Positions 1 through 64,000 of a stretch of DNA of 64,000 nucleotides are shown in pieces. This stretch comes from Pseudomonas entomophila. GTDB lineage: Bacteria; Pseudomonadota; Gammaproteobacteria; Pseudomonadales; Pseudomonadaceae. Positions within the stretch are counted from its first letter, which is position 1. Each line of letters starts with the position of its first letter. A model generated the notes under the pieces. It had not been told where the DNA came from. It saw only the letters and a list, made by a program, of their open reading frames with translations, and made no database searches. The DNA is taken from contig NZ_CP063832.1 of assembly GCF_023277925.1 (NCBI RefSeq), positions 1,178,001 through 1,242,000 on the forward strand. The letters run 5' to 3'. The position numbers and the translations under genes were made by a program.

Positions 1-227
1 CTGACCAGGAACACCTGGTCGCGACGCCCGGCGATGGCCTGGCCGACCACCTGCTCGGCGCCGCCCTCGGCGTACATCTCGGCGGTGTCGATCAGGGTCA
101 GGCCCAGCTCGATCCCCTGTTGCAGCGCCGCTACCTCGGCGGCTTTGTGGCCTGGATCCTCGCCCATGTACCAGGTGCCCTGGCCTATGGCCGGCACGCG
201 GGAGCCCGCCAGATTCACGTAACGCAT
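1..227 (-). CDS. Aldo/keto reductase, N-terminal part (runs off the window)
   Basis: This is the N-terminal 75 or so residues of an NAD(P)H-dependent aldo/keto reductase, which would reduce aldehydes or ketones in the cytoplasm. The visible part starts [19 protein letters not shown] and includes [16 protein letters not shown]. This carries the Asp and the catalytic-site Tyr in the D-T-A-x-x-Y pattern at the end of the second strand-helix unit. The ATG has a strong AGGAGGTGA ribosome-binding site just upstream. The start overlaps the end of the LysR gene by 13 bases, so the two are probably co-transcribed. The C-terminal catalytic Lys/His and cofactor loops lie outside the window, so the substrate cannot be judged. 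Confidence 0.85.
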
Positions 228-1120
228 GTCACCTCCTGTGGAAGGGTATGGGTCAGCAGTACATCGAGCAGGGCCTCGGCCGCTTTTGACAGCTTGTGGT
301 CGCTCAGGGCGATCACGCCGATGCGCCGCTCAATGGTGGGTTCGACCAGCGCCACGCAGCGCGCGCCGAGCTCCTGCATCTGCTCGATGCACAGCGCCGG
401 CACGGCGCTTACGCCCAGGCCGCTGGCGACCATGCGGCCGACGGTCGACAGCTGGTGGCTTTCGAAGGCCACCGCCAGCTTGCCATGGTTGGCGGCCAGG
501 TGCTGCTCCAGCAACAGGCGCACGGCGGAGGGCCGCTGCAGGGCGATGAAATCCTGGGCCAGCAGTTCCTGCCAGCGCACCTGTGGCTGGCGGGCGAGGG
601 GCGAGTCGGCGGGCACCACGGCCACGAAGCGGTCCATGTACAACGGGTGGAAACGCAACGCCTCGCTGCGCTCGGGCTCGAAGCCGATGCCCAGCTCGAC
701 CCGGCGATGGCGCACCAGTTCCAGCACCTGCTCGTTGATCACGTCGTGCACGGTGACGTTGACCTTGGGGTAGCGCTGGCGGAACACCTTCAGCGACTGC
801 GGCAGCAGGTTGCCAGCGAAGGCCGGCATGGCCGCCACCGACACCCGGCCCAGTTGCAGGGTGAAGCGCTGGCGCAGCAGCTCTTCGGTGTCGTCCCAGT
901 CGGCCAGCAGGCGCCGGGCCAGGGGCAGCAGTACCTCACCCTCGGGGGTCAGGCTGACGCTGCGGGTGGTACGGGTGAGCAGGGCGCCGCCGAGGTTGTC
1001 CTCCAGCGCCTTGATGGTCAGGCTCAGGGCCGGTTGCGAGACGTGCAGGTGTTCGCCGGCCTGGGCGAAGCTCTGGTACTTGGCCACGGTGACGAAAGCA
1101 CGCAGTTGCTTGACGTTCAT
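215..1120 (-). CDS. LysR-family transcriptional regulator
   Basis: A 301-residue LysR-type regulator. The N-terminal winged helix-turn-helix is visible at residues 1-65 ([20 protein letters not shown], then [20 protein letters not shown] and the wing [13 protein letters not shown]), followed by a periplasmic-binding-fold effector domain. A longer reading frame starts 20 residues upstream, but family members begin at MNVKQLRAF, so I use that ATG. The gene is divergent from the CoA-transferase genes with 120 bases between them, the usual arrangement for a LysR regulator acting on its neighbour. It probably controls scoAB in response to a short-chain acid or ketone body; the effector is inferred from context only. 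Confidence 0.93.
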
Positions 1121-1240
1121 GACAGGCTTGCCCTTTGTTTTGCAAAAGTTATCAATCGATGACGAAAACAAAATTAACAAATCAGTCGTCTACAGTGAAG
1201 ATGACCGCACGGTTCCAACAACGACAAAAGGCGACTGAGC
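1121..1240. promoter_or_regulatory. Divergent LysR/scoA promoter region with TTTTGCAAAA palindrome
   Basis: This 120-base spacer separates the LysR gene from scoA. A perfect 10-base palindrome, TTTTGCAAAA, lies at 1138-1147 next to an AT-rich stretch. Such dyads are typical LysR operator cores, but I cannot prove binding. A weak ribosome-binding site (AAAAGG) lies about 10 bases before the scoA ATG. Confidence 0.45.
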
Positions 1241-1939
1241 ATGGCCGGACTGGACAAGCGTGTAGCAACTTATGAAGAGGCCCTGGCAGGCCTGACCGAC
1301 GACATGACGGTACTGGCCGGCGGCTTTGGCCTGTGCGGCATCCCCGAGAACCTCATCGCCGAGATCAAGCGCCGTGGCGTCAAGGGCTTGACCGTGGTCT
1401 CGAACAACTGCGGCGTCGACGGTTTCGGTCTGGGCGTACTGCTCGAAGAGCGGCAGATCCGCAAGATGGTCGCCTCGTACGTGGGCGAGAACGCCGAGTT
1501 CGAGCGCCAACTGCTCAGCGGCGAGCTGGAAGTGGAGCTGACCCCCCAAGGCACCCTGGCCGAGAAAATGCGCGCCGGTGGTGCCGGCATCCCGGCCTTC
1601 TACACCGCCACCGGCTACGGCACCCCGGTCGCCGAAGGCAAGGAAGTGCGCGAGTTCAAGGGCCGCAAGTACATCCTCGAAGAGTCGATCACCGGCGACT
1701 TCGCCATCGTCAAGGGCTGGAAGGCCGACCACTACGGCAACGTGGTGTACCGCAACACCGCGCAGAACTTCAACCCGCTGGCCGCCACCGCCGGCAAGAT
1801 CACCGTGGTAGAGGTCGAGGAAATCGTCGAGCCCGGCGTGCTGCTGCCCAGCGAGATCCACACCCCGGGCATCTACGTCGACCGGATCATCGTCGGCACC
1901 TTCGAGAAGCGCATCGAGAAGCGCACCGTCAAGGCCTGA
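1241..1939 (+). CDS. scoA: 3-oxoacid CoA-transferase subunit A
   Basis: The 232-residue alpha subunit of a heterodimeric succinyl-CoA (or acetyl-CoA):3-oxoacid CoA-transferase, which activates acetoacetate and similar short-chain acids to CoA esters. The sequence shows the family I signature [18 protein letters not shown] and the Gly-rich stretch [17 protein letters not shown]. Length matches the family. The beta subunit follows after 35 bases and supplies the catalytic glutamate, so the two must assemble. The neighbouring LysR gene is the likely regulator. AtoD, PcaI-like or ScoA naming depends on the true substrate. Acetoacetate use is supported by atoE, which lies downstream but is now 22 kb away. 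Confidence 0.93.
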
Positions 1940-1974
1940 GCGCCGTCCTCAAGAACAACAAAGAGATCCTGACC

Positions 1975-2631
1975 ATGGCATTGACTCGCGAACAAATGGC
2001 GCAACGCGTCGCCCGTGAACTGAAGGACGGCTACTACGTCAACCTCGGTATCGGCATCCCCACCCTGGTGGCCAACTACGTCCCCGCCGACATGGATGTG
2101 ATGCTGCAATCGGAAAACGGCCTGCTGGGCATGGGCGAGTTCCCCACCGAAAGCACGATCGACGCCGACATGATCAACGCTGGCAAGCAGACCGTCACCG
2201 CCCGCCGTGGCGCGTCGATCTTCGACTCGGCGCAGTCCTTCGCGATGATCCGTGGCGGCCACGTCGACCTCACCGTGCTGGGGGCCTTCGAGGTGGACGT
2301 GGAGGGCAACATCGCCTCGTGGATGATCCCCGGCAAGCTGGTCAAGGGCATGGGCGGCGCCATGGACCTGGTGGCCGGCGCCGACAACATCATCGTCACC
2401 ATGACCCACGCCTCGAAGGATGGCGAGTCCAAGCTGCTGCCGCGCTGCAGCCTACCGCTGACCGGTGCCGGTTGCATTCGCAAGGTGCTTACCGACCTGG
2501 CCTACCTGGAGATCGAGAACGGTGCGTTCATCCTGCGCGAGACCGCGCCGGGGGTGAGTGTCGAGGAGATCATCGAGAAGACCGCCGGCAAGTTGATCGT
2601 GCCGGACGATGTGAAGGAAATGACGTTCTGA
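1975..2631 (+). CDS. scoB: 3-oxoacid CoA-transferase subunit B
   Basis: The 218-residue beta subunit of the 3-oxoacid CoA-transferase. The motif MLQSENGLLGMG contains the conserved S-E-N-G, whose glutamate forms the enzyme-CoA thioester. The C-terminal half carries GGHVDLTVLGAFEVD and SLPLTGAGCIRKV, as in ScoB/AtoA/PcaJ proteins. The ATG at 1975 is chosen because the protein then begins MALTREQMAQRVARELKDGY, the family N-terminus; a longer open frame exists upstream but overlaps scoA. A strong intrinsic terminator follows directly, so the operon ends here. Confidence 0.94.
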   Translation: MALTREQMAQRVARELKDGYYVNLGIGIPTLVANYVPADMDVMLQSENGLLGMGEFPTESTIDADMINAGKQTVTARRGASIFDSAQSFAMIRGGHVDLTVLGAFEVDVEGNIASWMIPGKLVKGMGGAMDLVAGADNIIVTMTHASKDGESKLLPRCSLPLTGAGCIRKVLTDLAYLEIENGAFILRETAPGVSVEEIIEKTAGKLIVPDDVKEMTF

Positions 2632-2649
2632 TCCTTAAGGTGTCGTGAG

Positions 2650-2680
2650 AACCCCGTGGCCACGTCACGGGGTTTTTTAT
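2650..2680 (+). terminator. Rho-independent terminator after scoB
   Basis: A 9-base-pair GC-rich stem (AACCCCGTG paired with CACGGGGTT, 7-base loop) is followed by a T run. It ends the scoAB transcript and marks the left edge of the accessory island. Confidence 0.9.
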
Positions 2681-2720
2681 TGCGAGACGCAAGCCGGCAG
2701 CTTTGCAGCGTTCTCAAGAC

Positions 2721-2744
2721 CGAGCGCCGCCCGCGCGGCGCTCG
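2721..2744. repeat. REP hairpin (CGAGCGCCGC palindrome)
   Basis: A perfect 10-base inverted repeat, CGAGCGCCGC and GCGGCGCTCG, with a 4-base loop. The same unit, flanked by a GCAGCGTTCT-type extension, recurs at 31352-31413, and its core recurs at 24951-25059 and 29713-29760. It lies just beyond the scoB terminator and downstream of the leftward nucleotidyltransferase gene. Confidence 0.8.
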
Positions 2745-2780
2745 ATCTCATGCGCGTTGCAAAGCCATCGCCGCCCCCCC

Positions 2781-3500
2781 TCAACGCCGGGCATTGATCA
2801 GCGCATCCGCACGCTGGTAGTCGTAGGGCAACCCAATGTCGATAAACCGCCCCGACGCCTCGAACCCCAGCACATTCAAGCCACTGTCCAGCCACTGCGG
2901 CAGCAGCTGCTCTTCCAACGACGCTGCCTGCCCGGCCCGATGGGCGAGGTACTCCAGGCACGCCCGGCGCATCCAGTAGACCCCGCCATTGACCCATGCC
3001 GCCGCATCGGCGCGGGTATGGGCGAAGGCCAGGACATGACCGCTGTCATCGAGGGTGATGCCTGTGTAACGCCGGGGTTCCCCGTTGCGAAACAGCGCCA
3101 GGCAGCAGTCGGCGTGGTGCTGCTCGGCGTACTGCTGGAGCGTGGCCAGGTCCAGGGTGAACCAGGTGTCGCCATTGAGCAGCAGGAAGTTCTCGTCGGC
3201 CTCCGTCAGGTGTTCGAGCGCCATCAGTAGCCCGCCGCCTGTGCCCAGGGGCCGCGGCTCCCGCGCATAGTGCAGCGTGGCGCCCCGGTAGCCGTCACCG
3301 AAGTGCTCGACGATCGCTTCATGGCGATACCCGACCGAGAGCACGAAGCGCTCGATGCCCTGGTCGATCCAGTAGTCGAACAGATACTCCAGGAACGGTC
3401 GCCCGGCGATGGGCGCCATCGGCTTGGGTAGGTCGCTGACCACGCTGCGCAAGCGTGTGCCCAGGCCTCCGGCCAGAACCACAGCGGTACGTATGGACAT
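2781..3500 (-). CDS. Sugar-1-phosphate nucleotidyltransferase, HddC-like
   Basis: A 239-residue nucleotidyltransferase that would couple a nucleoside triphosphate to a sugar 1-phosphate. It begins MSIRTAVVLAGGLGTRLRS, the LAGGxGTRL nucleotide loop, followed by DLPKPMAPIAGRPFLEYLFD with the conserved PKPM. LLLNGDTWF carries the metal-binding Asp and NGGVYWM the sugar-binding segment. Length and sequence style fit D-glycero-alpha-D-manno-heptose 1-phosphate guanylyltransferase (HddC) better than glucose enzymes. The partner GHMP kinase lies 16 bases upstream on the same strand, so the pair would phosphorylate and activate a heptose. The pair is divergent from the aminocyclitol operon. The nucleotide (GDP or ADP) cannot be told from sequence alone. 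Confidence 0.82.
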   Translation of the reverse strand: MSIRTAVVLAGGLGTRLRSVVSDLPKPMAPIAGRPFLEYLFDYWIDQGIERFVLSVGYRHEAIVEHFGDGYRGATLHYAREPRPLGTGGGLLMALEHLTEADENFLLLNGDTWFTLDLATLQQYAEQHHADCCLALFRNGEPRRYTGITLDDSGHVLAFAHTRADAAAWVNGGVYWMRRACLEYLAHRAGQAASLEEQLLPQWLDSGLNVLGFEASGRFIDIGLPYDYQRADALINARR

Positions 3501-3516
3501 GTCTTGGGCTCCTGTA

Positions 3517-4512
3517 TCAGAAGGCGCTGGGCTGGTAGCGCATCAACTGGCTGCCGGACTGCTCGAACCGGAAAGGCACATGCACCAGGTCGCGCAGGCT
3601 TTCGCGGACCTGGGCCTGCAACTCAGGCTTGACGAACAGCAGCATGAAACCGCCACCGCCAGCCCCCAGCAGCTTGCCGCCAATGGCGCCAGAAGAGCGG
3701 GCGATGGTGTAGAGGTGGTCGATGTCGTGGTTGCTGACCTGGTTCGACAGGTTTTTCTTGAGCAGCCAGCTGCAATGCAGCAACTCACCGAAGGCCTCCA
3801 GCGGCCCTGGGCCCTGGAGGATGGCGAGTGCCTCGTCGACCATGGCATGGAGGCGGGTCAGCTCAGCGAGACGGTTGCCCAGGTTGTCGATCTTCGATTG
3901 GGCAACCTTGGCCGCGATCCTGGAAAAACCGGTGAAAAACAGCATCAGGTGGGCTTGCAGTGCCTCGAGACGAGGCCTTGGCACAGCGGCCGGGGTGACG
4001 GTGAAACCGCCTTCGCCGCGCAGGAAGTCGATACGGTTGAAGCCGCCGACCGCGGCAGCGATCTGGTCCTGGGAGCCGACGCTTTCGCCGATAACCTGCT
4101 GCTCCACATGCTGGGCCAGCCTGGCCAGCGCTTCACGGGCGATGACGTGGCCGTGCAGGGCCTTCAATGCGTGCAGCAGGCCGACGGTGAAGGAGGAACT
4201 GGAGCCCATGCCCGAGCGGGCAGGCAGGTCGCCGTCGACATGGATCTCGAGGCCGTCCTCGCAGCCCAGGTACTGCAACACGGCGCGCACCGCAGGGTGT
4301 TCGATCTCGCGGGGGTGCATCACGTTCTCGATCCGTGAATAGGCTATCCGGAACCGGTGTTCGAAGAACGGCGGCAGGTGGCGGCAACTGATATAGCAAT
4401 ACTTGTCGATGGCGGTAGACAGTACCGCACCGCCATGGGCTTTGTACCAGGCGGGATAATCCGTGCCGCCGCCAAAGAACGAAATACGATAAGGCGTGCG
4501 GGTAATGATCAC
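3517..4512 (-). CDS. GHMP-family sugar kinase, HddA-like (heptose 7-phosphate kinase type)
   Basis: A GHMP-superfamily small-molecule kinase of about 331 residues. The N-terminus, VIITRTPYRISFFGGGTDYP, is the hallmark of D-glycero-D-manno-heptose 7-phosphate 1-kinases (HddA). The ATP loop is SGMGSSSSFTVGLLHAL and the C-terminal motif GAIGGKLLGAGGGGFMLLF. I place the start at the GTG at 4512 because family proteins begin at this point and a GGGAG site lies upstream; an ATG 16 codons further upstream (4560) is possible but has a poorer ribosome-binding site. It forms a two-gene unit with the nucleotidyltransferase. Isomerase and phosphatase steps would have to come from LPS-core genes elsewhere. 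Confidence 0.82.
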   Translation of the reverse strand: MIITRTPYRISFFGGGTDYPAWYKAHGGAVLSTAIDKYCYISCRHLPPFFEHRFRIAYSRIENVMHPREIEHPAVRAVLQYLGCEDGLEIHVDGDLPARSGMGSSSSFTVGLLHALKALHGHVIAREALARLAQHVEQQVIGESVGSQDQIAAAVGGFNRIDFLRGEGGFTVTPAAVPRPRLEALQAHLMLFFTGFSRIAAKVAQSKIDNLGNRLAELTRLHAMVDEALAILQGPGPLEAFGELLHCSWLLKKNLSNQVSNHDIDHLYTIARSSGAIGGKLLGAGGGGFMLLFVKPELQAQVRESLRDLVHVPFRFEQSGSQLMRYQPSAF

Positions 4513-4936
4513 AGGCGAGCGACTCCCAATATACAACGGTGTATGTGGGGCGTGATTCATTGTGCGGGCGACTCACAATGCAAGCGCCATCCATTGCTGT
4601 TTTTGCTAGGCGAGTTCCTTGCCTAAGTTATGGCTTTGTCGGCGGGTGTTATATAAAAAGCAATAGTCATATTGTGGGTCTGAGAAGAAGTTTATTTGCA
4701 AGTTGGTGGCGCACTGAATGCCCAGCTTAGCAGTGCTGCAAGCCCTTTCTGGCGCCGTTTGTCGGCGGTTTTTTTGCTGCTTTTGCATGGGTTTGGCAAA
4801 TATTGCGCTGCTGAAAACCAGTGCTATCGTAGAACTTCACCACGCGCCTGGCAGGCAGAACGTTATCGGGTTCGGGGTTAGGGAAGAGTCAAATTATTGG
4901 TCCCACGGATATGCAGGGAAGTAGGGGCGTACGGCC
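4513..4936. promoter_or_regulatory. AT-rich divergent promoter region between the heptose genes and the aminocyclitol operon
   Basis: This 424-base stretch holds no convincing gene; its short reading frames are overlapping and uncharacteristic. Composition drops sharply in AT between about 4600 and 4830 (for example ATATAAAAAGCAATAG near 4650), unlike the GC-rich genes on both sides. Promoters for both transcription units and any regulator sites must lie here. I could not assign exact -10 and -35 boxes. A purine-rich GAAGTAGGGG lies about 9 bases before the radical SAM ATG. Confidence 0.6.
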
Positions 4937-5995
4937 ATGACTGATAGTATTCAGTTTATTCAGCTTAAAAGTGCCTGTCGTGATCCGGTGACCCATGCCG
5001 AATTACCGCGTGCTATTTACGTCGAGTTGACGGACCGCTGTAACCTGGTGTGCCCGATGTGTCGGTGCAGCCCGGTCAAAGGCAATATCCTGCCGCTGCC
5101 GATGTTCAAGGAAATAGCGGCCGCGCTGTTTCCCACCGCCGAATTCGTCGACCTGCGTGGTTGGGGCGAGAGCACCATCGTGCCAGGCTTTCTCGACTAC
5201 CTGGACGTGGCGCTGGGTTATCCGGTCAAGCTCAAGCTGATCACCAACGCGGTGGTGCGCAAACCGCAGCTGTGGCAGCGCCTGGGGCATGAGGGCATCA
5301 CCGTGGGCGTCTCGTTCGATGCCGCCACGGCGCCGCTGTTTCGCGAACTGCGTGGTGGCGCCGAACTTCGGCAGGTGCTGGGCAACCTGTGCCTGCTCAC
5401 CGAGGCCCAGCGCGAGGCCGGGTATGACCCGGCGGAAAAACTCTACCTGTGCGTGACCGTCAGCGGGCGCAACCTCGACGAACTGGAAACCATCATCACC
5501 CTGGGTATGGAACTGGGCGTACGCCGGTTCAAGTTCGAACCGCTGTGGGCGCCCGACGAAGACCCCAATCGCCTGGAGTTCCACGCCGAAAAGGTCGCCA
5601 CGGTAATGGCCCGACTTGGTCAGTTGCAACGTCGGCACCACCTGCAACTCGAGCTGTCGGCGGCACTTTCCGCGGCCAGCATCCAGCACCACGCCGTGAA
5701 CAAGGTCTGCATCCACCCCTGGCAATACCTCTACATCAACAGCCGTGGGCGCCTGGGCTTCTGCGACCACCTCAACGGCCGCGACGAGTTCACCTTTGGT
5801 GACTGGCAGCAGGGCGGTTTCGCGGCCTTCTGGAATGGCCCCGAAATGCGCCAGTTGCGCGCCGAGCATCACCAGCGCCTGGGCGGGCCGGCCATCAAGC
5901 AGTGCGCCGATTGCAACTGGTGCTACGAGCGCCGCTACATGGACCTGGAAGACTGGCTGGAGCCTGAGTGGGCCAACTATAGGGTGACCCTGTGA
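4937..5995 (+). CDS. Radical SAM enzyme with SPASM-type C-terminal cluster domain
   Basis: A 352-residue radical S-adenosylmethionine enzyme. The [4Fe-4S] motif CNLVCPMC (CxxxCxxC) lies near residues 35-45 in the usual AIYVELTDRCNL context. The C-terminal part has more cysteines (CIHPWQYLYI, LGFCDHLNG, CADCNWC), as in SPASM/Twitch domains that hold auxiliary clusters. BtrN, which oxidises 2-deoxy-scyllo-inosamine in butirosin biosynthesis, belongs to this broad group, and a 2-deoxy-scyllo-inosose synthase is encoded six genes downstream. A cyclitol dehydrogenase or other sugar-modifying role is therefore plausible but inferred. This is the first gene of the long rightward operon; its stop overlaps the next start (GTGA). 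Confidence 0.88.
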   Translation: MTDSIQFIQLKSACRDPVTHAELPRAIYVELTDRCNLVCPMCRCSPVKGNILPLPMFKEIAAALFPTAEFVDLRGWGESTIVPGFLDYLDVALGYPVKLKLITNAVVRKPQLWQRLGHEGITVGVSFDAATAPLFRELRGGAELRQVLGNLCLLTEAQREAGYDPAEKLYLCVTVSGRNLDELETIITLGMELGVRRFKFEPLWAPDEDPNRLEFHAEKVATVMARLGQLQRRHHLQLELSAALSAASIQHHAVNKVCIHPWQYLYINSRGRLGFCDHLNGRDEFTFGDWQQGGFAAFWNGPEMRQLRAEHHQRLGGPAIKQCADCNWCYERRYMDLEDWLEPEWANYRVTL

Positions 5996-6813
5996 ACCTT
6001 CGTGACATGACCCTCGACCCACCCTGGCTGGCGAACTTCTACGACCCGGCCTTGTTCGATGCCAGCGCCGGGGACGCCGACTCCGCGAACACCATCGCCT
6101 GGTACCGCGAGCAGTTGCGCGGGCCGGCGCGCCAGGTGCTGGACATCGGTTGCGGTACCGGGCGCCTGGCTCTGCCGCTGCTGGAGGATGGCCACAGGGT
6201 GCATGGGCTGGACATCAGCGAGGCGATGCTGGGCTACCTGGCCACCAAGGCCGGTGCCCTCGCGCCACAGGTTCGGGCCCGTTTGAGCTGGGCCCACGGC
6301 AGTGTGCTCGACGAATCACCGCGCGAGACCTTCGATGCCTTGGTCGCCGCCGATGACTTCGTGACCCATTTCGACCTCGACCAGTTGCGGCGCTTCATGG
6401 CCATCGCCCATGCCGCGCTGCGCCCCGGTGGCCAGTTGCTGACCGATATGCGTGAACGCTCGGCAGCCCGCCTGGCTGCCGCCGCGGCGCCATTCCCCAA
6501 GCCCCTGCAGAGTCATGGCCTGGCGGGTGGCATCGCCAGTGAACAGGGGCCACTGCATGTGGCGATGATGGGGTGGGAGGAGTACGACCCCGAGAGCCGT
6601 TGGCTGGTCAGCCACCAGTTGTACAGTTTCATCGATAACCAAGGGCGCGAAGCGCGGCGCGACTGGAAGACCATCCGCCAGCGTAACCACAGCAATGCCG
6701 AACTGGTCGAAGCCGCGCAACGAGCGGGCTTCGTGGTCGAGCGTATCAGCGGGCGCGACCTTGCTGGCGCGCCCGGTGAACAGGGTGGGTTCTTTCAGCT
6801 GGTGCGCCCATGA
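5992..6813 (+). CDS. Class I SAM-dependent methyltransferase
   Basis: A 273-residue class I methyltransferase. The SAM-binding motif I, VLDIGCGTGRLALPLLEDG, is followed by GLDISEAMLGYL (acidic motif II) and the motif IV region FDALVAADDFVTHF. The fold resembles small-molecule O- or N-methyltransferases of natural product clusters, not the 16S rRNA methyltransferases that give aminoglycoside resistance, although that is judged only from motif style. The GTG start overlaps the radical SAM stop and the 3' end overlaps the next gene by ATGA, so translation is coupled. The likely substrate is the cyclitol or a sugar of the pathway. Confidence 0.88.
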   Translation: MNLRDMTLDPPWLANFYDPALFDASAGDADSANTIAWYREQLRGPARQVLDIGCGTGRLALPLLEDGHRVHGLDISEAMLGYLATKAGALAPQVRARLSWAHGSVLDESPRETFDALVAADDFVTHFDLDQLRRFMAIAHAALRPGGQLLTDMRERSAARLAAAAAPFPKPLQSHGLAGGIASEQGPLHVAMMGWEEYDPESRWLVSHQLYSFIDNQGREARRDWKTIRQRNHSNAELVEAAQRAGFVVERISGRDLAGAPGEQGGFFQLVRP

Positions 6814-7901
6814 AGCCTGCGCTGGAACTGATCTGGGTGGTGCCCTCGCTGGCAGGCCTGGGTGGCAGTGAGTACGCCGCCGTGACCTTTGCCCGGCTGG
6901 TGGCTGGCGACGGTCATCGGGTGCGCTTGCTCACCGGGCCTGAAGTGCACCCGGCGTGGCAGGCACTGTTACAGGTCGATGGCCTGAGTGTGGTTCAGGA
7001 CCCGGATGGCAGCGCGATGGTCATGGCCGACACGCTGGCGTGCCTGCTGGCGGCACGGCCCGCCGACCTGATCCAGTTCATGCCCATCGAAGCCCATTGC
7101 CTGGCGTGGCTGGACCGGTGCTCGGCGGTGCCTGTCATCGGTTGGGAGCCCACCGACCTGAGCCCCCGATGCTGGTGGTTGCCGAGCGCGTTGAAACAAC
7201 GCCTGCGCGAGCTCGACGGGCTGTTGGTGCTCAACCCCGACGCAGCCCTTCACGCTTGGGAGCATTACACCTTTCGAGGGGATGTCACCATCCTGGCCAA
7301 CACCTTGGTCAGTGTGCCGGCCACGGTAACGGCGCGTCAGCATGATGGGCTGGTGGTGGGGTGTATTTCGCGCTTGTCGGCGGAAAAGGGCCTGGAGTTC
7401 CTGCTGGCGGCCTTCGCCTTGTTGCTTGAGCGCTGCCCACGCGCCACCTTGCGCCTCTGGGGCGAAGGCGAGGATCAGCAGCGCCTGGATAATCTGGCGC
7501 GGATGCTGGGCATCGAGGCATCGGTGGATTTTGCCGGCGGCTTCGAACCTTTCGGTGGCATCGATGAAGTGGCCGCGAGCGCCGATGTGTTCGTGCTGAG
7601 CTCACTGTTCGAAGGCGCGCCGGTCGCACTCCTGGAACTGGCGGCCAGGGGCCGGCCGCTGGTGGCCTCGGCGACCAGCGGTGCGCGTTGGGTGTGTGGG
7701 CAGGCGTACCCATGGCTGACGGCGGTCGGCGACACCCGCGCCATGGCTGATGCCTTGGCGGAAGCACTGAATGGCCAGGGCCGCAAGCTACTGGGCGAGC
7801 AGTTGCGCGAACGTTTCGAGCAGCAGTTCGCCCCGGCCCGGGCGCTGGCCACCCTGAACGCGGCCTATGCCCGTGTGCTGGCGGCAGGTCCGCGGCCGTG
7901 A
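6810..7901 (+). CDS. Glycosyltransferase family 4
   Basis: A 363-residue GT-B retaining glycosyltransferase. The N-terminal acceptor domain opens WVVPSLAGLGGSEYAAVTFA with the Gly-rich donor-side loop. The C-terminal donor domain has VGCISRLSAEKGLEFLLAAF and the E-x7-E motif in LFEGAPVALLELAARGRPLVA. GT4 enzymes attach the first sugar to 2-deoxystreptamine in known aminoglycoside clusters (BtrM/NeoM), which fits the neighbouring cyclase and aminotransferase genes. The ATGA overlap with the methyltransferase and the GTGA overlap with the deacetylase indicate one transcript. Acceptor and donor are inferred from context. Confidence 0.9.
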   Translation: MKPALELIWVVPSLAGLGGSEYAAVTFARLVAGDGHRVRLLTGPEVHPAWQALLQVDGLSVVQDPDGSAMVMADTLACLLAARPADLIQFMPIEAHCLAWLDRCSAVPVIGWEPTDLSPRCWWLPSALKQRLRELDGLLVLNPDAALHAWEHYTFRGDVTILANTLVSVPATVTARQHDGLVVGCISRLSAEKGLEFLLAAFALLLERCPRATLRLWGEGEDQQRLDNLARMLGIEASVDFAGGFEPFGGIDEVAASADVFVLSSLFEGAPVALLELAARGRPLVASATSGARWVCGQAYPWLTAVGDTRAMADALAEALNGQGRKLLGEQLRERFEQQFAPARALATLNAAYARVLAAGPRP

Positions 7902-8605
7902 GCAGTCGAGGCGAGGCCTGGTTGCTGTCGCCCCACTGCGACGACATCGCCTATTCGTTGGCGGGGCGCTTGCTCAGCGGGGCGGAGCACGGGCAGGGCG
8001 TGCGCCTGTTGACGGTCTTTTCCCAGAGCCGTTTCGCCCCTTACGCGCCGGCGCTGAACACCCAGGCGCAGATTTCCAGCTGGCGCCAGGCTGAAGAAGC
8101 ACGTTTCTGCGCCGCGCTGCACTTGGCCCACGAGTGCCTGCACCTGGCCGAAGCCCCGCTGCGTGGCTATCCCGATGTCGATTCGCTGTTCATCGCCGAC
8201 GGCGCCACGCCTGACGATCCGGTGCTCGAACGCCTGGAGCGCTGGTTGCGCCAGCGCTTGCAGCAGGGCCGGCCGGCCAGGGTCTATGCGCCGCTGGGGA
8301 TAGGTGGGCACGTCGACCACCTGCTCACGCGTCGGGCGGCGCAACGGGTGTTCGCCGATGTCTGCCCGCTGCTGTTCTATGAAGACTTGCCCTATGCCGG
8401 CGAGTTGTCGGCAGGCGCCCTGGCGCAGCAGTTGGCGCGCACCGCCCAGGGCTTGCGGCCATTGCTCACGCCGTTGGCCGACTGGCTGCCGGAAAAGCTC
8501 AGGCACCTGGCCGGCTATGCCTCTCAGGTGGCGGCAAAAGACCTGGCCTCGGTGGCAACCCATGCTCATTTGATTGGAGGTGAACGTGTCTGGACCCTTG
8601 GCTGA
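7898..8605 (+). CDS. PIG-L/LmbE family deacetylase
   Basis: A 235-residue PIG-L family zinc-dependent N-deacetylase. The metal site is SPHCDDIAYSLAGRLL, a Cys-for-Pro variant of the usual HPDD with the His and both Asp kept, plus GGHVDHLLTRRAAQ with the second His-x-Asp-His pattern. In butirosin and neomycin pathways the homologue (BtrD/NeoD) removes the acetyl group from 2'-N-acetylparomamine after the GT4 step. Its position directly after the GT4 gene suggests the same two-step logic: transfer N-acetylglucosamine, then deacetylate. Its 3' end overlaps the next gene by 20 bases. Function on a cyclitol glycoside is inferred. Confidence 0.88.
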   Translation: MSSRGEAWLLSPHCDDIAYSLAGRLLSGAEHGQGVRLLTVFSQSRFAPYAPALNTQAQISSWRQAEEARFCAALHLAHECLHLAEAPLRGYPDVDSLFIADGATPDDPVLERLERWLRQRLQQGRPARVYAPLGIGGHVDHLLTRRAAQRVFADVCPLLFYEDLPYAGELSAGALAQQLARTAQGLRPLLTPLADWLPEKLRHLAGYASQVAAKDLASVATHAHLIGGERVWTLG

Positions 8606-9395
8606 CATCTGTATCCTGACCTTCGCCGTAGATCGCCCACAGGCGTTGGCGCGTTGTATCGCCAGCGTCGCCGCGCAGCAGGGCGGCCTGCGTGTCGAGC
8701 ATCGCATCCTGTCCGAACGGGCCATGGCCCTGCGGACGCATCCGGCGTTGGTGGGGTGGCGGGAGTGGGTGGTGTGGCAGCCGCTCGAAGGGCAGCCGTT
8801 CCAAGGCGCTTCCTCACAGCGTATGGCTCGCCTGCGGGCCGCGGCGCTGGCGCAGGTGGAGCAGCCGCTGGTGGCGTTCCTCGATGATGACAACGCACTC
8901 GAACCTGAGCACCTGCAGACCCTCTGCCAGTGCCTGGAGGATCCACAGCTGCAGGCGGCCCATGCCTGGCGCCAGGTGCTCAACCCGGACGGCACGCCGT
9001 TCCCGTTCACCCATTACCCCTGGCATGACGACCCGGTGGTGGCCGACAGGATGTACCGCTGGGGCCTGGCCCACGGTGTTTTCAGCCCCGGCAGCCCAGT
9101 GATGCGTGACGGTGTGCGCGGCCCCGAGGAGCCCGACAGCTGCGCCACCGTGGACATGAACGAATGGCTGTTCCGCACCGAGTGCCTGCGCAACCTGGGC
9201 TTCGACGAGCGCTTCAGCCAGCGTGAGGTGGACCTGCGGGTCGGGGAAGACGACAAGCTGTTCCAGCGGGTGCGCGAGCAAGGGGTGAAGTTCGCCTGCT
9301 CGCAGCGCGCCACCGTGCGCTACTACCTGGGCGGCGTGTCCAACCTGCGCCAGACCAGCGGGCCGACCCAGGCCAGCGCCGGAGCCCACCCATGA
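8586..9395 (+). CDS. Glycosyltransferase family 2
   Basis: A 269-residue GT-A fold glycosyltransferase. The N-terminus, ADICILTFAVDRPQALARCI, is typical of GT2, and VAFLDDDNALEPEHL carries the D-x-D type metal/nucleotide site. The C-terminal part contains MNEWLFRTECLRNLGFDERF and GEDDKLFQRV, the ED acceptor region. I choose the GTG at 8586 because a GGAGG site sits 5 bases ahead; a TTG 12 bases upstream lies on the ribosome-binding site itself. It presumably adds a second sugar, possibly the activated heptose from the divergent genes. The donor is not determined by the sequence. Confidence 0.87.
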   Translation: MSGPLADICILTFAVDRPQALARCIASVAAQQGGLRVEHRILSERAMALRTHPALVGWREWVVWQPLEGQPFQGASSQRMARLRAAALAQVEQPLVAFLDDDNALEPEHLQTLCQCLEDPQLQAAHAWRQVLNPDGTPFPFTHYPWHDDPVVADRMYRWGLAHGVFSPGSPVMRDGVRGPEEPDSCATVDMNEWLFRTECLRNLGFDERFSQREVDLRVGEDDKLFQRVREQGVKFACSQRATVRYYLGGVSNLRQTSGPTQASAGAHP

Positions 9396-10666
9396 GCGGC
9401 CTGGCATTGTTCGGTGGCACTCCGGTGCACAGCCAGGCCTGGCCACAATGGCCGCAGTCCACGGTGAAAAGCGAACGCGCCCTGCTCACGGTGATGCGCA
9501 GCGGGCGTTGGTCGGTCAGTGGCCTGGAGACCGACGGCAACCCGACCTGGGACCAGCGTTTTGCCGAGGCCTTCGCCCATTACAACGGCGTGCGCCACTG
9601 CGTGCCCACGGCCAACGGCACCAGCGCCTTGATGGCGGCCATGCAGGCGCTGGGCATCGGCGCCGGGGACGAGGTGATCGTTCCCGGGCTGACGTGGGTG
9701 GCCTGCGCCAGCGCGGTGCTGGCGATCAACGCGGTGCCGGTCATCGTCGATATCGATCCCCACTCGCTGTGCCTGGCCCCCCATGCGGTGGAGGCGGCGA
9801 TCGGCCCACGCACCCGGGCGATCATGGTGGTGCACCTGTACAACGCCATCGCCGACCTGGACGCGCTGCTGCCGATGGCTCGCCGCCATGGCCTGCACCT
9901 GATCGAGGATTGCGCCCAGGCCCATGGCGCCCAGTGGCGGGGGCGGCATGTGGGGACGCTTGGCGCGGTCGGCACCTTCAGCATGCAGAACGGCAAGGTA
10001 CTGACCAGCGGCGAGGGCGGTGCTTGCATCTGTGACGACCCCGACCTGGCCGCGCGCATCTTCCGCCTGCGCGCGGACGGTCGGCAACGGGTCACCGAGG
10101 CGGTGCCGGCGGGCTACATGACGCTGGAGGAGGGCGGCCAGGGCTTTGCCCAGAACGCCTGCCTCAGTGAACTCCAGGCGGCGATCCTGCTCAGCCGCCT
10201 GGAAGACCTGGACCACGAGAATGCCCAGCGCGCCCGCCAGGCCCAGCGCTTGCGCCTGTTCCTGCAGGAGATTGGCGGGTTCGCCTTCCAGCAGAGCGCC
10301 GCAGGCACCGAGCGGACCACCTTGTACCACTTTCCGGTGCGCCTGGAAGCCCCGGAGTTCGACGGCGTGCCAATAGAGCAAGTGTGCCGGGCACTGTCCG
10401 CCGAACTGGGCTGCTGGGTGCACCCGCCTTATCCGCCGATGGACGCGTTCGCGGTACTCGCGCCCGGCCATTCCCAGCGCCTGTTGACGGCCCCGCGCGT
10501 GCCGCAACCGCTGCGATGCGCCCAAGCCGCGCATCGCCGGCATGTGATGCTGGCCCATTGGTTGTTCCTCGCCGACGACCAGGCCATGGTCCATGTCGGG
10601 CAGGCGTTCGCCAAGGTCAAGGAGCACGCGCACGAACTGCGTGCGGGTCAAGGAGAGGGGCTATGA
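9392..10666 (+). CDS. DegT/DnrJ/EryC1/StrS aminotransferase, cyclitol aminotransferase type
   Basis: A 424-residue PLP-dependent sugar/cyclitol aminotransferase. Landmarks are TANGTSALMAAMQALGIGAG, VIVPGLTWVACAS, LIEDCAQAHGAQW and the PLP-lysine segment TFSMQNGKVLTSGEGGA. The Q-N-G-K lysine context and the AWPQWP N-terminus resemble the StsC/BtrR/NeoB and AHBA synthase branch, which uses glutamine to aminate scyllo-inosose, 2-deoxy-scyllo-inosose or aminoshikimate-type substrates. The cyclase that would make the ketone substrate is encoded immediately downstream with an ATGA overlap. This gives a self-consistent route to 2-deoxy-scyllo-inosamine. Substrate assignment is inference from family branch and neighbour. 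Confidence 0.9.
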   Translation: MSGLALFGGTPVHSQAWPQWPQSTVKSERALLTVMRSGRWSVSGLETDGNPTWDQRFAEAFAHYNGVRHCVPTANGTSALMAAMQALGIGAGDEVIVPGLTWVACASAVLAINAVPVIVDIDPHSLCLAPHAVEAAIGPRTRAIMVVHLYNAIADLDALLPMARRHGLHLIEDCAQAHGAQWRGRHVGTLGAVGTFSMQNGKVLTSGEGGACICDDPDLAARIFRLRADGRQRVTEAVPAGYMTLEEGGQGFAQNACLSELQAAILLSRLEDLDHENAQRARQAQRLRLFLQEIGGFAFQQSAAGTERTTLYHFPVRLEAPEFDGVPIEQVCRALSAELGCWVHPPYPPMDAFAVLAPGHSQRLLTAPRVPQPLRCAQAAHRRHVMLAHWLFLADDQAMVHVGQAFAKVKEHAHELRAGQGEGL

Positions 10667-11841
10667 ACTCGCTTTTGCAGAACCCACCGGCACGGCGGTC
10701 GACCCAGGAGCAGCCGGTACGGACCCTGGATTTCCGCTTTGCTGAGCAGCGCATGGAGATGCTGTTGGGTTACCGCTTCACCGCACAGATTGCCCAGCGG
10801 GTCAGCGAGCAGGCCGCGCATATCCTGCTGGTGGCCGATCGACAGGTCTACGAACTGTGGGGCGCGCCGCTGCTCGATGCCCTGCAACGCCACTTGCCGG
10901 TAACCTGCCTGCTGGTGGACGCGATTGAGGCGGCCAAGACCCTCGGCGTGCTGCAGGGCTTGCTCGACCAGGCCGTGGCCGGTGGCGCGACCCGGCGCTC
11001 CGTGGTGGTGGCGTTCGGCGGCGGCCTGACCGGCAACCTGGCCGGCATGTTGGCTGGCCTGCTGTATCGCGGCATTCGCCTGGTGCACATTCCGACCACG
11101 CTGCTGGCGATGTCCGACTCGGTGCTGTCGCAGAAGCAGGCGGTAAACGGCGCCGCTGCGAAGAACATGTACGGCCTGTATCACCCGGCGAGCCTGTGCT
11201 GCGTTGATGTGCAGTACCTGCAAAGCCTGCCGGCACCGGCGTTCTCCGCCGGCGTGGTGGAACTGTGCAAGAACGGCCTGGCCTTCGATGCCGCGACCGT
11301 GCCGGCGCTCGAACGCCTGGTGGCGGATACGTCGCCGGCCGGCTGGATCGAGCTGGTCGAGCTGGGGATCCAGGCCAAGCAGCAACTGCTGCTGGACGAC
11401 CCGCTGGAGCATGAGCTGGGCGTGGTGCTGGAGTACGGGCACACCGTCGGTCACGCCCTGGAGCTGGAGACCGGCACCCTGACCCACGGCCATGCCGTCG
11501 GCCTGGGGATGCTGGTGGCCGCCGCCATCGCCCGGGAACGTGGCTGGCTCAGCGCACAGGAAGAACACCTGCATGCTCAATTGTTGCTGCGCTGCGGCGC
11601 GCCGCTGGGCCTGGAACGCTCGCCGTCGTTCGACCAGGTCATGGCGCGTGTCCGCCAGGACAACAAGCGCGGGCGCATTCGCCTGAACGCTGGGCACTAC
11701 CCCTTCGTGCTGCTGCGCGGCATCGGCCAGCCCGCCATGAGCCAGGGGCAGCCGCTGGTCGGGGTGGATGAAGGTGAGATCCGTCGGGCCTATGCCAAGT
11801 TGCAAGCGGGCTACTACACCGCGCTGCACCTTGCCGAGTGA
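10663..11841 (+). CDS. 2-deoxy-scyllo-inosose synthase-like cyclase (3-dehydroquinate synthase superfamily)
   Basis: A 392-residue sugar-phosphate cyclase that would convert glucose 6-phosphate to 2-deoxy-scyllo-inosose, the committed step to 2-deoxystreptamine. Diagnostic stretches are VAFGGGLTGNLAGMLAGL, RGIRLVHIPTTLLAMSDSVL, SQKQAVN, VVELCKNGLAFD, YGHTVGHALELE, DNKRGRIRL and LLRGIGQPAM. In 3-dehydroquinate synthases the corresponding segments read GGGVIGD, DSSVGGKTAVN and AEVIKYG, whereas BtrC/NeoC read GGGLTGN, DSVLSIKQAVN and CELVKN. It thus sits with DOI synthases, not AroB. The ATG overlaps the aminotransferase stop. Acting on an unusual related sugar phosphate remains possible. Confidence 0.9.
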   Translation: MNSLLQNPPARRSTQEQPVRTLDFRFAEQRMEMLLGYRFTAQIAQRVSEQAAHILLVADRQVYELWGAPLLDALQRHLPVTCLLVDAIEAAKTLGVLQGLLDQAVAGGATRRSVVVAFGGGLTGNLAGMLAGLLYRGIRLVHIPTTLLAMSDSVLSQKQAVNGAAAKNMYGLYHPASLCCVDVQYLQSLPAPAFSAGVVELCKNGLAFDAATVPALERLVADTSPAGWIELVELGIQAKQQLLLDDPLEHELGVVLEYGHTVGHALELETGTLTHGHAVGLGMLVAAAIARERGWLSAQEEHLHAQLLLRCGAPLGLERSPSFDQVMARVRQDNKRGRIRLNAGHYPFVLLRGIGQPAMSQGQPLVGVDEGEIRRAYAKLQAGYYTALHLAE

Positions 11842-11878
11842 CCCATCCTGACCACCGCTCGCGATAAGGACCATCGTG

Positions 11879-13237
11879 ATGCCCGAACCGAATTTCAACC
11901 TGGCCTGGGTGGATGAAGCCCGCTTGGCCAATGCCATCGACCAGGCCAACCGCGAGCAGCGGCCGCTATACCTGATCGTGCTCGCCACCAAGCCGTGCTA
12001 CATCAAACTGGCCAGTCTCGTGTTGGCCTGCGACGCGTTGCAGTTGCCGTTCCTGTTGGTCGACACCGGCCAGCACTATGACCCGGTGCTGACCCAGGCC
12101 AGGGACGAGCTGGGTTACCAGCACCTGCTGGCGGTGAGCTTCGGCATCCGTGGGACCTTGCTGGGCCGCACGGCGCAGTTGGCGCTGGCCATCGAGTGCC
12201 TCGACACCCGGCTCAAGGCCGGCGGCCTGCGCCAGAGCGCGGTGCCGCTGGTGTCCGGGGACACCGCCACGGCGGCGATGTTCGCCCAGTTCTGGTACCT
12301 GGCCCATGGCGCGCGCAGCGTGCACATCGAGGCGGGGCTGCGCAGCTACGGGCCGGATCGTGGCGTCTGGGCGAACCTGCAGGACCTGGCCGAGCAACGC
12401 CAGCTGCGTTGGCAGCGGTTTTGCGAGGAGCCGTTCCCCGAGGGGGTCTGCACCACCCTGGCCAGCGTGGTTGGCGACCTGCTGCTGGCCCCGGTGGAGC
12501 GCAATGTCGAACACCTGCTGCGCGAGGGCTACCGGCTGCCACAACTGCGCCAGGTCGGCTCCCTGAGCAGTGACGCGGTGCGCCTGGCCCTGCCGCGGGC
12601 GGCCCGCAGCCCGTTGTTCAGCCTGTACCCGGCGCTGGCTCAGGGGCGCTGGCTACGGGTGGACCTGCACCGGCGCGAGAACATGACCACCCAGGCCTTG
12701 CAGGCGGTGTTGCAGGGGCTGGGGCGACTGGCCATCGACGGTGTCCAGGTGGTGCTGGTGCGCACCAACGCGCTGGACGGTGCGCTGGCCCAGCACTCAC
12801 TGGCTGGGCTGCTCGACGAAGTTCAGCGCCAGGGCGTGGTGGTGCAACCGATGTGGCCGCACTACACCGATGTCATCCACTTCCTCACTTCCGGCCATTG
12901 CCTTGCGCTGTACACCGACAGTGGCGGCCTGCAAGAGGAAGCCACGGTGCTGGGTGTGCCCTGCCTGACCTGCCGCCTGAGCAGCGACCGCCCGGAAACC
13001 GTGCTCGACGCGCAGAGCAACCTGCTGTTGCCGCCACTGTCGGCGGCGTTCGTCCATCGGCACCTGCGCGACATTCTGGCTCGCCCGCTGGCCGAGGCCT
13101 GGCCGGGCTTGCAGCGCGGCCGCACGCTCTATGGCCAGGCCGTGGGGCAGGGCATCGCCGAGCTGCTCAAGGTGTACGAGGCACCTGCCGTGCTGGCGGG
13201 CGCCCAGGCGCGGTACCTGCCTCGGGAGCCAGCATGA
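11879..13237 (+). CDS. UDP-N-acetylglucosamine 2-epimerase (WecB) family protein
   Basis: A 452-residue member of the non-hydrolysing/hydrolysing UDP-GlcNAc 2-epimerase family. Visible family segments are LVDTGQHYDPVL near the N-terminus, SVHIEAGLRSYGPD, RVDLHRRENMTTQAL, and YTDSGGLQEEATVLGVPCLT followed by SSDRPETV. It is about 70 residues longer than typical WecB. An AAGGA site precedes both a GTG (11876) and the ATG I chose (8-base spacing). The gap from the cyclase gene is only 37 bases. It may epimerise a UDP-amino sugar donor for one of the glycosyltransferases, or release a free sugar. It is not part of the known DOS pathway, so its role here is open. Confidence 0.8.
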   Translation: MPEPNFNLAWVDEARLANAIDQANREQRPLYLIVLATKPCYIKLASLVLACDALQLPFLLVDTGQHYDPVLTQARDELGYQHLLAVSFGIRGTLLGRTAQLALAIECLDTRLKAGGLRQSAVPLVSGDTATAAMFAQFWYLAHGARSVHIEAGLRSYGPDRGVWANLQDLAEQRQLRWQRFCEEPFPEGVCTTLASVVGDLLLAPVERNVEHLLREGYRLPQLRQVGSLSSDAVRLALPRAARSPLFSLYPALAQGRWLRVDLHRRENMTTQALQAVLQGLGRLAIDGVQVVLVRTNALDGALAQHSLAGLLDEVQRQGVVVQPMWPHYTDVIHFLTSGHCLALYTDSGGLQEEATVLGVPCLTCRLSSDRPETVLDAQSNLLLPPLSAAFVHRHLRDILARPLAEAWPGLQRGRTLYGQAVGQGIAELLKVYEAPAVLAGAQARYLPREPA

Positions 13238-15126
13238 ACCGCCCGGCGCAGGTCACCACCGCCCAGTTGGCATCTTCGCGTCTGTGCGGTGGGCTCGACG
13301 GTGGTGCGGGCGACCTGCGGCCCTGGCTGGCGCCGATGTGCCAGGCCCTGGGGCTCGACAGCGAGCACCTGCCGTCGCTCCAGCACAGCCATACCCTGTG
13401 CTGCGGCGAGCTGCTCAACCGCGCCCAGATGCAGGGTTGGCTGGGCCTGGCGGGGCAGCCCCATACCGATGGCGAGCTGCTGACCCGGGCGTTCCTGGCC
13501 TGGGGCGAGGTGACGACCCTGAACCGGATCAGCGGCAAGTTCGCCCTGGCGCACTGGAACGCCGAGCGGCAGCGGCTGGTCCTGGCGTGCGACCGTACCA
13601 CGCAGTTCACGGTGTTCTACGGTCGCCTCGCCGGGCATTGGTTGTTCAGCAGCGACTTCGGTGCGTTCCGGCCGTTGCACCGGCAGCTGGAAGTCGACCG
13701 GCAGACGTTGGCGCTGTTCGTGCGCTATGGCTTCGTCCCAGCGCCCCATAGCTTCTACCGGCAGGTGCGCAAGCTGCGGCCCGGTCACTGGGTGGCGCTA
13801 TCGGTACATGATTGCGGCGAAGTGGAGCAACAACCCTACGCACCTTCGTCCTGGGCATACCTGCCCACCACCCAGCGCAAACCCATCGAGACAGGGCTCG
13901 CCACGGCAACCTTCGAGCACCATCTGCTGGCGGCCATCGAGGCCCGCCTGGATGGCTCCACGGCAGGCGCTTTCATGTCTAGCGGGTTCGACTCGACCCT
14001 GGGCGCGGCACTGCTGCAGAAAGCCCTGGGCAAGCCCATCCACACTTTCACGGCGGGCTTCCAAGGCATGCATTGCAACGAGGCCCCGGACGCCGCTGCC
14101 ATCGCTCGGCACCTGGGAACCTTGCACCACGAGATCCGTCTCGATGACGCGGCGCTTGCAGGCGTGGTGCCTGACATCCCCAACGCCTATGGCGAACCCC
14201 TGGCCGACTCGTCGCAACTGCCCTCGATGCTGCTGGCCCGCGCCGCAAGCGAGTACGTCGACACGGTGTTCGCCGGCGATGGCGCTGATTGTGTGCTGGG
14301 CGAGTACGCCCAACGCCTGGAGATGTACCGCAGCGTGCTGCGGACGCGCAGCCTTCCAGCCTGGACTCGAACGGCGCTGGGCCGTGGCCTGGTGCTGGCC
14401 GGGCGCTGTTCGACGCCGTTGGGCACAGGCCTGGCGCGTTGGATCGGGCGGCGCCTGGCGCTGGACGACCCTGGGCGTGATGCCGTCGAGGATGTTCGCG
14501 GGGTGCTGGCGGCCGGCGGACTGGGGCAGGTGGAGCGCGTGCTGGGCGCAAGGGTGCTGGACCCCGCGCGGCTGGTACCAGGCGGGCCCTGGCAGGATGT
14601 TCCCTGGCCAGGGAGCGGCGCCGAGCCGCCGCGCTTGTCGGTGCTGCTCGACCAACTGGTACAGGTGCAGGGGGAAATCCTCATCGCACCGGTGACGCAC
14701 AAGACCCTCGGTGCCTGCGACCACGCCGGCCTGCGGGTGGCCATGCCGTTTCTCGACGGGGCGCTGCTGGATTTCGCCCGAGGTCTGCCGCATCGCCTCA
14801 AGCACCGCCGGGACACCTCCAAATGGCTGCTGCGCCAGGTGGCCTACCAATACATCCCCAGGGCTCTGCTGGAGCGCAAGAAGCTGGGCTTCAGCATCTG
14901 GGTGAGCCCATTGTTGCGCGACTACATGCGCGACTGGGCCGAGCACCTGCTGGCGCCCGGGCGCCTGCGTGACGAAGGCTTCTTCGACGTGGCCCAGGTG
15001 CGTTGGGAGTGGACGCGGTTGCTGTACCACGGTGAGCACTTCAGGGAAGAGCGGCTGTGGTCGGTGCTGATGTTTCAACAATGGCTCGACACCAGCCGGG
15101 CCTACAGTGTGCGGGGGAACACATGA
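13234..15126 (+). CDS. Asparagine synthetase-family amidotransferase/ligase lacking the N-terminal Cys
   Basis: A 630-residue protein with the two-domain layout of class B asparagine synthetases. The N-terminal half resembles the glutaminase fold (KFALAHWNAERQRLVLACDR, HWLFSSDFGAFRPL), but no Met-Cys start is present, so it cannot use glutamine in the usual way. The C-terminal synthetase domain has the ATP-pyrophosphatase loop FMSSGFDSTLGAALL (S-S-G-F-D-S in place of S-G-G-x-D-S) and VFAGDGADCVLGEY. Proteins like this, such as beta-lactam synthetase, adenylate a carboxylate and form an amide bond with an internal or external amine. It overlaps its neighbours by ATGA on both sides. An amide-forming tailoring step is inferred. 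Confidence 0.82.
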   Translation: MNRPAQVTTAQLASSRLCGGLDGGAGDLRPWLAPMCQALGLDSEHLPSLQHSHTLCCGELLNRAQMQGWLGLAGQPHTDGELLTRAFLAWGEVTTLNRISGKFALAHWNAERQRLVLACDRTTQFTVFYGRLAGHWLFSSDFGAFRPLHRQLEVDRQTLALFVRYGFVPAPHSFYRQVRKLRPGHWVALSVHDCGEVEQQPYAPSSWAYLPTTQRKPIETGLATATFEHHLLAAIEARLDGSTAGAFMSSGFDSTLGAALLQKALGKPIHTFTAGFQGMHCNEAPDAAAIARHLGTLHHEIRLDDAALAGVVPDIPNAYGEPLADSSQLPSMLLARAASEYVDTVFAGDGADCVLGEYAQRLEMYRSVLRTRSLPAWTRTALGRGLVLAGRCSTPLGTGLARWIGRRLALDDPGRDAVEDVRGVLAAGGLGQVERVLGARVLDPARLVPGGPWQDVPWPGSGAEPPRLSVLLDQLVQVQGEILIAPVTHKTLGACDHAGLRVAMPFLDGALLDFARGLPHRLKHRRDTSKWLLRQVAYQYIPRALLERKKLGFSIWVSPLLRDYMRDWAEHLLAPGRLRDEGFFDVAQVRWEWTRLLYHGEHFREERLWSVLMFQQWLDTSRAYSVRGNT

Positions 15127-16169
15127 GCGCGATAAGAACGGCCTTGATCGGCTGCGGCACGGTGTGCGACTGGCACCTGGAAGAGCTGGACAAGCTCAGG
15201 GACCTGTTCGACGTGCGCTGCCTGTGCGACAACGTGCCGGGCAAGGCCCAGGCGCTGGCGCAGAAGTGGCGGGTAGCGGGTTGGAGCGAGGACTTCCAGC
15301 AGGTGCTGGATGACCCGCTGATCGAGTGCGTGTGGATCCTGACCCCGCCGTTCAACCACGCCGAACTTGCCATCGCCGCGCTGCGGGCCAACAAACACGT
15401 GTTCTGCGAAAAGCCCCTGGCCAAGACCGCGGCGCAATGCCAGGAGCTGGTGCGGGTGGCCGAGGACAGCCAGCGGGTGTTCCTGCTGGGCTACCCGATG
15501 CGCTTTTCCGCCGATGCGGGCAACCTGCGCAAGGTCGTGCAAAGCGGCGTGCTGGGGCGCCCGGTGGTGCTGCGCGATGTCTGGGCGGTGTGCAAGGGCG
15601 CCGACAGCCCGGCCATCCACGATGCCGAGCAGGGCGGCGGGGTGGTGTTCGAGCACACCCACTGGCTGGACTTCGTGACCTGGATGTTCGGCCCGGCGCG
15701 CAAGGTCTACGCCTCCACCCGCAAGCTCAAGCTCGGGCCGACCAGCGCCCACGACACCGTGGTCGCGGTGATCGATTTCGTCTCCGGCGACCAGGCGCTG
15801 TGGTCCGAGTCCTGGGCCGCCAGCGGCCTGGGCTGGGAGCCCTTGTGCGTGGGGCGCGCCGGGATCCGCCCGACCTTCGATGTGGTCGGCGAGCAGGGCG
15901 TGCTGCAGTTTCCCAACGCCCAGGGCGAGAAGGTTCTGAGCTTCTACCGCTATGACCGGCCCGAGCAACCGGTCAGCACCTGGACCTGGCAGCACGACTG
16001 GGGCACCAACGACGACGCCTTCCCCAACGAACACCGCCACCTGTACGCCTGCATTCGCCATGGCACGCCGCCGGTGTGCCAGGCCCGCGACGGCCTGCGC
16101 GCTGTGCAGTTGGCCGAAGCCATTCTCGAATCCAGCCGCAGCGGCCAGCCGGTGTATCTGCAGCCATAG
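15123..16169 (+). CDS. Gfo/Idh/MocA family NAD(P)-dependent oxidoreductase
   Basis: A 348-residue dehydrogenase. The Rossmann motif is at the extreme N-terminus (TALIGCGTVCDWHLEEL), followed by HVFCEKPLAKTAAQC with the signature E-K-P, and FEHTHWLDFVTWMFG with the catalytic-site His. These enzymes oxidise cyclitols (inositol 2-dehydrogenase) and amino-cyclitols in several aminoglycoside pathways, so it is a candidate to oxidise the cyclitol ring or a nucleotide sugar before a second amination. The ATG overlaps the stop of the synthetase gene. With the radical SAM enzyme it gives the cluster two possible oxidation catalysts. Confidence 0.9.
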   Translation: MSAIRTALIGCGTVCDWHLEELDKLRDLFDVRCLCDNVPGKAQALAQKWRVAGWSEDFQQVLDDPLIECVWILTPPFNHAELAIAALRANKHVFCEKPLAKTAAQCQELVRVAEDSQRVFLLGYPMRFSADAGNLRKVVQSGVLGRPVVLRDVWAVCKGADSPAIHDAEQGGGVVFEHTHWLDFVTWMFGPARKVYASTRKLKLGPTSAHDTVVAVIDFVSGDQALWSESWAASGLGWEPLCVGRAGIRPTFDVVGEQGVLQFPNAQGEKVLSFYRYDRPEQPVSTWTWQHDWGTNDDAFPNEHRHLYACIRHGTPPVCQARDGLRAVQLAEAILESSRSGQPVYLQP

Positions 16170-16192
16170 CCGATCAACAGGGAGGGGATAGC

Positions 16193-19100
16193 GTGCAGCA
16201 GTTCAATCAGATCGTATCGGTCAATTTCCAGGGCGTGGTGGTGGTGTTCGCCCGCGAAGTGGCGGGCAAGCAGGCCATCTACTTCGATGTGCTCGGCCAG
16301 GACGTCGACAGCGACGACGATGACCTCGACTGGTCGGGCTTCACCGCGGTGACCTTCACCGAGCAGGTGCGCCAGGTGGGCATGAGCATCATCGCCGTGG
16401 ACTGTGACACCTCGACCCTGGTGCCGTCGCTGGCGCCGTTTCGGGTGGTGACCGACCAGAAGTACATCTCGGTCATCCAGCAGTCCATGAACGGCACCCT
16501 GTACGTGAACCGTTTTCGCCTGCTGAAGACCAAGTCGGGCACTGACCAGAAGACCACCGACTATGACCTGTCACCGGCGTGGGAAGTCCGCTACGCCCGC
16601 AGCCACAAGGAAGACGTGCCCGCCGACAAGTCCGACAAGCAGGACTTCCTCGACCCCGACGGCCAACCCTTCCTGGAGCCTTCCCTCGAGCTGTCGATGA
16701 TCACCGGTGTCACCGATGGTCATTTCGACGCGCTGCTGCTGCCGATCGCCGGCAGTGAACGTTTCGCCTGGCAGTTCCTCGCGCTGGATGCCGGCGCCAC
16801 GTCGGTGAAGCTGTTCAACTTTCCGGCCACCGACAATGGCCTGTTCGACGTGGCAGGCAAGCCCGTGGGCAGCGACCTGCGCATCCAGCCGGACAGTGTC
16901 TTCAGCGTGGCCAAGGCCGGTACCGACACCGCGCTGGCGATCACCTCGGCGCCCCGCGCGGTGACCTACGTCAAGCATGAGAAGGTGGTGCAGCCCGACG
17001 GTTCGAGCATCGGCGTGCGCCGCGCCACCCGGGTGATGATCACCCTGACTGTCGCCGACGGCACCGTCACCCTGGACTCGGCCATTGGCGTGAACGGTAC
17101 GATGGCCAATCTATCGGGGGTGATCGTCACCTCCAACATCGTCCCGGCCGAATTCGACCTGCGCTTCGACGGCGTGTCCAGCCTCAACCTGCTGCCGCCC
17201 GCCAGTGGCGCCAACCCGCTGGCCATCAAGGGGCCGTTCGAGATCGGCCTGATGCTGGCGCCGGGGGTCAAGGGCGACGGGATGAAGGTGCTGGGCGGGG
17301 CGCCCCAGGCCGAGGAGAAGACCCTCGCGCCTTATGTCTCGATCGTCGATGGCGACAAGCTCGAAGTGGGTTTTGGCAATGGCAGCGCGCGGGTCAGTTG
17401 CCGCACCTTGCACCCGGTGCTGTTCAACGACGTGTGGAGCGACCTGCACATCCGCTACGCGGGCAAGGGCGACAACCCCTTCACCCTGATGGTGAACGAC
17501 GCGCCAGTGCCGCTCACACCCTGCAGTACCACGGCCGAGCCCTGCGGCACGGCCATGGCGCTGGTGGCGGCGGGCAGCAACGGCTTTGTCGGTGCGTTGA
17601 AGCGCCTCGCTGTCACGGTGGCGGGCACCGCCGTGGTGCAACTGGACTGCAACAGCGTCAACTACAGCGACAACCCGCCGACCACGCTCAACCAGGCCGC
17701 CTCGGGCGTGAAAGTAACGGTGCAGGGCGCGCGCCTGGAGCCGTCGGCTTCGCCGGTCAACAGCGACATGAGCGGGGCGTTCTACATCGACGCCATGGGC
17801 CTGACCTACTACGCCGGCCTGGCCGGGTTCATCCGCCCGAACGCGGCCACCTGCCTGATCGACGGCTCCGACGGCCTGCTGCACCTGTACTACCCCGGCG
17901 ACGGTAACCTGCTGACGGTGGCGCAGTTCTCCACCCAGTCGGCGCGCGCCACTTTCACCGTCGACTGGACCACGCAATGGGGCAGCAGCGGGGCCAGGGC
18001 GGCGGCGTTGGAGCTGCCCGCGACTTCGGTGGCGCTGTACCGTGGCGTGAGTTGCGAGCACTGGGCGCCGGTGGCCGCGCGGCTGTTGGTGGCCCCGGAC
18101 ACCACCCAGAGTGGCTTCGTCAACTTCGTCGCCCACCGGGTGGGCACCTACATGAACAGTACGCGGATCACGGTCGCGGCCTCCAGCGTGTCCGAGCTGC
18201 TCTGCGACATCCACGTAGAGGCCGCGCAAAGCGTCGGCACGGAGACCTGGCGGGGCCTGCCACGGGATATCGCGCAACTGACACAGGTCTGGAACGGCGC
18301 CGCTTCCAACAACCCGGACGACCCCCAGGTGCTCGACCAGTCCAAGCCCTATTTCGACTATGCGGGCAGCGCGCCGGCAGTGCTGGTGCCGACCCGCGCG
18401 GGCGGCAACGGCAGCTTCTTCCTGCTGACCTCGGTGCCGCAGTTGCCGGTCACGCTGACCTCGGTGGCGGTCGCTGCCGGGGCCACCGATGAGTTCGTGG
18501 TGGTCGACATCACGATGGCGGCGCCACCGCGCTGGCCGGCCAGTGCCACCCTCAACCAGCACTGGCCCGCCGTGCCGGCGACACCGCGCACCCTGCTCGA
18601 CGTGTTCGCCGGCAAGGCGCCGCACTACGACTACAGCGCCGTGACCACCGCTGGCAGCCGCGCCTACGGGCTGCCCCTGAGCCTGGCGCGTTCCGACGAG
18701 CAGGTCAGCCATGTGCTGGTGTTCGTGCGCGACGAGCAGAAGGACTTCACGGTGACGGTCAGTGCCGCCACGCAGCCGCTGCTGTGCAACGTGGTCATTT
18801 GCGGCGTCAGCCTGCCCGATGTGCCCCGCGAGCAGGCCGGGTTCGTCAAGGTGCTCAATGGCGACGCGGCCGGTTATGCCTACCCCAGCGGTTACCAGGC
18901 CGGCCTGGCGACGTTGATCTATGCCCTGGGCAACGGCTTGAGCGCTGATGTGGTCGACACCCCGGCACCCGCGCCCGAAGGTGGCGCGTTCGCCTATGCC
19001 GGGTTGCTGCGCGTGCTGTTCCAGGGGGCAAGCTACGATGCCCCCGGCATGGCCACCCAGGCCTTGACCCACGCGGCGGTGATCCAGGGCGCGCGGTTGG

Positions 19101-22100
19101 CGTTCAATGGCCGGGACGATGCCATTCGCGGCTCGATGCTGTTCGGTGCGCTGGTCGACGCACCGCCCACCGACGGTGGGGTAGGGCGCCTGACCAACAC
19201 CTCGGTGCACCCGGGCGGCATCGCCCCGGTGCTGACGCCCGGGGTCAACGGTGGCTGGATGCCGTTGCCACCGAGCTTCAGCCTCGACCTGAACCCGCCG
19301 AGCAAGAGCAACTACGTGGCGTTCAATGTCGACAAGGCGTTCTCGCCCTCGGACCAGTTGGCGATCACCGACGACCTGACCGTGGAGGCCTGGCTGGCCC
19401 TGAGCGATAGCCGTATCAACCCGTCGTCGCGGGCGCTTTCCTACAACGTCATGGGCAACCGCAAGCACCCGGACCTGCCGGTGCAATACATGATCGGCGC
19501 CCGGCAAGGGCCGGGGCTGGAGATGAGCGACAGCACCTACGTGACCCGTGCCTTCAACTTCAAGCCGCCAGCGCTGTCCTTGCAGGTCTATGTCTACTTG
19601 CCGCAGAGCGGCCTGAGCGGCACGCTGCTGTCGGTCTCGCAGGTGCGTGGCAGCGACCAGTACGTGCAGTTGGCGGTGAACGAATACGGCAAGGCGGTGT
19701 TCACCTTCCTCGAAAACGCGGGCGAAGTGCAGACGGCCCAGCCGCTGCCGGTGGGAGCCTGGACCTGCCTCACGGCGGTGGTGGAACTCGCCGGGCAGGG
19801 GCAGGTGACCCTGAAGTTGTCGGTCAACGCCGGAGCGCCGGTCAAGGCCACGGCCAGCAACAGCTTCAGCGGCGACCTCGGCGCGCTGATGCTGGGCAGC
19901 AACCAGGGCGGCAGCCTGCCGGCCCGGGTCAATGGCGTGGCGTTCTGGCAACGGGCGCTGAGCGACAGCCAGATGCAGAACAGCTTCAGCCAAGGCTTCG
20001 CCGACACCGACTCGATGCTGGGTATCCGCTGGAACCTGGCCGAAGGCACCGGCATCGTGATCACCAACTCGGCCGCCACCGGTATCGAGTACGACGCCAC
20101 GCTGATCAACCCTGCCAGCCCCGCCTGGAGCGCGCAGGGGGCGTTCCAGGTGCCCTATGCCGGGCGCAACGAACTGGTGCTGACCTCCAACCGCATCCTC
20201 AAGGGCTGGACCCATGTCGCGCTGGCCTCGCGCCAGGGGCATGGGCTGAGGCTGCTGGCCAGCAACTACGGCAAGGTCAGCGACGGCGATGCCTTCAACC
20301 CCTCCAGCACCTTCGCCCTGGAAGCCTGGATCGCGCCTTCGGCGTTGAACCGCAAGCAGATCCTGCTGGAGAAGAACGGCAGCTACTCGCTGTACATCAA
20401 CACCCTCGGCCAGGTGTGCCTGACCGTGCAACTGCAGATGGACCCGCCCAAGTACGACGACCCACCCGTCAACTTCACCCACGAAGTGAAGTTCGCCATC
20501 ACGGCGGGGGTGACCACCTACGTGGCCCTGAACTTCAGTACCGGCACCGTGGCCAACGACAACGGCAGCAAGGAGTATGTGGCACAGAAGTACTACGTGC
20601 GGGCCGGGCTGTACCTCAACGGCGTCCAGGTGGCCGAGCAGATGCGCAACGACCTGGCGCGCCCGGCCACGGTGCGCACGCAGACCTCGTCCTTCTACCT
20701 GGGGGTCAACGACGACCTCACGTTCAACTACGAGGGCCTGATCTCCCACGTGCGGGTGTGGAACCGCACCCTGGCCACCGACCAGATCGCCCAGACCTAC
20801 GACCTGCGCCTCACACCCGCCTCCACCGATGGCCTGGTGGCCGCCTGGGACTTCGACGAGATGGCCGGCACCAACGCCAAGGACCTCACCGGCAACAACA
20901 CCCTGATACTGAGCAGCAACCAGCTGTGGACGATCTGGCAGGACGTGGCCCAGGCCAGCCTGGTGGTCAATGGCCGTGGCAGCCTGCCGCTGCGCCTGAC
21001 GGTGGCCGATGTCGGTGGCTACCAGGACAGCCAGTTCACCTTCGGCGGCGCCCGCCAGGGGACGACGCTGACGCTGCCGTACAGCGGCCGCATCGACGAC
21101 GTGCGGCTGTTCTCCACGCGCCTGACCGAGCAGCAGATCCGCGAGAGCATGAACAAGGCGCTGACCGGTGGCGAGGAGCACCTGGCCGCCTACTGGCGCA
21201 TCGAGGCCGGCTCCGGCCCGACGCTGTTCGACTTCACCGGCTACGGCAACAACGGCACCCTGACCCCGGCCGGCAGCCCGCCGCAGTGGAGCAGCGCCGC
21301 GGCGCCGATCCAGAACGAGGCGCAGTACGTGGTCAACACCCTGGGCGGCACGCCGGACTACTACGTCGCGCGGATCCAGGGCCAGCCCTCGGTGATCGAG
21401 TACGCCAGTGCCGAGAAGGACGCCTACGGCAAAATCTTCAGCGTGATGAAGCGCGGCTACTTCTACCAGAGCAGCGACGGCGTGACGGCGTTGGAGGTGG
21501 GCTACAAGGTCGGCGACCTGGACACCCTGTTCGTCGGCCAGGTGCAGAGCAAGCCGACCATCATCGGCTTCATCGAAGGTGGCCCACCGCTGCCCAGCGA
21601 GAACCAGACCCTGGCCTACTGGGTCGGCGACATGGGCGGCCCGGCGTCGGACTACGCCACGGCCTGCTCGGTCACCTACCAGGAGAGCGAGAGCAAGAGC
21701 TGGACCTTCACCGGCAACAAGACCTCGACCTTCAACGGCGAATTCAACCTCAAGGGCGGCCTGTACCAGAAGAGCAAGAGCGATGTGTCGGTGGGCCTGG
21801 GCGCCGAGGCCGAGACCATGGTGCTGGAAACCACCATCACCGGCGGCGCCAAGATGGTGCTGTCGGGCAACCTGGGCGAAGGCCTGGAGGTGTCGCAGAA
21901 CCATTCCAGCAGCGTGAGCCTGGCCACATCGATGACCCCCGCCGGCAACTGGGAGGCGGCCAACGCGGTGCTCAACCTGACGGTGGGGCGGCGCTACATC
22001 CAGAACAACGTCGGCATAGCCCTGGTCAAGTCGTCCACCGCCGACCTCTACATGCAGGCGCTCAAGGGCACCCAGACCCCCGTGGGCTATGTGCTGGCGC

Positions 22101-23305
22101 CGAACACCACGATCCCGGTGGACACCAACATCATCGACTTCCCGATCAACCCGCGCTACGTGAAGAACGGCACCCTGGACGGCAAGGTCGGCCTGGTCAA
22201 CGACCCGGACTACCCCGAAGCCAACGATGAGCGCGGCAGCTATTTCAAGCCGCTCGAGGCCTACGACACCAAACGCAGGATCGAGAAGCAGGAGCAGCAG
22301 CTCAAGGCCTACTACGACCAGTTCGACGTCAAGAAGTACCGTACGGTGGCCGCCATGGACAACCTGCGCGACAAGCTCAGGTCCAACCAGTTCTACGACT
22401 TCGCCAACCAGCGCAACCTGCGTAGCCTCTACAACAACTACGTCTGGACGGCGGCGGGGGGGCTGCACAAGGAGGAGCACAGCTTCGCCAACAGCTACAG
22501 CGAGACCTACACCGGCACCAGCAGCCTGACCTTCGCCGCGGGCCTGGAGTTCAAGGCCGACATCGGCACGCCGTTCGGCGGCTACTACATCGAGGCCGAC
22601 ACCCTGCTGGGCAACACCTGGACCATGACCGCGACCAAGGTCGAGGCGCTGTCCAACGGCTTTGCCCTGAGCTGCAGCGTAAGCCCGACCAACTTCCTGC
22701 CCGCGCCAATCCTCACCCAGGAGGGCGGCAACCTGAAGTTCAGCGGCTACGGCGCCAACGCCGCGCCAGGCAAGGTCGACGCTTACCGCTACATGTCGTT
22801 CCTGCTGGCACCGGCCGCCGACAACTTCAGCGTGCTGGCGAAGGTGGTGGACCAGAACTGGCTGAACAACGCCACCAGCGCCTCGGCCGCCGCCATGCGC
22901 GAGGCCATGAACAACCCGAGCGAGCCCTGGCGGGTGATGTACCGCACCACCTATGTCAGCCGGGTGCCCGCTGCGTTCCAGCCGGTCAAGGCCGACACCA
23001 ACGCGCCGAACATCACGCCACCGGCCAACCTGCCGTCCAATCACTGGCTGGTGAGCGTGATCGACAAGCAACTGGACAAGGCCGACCCGACTCGCCTGGA
23101 GATCGGGATGGCGATCGACACGGTGCTGGGGAGCCCCAGCGCCGGCCCAGGCTTGCTCAAGGACCTGATCCCCTGGTGGGCCGCCTTCTACACGGCGGCC
23201 AAGGTCTACGGGAGTGACGAATTCCTCGAACTGGCCGAACTGCGGGTCGACTTGTTGAACTACATGGCCAGCAAGTACGAAGCAGAGCACTACCGCACCA
23301 ACTGA
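16193..23305 (+). CDS. Giant LamG/concanavalin A-like multidomain protein, uncharacterised
   Basis: A 2370-residue protein with no signal peptide or obvious transmembrane segment. The GTG at 16193 is chosen because a GGAGG site lies 7 bases ahead; the gene follows the dehydrogenase by 23 bases. Several LamG/ConA-like modules are visible by their LxVEAW and VRVWNR/LxAxWxF pairs: one around residues 320-500, one around 1060-1345, one around 1370-1560 and one around 1590-1690. The C-terminal third differs. It has Ser/Thr-rich alternating stretches (near 1830, ESESKSWTFTGNKTSTFNG; near 2100, SYSETYTGTSSLTFAAGLEF) that look like amphipathic beta hairpins, separated by a charged helical segment near 2025. 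This could be a sugar-binding structural protein or a pore-forming toxin. I do not recognise the family as a whole. Confidence 0.75.
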   Translation: MQQFNQIVSVNFQGVVVVFAREVAGKQAIYFDVLGQDVDSDDDDLDWSGFTAVTFTEQVRQVGMSIIAVDCDTSTLVPSLAPFRVVTDQKYISVIQQSMNGTLYVNRFRLLKTKSGTDQKTTDYDLSPAWEVRYARSHKEDVPADKSDKQDFLDPDGQPFLEPSLELSMITGVTDGHFDALLLPIAGSERFAWQFLALDAGATSVKLFNFPATDNGLFDVAGKPVGSDLRIQPDSVFSVAKAGTDTALAITSAPRAVTYVKHEKVVQPDGSSIGVRRATRVMITLTVADGTVTLDSAIGVNGTMANLSGVIVTSNIVPAEFDLRFDGVSSLNLLPPASGANPLAIKGPFEIGLMLAPGVKGDGMKVLGGAPQAEEKTLAPYVSIVDGDKLEVGFGNGSARVSCRTLHPVLFNDVWSDLHIRYAGKGDNPFTLMVNDAPVPLTPCSTTAEPCGTAMALVAAGSNGFVGALKRLAVTVAGTAVVQLDCNSVNYSDNPPTTLNQAASGVKVTVQGARLEPSASPVNSDMSGAFYIDAMGLTYYAGLAGFIRPNAATCLIDGSDGLLHLYYPGDGNLLTVAQFSTQSARATFTVDWTTQWGSSGARAAALELPATSVALYRGVSCEHWAPVAARLLVAPDTTQSGFVNFVAHRVGTYMNSTRITVAASSVSELLCDIHVEAAQSVGTETWRGLPRDIAQLTQVWNGAASNNPDDPQVLDQSKPYFDYAGSAPAVLVPTRAGGNGSFFLLTSVPQLPVTLTSVAVAAGATDEFVVVDITMAAPPRWPASATLNQHWPAVPATPRTLLDVFAGKAPHYDYSAVTTAGSRAYGLPLSLARSDEQVSHVLVFVRDEQKDFTVTVSAATQPLLCNVVICGVSLPDVPREQAGFVKVLNGDAAGYAYPSGYQAGLATLIYALGNGLSADVVDTPAPAPEGGAFAYAGLLRVLFQGASYDAPGMATQALTHAAVIQGARLAFNGRDDAIRGSMLFGALVDAPPTDGGVGRLTNTSVHPGGIAPVLTPGVNGGWMPLPPSFSLDLNPPSKSNYVAFNVDKAFSPSDQLAITDDLTVEAWLALSDSRINPSSRALSYNVMGNRKHPDLPVQYMIGARQGPGLEMSDSTYVTRAFNFKPPALSLQVYVYLPQSGLSGTLLSVSQVRGSDQYVQLAVNEYGKAVFTFLENAGEVQTAQPLPVGAWTCLTAVVELAGQGQVTLKLSVNAGAPVKATASNSFSGDLGALMLGSNQGGSLPARVNGVAFWQRALSDSQMQNSFSQGFADTDSMLGIRWNLAEGTGIVITNSAATGIEYDATLINPASPAWSAQGAFQVPYAGRNELVLTSNRILKGWTHVALASRQGHGLRLLASNYGKVSDGDAFNPSSTFALEAWIAPSALNRKQILLEKNGSYSLYINTLGQVCLTVQLQMDPPKYDDPPVNFTHEVKFAITAGVTTYVALNFSTGTVANDNGSKEYVAQKYYVRAGLYLNGVQVAEQMRNDLARPATVRTQTSSFYLGVNDDLTFNYEGLISHVRVWNRTLATDQIAQTYDLRLTPASTDGLVAAWDFDEMAGTNAKDLTGNNTLILSSNQLWTIWQDVAQASLVVNGRGSLPLRLTVADVGGYQDSQFTFGGARQGTTLTLPYSGRIDDVRLFSTRLTEQQIRESMNKALTGGEEHLAAYWRIEAGSGPTLFDFTGYGNNGTLTPAGSPPQWSSAAAPIQNEAQYVVNTLGGTPDYYVARIQGQPSVIEYASAEKDAYGKIFSVMKRGYFYQSSDGVTALEVGYKVGDLDTLFVGQVQSKPTIIGFIEGGPPLPSENQTLAYWVGDMGGPASDYATACSVTYQESESKSWTFTGNKTSTFNGEFNLKGGLYQKSKSDVSVGLGAEAETMVLETTITGGAKMVLSGNLGEGLEVSQNHSSSVSLATSMTPAGNWEAANAVLNLTVGRRYIQNNVGIALVKSSTADLYMQALKGTQTPVGYVLAPNTTIPVDTNIIDFPINPRYVKNGTLDGKVGLVNDPDYPEANDERGSYFKPLEAYDTKRRIEKQEQQLKAYYDQFDVKKYRTVAAMDNLRDKLRSNQFYDFANQRNLRSLYNNYVWTAAGGLHKEEHSFANSYSETYTGTSSLTFAAGLEFKADIGTPFGGYYIEADTLLGNTWTMTATKVEALSNGFALSCSVSPTNFLPAPILTQEGGNLKFSGYGANAAPGKVDAYRYMSFLLAPAADNFSVLAKVVDQNWLNNATSASAAAMREAMNNPSEPWRVMYRTTYVSRVPAAFQPVKADTNAPNITPPANLPSNHWLVSVIDKQLDKADPTRLEIGMAIDTVLGSPSAGPGLLKDLIPWWAAFYTAAKVYGSDEFLELAELRVDLLNYMASKYEAEHYRTN

Positions 23306-23334
23306 CCCACAACCCACGTAAAGGAGCTACGAAC

Positions 23335-23880
23335 ATGGCAGATACAAGCTTTGCAGTGACCGGCATCTTCTCCGGCCTGCAGATCGTCTCGACCGGCGTC
23401 GGCGGCCTGGTCAACGTCGCCTCGAGCGTCTCGGCGCAAACCGGCTACGCCATCGCCCGCCAGCAGACCTCCGACGGCACGCCGTACACTTTGCTCACCG
23501 CGGCGAACACACAGGTGGTGAAAGACCCGGCCAGCCTGGTGGTCAGTGCCCAGTACGCGCAGATCGTCACCTTCGCCGAACTGGACCTGGAGGTGCGCTA
23601 CACCGACATCCCGGCCGATTCCCAGGTTTCGGTGGATGCCACCAACCCCAAGCTGGCGGTCTCGCGCCAGGATATCGCCGGCACCAGCCTGCTGGGCAAG
23701 CAGAGCAAGAAGCAGGAAGCCTTCGAGATGGACCTGAGCCTCAACCTGTGGGTGGCCAAGCCCGAGCAGCTCAAGGCCACGTCGTCGATCACCCTGAGCC
23801 TGTCTAGCATCGATGGCAGCTCGGGTGGGCCAGTGAAGAAGACCCTGCTGCAGAAGGTGCAGATCAACCTGTCGAAATAA
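23335..23880 (+). CDS. Uncharacterised small protein of the giant-protein operon
   Basis: A 181-residue protein of unknown family. An AAGGAG site lies 9 bases before the ATG, and the gap to the giant protein gene is 29 bases. The sequence begins MADTSFAVTGIFSGLQIVST, a mildly hydrophobic Gly/Ser/Thr/Val-rich stretch that is not a classical signal peptide, and continues as a beta-rich, charged-poor protein (LDLEVRYTDIPADSQVSVDA, ITLSLSSIDGSSGGPVKKTL). It ends with a basic tail. It may form a beta-sandwich subunit that works with the two neighbouring proteins. No catalytic motif is visible. Confidence 0.7.
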   Translation: MADTSFAVTGIFSGLQIVSTGVGGLVNVASSVSAQTGYAIARQQTSDGTPYTLLTAANTQVVKDPASLVVSAQYAQIVTFAELDLEVRYTDIPADSQVSVDATNPKLAVSRQDIAGTSLLGKQSKKQEAFEMDLSLNLWVAKPEQLKATSSITLSLSSIDGSSGGPVKKTLLQKVQINLSK

Positions 23881-23901
23881 CCCCTGCAAGGAGCACGCAA
23901 C

Positions 23902-24930
23902 ATGGCTACTGAAACCTGGAGCGGCATCGTCGTGCGCGCGACCCTGGCGGAGAGCGGCACGGTACCGCGCAGCGCCTCGTCGTCCTCGCCTGACATCATT
24001 CTCGCCGGCAAGGAACCGCTGGCCGTCCCCTCGGTACTCACCGACCCGGCCAACTACAACAACGGCTACGACAACAAGCTGTACATCGGCTTGCCCAACT
24101 ACCTGTACGTGCGCGGCAAGAACTACACCGCCGGTGACCTGGCGGGTTACTGGAACCTGTTCTGGGCCACCCCCAACATCCTGCTGTACCCGTACCTGTG
24201 GGAGGGTAACCAGCTGAAGACCTCGGGGGGCGACAAGAACCCGCCGTTCGCCATCAAGGCCGGGGCCATCGGCGCGTCCCTCGACTGCTTCACCTGGGTG
24301 CCGCCAGACACCTCCGACCACTACTGCATGATCGCGGTGGCCAGCACCCCGGAGCATCCCAACCCGCTGAAGGGCGTGACCAACATCACCGACCTGGCGG
24401 ACGTGCTTTCGAAGAACGCCAACATCGCCCAGCGCAACGTGCAGATGGTCCGTGGCGACCTGCCGCAAGTGGTCAGCACCGCGGGCTACAACCAGGGGGA
24501 CGAGGGGGCGCTGGTGGACCTGGCGGTGGTGTTCGAGAACATCCCCAAAGGCACCAAGTACACCATTTCCTCGGGCACGCCGCTCAATGGCAAGACCCTC
24601 AGCCACTCCGACAACAACACCCTGGACAACGACTTCAAGTACGCCTGGGTCGGCCAGGATATTCCCGCCAACTGGCAGACGCTGTTTACCTTCACCCTGT
24701 CGTTCGGCAGTGACTGGTCGGGGATCCCTCCCGGCAAGAAGCCCAAGGTGACCATCCGCGGCGAGCTGGTGCAGGGCTCTGCGGACCGGCTGTACAACAA
24801 CCCGGCGGCGTACTTTGCCGACCCGCATCCACACACCCGCGCGGTGCGCCTGGATGCGACAGGGGGGCCGGTGAAGCTCATCGTGGCGGGCAGTGTCACC
24901 ACGCTTTACACCGACATCGGGCCTAAATAG
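23902..24930 (+). CDS. Uncharacterised 342-residue protein of the giant-protein operon
   Basis: A 342-residue protein I cannot place in a family. An AAGGAG site precedes the ATG and the gap from the 181-residue gene is 21 bases. There is no signal peptide. It is rich in Tyr, Trp, Asn and Gly (YNNGYDNKLYIGLPNYLYVR, YWNLFWATPNILLYPYLWEG), a composition often seen in carbohydrate-binding or beta-structured surface proteins. The C-terminal half has alternating strands (TLFTFTLSFGSDW, KVTIRGELVQGS). Last gene of the 20-kb operon; a REP pair follows, which probably ends the transcript. Confidence 0.7.
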   Translation: MATETWSGIVVRATLAESGTVPRSASSSSPDIILAGKEPLAVPSVLTDPANYNNGYDNKLYIGLPNYLYVRGKNYTAGDLAGYWNLFWATPNILLYPYLWEGNQLKTSGGDKNPPFAIKAGAIGASLDCFTWVPPDTSDHYCMIAVASTPEHPNPLKGVTNITDLADVLSKNANIAQRNVQMVRGDLPQVVSTAGYNQGDEGALVDLAVVFENIPKGTKYTISSGTPLNGKTLSHSDNNTLDNDFKYAWVGQDIPANWQTLFTFTLSFGSDWSGIPPGKKPKVTIRGELVQGSADRLYNNPAAYFADPHPHTRAVRLDATGGPVKLIVAGSVTTLYTDIGPK

Positions 24931-24950
24931 CCGTTGTAGCGTCCATGAAA

Positions 24951-25059
24951 TCGAGCGCCGCTCTCGCGGCGCATCGCGGATGAATCCGCTCCTACACACA
25001 GGCAGGGTCACGTGTAGGAGCGGATTTATCCGCGATGCGCCGCGCGGGCGGCGCCCGAC
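24951..25059. repeat. BIME: two REP units in inverted orientation
   Basis: The left unit (CGAGCGCCGCTCTCGCGGCG, then CATCGCGGATGAATCCGCTC) is mirrored by the right unit (GAGCGGATTTATCCGCGATG, then CGCCGCGCGGGCGGCG) across a 20-base spacer. It can fold into one long hairpin or two small ones. It closes the island on the right, as the related REP at 2721 does on the left. Confidence 0.9.
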
Positions 25060-25187
25060 CGCAACACATTCCTTGCGCCAGGCTAATACTTTAGTCGTAC
25101 AACCCTCGGTCCAAAGAGGCCCCCAACCGCGCTCCCCCTATAGACTCGCCCGGTAATCCGACAATCCAACAAGAAAAGGACATTACC

Positions 25188-26606
25188 GTGGCCGCTGAAA
25201 TCCAAGACAGCCGCTCCGCCCGCTTTGCCCTGCGTTGCTCTAACTGGGCCGAACGCTGGTTCCCCGACTCCTGGGTGTTCGCCGCCCTGGCCGTGATGCT
25301 GGTGTGCCTCGGTGCCCTGGCCATGGGCGGCAAGCCCACCGACACCGCCAAGGCCTTTGGCGACGGCTTCTGGAGCCTCATCCCCTTCACCATGCAGATG
25401 GCCTTCGTGGTCATCGGCGGCTATGTGGTGGCCAGCTCGCCACCTGCCGCGCGGCTGATCGACCGCCTGGCGCGGCTACCCGGCAACGGTCGCTCGGCGG
25501 TGTGCTGGGTAGCGCTGATCTCGATGCTCGCCTCGCTGCTCAACTGGGGCCTGTCGCTGGTGTTCGGCGGCCTGCTGGTACGCGCCCTGGCCCGGCGCAC
25601 CGACCTGAAGATGGACTACCGCGCCGCCGGTGCCGCCGCCTACCTGGGCCTGGGCGCGGTGTGGGCACTGGGCCTGTCGTCGTCGGCCGCGCAATTGCAG
25701 GCCAACCCCGCCAGCCTGCCGCCGTCGATCCTCGCCATCACCGGGGTGATCCCGTTCACCGAGACCATCTTCCTCTGGCAGTCCGGGGTGATGCTGGCGG
25801 CGCTGGTGATCGTCTCGCTGATCGTCGCCTACGCCACCGCCCCCGGCCCGAACAGCGCCCGCAGTGCCCAGGACTGCGGCGTCGACCCCAGCTTCAGCGC
25901 GCCGCCCTCGCCACAGCGCACCCGCCCGGGCGAGTGGCTGGAGTACAGCCCGATCCTGATCCTGCTGCTGGTGGCCCTGGCTGCTGGCTGGTTGTACCAG
26001 GAGTTCGCCACCAAGCCTGCGATCACCGCGATCTCCGGGCTGAACACCTACAACCTGTTGTTCATCATGCTCGGTGCCTTGCTGCACTGGCGCCCGCGCA
26101 GCTTCCTCGACGCCGTGGCCCGCGCCGTGCCGACCACCACCGGGGTGCTGATCCAGTTCCCGTTGTATGGCTCGATCGCCGCCATCCTCACCCAGGTCAA
26201 AGGCGTCGATGAGCAAACGTTGGCCCATCACATCTCGCTGTTCTTCACCCAGATCGCCACCCATGACACCTACGCGCTGCTGATGGGGGTGTATTCGGCG
26301 GTGCTGGGCTTCTTCATCCCCTCCGGTGGCGGCAAGTGGATCATCGAGGCGCCATACGTGATGCTGGTGGCCAACGACCTGCAGTACCACCTGGGCTGGG
26401 CGGTGCAGATCTACAACGCCGCCGAGGCGCTGCCGAACCTGATCAACCCGTTCTACATGCTGCCGCTGCTGGGGGTGCTGGGCTTGAAGGCGCGCGACTT
26501 GATCGGTTTCTCGTTCGTGCAGTTGCTGGTGCATGTGCCGTTGGTGCTGGTGTTGCTGTGGGCGCTGGGCACCACCTTGCAGTACGTGCCGCCTGTGATG
26601 CCGTGA
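25188..26606 (+). CDS. atoE: Short-chain fatty acid transporter
   Basis: A 472-residue AtoE-family inner-membrane permease for short-chain fatty acids such as butyrate or acetoacetate. It begins WAERWFPDSWVFAALAVMLV, the family N-terminus, and has about 11-12 hydrophobic segments through to LVHVPLVLVLLWALGTTLQY. GFFIPSGGGKWIIEAPYVM is the conserved loop. The GTG start is supported by an AAAAGGA site 8 bases upstream. In P. putida I recall this gene next to the CoA-transferase pair; here it is separated from scoB by the 22-kb island. Its transport role would still feed the ScoAB reaction. Confidence 0.93.
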   Translation: MAAEIQDSRSARFALRCSNWAERWFPDSWVFAALAVMLVCLGALAMGGKPTDTAKAFGDGFWSLIPFTMQMAFVVIGGYVVASSPPAARLIDRLARLPGNGRSAVCWVALISMLASLLNWGLSLVFGGLLVRALARRTDLKMDYRAAGAAAYLGLGAVWALGLSSSAAQLQANPASLPPSILAITGVIPFTETIFLWQSGVMLAALVIVSLIVAYATAPGPNSARSAQDCGVDPSFSAPPSPQRTRPGEWLEYSPILILLLVALAAGWLYQEFATKPAITAISGLNTYNLLFIMLGALLHWRPRSFLDAVARAVPTTTGVLIQFPLYGSIAAILTQVKGVDEQTLAHHISLFFTQIATHDTYALLMGVYSAVLGFFIPSGGGKWIIEAPYVMLVANDLQYHLGWAVQIYNAAEALPNLINPFYMLPLLGVLGLKARDLIGFSFVQLLVHVPLVLVLLWALGTTLQYVPPVMP

Positions 26607-26611
26607 CAACG

Positions 26612-26682
26612 GCTTTCGCCAGCAAGGCTGGCTCCTACGGCAGGCGCATCCCCTCGTAGGAGCCAGCGTTGCTGGCGAAAGC
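26612..26682. repeat. BIME of GCTTTCGCCAGCAAGGCTGG type
   Basis: An imperfect 71-base palindrome: GCTTTCGCCAGCAAGGCTGG and CTCCTAC on the left are mirrored by GTAGGAGCCAGCGTTGCTGG and CGAAAGC on the right. It lies 6 bases after atoE and probably ends or stabilises that transcript. This is a different REP sequence class from the CGAGCGCCGC units. Confidence 0.88.
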
Positions 26683-26723
26683 GCCCGTAAGACCACTGCA
26701 AGCCTTTCTTCTTGTTACTTTTC

Positions 26724-26742
26724 GATAATGATTCACAACCGC
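26724..26742 (+). promoter_or_regulatory. Weak Fur-box candidate upstream of the TonB-dependent receptor
   Basis: GATAATGAT matches the first nine positions of the 19-base Fur consensus, but the right half is poor (about 11 of 19 by eye). It sits 76-94 bases before the receptor start, where a Fur site would be expected. Confidence 0.4.
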
Positions 26743-26817
26743 GAATCGTTCTCCTATGACTGTCGCTCACCGACAGCCAAGGACACCCCCTCGAATCGAA
26801 CAAGGAGACAGGCAGCG

Positions 26818-29043
26818 ATGTTCGCGCCCATCAGCCGTTCCATGACCCTCACCCTGGGTCTGTGCGCCACCGTCATCGGCCCATTCGCCCAGGCCGAAGA
26901 GACCGACCCCAGGCCCACCGACGGCGTGCTGGAGCTCGGCTCCACCGAAATCCTCGCCCAGGGTCTGGGCAGCACCACGGAACACACCCGCTCCTACACC
27001 ACCGGCAGCATGAGTGCGGCCACGCGCTTGAACCTGTCGATCAAGGACACCCCGCAATCGGTATCGGTGCTGACCCGTCAGCAGCTCGACGACTTCCAGC
27101 TGAACTCGCTGTCCGAGGCCATGGCCCACGTCACTGGCGTCACCGTGCAGCGCAACGACTCCGAGCGGCCGACCTATTTCTCCCGTGGCTACGCGATCAA
27201 CAACTTCCAGATCGACGGGATGCTCAACACCTTTTCCGGGCTCAAGTCCGACTCCGACACCATCATCTTCGACCGCATCGAAGTGGTGCGCGGCGCCACC
27301 GGCCTGACCACCGGGGCAGGGGACCCGTCCGGGACCATCGCCATGGTGCGCAAGCGCCCGACCGCCAAGCTGGCGGTGCGCACGGGCCTGAGCGCCGGCA
27401 GCTATGACAACTACCGCGGCTATGTCGACGTCGGCGGGCCGCTGGGCTGGGAAGGGCGCCTGCGTGGGCGCACGGTGCTGGCCTATCGCGACAGCCAGTC
27501 GTACATGGACAAGTACGCCAGCCAGCGCGAAGTGGCCTACGGCATTCTCGAAGCCGACCTCACCGACAGTACCGTGCTCGCCGTGGGCTACGACTACCAG
27601 AACAAGCACGTGCAGGGCGCCTCCTGGGGCACCGTGCCGTACTGGAACGCGGACGGCGGCAAAGCACACATGGCGCGCTCGACCAACCTGGCCGCGCCCT
27701 GGTCGTCCTGGCCCTTGAAGGACCAGACCGTGTTCGCCACCCTCGACCAGCACCTGGGTGACGATTGGCTGCTCAAGGCCGCTTATACCCACCGCCAAAG
27801 CGACAGCGACGGCAAGGTGTACTACGGCGGCAACGGCTTCCCCGCGGCCGACCGCAGCGGCATGAACGCCTGGAGTTCGCACTTCGCCGGGGTGGAGAAG
27901 ATGGACGCCCTCGATCTGAACCTGGCAGGGCCTTATCAGTTGCTGGGGCGCAGCCACGACTTCATGGTCGGTTATGGCGTATCGGAGTTGCGCAGCACGG
28001 CGCCGGCGTTTGTTGGCCGCGTCGACCCCAAGGATTACGCCAAGATCGCGGATTGGAAGTACATGGGCGGCATCCCCAAGTTCAGCGACCGCGACAGCGG
28101 CCTGGATTCGTCGCGCTCCTACACCCGGCAGAAGGCCGGCTATATCGCCACCCGCCTGAACCCCACCGACCGCCTGCATTTCGTGCTGGGCAGCCGCTAC
28201 GGCAGTTGGGAGAGCGAGAGCAAGAGCTGGAGCTACGACGCCAACCTTGCAGTGACCCGCTCCAGCGTCAGCAAGCAGACCCAGAACGACCAGTGGACTC
28301 CTTACGCTGGCGTGCTCTACGACCTCACCGAGCAGTACACCGTGTACGCCAGCTACACCGACATCTTCAACCCGCAGACGCGCAAGGACGTCAGCGACAA
28401 GTTCCTCGAACCCATCGTCGGCAAGGTCTATGAAATCGGTTTGAAGGGCAGCCTGTTCGACGACCGCGCCAACCTCAGCACGGCCGTGTACCGCAGCAAG
28501 CAGGACAACGTGCCGGAGATCGACGACTCGGTGCCGCTTGGGCCCAATGGCCAGCAGTACTACAAGTCCGGCGGCAAGGGCGTGGTGGTCGAGGGCTTCG
28601 AGGCGGAGCTGGCCGGGGAGGTGATGCCGGGCTGGCAGATGAGCCTGGGCTATAGCTACAGCCATGCGGCCAATGGCGACAAGACCCGCAAGAACACCGA
28701 ACAGCCGATGAACCTGGTGCGATTCTCCAGCACCTACCAGTTGCTGCCGCAGTTGACGGTGGGTGGCACGCTCGATTGGCAGAGCGACATCTATGGCAAC
28801 GGCAGGCGCCCGATCGGGCGTGATGGCAGCGGCAACATTGTCACAACGCCGGATCGCATGACCCAGGATGCCTATGCCCTGGTCGGGCTGATGGGGCGCT
28901 ACCAGTTCGACGAGCACCTGTCGGCGTCGGTCAACGTGAAGAACCTGTTCGACCAGCACTATTACAACAATGTCGGGTTCTACAACGGTGTGTACATGGG
29001 GGAGCCGCGGACGGTGATGGTCAGCCTTGATTGGAAGCTGTAA
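26818..29043 (+). CDS. TonB-dependent siderophore receptor (FhuE/FpvA type)
   Basis: A 741-residue outer-membrane receptor for a ferric siderophore. The ATG at 26818 gives a signal peptide (SMTLTLGLCATVIGPFAQAEE) and has an AAGGAG site upstream; 30 further codons upstream are open but lack these features. The plug domain includes NLSIKDTPQSVSVLTRQQLD and RIEVVRGATGLTTGAGDPSG, and the barrel ends in the family pattern MGEPRTVMVSLDWKL with a terminal aromatic-x-hydrophobic strand. No siderophore synthesis genes adjoin it, so it may import a siderophore made by another organism. Its 3' end overlaps kptA by 23 bases on the opposite strand. The ligand cannot be read from the sequence. Confidence 0.92.
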   Translation: MFAPISRSMTLTLGLCATVIGPFAQAEETDPRPTDGVLELGSTEILAQGLGSTTEHTRSYTTGSMSAATRLNLSIKDTPQSVSVLTRQQLDDFQLNSLSEAMAHVTGVTVQRNDSERPTYFSRGYAINNFQIDGMLNTFSGLKSDSDTIIFDRIEVVRGATGLTTGAGDPSGTIAMVRKRPTAKLAVRTGLSAGSYDNYRGYVDVGGPLGWEGRLRGRTVLAYRDSQSYMDKYASQREVAYGILEADLTDSTVLAVGYDYQNKHVQGASWGTVPYWNADGGKAHMARSTNLAAPWSSWPLKDQTVFATLDQHLGDDWLLKAAYTHRQSDSDGKVYYGGNGFPAADRSGMNAWSSHFAGVEKMDALDLNLAGPYQLLGRSHDFMVGYGVSELRSTAPAFVGRVDPKDYAKIADWKYMGGIPKFSDRDSGLDSSRSYTRQKAGYIATRLNPTDRLHFVLGSRYGSWESESKSWSYDANLAVTRSSVSKQTQNDQWTPYAGVLYDLTEQYTVYASYTDIFNPQTRKDVSDKFLEPIVGKVYEIGLKGSLFDDRANLSTAVYRSKQDNVPEIDDSVPLGPNGQQYYKSGGKGVVVEGFEAELAGEVMPGWQMSLGYSYSHAANGDKTRKNTEQPMNLVRFSSTYQLLPQLTVGGTLDWQSDIYGNGRRPIGRDGSGNIVTTPDRMTQDAYALVGLMGRYQFDEHLSASVNVKNLFDQHYYNNVGFYNGVYMGEPRTVMVSLDWKL

Positions 29044-29590
29044 CCGTAGTCGACAAGTAGAGGGAGGGCACCCGTTCAACCAGCCAGACACCATTGTCCG
29101 CCTGATAGAACTCGAATCCCGCCTCGCGCATGCGTTGGGTGTCGATACCGAGCAACACCGGTTGCCCATAGCGCTTACCCACCGCGAGCGCAGTTTGTGG
29201 GTCTTCACTCAGGTGCACATGGTGGCGGCTGCCGGGGATCAGGCCTTGCGCCTCGATGGAGGCCATGAAGCGGCTGGCGGTACCGTGGTAGAGCAGGGCA
29301 GGTGGTGTCTTGGCGAGATGGTTCACCTGCACCTGGGCCGTGCTGTGGCCCTGGGCGGCGCGGATGCGCAGGCCATCGTCGGAGAGGGTGAAGCGTTTCT
29401 TGTCGTTGGTCTCGACCACTTCACGCAGCATCGGCAGGTCGACGTCGTGGCCTTGGGCGCGGGCACCCTGGATGAGTGCCTGGGTATCGGCCCAGCCGTC
29501 GTGGTCGAGGGTCAGGCCGATGGATTCGGGGGCGTGGCGCAGGATGTAGCTGAGGAACTTGCTGAGGGTGTCGCGTTGTTTCTGGTTCAT
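29021..29590 (-). CDS. kptA: RNA 2'-phosphotransferase
   Basis: A 189-residue Tpt1/KptA-family enzyme that removes an internal 2'-phosphate from RNA using NAD+. The N-terminus, QRDTLSKFLSYILRHAPESI, carries the first catalytic Arg; HDGWADTQAL and SDDGLRIRAAQGHS follow, then LLYHGTASRFMASIEAQGL with the NAD-site HGT, and RHHVHLSEDPQTALAVG. Full length for the family. It stands alone and is convergent with the receptor gene. Bacteria lack the yeast-type tRNA splicing that makes its substrate, so its biological role is uncertain; clearing of RNA damaged by ligases or toxins is one idea. Confidence 0.95.
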   Translation of the reverse strand: MNQKQRDTLSKFLSYILRHAPESIGLTLDHDGWADTQALIQGARAQGHDVDLPMLREVVETNDKKRFTLSDDGLRIRAAQGHSTAQVQVNHLAKTPPALLYHGTASRFMASIEAQGLIPGSRHHVHLSEDPQTALAVGKRYGQPVLLGIDTQRMREAGFEFYQADNGVWLVERVPSLYLSTTVTASNQG

Positions 29591-29712
29591 GGGAAAGGTC
29601 CTTTTCCGTTGGTTTCGGGTCTTTGTCTTTGGGGCGGCATTTTCCCCATCTGCCAGCAGGACTACAAGGTTGCCTTTCGAGGTGTTTGACGGGAGTAGTG
29701 CGGTGTCTATGG

Positions 29713-29760
29713 GATCGAGCGCCGCCCGCGCGGCGCATCGCGGATGAATCCGCTCCTACA
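29713..29760 (+). repeat. REP unit at the left edge of the IS110 element
   Basis: The sequence reads CGAGCGCCGCCCGCGCGGCG and then CATCGCGGATGAATCCGCTC-CTAC. It is almost identical to one half of the BIME at 24951 and to the inverse of the unit at 31352. The IS-associated structured leader starts 4 bases after it. IS110-family elements such as ISPpu9 and ISPpu10 are known to insert at REP sequences in P. putida. Confidence 0.88.
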
Positions 29761-29763
29761 TCG

Positions 29764-29911
29764 GTTGCAACGTGCCACACCTGTCAGGCCATGGTTGCCA
29801 GCCTTGGCGCAAGGCTTGAGATTGGTGGGGCGGCGACAGCGCCAACCAATAAACCGCGTCGTGCCACCAAGGCGGACAACCATGGCCTATCAGGCATAGG
29901 CACGTTGCAAC
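29764..29911 (+). ncRNA. Structured leader of the IS110 transposase, candidate bridge/guide RNA
   Basis: Two long arms, 29764-29797 and 29877-29911, are inverted copies: GTTGCAACGTGCC and GGCCATGGTTG pair perfectly at the two ends of a stem of about 34 bases with a mismatched middle. Inside lie a small hairpin (AGCCTT/AAGGCT near 29800-29816) and an ATTGGT/ACCAAT pairing. In IS110-group elements the non-coding left end encodes the bridge RNA that guides target choice; in ISPpu9 a strongly folded 5' untranslated region controls the transposase. Either role would fit. The structure is seen; the function is inferred. Confidence 0.6.
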
Positions 29912-29998
29912 GAATGTAATCGGATGGACTCGCCCCCGCCGAGGCATCACAGTGCCACGGTGGCGTTCTAAAAAGCCAACGGCAGCGAGGGCGAGACC

Positions 29999-31102
29999 AT
30001 GAGCAAGCATAGGACGAAGCGCAATTCCCTGTCTTCCAACGATGTAACGCTTTGCCAACATCTGTCAGTCGACCTGGCCAAGCAAGTCTTTCAGGTGGCC
30101 GGAGATGACGGTTCCGGGCGCGTCATCTACGAAGATCGAATCAAATCCCGTGAAGCCTTTCATGCGTTCCTGACCAGGCTGCCACCCACCGTGACGGTCC
30201 TGATGGAAAGTGGCCCCGGCGCTCAAGCATGGGGGCGTTTGCTACAGGCGCAGGGAACGCCAGTCCGCATCCTGCCCGCGCAGCGAGTGGCGGAGCACCG
30301 CAGTGGTGCCAAGAACGATCGTAACGACGCCCATGCCATCTTGCGCGCAGGCCGGGATACCAGCATTGCTGCGGTGCCGATCAAGAGCACTGCCGCTTTG
30401 GCGATTCAAGCCTTACACCGCGCCCGCAGAGGCTATGTCAGGCGCCACACCGCGCTAGGCAACCAGATCCGCGGCCTGTTACTGGAACAGGGCGTCGCCC
30501 TGGCGCAAGGCGATTTAGCCGTCAGCCACGGTGTACCGCGCATTCTTGAAGATACGACTCAACCATTGCCAGATCTGCTGCGTGAATTGCTCGATGAACT
30601 GCTCGCCGAATGGCGCTATCTGAGTGAGCGTATCGCCATCCTGACAGGACGGCTCGAAACAGCGGCGCAGGCCGACAAGGTCGCATGCCGCCTGATGACG
30701 ATACGCGGTGTCGGCCCGATCATCGCCACAGCGATGCTGGCCAAGCAGCCTGAACCCTCGCGTTTCCCCAATGCTCGACAGTTTGCCGCTTACTTTGGCC
30801 TGGTGCCCGACCAGCACAGCAGTGGAAAGAAGGTCAGGCTAGGCAAGATGAGCAAGCGAGGTGACGGCTACCTGCGCAGCATGATGATCCAGGGTGCGCA
30901 CGCGGTTCTTAGCCATTTGAAGCCTGATTCCGATCAGCCAGACGATCGCCGCCTCTTGCGATGGTTAACTCGACTTGGTCGCAAGGAGGCGGCGATCAGA
31001 CTGGCTAATCGAAATCTGCGCATCATCTGGGTGCTGCTACAAGGTGAGCAGGTCTACCAACGCCAACCGAACGATCGTCAGGAGCCCGCCATGAGCCACT
31101 GA
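29999..31102 (+). CDS. IS110-family transposase (DEDD recombinase)
   Basis: A 367-residue transposase. The N-terminal RuvC-like DEDD domain shows HLSVDLAKQVFQVAG (first Asp), VLMESGPGAQAWGRLL (Glu) and AKNDRNDAHAIL (paired Asp). The C-terminal Tnp20 domain shows LMTIRGVGPIIATAMLA and FAAYFGLVPDQHSSGKK, where the conserved serine is expected to be the nucleophile. Length is normal and the frame is intact, so the element may be active. The upstream REP and structured leader support an ISPpu9-like element that targets REP hairpins. Confidence 0.93.
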   Translation: MSKHRTKRNSLSSNDVTLCQHLSVDLAKQVFQVAGDDGSGRVIYEDRIKSREAFHAFLTRLPPTVTVLMESGPGAQAWGRLLQAQGTPVRILPAQRVAEHRSGAKNDRNDAHAILRAGRDTSIAAVPIKSTAALAIQALHRARRGYVRRHTALGNQIRGLLLEQGVALAQGDLAVSHGVPRILEDTTQPLPDLLRELLDELLAEWRYLSERIAILTGRLETAAQADKVACRLMTIRGVGPIIATAMLAKQPEPSRFPNARQFAAYFGLVPDQHSSGKKVRLGKMSKRGDGYLRSMMIQGAHAVLSHLKPDSDQPDDRRLLRWLTRLGRKEAAIRLANRNLRIIWVLLQGEQVYQRQPNDRQEPAMSH

Positions 31103-31351
31103 CTTACGGTGTTACGCCACCGGGGTGCCGAGCGCCCCAGCCCCTGCTAGTGAACATCGACCCTAGGTAAGACCGTCGCGGATTAATGCCTACGCTCCTA
31201 CCGGCCCAAGAGGCCTAAATGTAATGGGCATGCTGCGAGCTCACCCCGATGTTGGCCAGAAGCACCAAGCTTCCTCGAATAGGCCTGATACATAGATGCA
31301 ACCGGGTAACCTTGTTCGAAAAGCAGGTAGACAATGTAGGCGAGTCCATAC

Positions 31352-31413
31352 ATAGGAGCGGATTCATCCGCGATGCGCCGCGCGGGCGGCGCTCGATCTT
31401 CAGAACGCTGCAA
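31352..31413 (-). repeat. REP unit, inverted relative to the one before the IS
   Basis: TAGGAGCGGATTCATCCGCG, then ATGCGCCGCGCGGGCGGCGC, then TCGATCTTCAGAACGCTGCA. It is the reverse complement of the unit at 29713, with the extra GCAGCGTTCTGAAGATCGA edge shared with the unit at 2721. The units at 29713 and here could be the two arms of one BIME split by the IS. Confidence 0.85.
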
Positions 31414-31627
31414 GACGACCGGCTTGCACCTGGCCGCCATCACGCGATATCTGTAACAAGCCTTTCGTAGTTTCCTGGCTCTGAACGCCGATATCGCGCC
31501 AACGAGTCGGAATTTCCCTATTCCATGTAGTCTATTTCCGAAGCATGCTTTTGCCGCCCTCCAGCCCTTGCCCCAGGCCAACCCGGTCACTAGTCTCGGC
31601 CAGCCGCTGCCAATTCAGCGGCCGGTT

Positions 31628-31729
31628 TTGACAGACCGTCGATTGTTGTCCACGTGTGCATTCGCTCAATGGCGGCTGTACGTGCGGGCACCTTGTGTGC
31701 GCCGAGTGCCAACAATCTCGGTCTGTCAA
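31628..31729. repeat. Separated 20-base inverted repeat
   Basis: TTGACAGACCGTCGATTGTTG (first 20 bases from 31628) is inverted at 31710-31729 (CAACAATCTCGGTCTGTCAA) with a single indel, around a 61-base centre. It is not a REP, has no T tail, and lies 80 bases before the DUF6124 gene. It may be a regulatory RNA structure, a recombination site or an IS remnant. Confidence 0.6.
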
Positions 31730-31808
31730 CCCGCGTACAGCTGCCACCCGACTGTTTGACAGCAGCTCAGCTGACAGCTCAATCCTCAACCATTGTTGGA
31801 GTACGAGC

Positions 31809-32072
31809 ATGCTGAAGATTGTCCCCGATCCACCTTCCCCCCAAGACCACGCCCACTTCCTCGAAGACACCCTGGTGCGCGCCCTCGAGTACGCCTTTTG
31901 CGCACTCACGGTCGCCAACCAGGCCGTGCAGCTGAAACCCAGGTCGCCCGGTGCGATTCTGATGCTGGCCGCTGCCCACGAAATGGAGGCGGTGCGCACG
32001 TTGCTGGAGTCCGCCCTGGCCCAGGTGCAGCATTCGGCCCATGCGCAGGCCGAACCACCCACGCTGCACTGA
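31809..32072 (+). CDS. DUF6124-like small protein
   Basis: An 87-residue, mostly helical protein starting MLKIVPDPPSPQDHAHFLED. The pattern of a Pro-rich start followed by two amphipathic helices (VRALEYAFCALTVANQAVQL, and AAAHEMEAVRTLLESALAQV) matches the DUF6124 proteins that are widespread in Pseudomonas. The function of the family is unknown. The DUF3077 gene follows after 12 bases, so the two form a small operon. A longer open frame upstream is not used because homologues begin at this methionine. Confidence 0.75.
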   Translation: MLKIVPDPPSPQDHAHFLEDTLVRALEYAFCALTVANQAVQLKPRSPGAILMLAAAHEMEAVRTLLESALAQVQHSAHAQAEPPTLH

Positions 32073-32084
32073 GGGAGATCGAGC

Positions 32085-32357
32085 ATGACCACAGATAATG
32101 GCAATACCCCCGTCACCCCCGGCAAGACCCGCTTCTACCAGGGCGAGGGCAAGAACGCCCAACCGCTGTTCTGCATCGAGCCCGGCATTCCCTGCCAGCA
32201 TGCCCGCGAGCAGGCGTCCGAACTGATGGACTACGTGCGCCACCTGACCCTGGTCGGGGTGATGGACGAAGACCCGCGGATGGTCTGGGCCGCGCACTAC
32301 CTCAGTGCCCTGGCCAAAGCGCTGATGGATGATGCGGAACTGGGCATGGCGCACTGA
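32085..32357 (+). CDS. DUF3077 domain protein
   Basis: A 90-residue protein (MTTDNGNTPVTPGKTRFYQG at the start) that matches the DUF3077 family common in Pseudomonas. The conserved centre LFCIEPGIPCQHAREQASEL with its two cysteines is followed by a helix with MVWAAHYLSALAKALMDD. A GGGAG-type site lies just before the ATG. Function unknown. It is paired with the DUF6124 gene and followed by a strong hairpin that separates it from the toxin gene. Confidence 0.8.
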   Translation: MTTDNGNTPVTPGKTRFYQGEGKNAQPLFCIEPGIPCQHAREQASELMDYVRHLTLVGVMDEDPRMVWAAHYLSALAKALMDDAELGMAH

Positions 32358-32360
32358 CGC

Positions 32361-32390
32361 CCAGTGGGGCGGTTGACCCCGCCCCACTGG
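32361..32390 (+). terminator. Strong hairpin after the DUF3077 gene
   Basis: A 12-base-pair stem, CCAGTGGGGCGG with CCGCCCCACTGG, and a 6-base loop, placed 3 bases after the stop codon. It lacks a long T run, so it may act as a stabiliser or partial terminator. Confidence 0.7.
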
Positions 32391-32400
32391 CTAAACCGCT

Positions 32401-32442
32401 TCGTAGGCGCCGGCTTGCCGGCGATGGGCCGCACAGCGGCCC
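32401..32442. repeat. REP-like double hairpin before the RHS gene
   Basis: Two adjacent small hairpins, CGCCGGC-TT-GCCGGCG and GGGCCGC-ACA-GCGGCCC, in the TCGTAGG context typical of Pseudomonas REPs. They lie 72 bases before the RHS start. Confidence 0.7.
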
Positions 32443-32514
32443 TGGCATTTCTGCCAGTTTCGCGCTCTCCCCAAGTCGTCTACCGTCCTCCCAAGCGCAT
32501 CTGGGAGGACGCCC

Positions 32515-35388
32515 ATGCAGGCCATGGCAATGGATCTACACGCGAACACACCCACGGTGACGGTCTTCAGCAACCGCAGTCAGGTGGTTCGCGAGGTTGC
32601 CTTTCACCGGCATCCCGGCACCCCGACCGTTACCGACACGCGCATCACCCGCCACCACTACGACCCGCGCGGTTTCCTGAACCGAAGTCAGGATCCCCGA
32701 TTGTTCGCTGCCGATCTTACGAACTTCACCTGGCTGAACGACCTCGCCGGCACGGTGGTCCGCACCCAAGGTGTCGACCCCGGCATCTCGCTCGACCTCA
32801 ACGACATCGCAGGCCGCCTGTTACTGACTGTCAGCCAGATCGCCCCGGGCCTGGACGGCGATGACTACAGCCAGGCGGTCACCCGTACCTGGCGCCACGA
32901 GCCGCCGACCTTGCCCGGGCGCCTGCTGGCCATCACGGAACAGGCCAGCGGCGAGCCTGTTCGCCAAGCCGAGCGCTTCGTCTATGCCGGCGCCGACCAG
33001 ACGGCCAGGCAGCGCAACCTGGCCGGCCGCTGCAGCCACCACTACGACACGGCGGGGCTGCTGCGCACCGACAGCCTGGCCCTGACCGGCCCGGCATTAG
33101 CCAGCATGCGACGGCTACTCAAGGTGGCCGACGATGTTGCGGTGATGAGCGACTGGCAAGGCGAGGACGCATTGGTGTGGGAGACGCAGTTGGTGCCGGA
33201 GGGCGAAGGCCACCGCACCGTGGGCACCCTGGACGCCACCGGCACGCGGCTGACCAGCATTGATGCCGCCGGCCATGGGCAGCGTGTGGTCTATGACGTG
33301 GCCGGGCAGCTGCGAGGCAGTTGGCTCGCGGTGAAGGGCACGGCGGAGCAGGTGATCGTCACGTCGTTGAGCTATACCGCCACCGGCGAAAAGCGGGAGG
33401 AGGTGCATGGCAACGGGGTGGTGACCCACTACACCCGCGAACCCCGCACGCAGCGCCTGGCTGGTATCAGGACCGAGGGCCCGGGAGCCAAGGTGCTGCA
33501 GGAGCTGCATTACACCTACGACCCAGTGGGCAATGTGCTGGGCCGAGTGGACGAGGCGCTGGCGATCACGTACTGGCGCAACCAGAAGGTCGAGCCGCGC
33601 AACACCTATGACTACGACAGTCTGTACCAGCTGGTCAGTGCCAAGGGGCGCGAGATGGCCGGCGGCGGCAAGCTGGGCTCGGCCCGGTTGCCCTTTCAGG
33701 CATTCGATTACGCGACGTACACCAACTACACCCGGCTCTACACCTACGATACGGCCGGCAACCTGACGCGGATCGAGCATCAAGCCGATGCCAGCGGCAA
33801 CAGCCACACGACCGACATCACCGTCAGCGACCGTAGCAACCGAGCGGTGACCAGCGAGCTGGCGAGCGGCGCGGTGGACGTGGAAGCACTGTTCACGGCG
33901 GGCGGCCAGCAGAAACAGCTGTTCCCGGGCCAGCACCTGGCCTGGAGCCCGCGTGCGGAACTGCTGCAGGTGAAACCGGTGAGCCGCGAAGGCGAACCAG
34001 GCGATCACGAGGGTTACCGTTATGCGGGTGACAGCCAACGCTTGCTCAAGGTCAGCGCGCAGAAGACCTCAGGCGGTGAGCGAACGCAGCGGGTGGTATA
34101 CCTGCCAGGGTTGGAACTGCGCCGCACGGCAACGACGGGGAGCGCGCCGGAGGACTTGCAGGTGATTTGCGTGGGGCAGGCGGGGCGGGCGCAGGTTCGC
34201 GTCTTGCACTGGGTGACCGGTAAACCGCCAGAGATCAGCAACAACCAGTTGCGCTTCAGCGTTGACGACTTGCTCGGCAGCAGTGCGCTGGAGCTCGATG
34301 GCCAAGGCGAGGTCATCAGCCAGGAAGAGTATTTCCCGTTTGGTGGCACGGCGGTGTTCAGTGCGCGCAGCGAGGCCGAAGGTCGTTACAAGGTGCTGCG
34401 TTACTCGGGCAAGGAGCGCGATGCCACGGGGTTGTATTACTACGGCTATCGCTACTATCAGCCGTGGGTGGGGCGCTGGCTGAGCACGGACCCAATGGAA
34501 ACGGTAGATGGGCTCAATCTGTTCAGGATGGTGCGTAACAGTCCGGTTTCTTTCAGGGATGAAAACGGACTTGTGACAGTTGCTGAACTGAGGCAAAAAC
34601 ACCAGCAAGAGATCGACGCGAATAGACAAGGGGCCGGAACGCAACCGCCTCGAGTCGCGGCGCCCCGACCCAGTGTAAGTCGTCCGGAGCCCGGTGCTGC
34701 TGTGATAAATAAAAGAGAGATTCATACAGTAAGGCCAAGTGGGGTGAAGGCGCCCGGAGTAGAGAAACAGGAGCCCCCCCAATCGACCTCTGAAAAAAGG
34801 CCGGCGACGGCAGCGGTACAGGCTAATGCTGGAGCGGAAGCGGTCAAAAAGTCCTACACATTCTATAGAGTTGATGGGCGTGATTTTGAAACGCTGAAAA
34901 AGAATTCCCCGGAAGGCTTCAGGGCTTGGCAACCTCTTGATACATCAGCCTCAAGAAAGCTTGTAAACGTATTTTTAGGGGGGAAGGATATCAGTGGCCT
35001 TCCAAAGAACCTATCGGAGGAAATTAAAAGAATGGGCGCCTCACCCAGTCTGCAGGACCTTTCAAGGTATATAAAAGTTACAAAGGATAGGTCAACGACG
35101 ACATGGGTTTCGGCTGCAGTAAATACCAATGGTGGAGGGCAGAGCGGCGGTAGTCCAGTGTACGAGATTTCCATGGAATTGTACGAGTTTGTGGTGGTCA
35201 AGAAAAAACTTGCTCCCCACCTGGGCGGGGCGGCAGGTGTTATGAAACCGACTATTTTTATGGATGCGATTGAGCCAGATAAAGCAACGATAGTTGCATT
35301 GGGTCATGGTCCTGACGATGACCGGGAAGTGTCGTTTCTAAGTTTGATTCCTATGAAAAACATCAAACCGCACAATAGAAAAGCTTAA
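32515..35388 (+). CDS. TccC-like RHS toxin with ADP-ribosyltransferase-like C-terminus
   Basis: A 957-residue protein. Residues 1-680 or so are YD/RHS repeats of the insecticidal toxin complex C subunit: LHANTPTVTVFSNRSQVVRE at the start and the core YYYGYRYYQPWVGRWLSTDP followed by GLNLFRMVRNSPVSFRDENG. After the core the DNA becomes clearly AT-richer, the usual sign of a swappable toxin tail. The tail (residues about 775-957) has FYRVDGRD, STTTWVSAAVNTNGGG and DDREVSFLSLIPMKNI. These resemble the Arg, Ser/Thr-x-Ser and [D/E/Q]-x-Glu motifs of ADP-ribosyltransferases such as those of TccC3 and TccC5. GGGAGG precedes the ATG. No TcdA or TcdB gene is near, so it is an orphan, and no immunity gene is evident. 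Confidence 0.85.
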   Translation: MQAMAMDLHANTPTVTVFSNRSQVVREVAFHRHPGTPTVTDTRITRHHYDPRGFLNRSQDPRLFAADLTNFTWLNDLAGTVVRTQGVDPGISLDLNDIAGRLLLTVSQIAPGLDGDDYSQAVTRTWRHEPPTLPGRLLAITEQASGEPVRQAERFVYAGADQTARQRNLAGRCSHHYDTAGLLRTDSLALTGPALASMRRLLKVADDVAVMSDWQGEDALVWETQLVPEGEGHRTVGTLDATGTRLTSIDAAGHGQRVVYDVAGQLRGSWLAVKGTAEQVIVTSLSYTATGEKREEVHGNGVVTHYTREPRTQRLAGIRTEGPGAKVLQELHYTYDPVGNVLGRVDEALAITYWRNQKVEPRNTYDYDSLYQLVSAKGREMAGGGKLGSARLPFQAFDYATYTNYTRLYTYDTAGNLTRIEHQADASGNSHTTDITVSDRSNRAVTSELASGAVDVEALFTAGGQQKQLFPGQHLAWSPRAELLQVKPVSREGEPGDHEGYRYAGDSQRLLKVSAQKTSGGERTQRVVYLPGLELRRTATTGSAPEDLQVICVGQAGRAQVRVLHWVTGKPPEISNNQLRFSVDDLLGSSALELDGQGEVISQEEYFPFGGTAVFSARSEAEGRYKVLRYSGKERDATGLYYYGYRYYQPWVGRWLSTDPMETVDGLNLFRMVRNSPVSFRDENGLVTVAELRQKHQQEIDANRQGAGTQPPRVAAPRPSVSRPEPGAAVINKREIHTVRPSGVKAPGVEKQEPPQSTSEKRPATAAVQANAGAEAVKKSYTFYRVDGRDFETLKKNSPEGFRAWQPLDTSASRKLVNVFLGGKDISGLPKNLSEEIKRMGASPSLQDLSRYIKVTKDRSTTTWVSAAVNTNGGGQSGGSPVYEISMELYEFVVVKKKLAPHLGGAAGVMKPTIFMDAIEPDKATIVALGHGPDDDREVSFLSLIPMKNIKPHNRKA

Positions 35389-35876
35389 CGACCTTGTGCA
35401 GGGTCTGTCGCTCGGCAGGGTGACTGCAGCAACAGGTAGTTGCCCTCACTGCAGGTTCCGGTACCCACCCCGGCGAAACCACACGCATCATAGAACGCCA
35501 GCGCGGCGACATTGCACATCAGGCACTTGAGCCGGTAGCAAGTGCCGGGCCAGCCGGGCAGGGCGGCCAGCAGGGCGCGGCCGATTCCCTGGCGGGCGTG
35601 GCTGTCGGCGATGTACAGGTGATGGATGAAGTGGTCTGAGGCCCAGACTGAGATAAAGCCGACACAAAGACCGTCGATTTCGGCCAGCAGTATCTGCTCG
35701 CCTTCGGTCTGGGTATCGAAGTCCATCAACTGGAATTGCTCGCTTTGCTGCCAGCTAAAAGTTACCTGGCGACTGCGCAGGAACAGCTCGCGCAAGGCGG
35801 CTCGGTCTTTTGGCGTGGCACGCCGGATACAGGGGGAAGCGGCTTCGCACGCGGCGGGATTGGGTTTACGCGACAT
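35385..35876 (-). CDS. GNAT-family N-acetyltransferase
   Basis: A 163-residue GNAT protein that transfers acetyl from acetyl-CoA to an amine. The acetyl-CoA loop is HARQGIGRALLAAL (R/Q-x-x-G-x-G/A) near residue 95, preceded by the beta4 strand FIHHLYIADS, and CNVAALAFYDACGFAGVGTG is the C-terminal family signature. It converges on the toxin gene with a 4-base overlap. Opposite orientation argues against a role as its immunity partner. Substrate unknown. Confidence 0.87.
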   Translation of the reverse strand: MSRKPNPAACEAASPCIRRATPKDRAALRELFLRSRQVTFSWQQSEQFQLMDFDTQTEGEQILLAEIDGLCVGFISVWASDHFIHHLYIADSHARQGIGRALLAALPGWPGTCYRLKCLMCNVAALAFYDACGFAGVGTGTCSEGNYLLLQSPCRATDPAQGR

Positions 35877-35912
35877 GGGCGGCGCGAGAGGTACAGCTCA
35901 CCCCCTGTAGGA

Positions 35913-35936
35913 GCCGCACGGTATTAACCGTGCGGC
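35913..35936. repeat. REP-like hairpin overlapping the mrdA-like stop codon
   Basis: A 10-base-pair stem, GCCGCACGGT with ACCGTGCGGC, and the loop ATTA. The loop holds the TAA stop of the PBP2 gene on the minus strand. A TGTAGGAG REP edge adjoins it. It may separate the convergent or tandem transcripts. Confidence 0.75.
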
Positions 35937-37816
35937 GCAGGTTCTTTCCCCGTCGTGCCCGCATACTGGACCTTCAGATGCCCCTGGTCGTCCAGCAGAT
36001 ACGCATCCATCACCTCGCGCACCACCGGCCCGGCCACCCGGCCACCGGCCTCACCGTTCTCGATCATCACCGCCACCACCATGGCCGGGTGTTCGGCCGG
36101 CGCGAAGCCGACGAACAGGGCGTTGTCGCGGTGACGTTCGAGGGTCTTGTCGCGGTTGTAGCGTTCCCCCTGCTTGATCGCCACTACCTGCGCCGTGCCG
36201 CTCTTGCCGGCGATGCGGTACTGGGCGCCGGCGGCGGCGGCGCGGGCGATGCCGCGCGGGTCGTGCATGACCATCTGCATGCCTTGGCTGACCTGGTCCC
36301 AGGCACGCCGGTCATGCAGCACGATGTCCGGCATCGGGTTGGGGTCGATGGGCGCCTGGCCGCCAACGCTCATTGCCAGGTGCGGGCGGTGCCACGCGCC
36401 CTTGCTCGCCAGCAGGCTGGTGGCCTGGGCCAGCTGCAACGGCGTGACCTGCATGTAGCCCTGGCCGATCCCGAGAATCAGCGTCTCGCCGGGGAACCAC
36501 GCCTGGCGCCGGGTGGCGCGCTTCCAGGCTTGTGACGGCATCAGCCCGGGCGCTTCCTCGAACATGTCCAGCGAGACCTTCTGGCCCAGGCCGAACTCGG
36601 CCATGTAGTCGTGCAGGCGGTCGATGCCCAGCTTGTGCGCCAGGTCGTAGAAGTAGGTGTCGTTGGAACGCATGATCGCGGTGTACATGTCCACCCAGCC
36701 ATCGCCGGTGCGGTTCCAGTTGCGGTACTTGTGGTCGTAGTTGGGCAGCTCGTAGTAGCCGGGGTCGAACACCCGGTTGCCCGGGGTGATCACGCCGCTG
36801 TCCAGGCCGGCGATGGCCACCTCCGGCTTGACCGTTGAACCGGGAGCGTAGAGGCCGCGCAGCACGCGGTTGAACAGCGGCCGGTCGATGGAGTCGCGCA
36901 GAGCCGAGTACTGCTTGTAGCTGATGCCCTTGACGAACAGGTTGGGGTCGAAGCTGGGGTTGCTGACCATGGCCAGCACGTCGCCGTTGGCCGGGTCCAG
37001 CACCACCACCGCGCCACGGCGGTCACCCAGGGCTTTTTCGGCGGCCTGCTGCAGGTGGGCGTCGAGGCTCAGCACGATATCCTTGCCCGGCACCGGGTCG
37101 TGGTGGCGCAGCACGCGCATCACCCGGCCCTGGGCATTGGTCTCGACTTCCTCGTAGCCCACCTGGCCATGCAGTTCGTTCTCGTAGAAGCGCTCGACGC
37201 CGGTCTTGCCGATCGACTGGGTACCGCGGTAAGCGGTGCTGTCGAGGGTCTTGGCTTCTTTCTCGTTGATCCGCCCGACGTAGCCCACCGAATGGGCGAA
37301 GTGCTCGGCCAGGGGGTACTCGCGGATGAACTGCGGCGCCACGTCCAGGCCGGGCAGGCGGAACTGGTTGACGGCGATCAGGGCGATCTGTTCCTCGCTC
37401 AGGCCGACCATCAGGGTCACCGGCTCGAACGGCTTGCGGCCACGGCGCAGGTCCTTGTCGAACTGGTGGCGGTCGTCCTCGCCCAAGCCGAGGACCTGGG
37501 TGAGGGTGTCCAGCACCTTGGTCGAGTCGCCGGCGCGTTCGCGGGTCATGGTCAGGTCGAAACTGGGCTTGTTGGTCGCCAGCACCACGCCGTTGCGGTC
37601 GTAGATCAAGCCGCGCTCGGGCGGGATGGGCAGCACATGCACGCGGTTGTTTTCCGACACCGCCGACTGCTGGTCGTGCTGCAGCACCTGGAGCACGTAC
37701 AGCCGGCCCACCAGCACCGCCACCAGGCTCATCACCAGGACGGCGCAGGCCAGCAGCCGGCGGTTGACCAGGCTCTTTTCCTTCTCGTGGTCCTTGAGGG
37801 GGATGGGTTGCGGCAT
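35924..37816 (-). CDS. mrdA: Penicillin-binding protein 2 (peptidoglycan DD-transpeptidase)
   Basis: A 630-residue class B penicillin-binding protein that cross-links peptidoglycan during cell elongation at the inner membrane. I start at the ATG at 37816 (MPQPIPLKDHEKEKSLVNRR), the family N-terminus. One membrane segment follows (LACAVLVMSLVAVLVGRLYV), then the pedestal domain with PERGLIYDRNGVVLATN. The transpeptidase motifs are APGSTVKPE (S-x-x-K), MRSNDTYFY (S-x-N) and GKSGTAQVV (K-S-G-T). Pseudomonas normally has its main mrdA next to rodA; neither rodA nor other rod genes are here, so this is probably a second, paralogous PBP2. It stands alone. Confidence 0.92.
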   Translation of the reverse strand: MPQPIPLKDHEKEKSLVNRRLLACAVLVMSLVAVLVGRLYVLQVLQHDQQSAVSENNRVHVLPIPPERGLIYDRNGVVLATNKPSFDLTMTRERAGDSTKVLDTLTQVLGLGEDDRHQFDKDLRRGRKPFEPVTLMVGLSEEQIALIAVNQFRLPGLDVAPQFIREYPLAEHFAHSVGYVGRINEKEAKTLDSTAYRGTQSIGKTGVERFYENELHGQVGYEEVETNAQGRVMRVLRHHDPVPGKDIVLSLDAHLQQAAEKALGDRRGAVVVLDPANGDVLAMVSNPSFDPNLFVKGISYKQYSALRDSIDRPLFNRVLRGLYAPGSTVKPEVAIAGLDSGVITPGNRVFDPGYYELPNYDHKYRNWNRTGDGWVDMYTAIMRSNDTYFYDLAHKLGIDRLHDYMAEFGLGQKVSLDMFEEAPGLMPSQAWKRATRRQAWFPGETLILGIGQGYMQVTPLQLAQATSLLASKGAWHRPHLAMSVGGQAPIDPNPMPDIVLHDRRAWDQVSQGMQMVMHDPRGIARAAAAGAQYRIAGKSGTAQVVAIKQGERYNRDKTLERHRDNALFVGFAPAEHPAMVVAVMIENGEAGGRVAGPVVREVMDAYLLDDQGHLKVQYAGTTGKEPAPHG

Positions 37817-38053
37817 GGGGCTCGGTTTGGATCGCCAAAGGCACAGGTAATGATGGCGCCGCAACGAGAAACACGCGGGTCCTCGGTGCGGCACAGGGGC
37901 GGGGGATGCTACGCAAGGTGAACGGCCGGCTCAAGGCAGGCGCCGTACCTGCCGATGTGCCGGGCGGCGTCTGCGCCCCGCGTACAGGGCGCCTGCACCG
38001 AACATGAAGATTCCTTCACGTGACCGGTGGCCGCTGTGCCTTGCCACCCTGCA

Positions 38054-41000
38054 TCACGGTCGCCATTGCCCAGGAACGCTGTCGGTCCTGCTGAACCAGA
38101 CTTCTATCACGCCCCTGGCGCCATTGAGCGCGGGGGAGAGGGGCTCAAGTGTCCAGTCAGCGCCTGGCACGGTGGCTTGCACTGTGCTGACGATGTTGCG
38201 GGCGCACTCATATCCCGTTGCGTCGTGATAGCGCACCGTTGTCCTGGACACCTCCTTGGGCGCGGGACGTGCCGCACGGAACGCGGTCGCGACGACATCT
38301 TCGATCGGTGGCACGCTGGCCTGCCACTTGTCGTGCCACCAGCTCCTGAACACCCGAACCTGGTTGCGCATCTCCGGGCCATAGATCTGCATGTAGATCG
38401 TGTTGCCCTTGCACAGCGTACTTGCGGCTATTTGAGCCGCAGACGATCGCTCAGGGCTGGTGGCAGTGGCGTCAGGCTCGGCGGACGCCTCTGCTGGAGG
38501 CGGTGCGGGCATGGCCATCTCGGTGCCATCGGTCGGGGGCACAGCCATCGCGGCCATTGCGTGGCACCCCACCCGGACACCCGCCAGTTCTTCCGGTGAG
38601 CGGGTGTCGCTGACATCGATCTGGTAGGTCTCCTTGAAATCGCTGTACTGCTCGACCAGCGCGCTTCGTTGCGTGGAGCAGGGGTGCAAGGTCTTCCAGT
38701 TGCCGCCTTCGCTGTAGTCGTACCCCCAGTAGACGGTCGGCGATGGCGGCGCGGTCCTCACCAGGCACGACCCCGCATCCAGTGATTTCAGCCCGGACCT
38801 GGCTTCGACCATCGCCTGGCAGGCAGGCCCCATGCTGCCCTTCAGGGACGCGCAGGCGAGCACGCCATCGGCGATCACGCGCCTGCCGAACTCGGATTTC
38901 ATGAGCCAGCCGGCGTCACCCTTCATGCAATAGGTGTCGCCCGCGCGCAGCAGGGCGACCGCCAGCCGATTCGCGGCGCCCGCGAGATCACTCGAGGACG
39001 TTGCCGGCGGCAACTGTTCCCACAGTTTCGAGATCTCCACCAACGCCGCGCGCTCGTCCGCCATTCTGGTCTTCTGGGCGGTTCGATACGCATCGATGGA
39101 TTGCCAGGCGGCAACGGCCAGCGAGAGCACCACGCCCGCGCCTACGGTCGCGCCGACCGGGCCGACCTGGCGCCCCCAGACACTTCTCGAGGCGCGGTCA
39201 GTGGTCGGTTTGGCGGATGCGGCGGCACTTGCTGATGCCGGCAAGGAGGGGGTGTTGTCGGCATCCAGGTCGAACAGCACGTCCAGGTTCGCCCTTGTCT
39301 GGTCGATCAGGCGGCGGCTCAGGTATCCGCCCAGCTCGCTGCCCAGCGCGAAATAGGACTCCCACTGGCTCTCGCTGAAGAACTGATCGCCAGTGGGCTC
39401 CTGGGGGAACAGCGGGCACTGGCGCTTGTAGTTCGCCACGTCCATCGACACCGACCTGCAGATGTTGGGCTTGACCACGATGAGAATCGCCTGTGGCGCA
39501 TCCGGATAGGTGATGGTGGCGAGTGCCAGGCAGCTTTCGTTGTCGTCCTTGGCCAGGTCCTGCAGGGTGCCGAAGTAGCCGATGCTGTCGCACCACTCAC
39601 ACGCCGGATCGTCGGCGGTGGCCGGCGAGGACAGCCATGGGTTGCGTGGCTGGCGGAAGGTGATGGTGATGTTCATGTCGATGCGCGCCTTGCGCACCAG
39701 GTTCTCGACATCCTCGAACGAGTAGCCGGGGTCTGCGCCACAGTCGGCCAGCACGATCACGCTGGCCCGCTCCAGCAGCAGCGAATACACACCGGTATTC
39801 TCGAAGTGCCCGCCGTCGGTGACGAACCAGTCGTGCTCCGGGCCTGCGCCGAAGCTTGCGGACAGCTCATGGCGCAGCGCCTTCGATTTGGCGGCCATGC
39901 CTGCAAGTCGACGGCGGGTCGAGGCGCGAGCGGTGCCCGTCGGCCCACCCCGTTCATCCCGGGAGAGCCAGTAACCCAACCGCACACCGGCCAAGGTCAA
40001 TAGCGCCGCCAACCCGCGTTGCGTGCGGGCGCCAAGCCCCGGCGCGGCCGCCGCGCCGGAAATCGCCATCCAGCCGCCCAGGCTGAGCTTACCGATGCCG
40101 GGGAACTCGCTACGCCAGCCTTCCTGGTTGAATCGCGAGGCGCCGCCAGCCCGCACGCTGAGGATCAACCCTTTGCGATCACGATTGAACAGCCTGCCCT
40201 TGGGGTCGGCTGTTTGATTCACGCACGTGCTGATGATGTGCACGGGGCCACCAGCCAGATGCGGCTGGTAGGCTGCAAGGGAGACATCGTCGCCTGGCGC
40301 GACCTTGCCGACATTGCTGACCTCGTTGGTGGTGAGCTCGTTCGGTTCGATCCGGGCAAGGGCCGAGGCCGCGCCACTGCCACTGAAACGTGCCGGGTTG
40401 GTTGCCCCCAGGTAGCTGCGCACCAGCCGCGCCTTGTAGAACGTATGCAGGGACGACAGGTTGAGAAAGCCCAGGTTCGATCCGGTGGCCGCGACATACA
40501 GTGCCGGTGGGACCACGATGCACAACAGCGTCAGCCATCCCGCGCCGAACTGCGGCTGGATGACCTCGGCCGGGGCGCCATCCGACTTCACGAAATCCGG
40601 AAAAACGGGGGTGAAACCCACTTTCAGGACCAGGGACACCCACCAGACGAAGAGCGCGGCGGCAAGCAGGTAGCCGGCCAGTTGCAACAGCAACGGCATG
40701 AGACGGCTGGGAGGTGTGGCCTGCCGTTGTTGGCGGCCTTTGCTTGCACGCAAGCTGAGCATCAGTGCCTGGGCCGCACCCGAGATGACCGCCAGTGCGA
40801 TGCCGAGGTCGAGGGTCTCGAACACCCGGGTCTGGAACGCCACCAACCAGGCCAGCCGCTCGGCGATGCCCAGCGCCAGGATCAGCAGGGCGATGGCAAG
40901 GCATGCCCTTAGTTGCAGGGTCAGGCGATTGCGCATTTCCGACAGGGCATCTTTTTCGGCGGTGTCCCGAGCCGCCTGCTGGCCTTGCGCGGGCCGCAGG

Positions 41001-41974
41001 CGGAGCCAGCTGACCCGGGCGTGGGTTGCGGATGTGGCCAGAAGCAGGACGACCAGCAGCGCAATACTGGGCAGGAGGCGGGCCAGGCCCGCCGATTCCT
41101 GGTCGGCGGCGGAAGCCTGCGCCATTTCTCTCACCAACACCGCCGCGGCGATCAACACAAAGGACATCACGAGCTTGGCGAAACAGTACCAGGCAAAGTG
41201 CTTGGCGACCCATTGCGAATCCCAGTAGGTCAGCACCAGATGCAGCGCGATCGGCACCACCAGCACAAGCAGGAGCCAGGCCGTCGGCAGCCAGGGCTTG
41301 AGGACCATCAGCCCATTGAATAGCGAGGGTGTATCCCACTGGTACCCCATGGCCGCCAGACCTTGCCACACACCCAGGTCGAGGGCTGCCAGCAGGCTGC
41401 CTGCCAGCACCGCCAGCAAGCCGAACTCGAAGTGCAAGGCCAACAGGTTACGCAGGTAGAGGGTGATGGCGAACAGCCGGTCCGCAAAACCAGCGGGGGC
41501 CAGGTAGCGGCCGTTGGCGCGCAGCCACCAGCCGAACCATCGGCCCTGGGCATCGGCCATGGCGGCCTGCACCTGGTCGGCGGCGGCCGGAGGTGGCGTG
41601 CCATTCGATACGCCGGTCGCAGAGGGTGCTTCACCGTCTGGCCGGATTCGATCGTAGAGCCGGCCAAGCATGCTGCCGACATAGCTGCCGCCGGAAACGG
41701 TCGACAACAGGTCGAAGCGGCTGAGCAGCCCCTGCCTGGCGAGCCCGCGCAACAGGCCCAGGCTGAACGTCGCGCTGCGGATGCCACCGCCGGAGAGCGC
41801 CAGGCCCCATACGTCGCTGCCGTCCCTGGGGAGCTGCCCACTTGTGGCCAGCTCGGCCCCGTCCTCGAAGAGGCGCTCTCGTCGTTTGGCGATGAGGTCG
41901 CTCGATAGATTCGAAGGCGCGCCAGCGGGCGTTTGTGGTTGTGGAGCGTTGTTGGTAGAGCATTCTTCGTTCAT
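38054..41974 (-). CDS. Large membrane-associated patatin-like phospholipase
   Basis: A 1306-residue protein with a split patatin lipase domain. The oxyanion loop GLALSGGGIRSATFSLGLLR is near residue 57, and the nucleophile region STVSGGSYVGSML (Ser within G-G-S-Y-V-G, slightly off the usual G-x-S-x-G) near residue 92. The Asp of the dyad lies in VTDGGHFENTGVYSLL, roughly 600 residues later. Between them are many hydrophobic segments, probably 8-10 membrane helices. A further hydrophobic segment (GATVGAGVVLSLAVAAW) lies past residue 950, before a soluble C-terminal region with several cysteines. It likely hydrolyses lipid acyl esters at a membrane. The MBL-fold hydrolase gene lies 64 bases upstream, probably in the same operon. 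Confidence 0.85.
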   Translation of the reverse strand: MNEECSTNNAPQPQTPAGAPSNLSSDLIAKRRERLFEDGAELATSGQLPRDGSDVWGLALSGGGIRSATFSLGLLRGLARQGLLSRFDLLSTVSGGSYVGSMLGRLYDRIRPDGEAPSATGVSNGTPPPAAADQVQAAMADAQGRWFGWWLRANGRYLAPAGFADRLFAITLYLRNLLALHFEFGLLAVLAGSLLAALDLGVWQGLAAMGYQWDTPSLFNGLMVLKPWLPTAWLLLVLVVPIALHLVLTYWDSQWVAKHFAWYCFAKLVMSFVLIAAAVLVREMAQASAADQESAGLARLLPSIALLVVLLLATSATHARVSWLRLRPAQGQQAARDTAEKDALSEMRNRLTLQLRACLAIALLILALGIAERLAWLVAFQTRVFETLDLGIALAVISGAAQALMLSLRASKGRQQRQATPPSRLMPLLLQLAGYLLAAALFVWWVSLVLKVGFTPVFPDFVKSDGAPAEVIQPQFGAGWLTLLCIVVPPALYVAATGSNLGFLNLSSLHTFYKARLVRSYLGATNPARFSGSGAASALARIEPNELTTNEVSNVGKVAPGDDVSLAAYQPHLAGGPVHIISTCVNQTADPKGRLFNRDRKGLILSVRAGGASRFNQEGWRSEFPGIGKLSLGGWMAISGAAAAPGLGARTQRGLAALLTLAGVRLGYWLSRDERGGPTGTARASTRRRLAGMAAKSKALRHELSASFGAGPEHDWFVTDGGHFENTGVYSLLLERASVIVLADCGADPGYSFEDVENLVRKARIDMNITITFRQPRNPWLSSPATADDPACEWCDSIGYFGTLQDLAKDDNESCLALATITYPDAPQAILIVVKPNICRSVSMDVANYKRQCPLFPQEPTGDQFFSESQWESYFALGSELGGYLSRRLIDQTRANLDVLFDLDADNTPSLPASASAAASAKPTTDRASRSVWGRQVGPVGATVGAGVVLSLAVAAWQSIDAYRTAQKTRMADERAALVEISKLWEQLPPATSSSDLAGAANRLAVALLRAGDTYCMKGDAGWLMKSEFGRRVIADGVLACASLKGSMGPACQAMVEARSGLKSLDAGSCLVRTAPPSPTVYWGYDYSEGGNWKTLHPCSTQRSALVEQYSDFKETYQIDVSDTRSPEELAGVRVGCHAMAAMAVPPTDGTEMAMPAPPPAEASAEPDATATSPERSSAAQIAASTLCKGNTIYMQIYGPEMRNQVRVFRSWWHDKWQASVPPIEDVVATAFRAARPAPKEVSRTTVRYHDATGYECARNIVSTVQATVPGADWTLEPLSPALNGARGVIEVWFSRTDSVPGQWRP

Positions 41975-42038
41975 GGCTCATTCCCTTGAAGGTATATCCG
42001 GGCGTCCAGATTCTGTGAGCAGGTACCTGTACGCCGGG

Positions 42039-43142
42039 TCATCGCGCGCTCCGCTCGTGGTCTTGGGCAGGTGGCAGGGGGATCTCTGCAAAGGGCTTGG
42101 GCAGGTATACCTGAGCCGCAGGAACCTGTTTCGCCGCCAGCTGTTGCACGTGCCGCTGCATCTGCTCGACAGCCTTGGTGCTCAGGGGGCGGGGATGGTC
42201 CGGCTCGTACCCGAAGAAGTTTTCCCAGTGGCCTAGCACCACCACTCTTGGTGTGTACGCCTTCAGCAGCCGATCAGGGTAGCCCGCTGCCTTGCGCCAC
42301 GAACCCACGCTGAGCAGCTCGACATCGACTGCCTCGCCATCGGGCCGAACAGGCAGGATGCCGCAGGGCGCGGAGGCGGCGCTGTCCTGGAAGTGGATCC
42401 GGTGCTTGAGTTTGCCTGTTTCATCCAGCAGGTCGATCAACCAGGCCATGGACTGGCCCTGTTTCCATCCGGACACGGTGGTCGGGACTTCGCTCAGGTC
42501 CTGGGTGTAGTTCCCGTGACCGACGGTGTACCCCAGCACATGCGGCGCATGCATGCTCTGGATTGGCATGGCCCTGATATGCCCGCCTCGCGAGGTGATC
42601 CAGTAGCCGGGCCTGGCGGGCCCGCGTTGGCCATCGCACCCTGGGACCGTCGCCATGTAGCCCCTGGCGCTCTTCACTCGCTCCGGGTCCACCCATGTCC
42701 AGTGCGCGTCCTCTTGCCGGGTGGGGTCTTTCATGGCGCGGAGCATATGCACGACGGTGTCCGAGCCATAGACGATGGCTTTGGGCGTGTACCTGCGCAT
42801 GATCCAGGGCACGTCCAGCAAGTGGTCATAGTGCCCGTGGCCGACCAGCAGCAGGGTGACGTCCTGCGCCTTGAGCCGTTGCATGTACTGGTCGATGCGG
42901 GCCTTGTCGGCTTCGACCCGCAGGGGAGGGAGCCCCTTGGACAGCCCCGAAGGGTTGCTGAAAGAGGGCGCGAGCATCACACCTTCGCCCCGCCAGCGGA
43001 TGAGCCAGCCGCCTACACCCAGGAACTGGATCTTCGGCTCGGGCAGGCCGCGCGCATTCCAGTACTTCGGATAATCGTCCTCGGCGCCCTGTGCGCAGGT
43101 GCTGAAGACCAGCCACAGGACCAGCCACACGGTTGTACGCAT
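42039..43142 (-). CDS. Exported MBL-fold metallo-hydrolase
   Basis: A 367-residue metallo-beta-lactamase-fold hydrolase. The ATG at 43142 gives a signal peptide (MRTTVWLVLWLVFSTCAQGA) and has a GAGGTGA site. The zinc motif is LLLVGHGHYDHLLDVPW (H-x-H-x-D-H) near residue 100; VVVLGHWENFFGY near the C-terminus offers a later His. The resemblance is to periplasmic lactonase/phosphodiesterase-type MBL proteins such as the NAPE-PLD-like group, which suggests a lipid or phosphodiester substrate. It precedes the patatin gene by 64 bases on the same strand, so the two may break down a lipid in sequence. This is inference. Confidence 0.85.
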   Translation of the reverse strand: MRTTVWLVLWLVFSTCAQGAEDDYPKYWNARGLPEPKIQFLGVGGWLIRWRGEGVMLAPSFSNPSGLSKGLPPLRVEADKARIDQYMQRLKAQDVTLLLVGHGHYDHLLDVPWIMRRYTPKAIVYGSDTVVHMLRAMKDPTRQEDAHWTWVDPERVKSARGYMATVPGCDGQRGPARPGYWITSRGGHIRAMPIQSMHAPHVLGYTVGHGNYTQDLSEVPTTVSGWKQGQSMAWLIDLLDETGKLKHRIHFQDSAASAPCGILPVRPDGEAVDVELLSVGSWRKAAGYPDRLLKAYTPRVVVLGHWENFFGYEPDHPRPLSTKAVEQMQRHVQQLAAKQVPAAQVYLPKPFAEIPLPPAQDHERSAR

Positions 43143-43251
43143 GGACGTCACCTCGTCAGGCGATGATCGGTACTGCTCTGAGGAAAGCGTAGGGTACGAA
43201 ATGGCGGGTGACAAAGTCGGCGCGCCTCAGGCGCGCCGTGGGGGTAGAGCT

Positions 43252-45462
43252 TCAGAAGTCCACGGTGGCGGACAGTTCATAGGTGCGCGGTGCCCCCAGC
43301 CCCAGGCTGGCGGTCAGCGGCACGCCCCAGTAGTCCTTGTCGGTCAGGTTGGAGATGTTGGCGCGGAAGGTCACCGGCTTGCTGGCGATCTGCATGGCAT
43401 AGCGGGCGCCCACGTCGAAGATCGTGTAGCCGGGGATCGATAGGCTGTTGTCGGCGCTGATGTACTGCTTGGACAGCGACGTCACGTTACCCGTCAAGGT
43501 CAGCCCTTCCACCGCCGGGGTGTCCCACTCCATGCCCAGCTTGCCCTGCAGCTTGGGGAAGGCGGTGGCGGTCTTGCCTTCGTTGACACCGCCCGCGGTC
43601 TTGGTCACCTCGGGGTCGACATAGGCCACGCCGCCCATCAGGCGCACGTCCGGCAGCGGGGCACCGAAGAAGGTCCACTCGACGCCGCGGTTGCGTTGCT
43701 CGCCGCCGAACGAATAGACATTGGTGGCCGGGTCGGTGTAGCTGTTCGGGCGCTTGATCTCGTACAGCGCCAGGGTGTGGCTGAAGGTACCCAAGTCCAG
43801 CTTCAGGCCGACTTCCTTCTGCTTGGACTTGAACGGCGCGAACACCTGGCCGGCGTTGGCGGCGGTCACCGGGGCGATGGTGCCCTTGCTCAGGCCTTCG
43901 ATGTAGTTGGCGTAGAGCGACAGCTCGTCGGTCACCTTGAACAGGATCGCGCCGGCCGGGGTGGTGGCGTGGGTGTCGTAGCCGGGCTTGTTGCGTGCGC
44001 CGGTGGCGACGTTGTAGGTGTCGGTGACCACTTCCTGGCGGCGCACACCGGCGGTCAGTTGCAGGCGGCCGTCGAACACCGACATCGTGTCGGCGATGCC
44101 GTAGCTCTTCAGGTCGTTCTCGGTGTGGGTGATCTGCGGGAAGGCCTGTGGCGCCTTCGGCCCCCATACCGGGTGGTAGATGTTGGTCACCCAGTTGCCG
44201 CCCGGTACCGAACGGCGGCCGTAGTCCTTCTGCTTGTCGCTGTACTCGGTGGCGTTCACCGACCATTGGTGGTTGATGCCGAAGGTGTCGAAGTGGCCGC
44301 GCAGGCCCACCTCGGCGGAGGTCTTCTCGATCTCCATCTTCAGCTGGCCCATGGAGGTGCTGAGGTCGCCGGCGTTGTTGATCACCGTGGCGACCATGGC
44401 GCCGCTGTACTTGTAGTCGGTCTTGCTGGTGCCGATGGCGCCGTAGGCCAGTAACTGGTCGGTCAGCTCGTACTCGCCACGCAGGATCACGCCCTTGTCC
44501 TTGGTCTCGACATAGGCCCAGTCGGGGTTGAGCAGGGTGTCGGACTTCGGTGGCTTGGGCACCGCCACGCCGGGTGCCAGGCCCAGGCCGCGGTTCTGGC
44601 CGCGGATATGGTCGTCGGCGTCGAACAGGTCGACCGACAGCTTGGCGCGTTCGCCCCGCCAGTCCAGGGCCAGGGACGACAGCACGTTGCGCTTGGACTG
44701 GTCTTCGGTGCTGGTGTCGCCGTCGCGGTACACGCCGTTGAAGCGCACGCCGAACTGGTTGCCCTCGCCGAAGCGCCGGCCGACGTCGACATGACCGCCG
44801 AACTGGGCGTCGGACTCGTAGGTGGCGGTCAGGCGGGTCAGGGGTGTATCGCCGGCGCGCTTGGGGATCAGGTTGACGATACCGCCTACCGAGCCGCCGG
44901 GCGGCATGCCATTGAGCAGCGCCGACGGGCCCTTGAGCACCTCGATGCGTTCGTACATCTCGGGCGAGGCGCGGTAGTAGGGCGCCATGCCGAACAGGCC
45001 GTCGACGGTCATGTCGCTGACGCTGGTCTGGAAGCCGCGGATCGAGTAGTTCTCGCTGAAGGTGCCCTTCAGACCGTTGCTGAACACCGACGGGTCGGTG
45101 GCAGCGATCACGTCGGTGATGTCCTTGGCCTGGCGGTCCTGGATATAGGTGTCGGTGTAGCTGACGGTGCTGAACGGGGTCTCCATGAAATCCTTGTTGC
45201 CCAGCAGGCCGACACGCCCGCCCGTGGCGACCTGGCCGCCAGCATAGGGCGGTGGCAGGTTGTCGGGGCTGTCGGTGCTGCTTTCGATGCGGGTTTCGTC
45301 CAGCTCCAGGCTGGCCGGCTTGCCGGCCTCGGCCGCCGTCACTGCCAGCGGGGCGCCACCCAGGCCCAGCAACAGGGCCATGTGCACGGCGACGCAGGTG
45401 CGGTTCAGGGAGAACTGTGGCGCGACAGGGGTGAGGTGTCGTGAAGTACAACGTTCCGACAT
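43252..45462 (-). CDS. TonB-dependent siderophore receptor of the catechol siderophore locus
   Basis: A 736-residue outer-membrane receptor, probably for the siderophore made by this locus (BauA/FatA role). The ATG at 45462 gives the signal peptide CVAVHMALLLGLGGAPLAVTA and has an AAGGAAG site. The plug has SIRGFQTSVSDMTVDGLFGM and RIEVLKGPSALLNGMPPGGS. The barrel ends GLGAPRTYELSATVDF with the terminal Phe required for outer-membrane insertion. A good Fur box lies 70-90 bases upstream. It is separated from the binding-protein gene by a BIME, so it is probably transcribed from its own iron-regulated promoter. Confidence 0.93.
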   Translation of the reverse strand: MSERCTSRHLTPVAPQFSLNRTCVAVHMALLLGLGGAPLAVTAAEAGKPASLELDETRIESSTDSPDNLPPPYAGGQVATGGRVGLLGNKDFMETPFSTVSYTDTYIQDRQAKDITDVIAATDPSVFSNGLKGTFSENYSIRGFQTSVSDMTVDGLFGMAPYYRASPEMYERIEVLKGPSALLNGMPPGGSVGGIVNLIPKRAGDTPLTRLTATYESDAQFGGHVDVGRRFGEGNQFGVRFNGVYRDGDTSTEDQSKRNVLSSLALDWRGERAKLSVDLFDADDHIRGQNRGLGLAPGVAVPKPPKSDTLLNPDWAYVETKDKGVILRGEYELTDQLLAYGAIGTSKTDYKYSGAMVATVINNAGDLSTSMGQLKMEIEKTSAEVGLRGHFDTFGINHQWSVNATEYSDKQKDYGRRSVPGGNWVTNIYHPVWGPKAPQAFPQITHTENDLKSYGIADTMSVFDGRLQLTAGVRRQEVVTDTYNVATGARNKPGYDTHATTPAGAILFKVTDELSLYANYIEGLSKGTIAPVTAANAGQVFAPFKSKQKEVGLKLDLGTFSHTLALYEIKRPNSYTDPATNVYSFGGEQRNRGVEWTFFGAPLPDVRLMGGVAYVDPEVTKTAGGVNEGKTATAFPKLQGKLGMEWDTPAVEGLTLTGNVTSLSKQYISADNSLSIPGYTIFDVGARYAMQIASKPVTFRANISNLTDKDYWGVPLTASLGLGAPRTYELSATVDF

Positions 45463-45531
45463 GCTGGCTTCCTTTCGATTCGGAGGGTAGTGAAGGCATT
45501 CACTAGGGTTTCCGAACCAGATCGCCAATAC

Positions 45532-45550
45532 CTCAATGATAATCATTGTT
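45532..45550 (-). promoter_or_regulatory. Fur box upstream of the siderophore receptor
   Basis: AATGATAATCATT matches 13 consecutive positions of the 19-base Fur consensus, 14 of 19 in all by eye. It is well placed for control of the receptor gene. Confidence 0.85.
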
Positions 45551-45570
45551 ATTTGTTGCGCGTGCTTCGT

Positions 45571-45655
45571 GTAGGAGCCGGCTTGCCGGCGAACACCCGC
45601 ATGGCCGGTGCCATGCATCGCGTTGCCCGGCTCGCCGGCAAGGCCGGCTCCTACA
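45571..45655. repeat. BIME between the receptor promoter and the transport operon
   Basis: GTAGGAGCCGGCTTGCCGGC is mirrored by GCCGGCAAGGCCGGCTCCTA across about 45 bases. It lies 9 bases after the stop of the binding-protein gene and probably ends the transport operon before the receptor promoter. Confidence 0.9.
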
Positions 45656-45663
45656 GGGTTACC

Positions 45664-46650
45664 TCAGCCTTGGTAGCCTTGCATTACTTCGTCCGCCATG
45701 CGGTCCAGGCAGGTCACGCTGGCGGTGCACAGGTACCAGGTCTGCGCATCGACGAAGACCACCCGGCCGTTGTTCCAGGCCTTGGTCTTGCGCAGCAGGG
45801 GGTTGTCCAGGGTCTTCAGGTCGAGCGCAGGCCGACGTTCCATTACCGCGGTGCGGTCGATGACATAGAGGATGTCGGGGTCGGCCTGCTGGATGAATTC
45901 GTTGGAGATCGGCTGGCCGTGAAGACCGGCCTCGATATCGCTGCTGGCTGGTTTCACCCCCAGGGTGTCGAAGACGAAACCGTAGCGCGACTTCACGCCA
46001 TACGAGGTGAAGGCGCCATTGTTATGCAGCACGATCAGGGCTTTCTCAGGCCGCCCTTCAGTCACCTTGCGGGTCTGCTCGACCTTGGCCTGCATCTGCG
46101 CCACCTTCTGCTGGGCCAGCGCCTCCTTGCCGAAAATGCGCCCCAGGGTGGTGAGGTGCTGCTTGGCCGCGTCGATGAAGTTGCCGTGCGTGTTGTTGAG
46201 GTCGACATCGTCGTACACGGTCGGCGCGATCTGGCTCAGCTCGGCGTAGTTCTGCGCCTGCAATGGCGAGATCAGGATCAGGTCGGGCTTGAGCGCGTGC
46301 AGGCGTTCGAGGTTGGGCTGGATGGTGGTGCCGACGTCGGCCACGGCCGGGTCGTCGCGGTACTTGCTCAGGAAGCTGGCCACGTAGTCCTTGGCGATGC
46401 CCGCCACCGGCGCACCGAGCTGGTCGAGGCTGTCCAGCTCGCTCATGTCGAACGCCACCACGCGCTGGGGCAGCTTGTCGATCACCGTGGTGCCCAACGG
46501 GTGCTCGATGCTCACGGGCTGGTAGGGCACCGCCGAGGCTTGCGCCTGCGCGGGTGCTTGCGCCGTGGGTTTGTCGCAACCCTGCAGCGCCGTGGCGATG
46601 GCGAAGGCGAGCAGGGTGGCGGTGATCCGTTTTCCGCGGGCAGAGGTCAT
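45664..46650 (-). CDS. Ferric-siderophore periplasmic binding lipoprotein
   Basis: A 328-residue solute-binding protein of the FatB/BauB/CeuE class. The N-terminus has a lipoprotein signal with the lipobox ATALQGC, so it is anchored in a membrane. The mature part has PQRVVAFDMSELDSLDQLGA, ALKPDLILISPLQAQNYAEL and DPDILYVIDRTAVMERRPAL, the lobes that hold the ferric complex. It is the last gene of the transport operon, overlapping the ATPase gene by 4 bases. The best-known relatives bind catechol-type siderophores (anguibactin, acinetobactin, petrobactin). Confidence 0.92.
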   Translation of the reverse strand: MTSARGKRITATLLAFAIATALQGCDKPTAQAPAQAQASAVPYQPVSIEHPLGTTVIDKLPQRVVAFDMSELDSLDQLGAPVAGIAKDYVASFLSKYRDDPAVADVGTTIQPNLERLHALKPDLILISPLQAQNYAELSQIAPTVYDDVDLNNTHGNFIDAAKQHLTTLGRIFGKEALAQQKVAQMQAKVEQTRKVTEGRPEKALIVLHNNGAFTSYGVKSRYGFVFDTLGVKPASSDIEAGLHGQPISNEFIQQADPDILYVIDRTAVMERRPALDLKTLDNPLLRKTKAWNNGRVVFVDAQTWYLCTASVTCLDRMADEVMQGYQG

Positions 46651-47429
46651 GTCAGTTCCCTTGATGGCGATGGATTGAAGTAGTTGCAGACGAAACCCCG
46701 CTCGCTGCGCAGGATCTCGAAGTCCAGGTCGAACAGCTCGCCCAGGCGCCGCTCGTTGACCACTTCGGCCACCGGGCCCTGGCAGTGCACGGCGCCGCGT
46801 TTCATGGCGACGATATGGTCGGAGTAGTTGGCGGCGAAATTGATGTCGTGGACCACCAGGATCACCGTGCGCCCCTGCTCGTCGCACAGCCGGCGCAGGG
46901 CGCGCATGATCAGCACGGCATGCTTCATGTCGAGGTTGTTCAGCGGCTCGTCGAGCAGCAGGTAGTCGGTCTGCTGGGCGATGGTCATGGCCAGGAACGC
47001 CATCTGCCGTTGGCCGCCACTGAGCTCGTCTATATAGGAGCGGCGCAGGTCCTCCAGCGACAGGAAGGCGATGGCCTCGTCGATGGCCTGGTGGTCTTCC
47101 GTGGTGAGGTTGCCGCGGCTGTAGGGGAAGCGGCCGAAGGCCACCAGCTCTTCGACGGTCAGGCGCAGGTTGAAGTCCGGGGCCTGTCGCAGGGTGGCCA
47201 CGCGCTTGGCGTAGTCGCGGATGGCGATCGACGCGATATCGCGCCCGCCGATGCTCAGCTCACCGCGGGTGGCGGTCTGCAAGCGTGCGATCAGCATCAG
47301 CAGGGTGGTCTTGCCGGCGCCGTTGGGGCCGATCAACGAGGTCACCTTGCCCTGGGGAAACCGCACGCTGACATCGCGCAGTATCGGCTTGTCGCCGTAG
47401 GACTTGTGTACATGGCTGAGGGAGATCAT
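46647..47429 (-). CDS. Ferric-siderophore ABC importer ATPase
   Basis: A 260-residue ATPase of the FatE/FecE class that drives uptake across the inner membrane. Walker A is SLIGPNGAGKTTLLMLIARL, the signature is DELSGGQRQMAFLAMTI, and Walker B is YLLLDEPLNNLDMKHA. The H-loop is LVVHDINFA. The ATG overlaps the stop of the permease gene upstream and the stop overlaps the binding-protein start, so the set is translated together. Confidence 0.95.
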   Translation of the reverse strand: MISLSHVHKSYGDKPILRDVSVRFPQGKVTSLIGPNGAGKTTLLMLIARLQTATRGELSIGGRDIASIAIRDYAKRVATLRQAPDFNLRLTVEELVAFGRFPYSRGNLTTEDHQAIDEAIAFLSLEDLRRSYIDELSGGQRQMAFLAMTIAQQTDYLLLDEPLNNLDMKHAVLIMRALRRLCDEQGRTVILVVHDINFAANYSDHIVAMKRGAVHCQGPVAEVVNERRLGELFDLDFEILRSERGFVCNYFNPSPSRELT

Positions 47430-48376
47430 GCGGTGCCTCGTGTGCGAACCATCAGCGCGAGGAAGTACACGCCACAGACCAGGTTGATCAGGATGCTGAC
47501 GGAGGTGTTGTAGTTGAACAGTTGCTCGACCAGGTACTGGGCGACGATGAACAGGGCAATGGCGATGGCGCTTGCCATGGGCAGCGTGACCCGGTGGCGG
47601 TGGGTGCGGGCCAGGGTGTAGGTGATGTTGGCGACGAAAACCCCCATGAACGCGGTCGGCCCGACCAGGCTGGTGGACAGCGCCACCAGGAGTGCGATCA
47701 ACGCCAGTTGCAGGCGCACGCTGCGCTGATGGTCGACCCCGAGGGAGATCGCCTGGTCACGCCCCAGCGCCAGCACATCGAGCACCGGCAGGCTGCGCCA
47801 GGCAACCAGGCCCACGGCCGCCACCAGCGCGGCCGCCGCCAGCACCTGCGCCGGTTGGGCTTTGTTGAACGAGGCGTAGTTGAAGCCCTGGAAGATGGAA
47901 AACTCGCCGGGGCTGATCTTCAGCTGGATGAATTGGGTGAAGGTGGTGATCACCATGCTCAGCACCAACCCCAGCAACAGCAGCAGGTAGACGTTGTTGC
48001 GCCCGTCGCGGAACAGCCAGCGGTGGATCAGCCAGGAGTACAGCAGCATCAGCAGGATCGACAGTGTCATGTTGCCGCCGCGCCCCACCAGCAGCAGGCT
48101 CTGGGTACCGAGGAACAGGATCAGCAGCGCCTGGAACAGCAGGTAGATGGCTTCATAGCCCATCACGGCGGGGGTGAGGATGCGGTTGCCGGTGAGGGTC
48201 TGGAACACCACCGAGGCATACGCCACGCAGACCCCGGCCACGCCCATGGCCGCCAGGCGGGTGAGGCGCCTGGGGATCACCCAGGCAAAGTCGAAACCGG
48301 AACCCAGCAGCAGGAAGCCCAGTGCCAGCGCCAGCACCAGCAGCCACAGGCCGCGGCGGATCAGCGTGTCGCTCAT
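47426..48376 (-). CDS. Ferric-siderophore ABC importer permease (FatC/BauC type)
   Basis: A 316-residue FecCD-family permease with about 9-10 membrane helices, starting MSDTLIRRGLWLLVLALALG. The family loop VLALGRDQAISLGVDHQRSV, which contacts the ATPase, and TSLVGPTAFMGVFVANITYT are visible. It pairs with the second permease encoded just upstream; each half forms one side of the channel. The start at 48376 is chosen from the 4-base overlap with the neighbour; a longer frame upstream runs into that gene. Confidence 0.94.
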   Translation of the reverse strand: MSDTLIRRGLWLLVLALALGFLLLGSGFDFAWVIPRRLTRLAAMGVAGVCVAYASVVFQTLTGNRILTPAVMGYEAIYLLFQALLILFLGTQSLLLVGRGGNMTLSILLMLLYSWLIHRWLFRDGRNNVYLLLLLGLVLSMVITTFTQFIQLKISPGEFSIFQGFNYASFNKAQPAQVLAAAALVAAVGLVAWRSLPVLDVLALGRDQAISLGVDHQRSVRLQLALIALLVALSTSLVGPTAFMGVFVANITYTLARTHRHRVTLPMASAIAIALFIVAQYLVEQLFNYNTSVSILINLVCGVYFLALMVRTRGTA

Positions 48377-49320
48377 GGCTTGCTCCTCATCAGCAGCACC
48401 AGGAACAACACGCCGCCCACGCTGCCGGCGGTCATGCCGATGGGCACCTCGAAGGGGTAGATCAGCAAGCGCCCGACGATATCGCAGGCCAGCAGCAGCG
48501 AGGCGCCGCACAGGGCGACGATGGGCAGGGTGCGTTGCAGGTTTTCGCCGTAATAGATCGCCACCAGGTTGGGGATCACCAGCCCGACAAAGGGGATGGC
48601 GCCCACGGTGATCACCGTGGCGGACACCGTCAGCGCCACCAGTAGCAGGCCCAGCGCGGTGTTGGCGGCGTAGTTCAGGCCCAGGCTGCTGGCCATGCCT
48701 TCACCCATGCCCAGCACGGTGAAGCGCTGGGCGAACAGGTAGGCCAGCGCCACGATGGGCAGGATCAGGTAGATGATTTCGTAGTTGCCCTGGACGATCT
48801 TGGAAAAATCCCCCAGCAGCCAACCCTGCATGCTCTGCAGGACGTTGTGCTGGAACGCATAGAACTCGGCGATGGCGCTGAGCACGCTGCCGTACATCAG
48901 GCCGATCACCGGCACCAGCACGGTGTTCTTGAAGCGGATGCGGCGGATGATCGCGACGTACAGCAGGCTGCAGGCGAAGCAGAACACCAAGGCGACGCTC
49001 ATCTTGATGAAGGTGCCGGCACCTGGCAGGGTGGTCAGGGCCACCAGGATGCCCAGCTTGGCCGCGTCCAGGCCACCGGAGGTGCCCGGCTCGACGAAGC
49101 GGTTGCGCACGATCTGCTGCAGGATCACCCCGCACACCGCCAGCCCCACGCCAGTCAGCACCAGCGCGGCCAGGCGCGGCAGACGGCTGGCGGTCAGGGT
49201 CAGCCAGGCATCCTCGGAGAGGTTCAGCAGGTCGCCCCAGGCCACCTGCTTGACCCCGATCATCAGCGACAGGCCGCACAGCACCACGAACAGCAGGACA
49301 AGATAGGCAATGCGGTTCAA
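48373..49320 (-). CDS. Ferric-siderophore ABC importer permease (FatD/BauD type)
   Basis: A 315-residue FecCD-family permease with about 9 membrane helices (MNRIAYLVLLFVVLCGLSLM at the start). SRLPRLAALVLTGVGLAVCG and RNRFVEPGTSGGLDAAKLGI are the conserved N-terminal regions, and GAIPFVGLVIPNLVAIYYGE is the ATPase-contact helix. The start overlaps the stop of the ABC transporter gene upstream by 4 bases. It forms the channel with the other permease. Confidence 0.94.
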   Translation of the reverse strand: MNRIAYLVLLFVVLCGLSLMIGVKQVAWGDLLNLSEDAWLTLTASRLPRLAALVLTGVGLAVCGVILQQIVRNRFVEPGTSGGLDAAKLGILVALTTLPGAGTFIKMSVALVFCFACSLLYVAIIRRIRFKNTVLVPVIGLMYGSVLSAIAEFYAFQHNVLQSMQGWLLGDFSKIVQGNYEIIYLILPIVALAYLFAQRFTVLGMGEGMASSLGLNYAANTALGLLLVALTVSATVITVGAIPFVGLVIPNLVAIYYGENLQRTLPIVALCGASLLLACDIVGRLLIYPFEVPIGMTAGSVGGVLFLVLLMRSKP

Positions 49321-51086
49321 GCAGTGCCCTCGCGGACCGGCTGCGCAGCGATGCGCCAGCCCTTGGCCGCGCGGCGCTGGGCCAGGAAGTGCGCGTACAG
49401 GCCGGGTGTTTCGAGCAGTTGCGCGGGTGTGCCTTGCTCGGCGATGCGGCCGTTGTCGAGCACCACGATGTGATCGGCCATGGCCACCGTCGACAACTGA
49501 TGGGCGATCACGATCAGCGTGCGTGTGCCGCGCAGGCGCGCCAGCGCCTCGGCGATCGCCGCCTGGTTTTCCACATCCAGTGCCGCGGTGGCTTCGTCCA
49601 CCAGCAGGATTGGCGCATCCTTGATCAATGCCCGGGCGATGGAGATACGTTGGCGCTCGCCGCCGGACAGCCGCGCACCGCCTTCGCCGACAGGTGTTTC
49701 CAGGCCTTGCGGCAGCCGTTCGATGATCTCCAGAACGCCCGCCGCGCGCGCGGCCTCCAGCACCTCGGCGTCGGTGGCGTCGGCTTTGCCGATGCGGATG
49801 TTGTCGGCGATGCTGCCCTGGAACAGGTAGGCGTCCTGGAAGATCTGGCTGATCTGCGCCGCCAGTTGCCCGGCGGACATCTGCCGCACATCCACGCCGC
49901 CGACCTTGAGGCTGCCCTGGGTGACATCGAAGAAGCGTGCGATCAACCGCACCAGGGTGGTCTTGCCGGAGCCGGAGGCACCGACCAGCGCCGTCATGCT
50001 GCCCGGCGCGATCGTCAAGCTGAGCTGGCGCAGCACCTCAGGCTGATCGTCGCTGTAGCGAAAGCTCACCCCGTCCAGCTCGACCCCGGCATGGCCTGGC
50101 GCGATCGGCTGCTGCGCCTGTGGCAACGGCTTGACCGCGAACAGCTCGCGCAGCACCCCCAGCTGGCTGCGCGCGCTGCGCAGCACCTCGCTATAGCTGG
50201 CCACTTCCAGCAGCGGGTCGATGAAGCGGCTGACCAGCAACAGTGCCAGGACCACCGGAATCAAGGCGCTGGCCGGCAAACCGGCGCCCCACAGCTCGCC
50301 CAGCCACGCCACGCAGCCGACCAGCAGGGCGGCAAAGGCGGCCTGCACCGTCCAGGTGTTGAACACCACCGACATCGCCGAAACCTGGATCAGGCGCTTG
50401 GCCGACTGCTGCTGACGGGCGATGGCCTGTTCGAGCAAGCGTGTGCCGCCGTCGGCGCCATTGAAGGCGCGCAGCACCGACTGGGCCTGGGCGAACTCGA
50501 CCATGCGCTGGCTGGTGCGCGCGGTGTCGGCGTGGAAGCCTTCGTCGGCGCGTTGGCCGAGGCGTGCGGTGAGCGCGAACAGGCCGAACAGCAGGGGGAG
50601 GGTAAGCAGGGCGATCAGGCCCACCTGCAGGTTCAGGACGAACAGCGCCACCACCACCACGAACGGCGTGATCACCCCGGTGATCAACGGGGTGAAGACG
50701 TGGGCCGGCAACTGCGCCACGGTCATCATGCCCTGCGCGGTGACATGGTTCAGGCGCGCGGTGTTGTGGGCGTCGAACCAGCCGACCGGCAGCTGCGCGA
50801 CGTGGTCGCCGAGGCGATGCCGGCCACCCTGGAGCACAGCGACACCGACGCGGATGCCGGCCTTTTCGACCACACGGCGCAGCGCCCAGCACGCCAGCGA
50901 GGCGACCAGCAGCACGCCCAACCAGCGCGTGGCACCCGGCACGTCGCCTGCCAGCAAGTGGCCGAGCACCGGCAGCACGCTGAGGATGGTCAGCCCGCAC
51001 AACAGCCCGTAGACCAACGCCTTGGCGAGATAGCGATGCAGCACCGGGGCGTCATCGCCGAGCAGTTCGATCAGGGTCTTCAGCAT
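49317..51086 (-). CDS. ABC transporter, membrane-ATPase fusion half (siderophore export or uptake)
   Basis: A 589-residue ABC half-transporter with an N-terminal six-helix domain and a C-terminal ATPase (Walker A GASGSGKTTLVRLI, signature ARLSGGERQRISIARALI, Walker B ILLVDEATAALDVEN). It belongs with the second half encoded upstream, with which its start overlaps by 7 bases, so they presumably form a heterodimer. Homologous pairs are known both as siderophore exporters (BarA/BarB of acinetobactin) and as ferric-siderophore importers (YbtP/YbtQ, IrtA/IrtB). Since a complete importer follows in the same operon, export is a little more likely, but sequence alone does not decide. Confidence 0.9.
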   Translation of the reverse strand: MLKTLIELLGDDAPVLHRYLAKALVYGLLCGLTILSVLPVLGHLLAGDVPGATRWLGVLLVASLACWALRRVVEKAGIRVGVAVLQGGRHRLGDHVAQLPVGWFDAHNTARLNHVTAQGMMTVAQLPAHVFTPLITGVITPFVVVVALFVLNLQVGLIALLTLPLLFGLFALTARLGQRADEGFHADTARTSQRMVEFAQAQSVLRAFNGADGGTRLLEQAIARQQQSAKRLIQVSAMSVVFNTWTVQAAFAALLVGCVAWLGELWGAGLPASALIPVVLALLLVSRFIDPLLEVASYSEVLRSARSQLGVLRELFAVKPLPQAQQPIAPGHAGVELDGVSFRYSDDQPEVLRQLSLTIAPGSMTALVGASGSGKTTLVRLIARFFDVTQGSLKVGGVDVRQMSAGQLAAQISQIFQDAYLFQGSIADNIRIGKADATDAEVLEAARAAGVLEIIERLPQGLETPVGEGGARLSGGERQRISIARALIKDAPILLVDEATAALDVENQAAIAEALARLRGTRTLIVIAHQLSTVAMADHIVVLDNGRIAEQGTPAQLLETPGLYAHFLAQRRAAKGWRIAAQPVREGTA

Positions 51087-52885
51087 GGCGCCTGCTCCTG
51101 TTGCGTGGTCTGTGGGTAGCCACCCAGCGCCCACAGCCGGGCGTAGTGGCCGTTGCGCGCCAGCAACTGCGCGTGGTCGCCCTGCTCGAGGATGCGGCCG
51201 TTGTCGAGCACGATGATCTGGTCGGCGTGCATCACCGTGTCCAGGCGGTGGGCGATGACCAGTAGGGTGCGCTGGCGGGCGAAGCGCGACAGCGCCTGTT
51301 GGATCTGTACCTCGTTCTCGGCGTCGGCCGCGGCGGTGGCTTCGTCCAGCACCAGCACTGCGGGGTCGAGCAGCACCGCCCGGGCGATGCTCACCCGTTG
51401 CAGTTCGCCGCCGGAGAGTTGCACGTCCTCGCCGACCACCGAGTCGTAGCCGCGGGGCAGGGCGAGGATGCGCTGGTGGATATTGGCGGTGCGTGCCGCT
51501 TGCTCGATTTCTGCCTGGCTGGCCGAGGGCCGGCCCAGGGCGATGTTGTCGCGCAGGCTGGCATGGATCAGGCGCACCTCCTGCAGGACGAAACCGATAT
51601 GCCGGTACAGCTGGGCGGTGTCGAGATGGCGCAGGTCGACGCCGCCCAGGGTGATGCGCCCATGGGTGGGGTCGAAGAAGCGCAGCAGCAGGCGCGCCAG
51701 GGTCGACTTGCCGGCGCCGGACGCGCCGACGATGGCCGTTACGGTACCGGGTTCGAGGGTGAGGCTGATGTCGTCGAGTACCGGGGTGTCGCCGTCATAG
51801 CTGTAGCTCAGGTGTTCGAAGCGAATCTCGGCGTCTTTCGCCAGCGTCCGGCCGTTGTGCGCCGGGGCATCCAGCAGCGGCGTGCGCAGCAGGCCGTCCA
51901 CCCGCTGCGCCGCACTGGTGGCGGCATGCAGGTCGTGGGTGATGTAGCTCATCAGCAGCAGCGGCGCGCACATGCCTGGCGCCACCAGGGCGAAGGGCAG
52001 GATGTCCACCGGGCGGATCCAGCCCAGGTAGGTGAATAGGGTGCCGAAGGCCAGCACCACGCCCAGCACCGCCACCGGGGTGACCAGCGCGTGGGCGTTG
52101 GCCATGGCGCTGACCAAGGGCCGGGTGAAGTCGGTGAAGGCGGCGGCGAAACCATCGACCGCCTCGCGGTAGCTGCCATGGGCCTTGCCCTCGATCCCGA
52201 AAGCCTTGACCACCGGGATACCGTTGACGAATTCGACTACCGCGTTGTTGATGCGCCCCATGTGCGCGCCGAACGCTTGCATGTTGGCGCCGCTGGCCTT
52301 GGTGGCCCTGGACACGAACAGGAAGAACAGCGGGAAGGGCAGTAGCGAGACGATCGCCATGCGCCAGTCCATGGCGAACAGGTAGAGCACCGTGGCCACC
52401 ACCGCGCCCCAGGTGCGGCCGAGGGTGGTGTAGTAGTGCGCGGTGAGGCTGTGCAGGGTGTTCACATCGTCCTGCATCGCCTGCTTGACCTCGCCTGAGG
52501 CGCGGCTGGTGAACCAGCCCAGCGGCACCTTCGAAAGGCGCTGGGTGATGGCCAGGCGCAGCTGGCGGGTGATCTGGTTGTCAGCCAGGTGGGCGAAGGT
52601 TTCGCCCAGGGAGATCAGGAGCATGCCGGCGAACAGGGCGCCGAGGCTCAGGCCCAGCACTTGCCAGACACTGGCCTGGATCTGCGCCCAGGGCGCTACG
52701 CTGTCACCCTGGCCCAAGGCGAGCTGGCCGATATGCGCGACCCCGGCCAGGGGTACCAGGGTGAGCATCGTGCCGACCGCCGCCAGGGTGCCGGCGACGA
52801 TCAACCGCCCGCGGATCGGCCGCAGTACCTCGGACACCGGGTTGCTGGCGGCGGTGTGCTCCTTGCTCGCATCGTTGGCGCTCAT
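51080..52885 (-). CDS. ABC transporter, membrane-ATPase fusion half (partner of the next gene)
   Basis: A 601-residue ABC half-transporter, first gene of the leftward transport operon. The membrane domain starts after VSEVLRPIRGRLIVAGTLAA. The ATPase has Walker A IVGASGAGKSTLARLLLRF, signature VQLSGGELQRVSIARAVL and Walker B VLVLDEATAAADAENEV. The D-loop differs slightly from its partner (ATAAADAE versus ATAALDVE), as in asymmetric heterodimers. The upstream gap to the sigma factor gene holds a BIME, and no clear Fur box was seen in front of it, so the operon may depend on the adjacent sigma factor or read-through. Confidence 0.9.
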   Translation of the reverse strand: MSANDASKEHTAASNPVSEVLRPIRGRLIVAGTLAAVGTMLTLVPLAGVAHIGQLALGQGDSVAPWAQIQASVWQVLGLSLGALFAGMLLISLGETFAHLADNQITRQLRLAITQRLSKVPLGWFTSRASGEVKQAMQDDVNTLHSLTAHYYTTLGRTWGAVVATVLYLFAMDWRMAIVSLLPFPLFFLFVSRATKASGANMQAFGAHMGRINNAVVEFVNGIPVVKAFGIEGKAHGSYREAVDGFAAAFTDFTRPLVSAMANAHALVTPVAVLGVVLAFGTLFTYLGWIRPVDILPFALVAPGMCAPLLLMSYITHDLHAATSAAQRVDGLLRTPLLDAPAHNGRTLAKDAEIRFEHLSYSYDGDTPVLDDISLTLEPGTVTAIVGASGAGKSTLARLLLRFFDPTHGRITLGGVDLRHLDTAQLYRHIGFVLQEVRLIHASLRDNIALGRPSASQAEIEQAARTANIHQRILALPRGYDSVVGEDVQLSGGELQRVSIARAVLLDPAVLVLDEATAAADAENEVQIQQALSRFARQRTLLVIAHRLDTVMHADQIIVLDNGRILEQGDHAQLLARNGHYARLWALGGYPQTTQQEQAPC

Positions 52886-52928
52886 TCCATCTCCTATGGA
52901 AGCAAACGTGGTTCTTGCTGTGACTGCG

Positions 52929-52998
52929 GTTCGCCGGCGAGCCGGCTCCTACAGGTTCGGCGCTGCCCGCTGCAGGAACCGGCTTGCCGGCGAACAGC
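52929..52998. repeat. BIME between the sigma factor gene and the transport operon
   Basis: GGTTCGCCGGCGAGCCGGCT and CCTACAGG are mirrored by TGCAGGAACCGGCTTGCCGG and CGAAC. It is related to the unit at 45571, so the transport operon has matching hairpins at both ends. Confidence 0.85.
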
Positions 52999-53036
52999 GT
53001 GTGCATATATGTATCCCGAACGGCCGCAGAAAACCC

Positions 53037-53564
53037 TCAATGGGTTTCACGCAGCTGTGCTGGAGAAAACGGTGAGCAACTGCGCAGGGCCGAGGCGATG
53101 TACTTCTCGACCGACGACACCGATACCTTCAGCTCGACGGCGATATCGCGGTGGGCCATGCCGTTGAGCTTGTGCAGCAGCAGCGCCTGGCGGCTGTTGG
53201 CGGATTGGCGCTGCAAGGCGGCATCGACCGCGACCAGCGCCTCCAGGGCCAGGGCGCGGATTTCCTCGGAAGGGGCCAGCGCTTCGTCACGCTGCATGAG
53301 TTCGTCGAGGTAGCGGGCCTCGAGCTGGCGCCGCCGGTACAGGTCGATCACCTTGCCATTGGCGATCTGCGCCAGGTAGCGGCGGCAGTCCTGCGCCGCG
53401 GGCACGCAGCCCTTGTTCAGCAGGATGAGGCAGATGTCGTGGGCCAGGTCGGCGGCGTCGCAGGCATTGCCCAGCTTGCGCCGCAGCAGGTTGCACAACC
53501 AGCCATGATGGTCGACATACAACTGTTCCAGTTGTTGTCGGAGTGCGAACGATCCCTTGTCCAC
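53037..53564 (-). CDS. ECF sigma factor (FecI/PvdS-like)
   Basis: A sigma-70 family extracytoplasmic-function factor of about 175 residues. Region 2 is seen in LEQLYVDHHGWLCNLLRRKL followed by DAADLAHDICLILLNKGC and RRYLAQIANGKVIDLYRRRQ. Region 4 is seen in SRQALLLHKLNGMAHRDIAV with the helix-turn-helix LKVSVSSVEKYIASAL. I choose the GTG at 53564, which has a GGAG site at 6 bases; a TTG 12 bases upstream lies on that site. It has no FecR-type anti-sigma gene beside it, unlike FecI systems, so it may act like PvdS and depend mainly on Fur for control. It is divergent from the NRPS gene with a Fur box between. Confidence 0.9.
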   Translation of the reverse strand: MDKGSFALRQQLEQLYVDHHGWLCNLLRRKLGNACDAADLAHDICLILLNKGCVPAAQDCRRYLAQIANGKVIDLYRRRQLEARYLDELMQRDEALAPSEEIRALALEALVAVDAALQRQSANSRQALLLHKLNGMAHRDIAVELKVSVSSVEKYIASALRSCSPFSPAQLRETH

Positions 53565-53601
53565 GAACTTCTCCAATACCGCACGAGCAAACAGATTTTT
53601 G

Positions 53602-53620
53602 ACTAATGATAATTACTACG
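53602..53620. promoter_or_regulatory. Fur-box candidate between the sigma factor and NRPS genes
   Basis: AATGATAAT matches positions 4-12 of the Fur consensus, with further matches in the right half (about 13 of 19 by eye). It can serve both divergent genes. Confidence 0.7.
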
Positions 53621-53776
53621 ATTAGCATCGAAAGCATACGGTGTTGATCAGGCACATGCAACGCAGCCTGAAGCCGTTGATCCAGCGCCCGGCATCGCCG
53701 GGCGCGACTCCAGGACCGAGGATCGGTCTGTCTGCCCGAATACGGGTTGTACTGTTTGACAAGGCGGAGCAATTCC

Positions 53777-55936
53777 ATGATGGAACTCAATTCAGGCGCG
53801 CAGTCCCAGCGACCTGTCAGCGAATTCGAAGAACATGCCTGGCTGCTGCAGCAGCAATTTCCCGAGCGAGTGCTCAAGCACTTCAGTGCATGGCGGCTGG
53901 GCGAGGATATCGACCTGGCCAGGCTGCAGGGGGCGATTGCGACCGTGGTCGCCAGCCTGCCGGCGCTCAATGCCCGCTACCGCTTCAATGACGACGGTGA
54001 TGTGCAAAAGGTTCACGACAGCGATCCGCAGGCCTGCATCGGTGAACTGACCGTCAACTCCGATGCGCAAGCCAGCGAACGGCTGCTGGCCTTGCAGGCG
54101 CAGCCCTGGGACGCCGAAAGCCAGGCGCCGCTGGCGGCGCTGATCATCCGTGGCGGGCAGGCGCCGATCCTGGCTTTCGTGTTGCACCAGGTGCTCGACC
54201 AGACCTGCCGCGAGGACGATCTCTACCGCTTGACCATGGACGCCTACGCCGGGCGTCCGGTCGGTGCGCCACACCTGCCTTGGCTGCAGCGCCAGGCAGC
54301 AGGCGATCAAGCCAACGCCGTGGCGGCCACTGCCCCAGCAAACAACGACGCTGACGTCGCCGGGCTCATTCTCGATGAATTCCGCCGTGCCCTGGGCGTG
54401 GCGAACATGACGGCGCAGGACGACTTCTTCGACCTTGGCGGCCACTCGCTGCTGGCCACGCGGATCATCGGCAAGCTGTCGAGCAACCATGGCATCGAGG
54501 TGCGCTTCAACGACTTCTTCAGCGCGCCGACCGCCGCCGCGCTGGCCGCGCGTGCGCAGGTGCTAAGGCACAAGGGTGGCGCGGATACCGCTCAGCAAGA
54601 CGATGTGCAACGAGCACCGTTCGCCCTGGCCCAGGCGTCCCTTGGCCGGGCCTACGCCGCGTTCGAGTTCGGCACCATCTTCAACCTGCCGTTCGCCATG
54701 ACCTTCCTCGACCCGGTCGACGAGGCGGTGTTCGAGCAGGCGTTTTCCGACCTGGTGAAGCGCCACGCCAGCCTGCGTACCACCTTCCATTTCGAAGGCG
54801 ACGAAGCCTGGCAGCAGTTGGTGCCGATCAACCAGCTGGGTCAGTACAAGTGGTTCTGGTCCAGCCGTGAAAGTGCCGGGGCGAACCTGGCCAGCGAGGC
54901 CGGTCATCGCTTCGACCTGTCCCGCGAGCTGCCGATGCGCGTGCGCTTCTTCCGTGACCCGCACAGCCAGCAACAGTCGCTGTCGTTGCTGGTCAACCAC
55001 ATGGCCATCGATGAGTGGTCGCTCAACGTGATGATGGAAGACCTGGCCCGCGCCTATCTCGCACGCGCTCAGGACCAGTTGCCACGCTGGGACGCGACCG
55101 TGCCGTCGTTCCACCAGTACGCGGTGAAGGAGCTGGCACGCGGCATCAACCCGCAGCACCTGGCCTATTGGACCGACATGCTGCGTGATGCCACCCGCGG
55201 CCTGGCCCTGCCGGTCATCGGTGAGCAGGGCAGCGCGGCCGTGGCCGAGGTGTCCACCCGCGCGCAGTGGTTCGAGATCAAGCCAGACCAGGCCATGGTC
55301 GACTTCCTGCATGGCTTCGCCCGGCAGAACGACTCGTCGCTGTTCGGGGTGATCTACACCGCCATCGCCCTGGCCCTGCACAAGGTCGGCAACCTCTGCG
55401 ACCTGGTGATCGGCACTTCGGCTTCGGGGCGCACCGACCCGGCGTACTACGAGACGGTCGGCTACTTCACCACCATGGTGGCGCACCGCGTGCAGTTCGA
55501 ACCACGTCAGAACGTGGGGGCGCTGATCGAGGGCGTCAGCCGCCTGATCAACGACTCCATGGCCTATGCCGACGTGCCGATGGAGCATATCCAGCAGGCT
55601 TTGGGCATGGCCCCGGCGGACGGGTTGCTGTTCGATGTGTACGTGCAGATCCACGCCAACAACGCCTTGAATGGCGCCCTGGTCACGCCCGAGGCGGGGA
55701 ACATTCGTTACCGGCAGATCGACCCGGAGAAGAACGAGTCGATGTTCGGTATCCAGTTCGAGATCATGGACAACCTGATCGACGGCCAGCGCGCGCTGCG
55801 CCTGGTGGTCACCTACCGCACCGATCGCTACAGCGCGCAGCAGATGGCGCGGGTGACCGAGGCTATCGAGGGCGTGTTTGCCCTGTATGCCAGTGAGGGC
55901 GGGGCGGCGATGGCGGTCGAGGACGTGCGGGTTTGA
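53777..55936 (+). CDS. NRPS protein: truncated condensation domain, carrier protein, condensation domain (AngM/BasB-like)
   Basis: A 719-residue non-ribosomal peptide synthetase protein. Residues 1-165 look like the first half of a condensation domain (LAFVLHQVLDQTCRED in place of HHxxxDG). A carrier domain follows with DDFFDLGGHSLLATRI; its Ser near residue 224 is the phosphopantetheine site. Residues 275-719 form a full condensation domain whose active site reads LLVNHMAIDEWSL, keeping the second His and the Asp but not the Gly. AngM (anguibactin) and BasB (acinetobactin) have the same PCP-C plan and join the aryl-heterocycle to an N-hydroxy amine. A GCGGAG site precedes the ATG at 53777. 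Confidence 0.9.
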   Translation: MMELNSGAQSQRPVSEFEEHAWLLQQQFPERVLKHFSAWRLGEDIDLARLQGAIATVVASLPALNARYRFNDDGDVQKVHDSDPQACIGELTVNSDAQASERLLALQAQPWDAESQAPLAALIIRGGQAPILAFVLHQVLDQTCREDDLYRLTMDAYAGRPVGAPHLPWLQRQAAGDQANAVAATAPANNDADVAGLILDEFRRALGVANMTAQDDFFDLGGHSLLATRIIGKLSSNHGIEVRFNDFFSAPTAAALAARAQVLRHKGGADTAQQDDVQRAPFALAQASLGRAYAAFEFGTIFNLPFAMTFLDPVDEAVFEQAFSDLVKRHASLRTTFHFEGDEAWQQLVPINQLGQYKWFWSSRESAGANLASEAGHRFDLSRELPMRVRFFRDPHSQQQSLSLLVNHMAIDEWSLNVMMEDLARAYLARAQDQLPRWDATVPSFHQYAVKELARGINPQHLAYWTDMLRDATRGLALPVIGEQGSAAVAEVSTRAQWFEIKPDQAMVDFLHGFARQNDSSLFGVIYTAIALALHKVGNLCDLVIGTSASGRTDPAYYETVGYFTTMVAHRVQFEPRQNVGALIEGVSRLINDSMAYADVPMEHIQQALGMAPADGLLFDVYVQIHANNALNGALVTPEAGNIRYRQIDPEKNESMFGIQFEIMDNLIDGQRALRLVVTYRTDRYSAQQMARVTEAIEGVFALYASEGGAAMAVEDVRV

Positions 55937-55943
55937 GCAAGGT

Positions 55944-55972
55944 GGGGTTGCCCATTGTGATGGCGCAACCCC
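55944..55972 (+). terminator. Hairpin after the PCP-C gene
   Basis: An 8-base-pair stem, GGGGTTGC with GCAACCCC, and a 13-base loop, 7 bases after the stop codon. There is no T run; a BIME follows at once, and together they separate two convergent units. Confidence 0.65.
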
Positions 55973-56048
55973 CGTAGGAGCGGCTTCAGCCGCGAAGCGG
56001 GTGCCAGATACCCTGGCGCCTGCATCGCGGCTGAAGCCGTTCCTACAG
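55973..56048. repeat. BIME between convergent siderophore units
   Basis: GTAGGAGCGGCTTCAGCCGC is mirrored by GCGGCTGAAGCCGTTCCTAC across about 35 bases. It lies between the ends of the PCP-C gene and the N-hydroxylase gene. Confidence 0.9.
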
Positions 56049-56058
56049 CGGGCCGCAA

Positions 56059-57387
56059 TCAGTCCTCATGCATGCCATAGCGTTGAAACGCCGAGCGCTT
56101 CGGCAGACGATAATGCGGCCGCCCCAGCAACTGGTTGACGATGCTCGCATTGCGGATCGCGGCAATCCCCAGGTCCGGCGAACCGACCCCATGCTGAAAG
56201 ATCTCGGCGTTCTGCACGAAGATCCGCCCGGCGCCCTGGTCGCCGCGTTGCGCGGTGAAGTCATCCCGAACGATGCAGTCGCCATGCTCGTCAGTGGCCA
56301 GCACGTTGCCCTTGAGCCGTTCGAACCACTGTGGCCAGGCATGCCCGTAGCCCGTCGCGGCGACGATCGCATCCGCTTCGAACGCACTGGTCTGGTCCAG
56401 TTCACGGTGGCGGTAATTGATGCGTAGCCGCCCGCCGACATCCTCGACACGCTCCACCTCGCAGTTGGACAGCAGCGTCAGGCCGGTGTCGGCCCCGCCG
56501 ATGGAACGTTCGTAGATCAGGTCGTAGATATCGCCGATGGTCGAGAAACTGATGCCCTTGTACAGCAGCCCTTGGCCGGCGACGATTTCGCGGCGCCGTT
56601 CCCGTGGCAGGCTGTGGAAGTACGCCATGTAGGAGGGGGTGAAGCACTCCTGGCCCAGCTTGGAATACTCCATCGGGTGGAAGCCCTGGGAGCGGGTGAT
56701 CCAGCGAATCGACGCACCCGCCGCGACCCGTTCCGGGGTCAGCTCGTTGAACAGCGCCAACACGCACTCCGCCGCGCTCTGCCCCGAACCGATCACCGTC
56801 ACCTGCCGACACTGGGCCAGCTGTGCCTGGCGCTTGGCGAATTCGGCCGAATGCACGATCGGTGCCGTGCTCTTGACCTGCGCCCACCGTGGCAACAGCG
56901 GTGAGGTGCCCACGCCCACCGACAGGTGCTGGCTGTAGTACTGGCGCTTGTAGCCGGACAGCGACTGGCTCTCGATCAGGAAGCGACCGGCGTTGGCGTC
57001 ATAGCGCACATCGCACACTTCCTCGCCGAAATGGCAGCTCGCCAGTTGCTGCGAAGCCCAGCGGCAGTAATGGTCGTACTCGCGGCGCGGCACCTGGAAG
57101 TTGTCGTAGTAGTAGAACTGGTACAGGCGCTCGTGCTGGTGCAGGTAGTTGAGGTAGCTCAGTGGATGCGTCGGGTCGGCCATGGTCACCAGGTCGGCGA
57201 GAAACGGCACCTGCAGCGTGGTGCCCGGCAGGATCAAGCCTTCGTGCCAGCGAAACTCCACCTTGCGATCCAGGAAGACACCGCTCACGCCAGGATGCTT
57301 GGCGAGCAGCGCGGCGAGGCCCAGGTTGAACGGGCCGATGCCGATGCCGGCGATATCCACAGTGGGTAAGTCCTTCATCCAATCCAT
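56059..57387 (-). CDS. FAD-dependent N-hydroxylase (lysine/ornithine/histamine N-monooxygenase family)
   Basis: A 442-residue flavin monooxygenase of the siderophore N-hydroxylase family. The FAD loop is VDIAGIGIGPFNLGLAALLA near residue 10, the NADPH loop VTVIGSGQSAAECVLALFNE near residue 195, and the C-terminal motif DAIVAATGY. The substrate-entry segment LQVPFLADLVTMADPTHPLS is well conserved. In acinetobactin and anguibactin loci the homologue (BasC/AngU) hydroxylates histamine, giving the iron-binding hydroxamate after condensation. The gene follows the large NRPS by 73 bases on the same strand. No histidine decarboxylase gene is in the window, so the amine is inferred. Confidence 0.92.
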   Translation of the reverse strand: MDWMKDLPTVDIAGIGIGPFNLGLAALLAKHPGVSGVFLDRKVEFRWHEGLILPGTTLQVPFLADLVTMADPTHPLSYLNYLHQHERLYQFYYYDNFQVPRREYDHYCRWASQQLASCHFGEEVCDVRYDANAGRFLIESQSLSGYKRQYYSQHLSVGVGTSPLLPRWAQVKSTAPIVHSAEFAKRQAQLAQCRQVTVIGSGQSAAECVLALFNELTPERVAAGASIRWITRSQGFHPMEYSKLGQECFTPSYMAYFHSLPRERRREIVAGQGLLYKGISFSTIGDIYDLIYERSIGGADTGLTLLSNCEVERVEDVGGRLRINYRHRELDQTSAFEADAIVAATGYGHAWPQWFERLKGNVLATDEHGDCIVRDDFTAQRGDQGAGRIFVQNAEIFQHGVGSPDLGIAAIRNASIVNQLLGRPHYRLPKRSAFQRYGMHED

Positions 57388-57460
57388 CTCCTTTGGTCCA
57401 GCAGTTCAAGAAGGCGCGGCCAGCATTGCAGGCAACGCGCCCTGATTCGTATCAAGTGAT

Positions 57461-60400
57461 TCAGCCGAGCAACCGCTCGACGTCCTGGGCGTTGCGGCAG
57501 CGCAGCAGCTGGCCGGGTGAGAGCGAGACAGCCAACTGCGCCTGCAACTGGGCCGCGACGGCTTTCAGGTGCGGGGGGCGCAAGCCCAGGCTGATGAAGT
57601 CCACCGCGCTGTCGGTACCGGCGTCGGCTGGGTGGCCCAGCACCTGCAGGTAGATCGCCAGCACCTTGTCCCGCACCGAGGCAGTGGCCGGCGCGCTCAG
57701 CAGCTCACGGGCCCGGCGACGATCCGGCTTGCCGTTCTGCGACAGCGGCAGCGCAGCGACACCGAGCAGGCGGGTGGGCACATGGGAGTGGGGCAGGTGC
57801 TGGCGCGCGTAGTCGCGCAGCTCGGCCATGCTGGGTTCGCCTGCCTGTGGGTCGCAGACATACAGCGCGCCCAGGCACACCTCGCCCAGGCGTTGTTCGC
57901 CGTAGTCGACCACCAGCACATGGCGCAGTGCCGGGTGCTGGTTGAGCGCCATTTCGATGTCCGGCAGCGAGACCCGCACCCCGCGCACTTTCACGTAGCC
58001 ATTGACGCGGCTGTCGAACAGCAAGGTGCCGTCGGCACGATAGCGCCCGCAATCACCGGTGCGAAACGCACGCACCGCCTGGCCGTGCTCGTCGTCCACC
58101 GTGATGAAGTCGCTTTGCTGCAAGGCACCGTCCAGCAGGTAACCCAACGCCAGGTTGACCCCGGCGGTGTGGATGCGGCCCACCACGCCCACTGGGCAAT
58201 GGTGGCCTTGAGCATTGAGTACGAAATAGCGGTTGCCGGGCAACGGTCGGCCATAGGGGATCAGCGCGCGGTCGTCGGCATCGATCTCATGCCAGATGCT
58301 CCAGATGGTGGTCTCGGTCGGCCCGCCCAGGGAAATCAGCCTGGCCTCCGGCAGCAGTTCGCGCAGCCGGGCGATTACCGCCGGCTTGATGTAGTCGCCG
58401 CCCTGGGCGATCAGGCGCAGGCTCTGCAAGCCCTGTTCGCCGCGGCAGGCCAGGAGCATCTCGAGGATTGCCGGCACCGAACACCACAGGGTGACCTGGT
58501 GCTGGGCAACCAGCTGGTTCCAGCGCAGCGCGTCCTTGTCTTCGCCGGGTGCCGGCAGCACCAGGGTGGCGCCGGCGGCCAGGCTGCCGAACACGTCGAA
58601 CACCGACATGTCATGGTGCAGCGGGGTGACCGACAGGAACACATCGCGCTCGGTCACCTGCCACTCGGCCAGGGTGCTGCCGATCACGTTGGCCGTGGCG
58701 CGGTTGTTCAGCACCACGCATTTTGGTTTGCCAGTGGTGCCCGAGGTGTACAGGTAGTAGCTCGGCGTTTCGCTCAGGGACAGGTCGGCGAGGTGGCGCG
58801 GCGCCGCTGCGGGTATGGCGAGCAAGGCCGCGATGGTGGTGCTGGGCTGGTCGAGCGTTTCGTCCTCGATAAGCACCACCAGGTCCGGCTGGCAGTTCTC
58901 CAGCAGGTAGTGACGCCGTTCGGCCGGGGCCGCCACGTCGATCGGTACCCAGATCACCCCGGTCAAGGCGCAGGCCAAGGTCAGCATCGTGTGCTCCGGG
59001 CTGCGCGGCAGGCAGATGGCGACCACCTGGCCTTGCCCGATGCCACGGGCGCCCAGCGCGGCGATGATCCGTGCCACGCCATCACCGAGCTCGGCATAGC
59101 TGAGCTGCCGCTCGCCGCTGATCAGGGCGACCTTGTGGTTGCCGGCGGTGAACAGGTTGTCGGCGATCCGTGCCAGGTAGCCCTCGTTGCAGGCCGCTTC
59201 GGCAGGGCTGTTCAGGCGATAGTGGTCGGTGTCGATGAGCGCTGCGGGTGCGAGGGCGAACTCGCCATGCTCGGCGATCTGCCCGATGGCCCGCTCCAGC
59301 GTGCTCAGGAAGTCGCTGACCAGCGCAGGGGCGAGCACCTCGCGGGCGTAATCGATGTCCAGTTGCAGCGCGCCGTCGGCGCCGGCCCAGAAACGGATGT
59401 CCATGGCCACTTGTGGCGTCTGGGTCAACCCGCCCTGCAGGCGCATGGCGCTGTCGGAGGGCGCCACTGGCCAGGAGAAGCCGTTGGTGATCACCACGGG
59501 CAGTACCGGGCCGGGGCCGTGCCGCTCGAACAGTTGGCGCGCCAGGTCGACACCGGAGCATGCCAGGTGCTGCAAGCCTTCCAGCACATCCACCTGGAGC
59601 CCGGCCGCACGTTCGACGAAGTGGTCGGCGGCGCTGTTCCAGTTGATCGCGAGGAAGCTGGAGCGGTTGGCGAAGGCCGCGTCGCTGGGCGGTGCCACCG
59701 GTACCGCGACGCACAGGCCGCCTTCGCTGACCCAGTGCGACAGCACTTCGAGGATGACCGCCATCAGCGTGGTGTTCTTGAACAGCCGTTGCCGTGCGCC
59801 CACGGTGCAGAATTTCTTGAATGTCTCGCGGGGCACGCCCAGGCTTTGCCGCTCATAACGGGCGGCGCCGGCCTGGTCCAGGGGCACGCTCCAGGGCAGG
59901 CGAGGGGCACCGTCCACCGCAGCCAGCTTGGCGCTCCAGTAGGCGGCGTCGGCTGCGCGTTGCTCGGGCTGCTCCGCCGTGGCGGGGGTGTCGGCCTGGG
60001 GCGTTTCGTCCAGGTGGCCTTCGAACAGTTCCACCAGCAGCGTGGCGATGGAGCGGCCATCGAGGATCAGCGCGTCGAGGCGCACGAACACCACCAACTC
60101 GCCGTGCGCCAGGTGGAACACGGTGACGTTCCAGGGCGAGCGGTCCAGCGGCGAGAGGCTGTGGGCGTAGTCTTCGCGGCGTGCGTCGATAGCGTCGAGG
60201 GCTTCATCCAGCGGCAGGTGGCCGAGGTCGACCTCATCCAGGTTCAGGCGCACCTCGTCACTGACGAATTGCACGCGCTTGTCGGCATCGATACGTGTGC
60301 GCAGGCTCGGGTGGCGGCGGACCATCGCGTGCAGGCGGCTGCGCAGCATGGCGCTGTCCATCAGGCCGCGATACTCGCGAAACTCCTGCATGGCCACGCC

Positions 60401-61774
60401 GCCCAAGGGCATCTGCGTGGTGCGGCCCAGCAGGTAGGCCTGCTGCAGCGGGTTGAGCGGGCGTTTTTCCGGCGCACGGGGCAGCGCCCGATCCAGGGTG
60501 GCGGGTTGGTGGGCAACCTCGCTCGCCAGGTTGACGAAGCGCTCGAACAGCTGCGTCACCCAGGCCTCGGGCAGGGCATCGAGGCGGATGTCCCAGTTGA
60601 TCAGGATACCGCCGTCGGCGCAGGCGATCTGCGCATCCAGGGCGACCTGCGGGCCTTGCGAGATCAGCCAGCCCAGCGGGCCGAAGGCGTTCTTCACCCG
60701 CGGTGAAAACAGCTCCTTGCCAGGCATGTCCAGCGCGGCGGTGAACACCACCGGCGTGAGCTGCGGCGTGCCATGGTGGCGCGACAGGTCGCGCACCAGG
60801 TTAACCCCGGGGTAGGCGCTGTGTTCGAGGCACGCCACCGTGCCCTTGGCCAACTGGTCGCACAGGGCCGCGATATCGGGTGCCGCATCGAGATCGACGT
60901 CGACGATCAGCACATTGGCGAACTCGCCGACGATGTGTTCGACACCGTCGATCAGCGGCGCGCGCCAGAAGCTGGGTACGTTGAGGCGGAACTGGCGGTC
61001 GCCGGTCTGGGCGCCTAATGCGCTGGCGAACAGCCCGAGCATCAGGGTCGACAGGGTCACCCTGCGTTGGCGAGCCAGTTGCCTGAGTGCCTGGTGCTGA
61101 CCGGCGTCGAGCCAGGTGCTCAGGCGCTGGCTGTGGGCCTGGGCGGGTTGTTCATCGAGCAGGGGCAGGGTAGGGGCCGGCGCGATGCTGTCGAGGCGGG
61201 CGCGCCACCATTGGCGGTCACGTTCCTGGGTGGCTTTCAAGGCCGGGTCGGCACGCACGGCGTCCCACCAGTCGAAGAAGCTCGGCGGGGTGACGGCAGG
61301 CGCGTCCGGGGTCTCGTAGCAACGCGCCAGGTCTTCCATTAGCACGCGCAGGCTGGAAGGGTCGATGGCGATCATGTCGGTGTCGACATGCAGGCGTGAA
61401 CGTTCGCCATCCAGCTGGCTGACACTGAAGCGTGCCGCGCAGCCATGGCGCAGGTCCAGTTGCTGGTGGGTCCAGGCGTCACGCTTGCGCAGCAAGTGCT
61501 GTGCTACGTCTGGCTGTGCAAGGCCGCGCAGGTCGTCGACCTCCAGGCGCGGCGACTGTTCCAGTGGCGCAAGGCTTTGCAGCCCGTTCTGGTCGATGCG
61601 CAGGCGCAACATCGGGTGCAGCTGGGAAACCTGTTCGAGCGCTGCGCGCAGCCGCTCCAGGTCAATGGCATGGCCATCGAACTCGGCATACAGATGAGCT
61701 GAAACTTTCCCTAAAGCCGCATGAGCAGTGCGCCCGATCCAACAGGCCGCTTGCATTGAAGTTAACTCTCTCAT
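57461..61774 (-). CDS. NRPS: Cy-Cy-A with degenerate carrier domain (AngR-like)
   Basis: A 1437-residue non-ribosomal peptide synthetase. Cyclisation domain 1 (residues 1-425) has the motif [11 protein letters not shown], and cyclisation domain 2 (about 435-870) has [11 protein letters not shown]; both keep the D-x4-D core. The adenylation domain (about 885-1360) shows [34 protein letters not shown] and [12 protein letters not shown]. By hand alignment, specificity positions 322, 330 and 331 read L, I, W, as in cysteine-activating domains. The C-terminal carrier reads [15 protein letters not shown], so the phosphopantetheine Ser is replaced by Pro. AngR likewise lacks this Ser, and its partner AngM supplies the working carrier. 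Expected product: a thiazoline (or oxazoline) ring. A divergent Fur site lies upstream. Confidence 0.92.
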
Positions 61775-61825
61775 GGGTCACTCGTATCGCGTGATTGACA
61801 AGTCCAGAAATATGGCGCCTCCTAT

Positions 61826-61861
61826 TAAAGATGATAATGATTAAGATTAATATCATTATTT
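61826..61861. promoter_or_regulatory. Overlapping Fur boxes between the NRPS and isochorismate synthase genes
   Basis: GATGATAATGATTAAGATTA followed by ATATCATTATTTC contains two staggered, opposite half-matches to the Fur consensus (GATAATGAT on one strand, AAATAATGATAT on the other). The surrounding 40 bases are very AT-rich. It can control both divergent operons. Confidence 0.82.
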
Positions 61862-61890
61862 CTTTCGAATAAGCAGGAGGCTTAACCGAG

Positions 61891-63060
61891 ATGAGAGCGA
61901 GTACGCTCATGACGACTGGCATGGATGAAGAGCAGGTCGCCGACCGTTCCATGGCCTTTTCCTTTACCTCGGGTGACCGAGAACTGGTCGTCAACGGTGC
62001 GTTGCAACGCATCGATACCCCGGCCGTCGGTGGCGAAGACGCCGACAGCCTGTTGCAGAAAACCCTCGCCCTCGCCTTCGAACAGGCGCGCCGGGCAGGG
62101 CAGGCCAACCCCCTCGTGGTCGGCGCCATTCCCTTCGATCCCATCGAACCGTCCTGCCTGTACATTGCCCGCGACGCGCACTGGCGTGCGCGTGGGGCAA
62201 CCGAAGCAGGCGGCGAGCTGCCGGCGTTGCTCGAGCAGAAGCCGATCCCCGAGGAGGACGCGTTCAAGCGCTCGGTGGAGCACGCCATCGTCAACTTCCG
62301 CCACAGCGACGTGCGTAAGGCGGTGCTGTCGGTGCAGCGCGAGCTGGTGTTCGCCGAGGCGGTCGACGTCGAGGTGCTGCAGCGCAACCTGCGCGCGCAG
62401 AACCCCAGCGGCTATCACTTCCGTGTGCCCTTGGCCGACGGCGCCACGCTGCTCGGGGTCAGCCCCGAGCTGCTGGTGCGCAAGGAAGGCGCGAACTTCA
62501 TCTCCAACCCGCTGGCCGGCTCGGCCAGGCGCATGGCCGACCCCGAGGCCGACAAACGCAACGCCGACTGGCTGGTGGCCTCGGAGAAGGACCATTACGA
62601 ACACGGCTTCGTCACCCAGGACATCGCCGCCCGGGTCGGCGAACTGTGCACCCGCCTCGATGTGCCGCAACGCCCGTCGCTGATCAGCACCCCAGCGCTG
62701 TGGCACCTGTCCACGCGCATCGAAGGCCACCTGATCGACCCGCAGGTGACGGCCCTGCAACTGGCTTGCCGCCTGCATCCGACCCCGGCGGTATGCGGCT
62801 TCCCCACCGAGCGGGCACGGCGCCTGATCCGCTTCGTCGAGCCCGCCGAGCGCGGCCAGTTCACCGGCATGGTGGGGTGGTGCGACGGCGAAGGGAACGG
62901 CGAGTGGGTGGTGACCATCCGCTGCGGCACCGTCAAGCACAACCGTGTGCGGCTGTTCGCCGGCGCCGGCATCGTCGAGGCCTCGCAACCGGCGGCGGAA
63001 TGGGCGGAAGTCCAGACCAAGCTCGGCACCATGCTGCGCGCCTGCGGGCTGGCACATTAA
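61891..63060 (+). CDS. Isochorismate synthase
   Basis: A 389-residue isochorismate synthase (EntC/DhbC/BasJ class) that converts chorismate to isochorismate for the aryl cap of the siderophore. Family segments are FRVPLADGATLLGVSPELLV, FISNPLAGSARRM, EHGFVTQDIAARVGEL, LWHLSTRIEGHL and TGMVGWCDGEGNGEWVVTIR, covering the Mg2+-binding glutamates. An AGGAGG site lies 12 bases before the ATG used; a second ATG six codons in (61909) is possible. The AMP-ligase gene follows after 19 bases. Confidence 0.94.
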   Translation: MRASTLMTTGMDEEQVADRSMAFSFTSGDRELVVNGALQRIDTPAVGGEDADSLLQKTLALAFEQARRAGQANPLVVGAIPFDPIEPSCLYIARDAHWRARGATEAGGELPALLEQKPIPEEDAFKRSVEHAIVNFRHSDVRKAVLSVQRELVFAEAVDVEVLQRNLRAQNPSGYHFRVPLADGATLLGVSPELLVRKEGANFISNPLAGSARRMADPEADKRNADWLVASEKDHYEHGFVTQDIAARVGELCTRLDVPQRPSLISTPALWHLSTRIEGHLIDPQVTALQLACRLHPTPAVCGFPTERARRLIRFVEPAERGQFTGMVGWCDGEGNGEWVVTIRCGTVKHNRVRLFAGAGIVEASQPAAEWAEVQTKLGTMLRACGLAH

Positions 63061-63079
63061 TCAAGGACGTTCGAACACC

Positions 63080-64000
63080 ATGACCATCGAATTCACGGAC
63101 TGGCCACAGGACCGTGCGCAGCGCTATCGCGACGCCGGCTACTGGATCGACCAGCCGCTCACCGAGATCCTCCATTCCCGTTGCCAAGCGCAACCACAAG
63201 CCCTGGCGATCATTTGCGGGGAACGTCGCTTCACCTACGGCGAGCTCGACACCCTGTCCTCGAACCTGGCCTCGCGCCTGGCCGAGCAGGGCCTGGGCCA
63301 GGGCGATACAGCCCTGGTGCAACTGCCCAACGTGGCGGAGTTCTACATCGTCCTGTTCGCGTTGCTGAAGGCCGGGATCGTGCCGCTTAACGCCTTGTTC
63401 AGCCATCGTCGGCTGGAGTTGACCGCCTACGCCAAGCAGATCGTGCCCAAGTTGCTGATTGCTTCCCGAGAGCACGAAGTCTTCCGCGACGACCGCTATG
63501 TACAGGCCTTTGCCGAGGTCGGCGCGGCACCTGCGGTGACCTTGCTGCAGGGTGAATCGAACCCGGCCGCCAACCTGGCGCAGTGGATCGAAACCCCGAG
63601 CACGCAACCGGTGCGTATCGCGCCTACACCCGCCGACCAGGTCGCGCTGTTCCAGCTGTCCGGTGGCAGCACTGGCATCCCCAAGCTGATCCCGCGCACC
63701 CATAACGACTACCACTACAACGCCCGTGCCTGCGCCGAGGTCTGCGCGCTCAACGCCCACACCCGCTTCCTCTGCGCGGTGCCGGCGGCGCACAACTTCC
63801 TGCTCAGCTCGCCCGGCGCACTGGGCGTGTTCCATGCCGGTGGCTGCGTGGTGATGGCCGCCAGCCCCGAGCCGCTGAGCTGCTTCGCGCTGGTCGAGCA
63901 GCACGAGGTCAACACCGTTGCGCTGGTGCCGAGCGCCGTGGCCCTGTGGCTGCAAGCCGCGCCGGCGCACCGTGACAAGCTGCAATCGCTGGCCTACCTG
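63080..64000 (+). CDS. 2,3-dihydroxybenzoate-AMP ligase, N-terminal part (runs off the window)
   Basis: The first 307 residues of a stand-alone aryl acid adenylating enzyme (EntE/DhbE/BasE class) that activates the aryl acid and loads it on an aryl carrier protein. The start MTIEFTDWPQDRAQRYRDAG has an AAGGA site upstream. The core ATP loop is QLSGGSTGIPKLIPRTHNDY. The substrate pocket reads AHNFLLSSPGALG. As I recall, a Ser at the second S (DhbE residue 240) goes with 2,3-dihydroxybenzoate and a Cys with salicylate, so dihydroxybenzoate is favoured here. Genes for isochorismatase and the dehydrogenase would be expected to the right. Confidence 0.92.
   Translation, partial: MTIEFTDWPQDRAQRYRDAGYWIDQPLTEILHSRCQAQPQALAIICGERRFTYGELDTLSSNLASRLAEQGLGQGDTALVQLPNVAEFYIVLFALLKAGIVPLNALFSHRRLELTAYAKQIVPKLLIASREHEVFRDDRYVQAFAEVGAAPAVTLLQGESNPAANLAQWIETPSTQPVRIAPTPADQVALFQLSGGSTGIPKLIPRTHNDYHYNARACAEVCALNAHTRFLCAVPAAHNFLLSSPGALGVFHAGGCVVMAASPEPLSCFALVEQHEVNTVALVPSAVALWLQAAPAHRDKLQSLAYL

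Follow-up and report, generated by a model that had tools for sequence, protein, structure and literature searches.

The chemistry of 2-deoxystreptamine pathways is known from actinomycetes and bacilli. Among actinobacterial loci we take six (L040, L056, L079, L029, L039 and L042) to be hygromycin-like, judging from S. hygroscopicus and known genes. In the clusters of 2-deoxystreptamine aminoglycosides, as the available portion of PMC5461906 describes them, the C-type gene encodes the 2-deoxy-scyllo-inosose (DOI) synthase and the S-type gene a dual L-glutamine:DOI aminotransferase; the accessible part of PMC9012708 describes the twitch domain of BtrN as having one auxiliary cluster held by four cysteines. 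Excerpts of further papers report a predicted aminoglycoside-like cluster in P. fluorescens Ps639 (PMC8719888), a cluster in Rickettsia buchneri (PMC8770908) and, for two Pseudomonas isolates, a predicted cluster of the 5'-hydroxystreptomycin type (PMC5953339). The first-pass annotation of the locus studied here knew of no such pathway in Pseudomonas, which is wrong where predictions are concerned, the Ps639 cluster being a different one of aminoglycoside-like type. In the portions of text covered by an open-access literature search, with most subscription papers outside its scope, we met no description of the present cluster.

Here we analyse a 64,000-nucleotide stretch of DNA (the window) from the insect pathogen Pseudomonas entomophila, and propose, with a probability of about 0.6, that an island within it is biosynthetic and serves the formation of a 2-deoxystreptamine-type pseudo-oligosaccharide bearing a heptose, an unusual seven-carbon sugar, by steps unlike those of the antibiotic pathways already known.

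A compact gene set within an inserted island

Ten co-directional reading frames on the + strand were verified at positions 4937-16169. Neighbouring genes overlap at eight of the nine junctions (by 4 bp at seven of them and by 32 bp at the other), and the sole gap, of 34 bp, lies between the cyclase and WecB-like genes; the starts of the cyclase, AsnB-like and Gfo genes are internal ATGs within longer listed frames. This bears out the initial description of ten co-directional, mostly overlapping genes. Pfam also agrees with the enzymes it named (radical SAM/SPASM, methyltransferase, GT4, PIG-L, GT2, DegT, DHQ synthase and GFO/IDH/MocA), but that list passed over an Epimerase_2 (WecB-like) and an Asn_synthase (AsnB-like) protein, and its interval covers only part of a larger island. 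The same ten genes recur in identical order in three more Pseudomonas genomes (P. entomophila COR5, G159 and G245; 86-99% protein identity) and in P. lactucae MAFF 301380 (54-83% identity over aligned pieces). Since both genes and order are found again in these four relatives, chance does not account for the set.

Opposite-strand hddC/hddA-like genes (2781-4560) and three downstream genes (16193-24930) also belong to the island; the divergent pair and the link between GT2 and heptose, discussed below, are additions to the earlier description. A flank comparison with genome G007, one among seven other genomes having the right flank, places the inserted island at 2633..25169 (~22.5 kb): at its locus L119, matches to window positions 1800-2632 and 25170-25400 are separated by 124 bp. 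The divergent intergenic region (4561..4936) has 50.8% GC against 66.3% for the island, and a sigma-70-like site sought there was not found. Regarding a plasmid origin, a search of 72,556 plasmid records detected no relative of the radical SAM protein (E 1e-20), and a search of plasmid records at E 1e-50 returned three distant cyclases. Close to the island end, a + strand gene (23335..23880) encodes a protein of 181 aa that has no Pfam match and is also present in relatives L097 and L108. The final gene (23902..24930, +) encodes a protein of 342 aa, likewise matchless in Pfam, of which copies at 98-100% occur only in 4 of 398 genomes, those with the window-type cyclase; weak partial relatives (27-34%) occur in 3 others of the 398.

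Cyclase and aminotransferase

The sugar-phosphate cyclase (10663..11841, +) scored 203 bits against BtrC and 125 bits against the best dehydroquinate synthase. In a tree built by a quick method, with SH-aLRT values in place of bootstrap, it fell on the 2-deoxy-scyllo-inosose synthase (DOIS) side (98%), within a 15-row clade (99%) and away from AroB. At 9 of 12 positions separating AroB from DOIS (125, 140, 142, 154, 156, 160, 253, 257 and 334) it carries the DOIS letter, in a comparison of 8 AroB-side with 12 DOIS-side rows, the latter not all characterised; position 196 has the AroB letter, and 199 and 202 have neither. K158 and E257 align with K141 and E243 of BtrC, presumably its catalytic residues. 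Sequence evidence thus supports the earlier assignment of a DOIS-like cyclase. It is exceedingly improbable that the protein is instead an AroB paralogue or a member of another cyclase class with a superficial resemblance to DOIS. The aroB model TIGR01357 does reach 215 bits, the AroB letter persists at 196, we know of no characterised member of the clade, and the tree holds no EEVS, so that other cyclase classes are covered only in part. That score, however, lies under the 305 cut-off, the genome encodes a separate AroB at another locus (381 bits), and a place inside AroB is ruled out by the scores, the tree and the separating positions together.

The DegT/StrS aminotransferase (9392..10666, +) is of the L-glutamine:DOI type, as first annotated for a cyclitol aminotransferase: its top three PDB matches are all L-Gln:DOI aminotransferases (5w70, 377 bits; 5w71, 308; 2c7t, 307), and the next family is perosamine synthase (183 bits). 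Both the C-type and the S-type gene of 2-deoxystreptamine aminoglycoside clusters are therefore present as judged by sequence, and the evidence for these two predicted enzymes, the best founded of the proposed route, is strong.

A cyclase search of 398 Pseudomonas genomes gave 11 matches. One of them (G372) lies among AroB in the tree, which leaves DOIS-like cyclases in 10 of the 398 genomes, 4 of the window type (its own genome included) and 6 of a second type with 39-41% identity to the window's. The tree took in five of these six, G259 (one internal stop) being left out; G127, from a separate search, also lies among AroB, and G133 from that same search is not in the tree. The neighbours of the second type, in the one locus examined (L099), fit the Ps639 cluster as far as the available part of its description goes.

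Radical SAM enzyme and proposed cyclitol oxidation

The first gene of the set (4937..5995, +) encodes a radical SAM enzyme of the twitch type that forms part of a separate family and that we propose to be the 2-deoxy-scyllo-inosamine dehydrogenase. The initial reading equated the set with BtrC, BtrR, BtrN, BtrM and BtrD; cyclase and aminotransferase hold and GT4 and PIG-L are compatible, but the radical SAM protein is not supported as BtrN, which a PDB sequence search up to E 0.1 failed to find. At the level of fold, BtrN matches merely as one among many SPASM/twitch folds. Cysteines C258, C276, C326 and C329, predicted to bind an auxiliary cluster, occur in all 40 rows of an alignment of the window protein with 39 picked from 115 proteins; Cys323 is found in 27. 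A full SPASM domain has a seven-Cys motif, which was not seen here, the conserved auxiliary set being these four.

At least ten members of the family lie on contigs (>=17 kb) equal in size to contigs with cyclase matches, sizes being matched by eye between the best 120 of 751 cyclase matches and the 115 radical SAM proteins. An eleventh match, of 1249 bases and left out as too short for both genes, indicates that chance matches occur among short contigs. The family thus appears to occur on contigs with the window's DOIS clade in several phyla. Homologues named in the cyclase and radical SAM searches include Burkholderia alba, Trinickia terrae and Rhizobiales GAS188; the 392 genomes sampled from the family of Pseudoduganella rivuli, a sample that says little, gave no radical SAM relative at E 1e-40.

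For the E-type gene, encoding 2-deoxy-scyllo-inosamine dehydrogenase, there are two candidates, neither of them clearly orthologous to a known enzyme of this kind. Beside the radical SAM enzyme stands a GFO/IDH/MocA dehydrogenase (15123..16169, +), which scores 142 bits with TIGR04380, under the 355 cut-off. This competition for a single step counts against our explanation. The radical SAM protein could be a sugar epimerase with a HygY/NeoN-like role, leaving the Gfo/Idh enzyme to make amino-DOI, a reading we consider unlikely. It would suit the nearest relatives of the latter, inositol 2-dehydrogenases, the Gfo homologue directly past DOIS in the Streptoalloteichus loci L067 and L043, and the retention of Cys172 in 25 of the 40 radical SAM rows, including all 9 aligned of the ten cyclase-linked members. 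However, the L079 radical SAM protein, which we take to be HygY-like, shares no significant likeness with the window's (17.7 bits, E 0.85, when the two were compared directly), which excludes HygY as a relative by sequence, and the cyanobacterial loci described below have the radical SAM gene and no Gfo homologue at E 1e-6. Moreover, the nine aligned cyclase-linked members have Leu265 where, by cysteine spacing, the L079 protein has Cys183, which favours oxidation.

Proposed heptose genes and remaining enzymes

Adjoining the cluster and kept in the four relatives examined are genes for an HddC-like sugar-1-phosphate nucleotidyltransferase (2781..3500, -; NTP_transferase), proposed to act in GDP-D-glycero-D-manno-heptose synthesis, and an HddA-like GHMP kinase (3517..4560, -), a proposed heptose 7-phosphate kinase. 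The best NCBIfam models are HddC (NF049965, 169 bits, under a 300-bit cut-off; mannose-1-phosphate guanylyltransferase follows at 155 bits) and HddA (NF049969, 136 bits, under a 600-bit cut-off). GmhA- and GmhB-like candidates are also present in the genome of the window. The GT2 glycosyltransferase (8574..9395, +; Glyco_tranf_2_3) is a proposed heptosyltransferase: among 87 other sequences, GT2 was found only in the 8 with HddA/HddC homologues, 2 cyanobacterial and 6 hygromycin-like actinobacterial, the latter all having HddA homologues. This restriction makes a heptosylated, methylated 2-deoxystreptamine pseudo-oligosaccharide the likely product, with a heptose step proposed from gene co-occurrence. 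A different sugar is possible, given scores far under curated cut-offs and cyanobacterial HddC-like proteins that match mannose-1-phosphate guanylyltransferase (129-131 bits) above HddC (107-117 bits).

The locus might instead encode an ordinary butirosin/neomycin-like pathway, its radical SAM enzyme being BtrN and its hdd genes unrelated neighbours. We regard this as decidedly unlikely. The P. lactucae island keeps hddA and hddC, while the LysR and CoA-transferase genes of the window were not found in the ~1.9 kb beyond it; the cyanobacterial relatives contain heptose-type genes, GmhA- and GmhB-like ones included, within both clusters; and the class III aminotransferase and GMC dehydrogenase of the second Pseudomonas type are absent.

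Next to the radical SAM gene, a class I SAM-dependent methyltransferase (5992..6813, +; Methyltransf_25), with a homologue likewise adjoining the radical SAM gene in the cyanobacterial clusters, would carry out N- or O-methylation of a small molecule. The GT4 glycosyltransferase (6810..7901, +; Glyco_trans_1_4) is proposed to transfer GlcNAc onto the cyclitol, and the PIG-L protein (7898..8605, +; PF02585) to deacetylate it at 2'-N. The sequences are compatible with these roles; the matches to known enzymes are weak, which counts against our explanation, with the homology to GT4s of DOIS clusters being weak (for example L067, E 2.6e-12) and the nearest solved PIG-L relatives being glycopeptide pseudoaglycone deacetylases (37 bits). 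The WecB-like NDP-sugar 2-epimerase (453 aa; 11876..13237, +; Epimerase_2) has 4neq as best PDB match (63 bits) and retains the GDT, EAGLRS, PFPE, HRREN and DSGG motifs. The asparagine-synthetase-like (AsnB-like) ATP-dependent amide ligase (13234..15126, +; Asn_synthase, 190.5 bits) matches 7ylz best (38 bits), then the beta-lactam synthetase 1jgt (36.5 bits). It has SSGFDS at 249 and no Cys at residue 2; a glutaminase-dead enzyme was considered on that account and abandoned, as 5 of 5 copies keep Cys18 as part of a CGG motif, a residue that processing or another start could expose.

Proposed pathway and significance

We infer the following substrates, order and product. The cyclase would convert glucose 6-phosphate into DOI, which the aminotransferase would turn into 2-deoxy-scyllo-inosamine; oxidation by the twitch radical SAM enzyme (second choice, Gfo/Idh) would give amino-DOI, and the same aminotransferase would yield 2-deoxystreptamine. 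GT4 may then add an N-acetylhexosamine that the WecB-like enzyme has possibly 2-epimerised and that PIG-L would deacetylate. GDP-heptose would be supplied by housekeeping GmhA/GmhB together with HddA/HddC and its heptose attached by GT2, with the methyltransferase and the AsnB-like ligase tailoring the product.

The island genes with Pfam matches (two are matchless) include none for an exporter, for resistance, for a regulator or for a 2-oxoglutarate oxygenase. Their lack is unusual for an antibiotic and counts against our explanation. A surface glycan or protein-glycan pathway with a 2-deoxystreptamine-like sugar and no free small molecule, for instance one decorating a LamG-domain protein, seems to us quite improbable. 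That protein (16193..23305, +; 2370 aa, GTG start, Laminin_G_3) is encoded 23 bp past the stop of the last enzyme gene, and its gene accompanies the island in each of the four relatives examined. Glycan loci too have genes of the GDP-heptose, WecB-like, GT2/GT4 and amidotransferase kinds, and the best model for the AsnB-like protein is an XrtA/PEP-CTERM amidotransferase (211 bits, under the 817 cut-off). On the other hand, no flippase, polymerase, ligase or initiating transferase is found among the Pfam-matched island genes, and the LamG family is common across unrelated bacteria; the protein is at most a possible pathway member. A PDB search up to E 0.01 gave no relative of it.

The window may represent a previously unrecognised class of 2-deoxystreptamine pathway in Pseudomonadota, Cyanobacteriota, Bacteroidota and perhaps Myxococcota (Sorangium homologues, with no linkage seen). 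We advance this tentatively, at somewhat less than even odds. A DOIS clade and a twitch radical SAM family peculiar to it would mark the class, the latter adding to BtrN and the NAD enzymes a third type of 2-deoxy-scyllo-inosamine dehydrogenase; heptosylated pseudo-oligosaccharides would arise in at least its Pseudomonas and cyanobacterial members, and Cys or Leu at 265 would separate epimerases from dehydrogenases. Through its natural variants, the family lends itself to asking what decides whether a twitch enzyme is an epimerase or a dehydrogenase. The compact co-directional set lies in easily handled pseudomonads and has relatives in cyanobacteria; the island product may be an antibiotic, an insect-associated metabolite or a glycan, and single-gene removal can address its role.

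Comparison with known systems

In Pseudomonas itself, the Ps639 cluster likewise has DOIS, DOI aminotransferase, deacetylase and glycosyltransferase, but differs, in the part of PMC8719888 available, by neamine-type tailoring (ParQ-like dehydrogenase, second aminotransferase, 2-oxoglutarate oxygenase); the cyclase of its counterpart here, L099, is 39% identical to the window's. Butirosin/neomycin-type clusters (BtrC, BtrR, BtrN; C, S and E genes) have in common with the window DOIS, the L-Gln:DOI aminotransferase and the GT4 and PIG-L pair, and butirosin also has a twitch radical SAM enzyme, the BtrN that the window's did not match in the sequence search up to E 0.1. In contrast to them, the window adds heptose-type genes, GT2 and the WecB-like, AsnB-like and Gfo enzymes, and by Pfam its ten genes include no class III aminotransferase or GMC dehydrogenase.

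The likely product joins 2-deoxystreptamine and heptose as hygromycin-type compounds do, with different tailoring. In the hygromycin B pathway an HddA-like kinase and GT2 stand beside DOIS, as in the window, and the six hygromycin-like loci share DOIS, DOI aminotransferase, HddA and GT2. Their cyclases, however, form a separate starred clade in the tree (four of the six loci included), all six encode an L079-like radical SAM protein (67-100%, Cys at 183) unrelated in sequence to the window's, whose cluster has no HygY orthologue, and they have no WecB-like or AsnB-like homologues. L040 carries a GmhA-like gene and a PhyH oxygenase. The hygromycin B orthoester is formed by a 2-oxoglutarate oxygenase; Pfam gave no PhyH-type domain in the ten genes, hddA, hddC or the LamG protein, the two short island proteins being matchless.

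The cyanobacterial loci of Oscillatoria PCC 10802 (L007) and Moorena (L008) have their own GmhA-/GmhB-like genes and a gene order different from the window's, and at E 1e-15 neither genome yielded an HddA homologue. They also have no WecB, AsnB or Gfo homologue, which counts against our explanation. They share with the window GT2, aminotransferase, DOIS, HddC-like, radical SAM (54-55%), methyltransferase, PIG-L and GT4 genes, and their cyclases belong to the same clade.

A conserved ten-gene cluster and its enzymes

The first-pass annotation had placed ten co-directional genes on the forward strand (4937-16169), among them a cyclase, an aminotransferase, a radical SAM enzyme, two glycosyltransferases (GT4 and GT2) and a PIG-L deacetylase. 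All ten were confirmed as reading frames at these coordinates, and the domain search matched the proposed content and added Epimerase_2 and Asn_synthase genes. Eight of the nine junctions overlap, the sole exception being a 34 bp gap 3′ of the cyclase gene. The WecB-like protein retains its epimerase motifs and the AsnB-like protein its SSGFDS motif, with an uncertain glutaminase half; the nearest model match of the Gfo/Idh enzyme is to inositol 2-dehydrogenases, at a score under the cut-off. In P. entomophila COR5 the ten genes are 89-99% identical to those of the window. The cluster is real, conserved and coherent. In P. lactucae MAFF 301380 the PIG-L match is shortened and four genes (radical SAM, cyclase, AsnB-like, LamG) have broken frames, owing to errors in the draft or to decay of the cluster.

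The cyclase (10663-11841) aligns with BtrC (2d2x) at 203 bits, versus 125 bits for the best dehydroquinate synthase. In a 59-row tree (quick search without bootstrap, long branches among outer rows), it falls on the 2-deoxy-scyllo-inosose synthase (DOIS) side with 98% SH-aLRT, within a 15-row clade (99%) of proteins from Pseudomonas, Rhizobiales GAS188, Burkholderia alba, Chitinophaga, Sorangium, cyanobacteria and metagenomes. The proposed separation from AroB is borne out by the six AroB rows lying outside the clade, in a tree that holds no 2-epi-5-epi-valiolone synthases. Twelve alignment positions tell the AroB rows apart from twelve further rows on the DOIS side; in the window cyclase nine of these positions read as DOIS and one (196) as AroB, and 199 and 202 match neither group. 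Its K158 and E257 align with K141 and E243 of BtrC, which we take to be catalytic; K158 is also present in AroB, and the E257 position is Asn in AroB rows. The genome encodes its own AroB separately (381 bits). A third AroB-family protein of this genome (G000:C1:1351260-1352237; 221 bits, under the aroB cut-off) forms a long branch outside the AroB and DOIS groups alike, and a plasmid of Sodalis praecaptivus (NZ_CP006570.1) carries a DOIS-annotated cyclase 39% identical to the window's.

The top three PDB relatives of the aminotransferase are L-glutamine:DOI aminotransferases (377, 308 and 307 bits), the next family scoring 183. Sequence comparison thus supports the predicted classes of both enzymes. 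The cyclase and aminotransferase correspond to the C and S genes, which, according to PMC5461906, are conserved in all 2-deoxystreptamine clusters identified.

Extent of the island

The ten-gene interval stands, but the unit is larger. Model matches identify hddC-like and hddA-like genes (2781-4560), divergent from the cluster and kept beside it in all four relatives analysed. One of these is P. lactucae, where the ~1.9 kb beyond the pair yielded neither the LysR gene nor the CoA-transferase genes of the window. On the 3′ side (16193-24930), the next three genes follow at gaps of 23, 29 and 21 bp and encode a 2370-aa protein with a LamG domain and two proteins lacking any Pfam match. Members of the LamG family occur widely, including in Tateyamaria, Salipiger, Burkholderia contaminans and Amycolatopsis, and a PDB search up to E 0.01 returned no solved relative. 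Copies of the last island gene at 98-100% identity are confined to the 4/398 Pseudomonas genomes with the window-type cyclase; three others hold partial relatives at 27-34%.

In one genome (G007), the outer flanks (1800-2632 and 25170-25400 in the window) lie 124 bp apart, indicating that ~22.5 kb was inserted between CoA-transferase genes (atoDA-like, the first subunit by domain search) and an AtoE-like short-chain fatty acid transporter gene. The left flank was not found in the ~1.5 kb covered in the other six genomes with this transporter gene, so the empty site, and with it the island extent, comes from one genome. Near the right end of the island, the reverse complement of ~108 bp (24951-25058) matches the surrounding sequence at 81%, which looks by eye like a REP-like inverted repeat. 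Elsewhere, the window holds an IS110-family transposase gene (29999-31102) and a siderophore-like region (51000-62000) with an ABC transporter, a sigma-70-family factor, a lysine/ornithine monooxygenase and, by eye, a large NRPS-like gene (57461-61774).

Co-occurrence with putative heptose genes

Window proteins were searched in 95 sequences (80 loci and 15 stretches), of which the window group's eight were set aside. The remaining 87 include two AroB loci (L105, L106) and one continuation of another sequence (L107); loci span only ~10 kb each side, some ending at contig ends. Homologues of the GT2 (8574-9395; E 1e-4 or better) occur in 8/87, and HddA (6/87) and HddC (2/87) homologues together mark the same eight. 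WecB-like and AsnB-like homologues were found in none of the 87.

The eight comprise six actinobacterial GT2/HddA loci (L029, L039, L040, L042, L056, L079) and two cyanobacterial GT2/HddC loci, from Oscillatoria PCC 10802 and Moorena. In the latter, GmhA- and GmhB-like genes, with scores under curated cut-offs, separate the cyclase gene from the radical SAM gene; the HddC-like proteins of these two loci score 129-131 bits as mannose-1-phosphate guanylyltransferase versus 107-117 as HddC, and neither genome yielded an HddA homologue at E 1e-15. The window genome encodes GmhA-like (207 bits, cut-off 209) and GmhB-like (108 bits, cut-off 150) proteins elsewhere. Because the actinobacterial cyclases (4/6 in the tree) and the cyanobacterial ones fall in different clades, inheritance of a single cluster does not by itself explain this association; even so, about three lineages underlie it. 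These searches show gene co-occurrence; all substrates, the heptose, the step order and the product we infer.

Relation to known clusters

The radical SAM proteins of the six actinobacterial loci share 67-100% identity with the L079 protein, in which residue 183 is Cys, the residue number of the HygY cysteine. On this Cys183 and the L079-like protein in all six, we label the loci hygromycin-like. In a 40-row alignment of the separate radical SAM family to which the window protein (4937-5995) belongs, the column of that protein's residue 265 corresponds by spacing to this cysteine and holds Cys in 14/40 rows and Leu in DOIS-linked rows. A DOIS locus of Streptomyces atratus OK807 encodes both a Gfo homologue and a 33% relative of the radical SAM protein in the window, and is possibly another pathway type.

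Neither exporters nor resistance genes were recognised in the island by the domain search, which counts against an antibiotic role. A cluster in Rickettsia buchneri has been described (PMC8770908), and a predicted 5′-hydroxystreptomycin-type cluster is mentioned for two Pseudomonas isolates (PMC5953339). We met no description of the window's cluster in the open-access literature searched. The broader suggestion that no such pathway had been described in Pseudomonas does not hold for predictions: PMC8719888 reports an aminoglycoside-like cluster in P. fluorescens Ps639. Cyclases 39-41% identical to the window's occur in 6/398 Pseudomonas genomes (L099-L104) and mark a second DOIS cluster type, neamine-like where examined (L099). 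The L099 neighbourhood (PhyH, GT4, GMC dehydrogenase, class III aminotransferase, PIG-L, DOI aminotransferase and ABC transporter) agrees with the Ps639 cluster as described in that paper, and the six probably share its type, from which the window's cluster differs.
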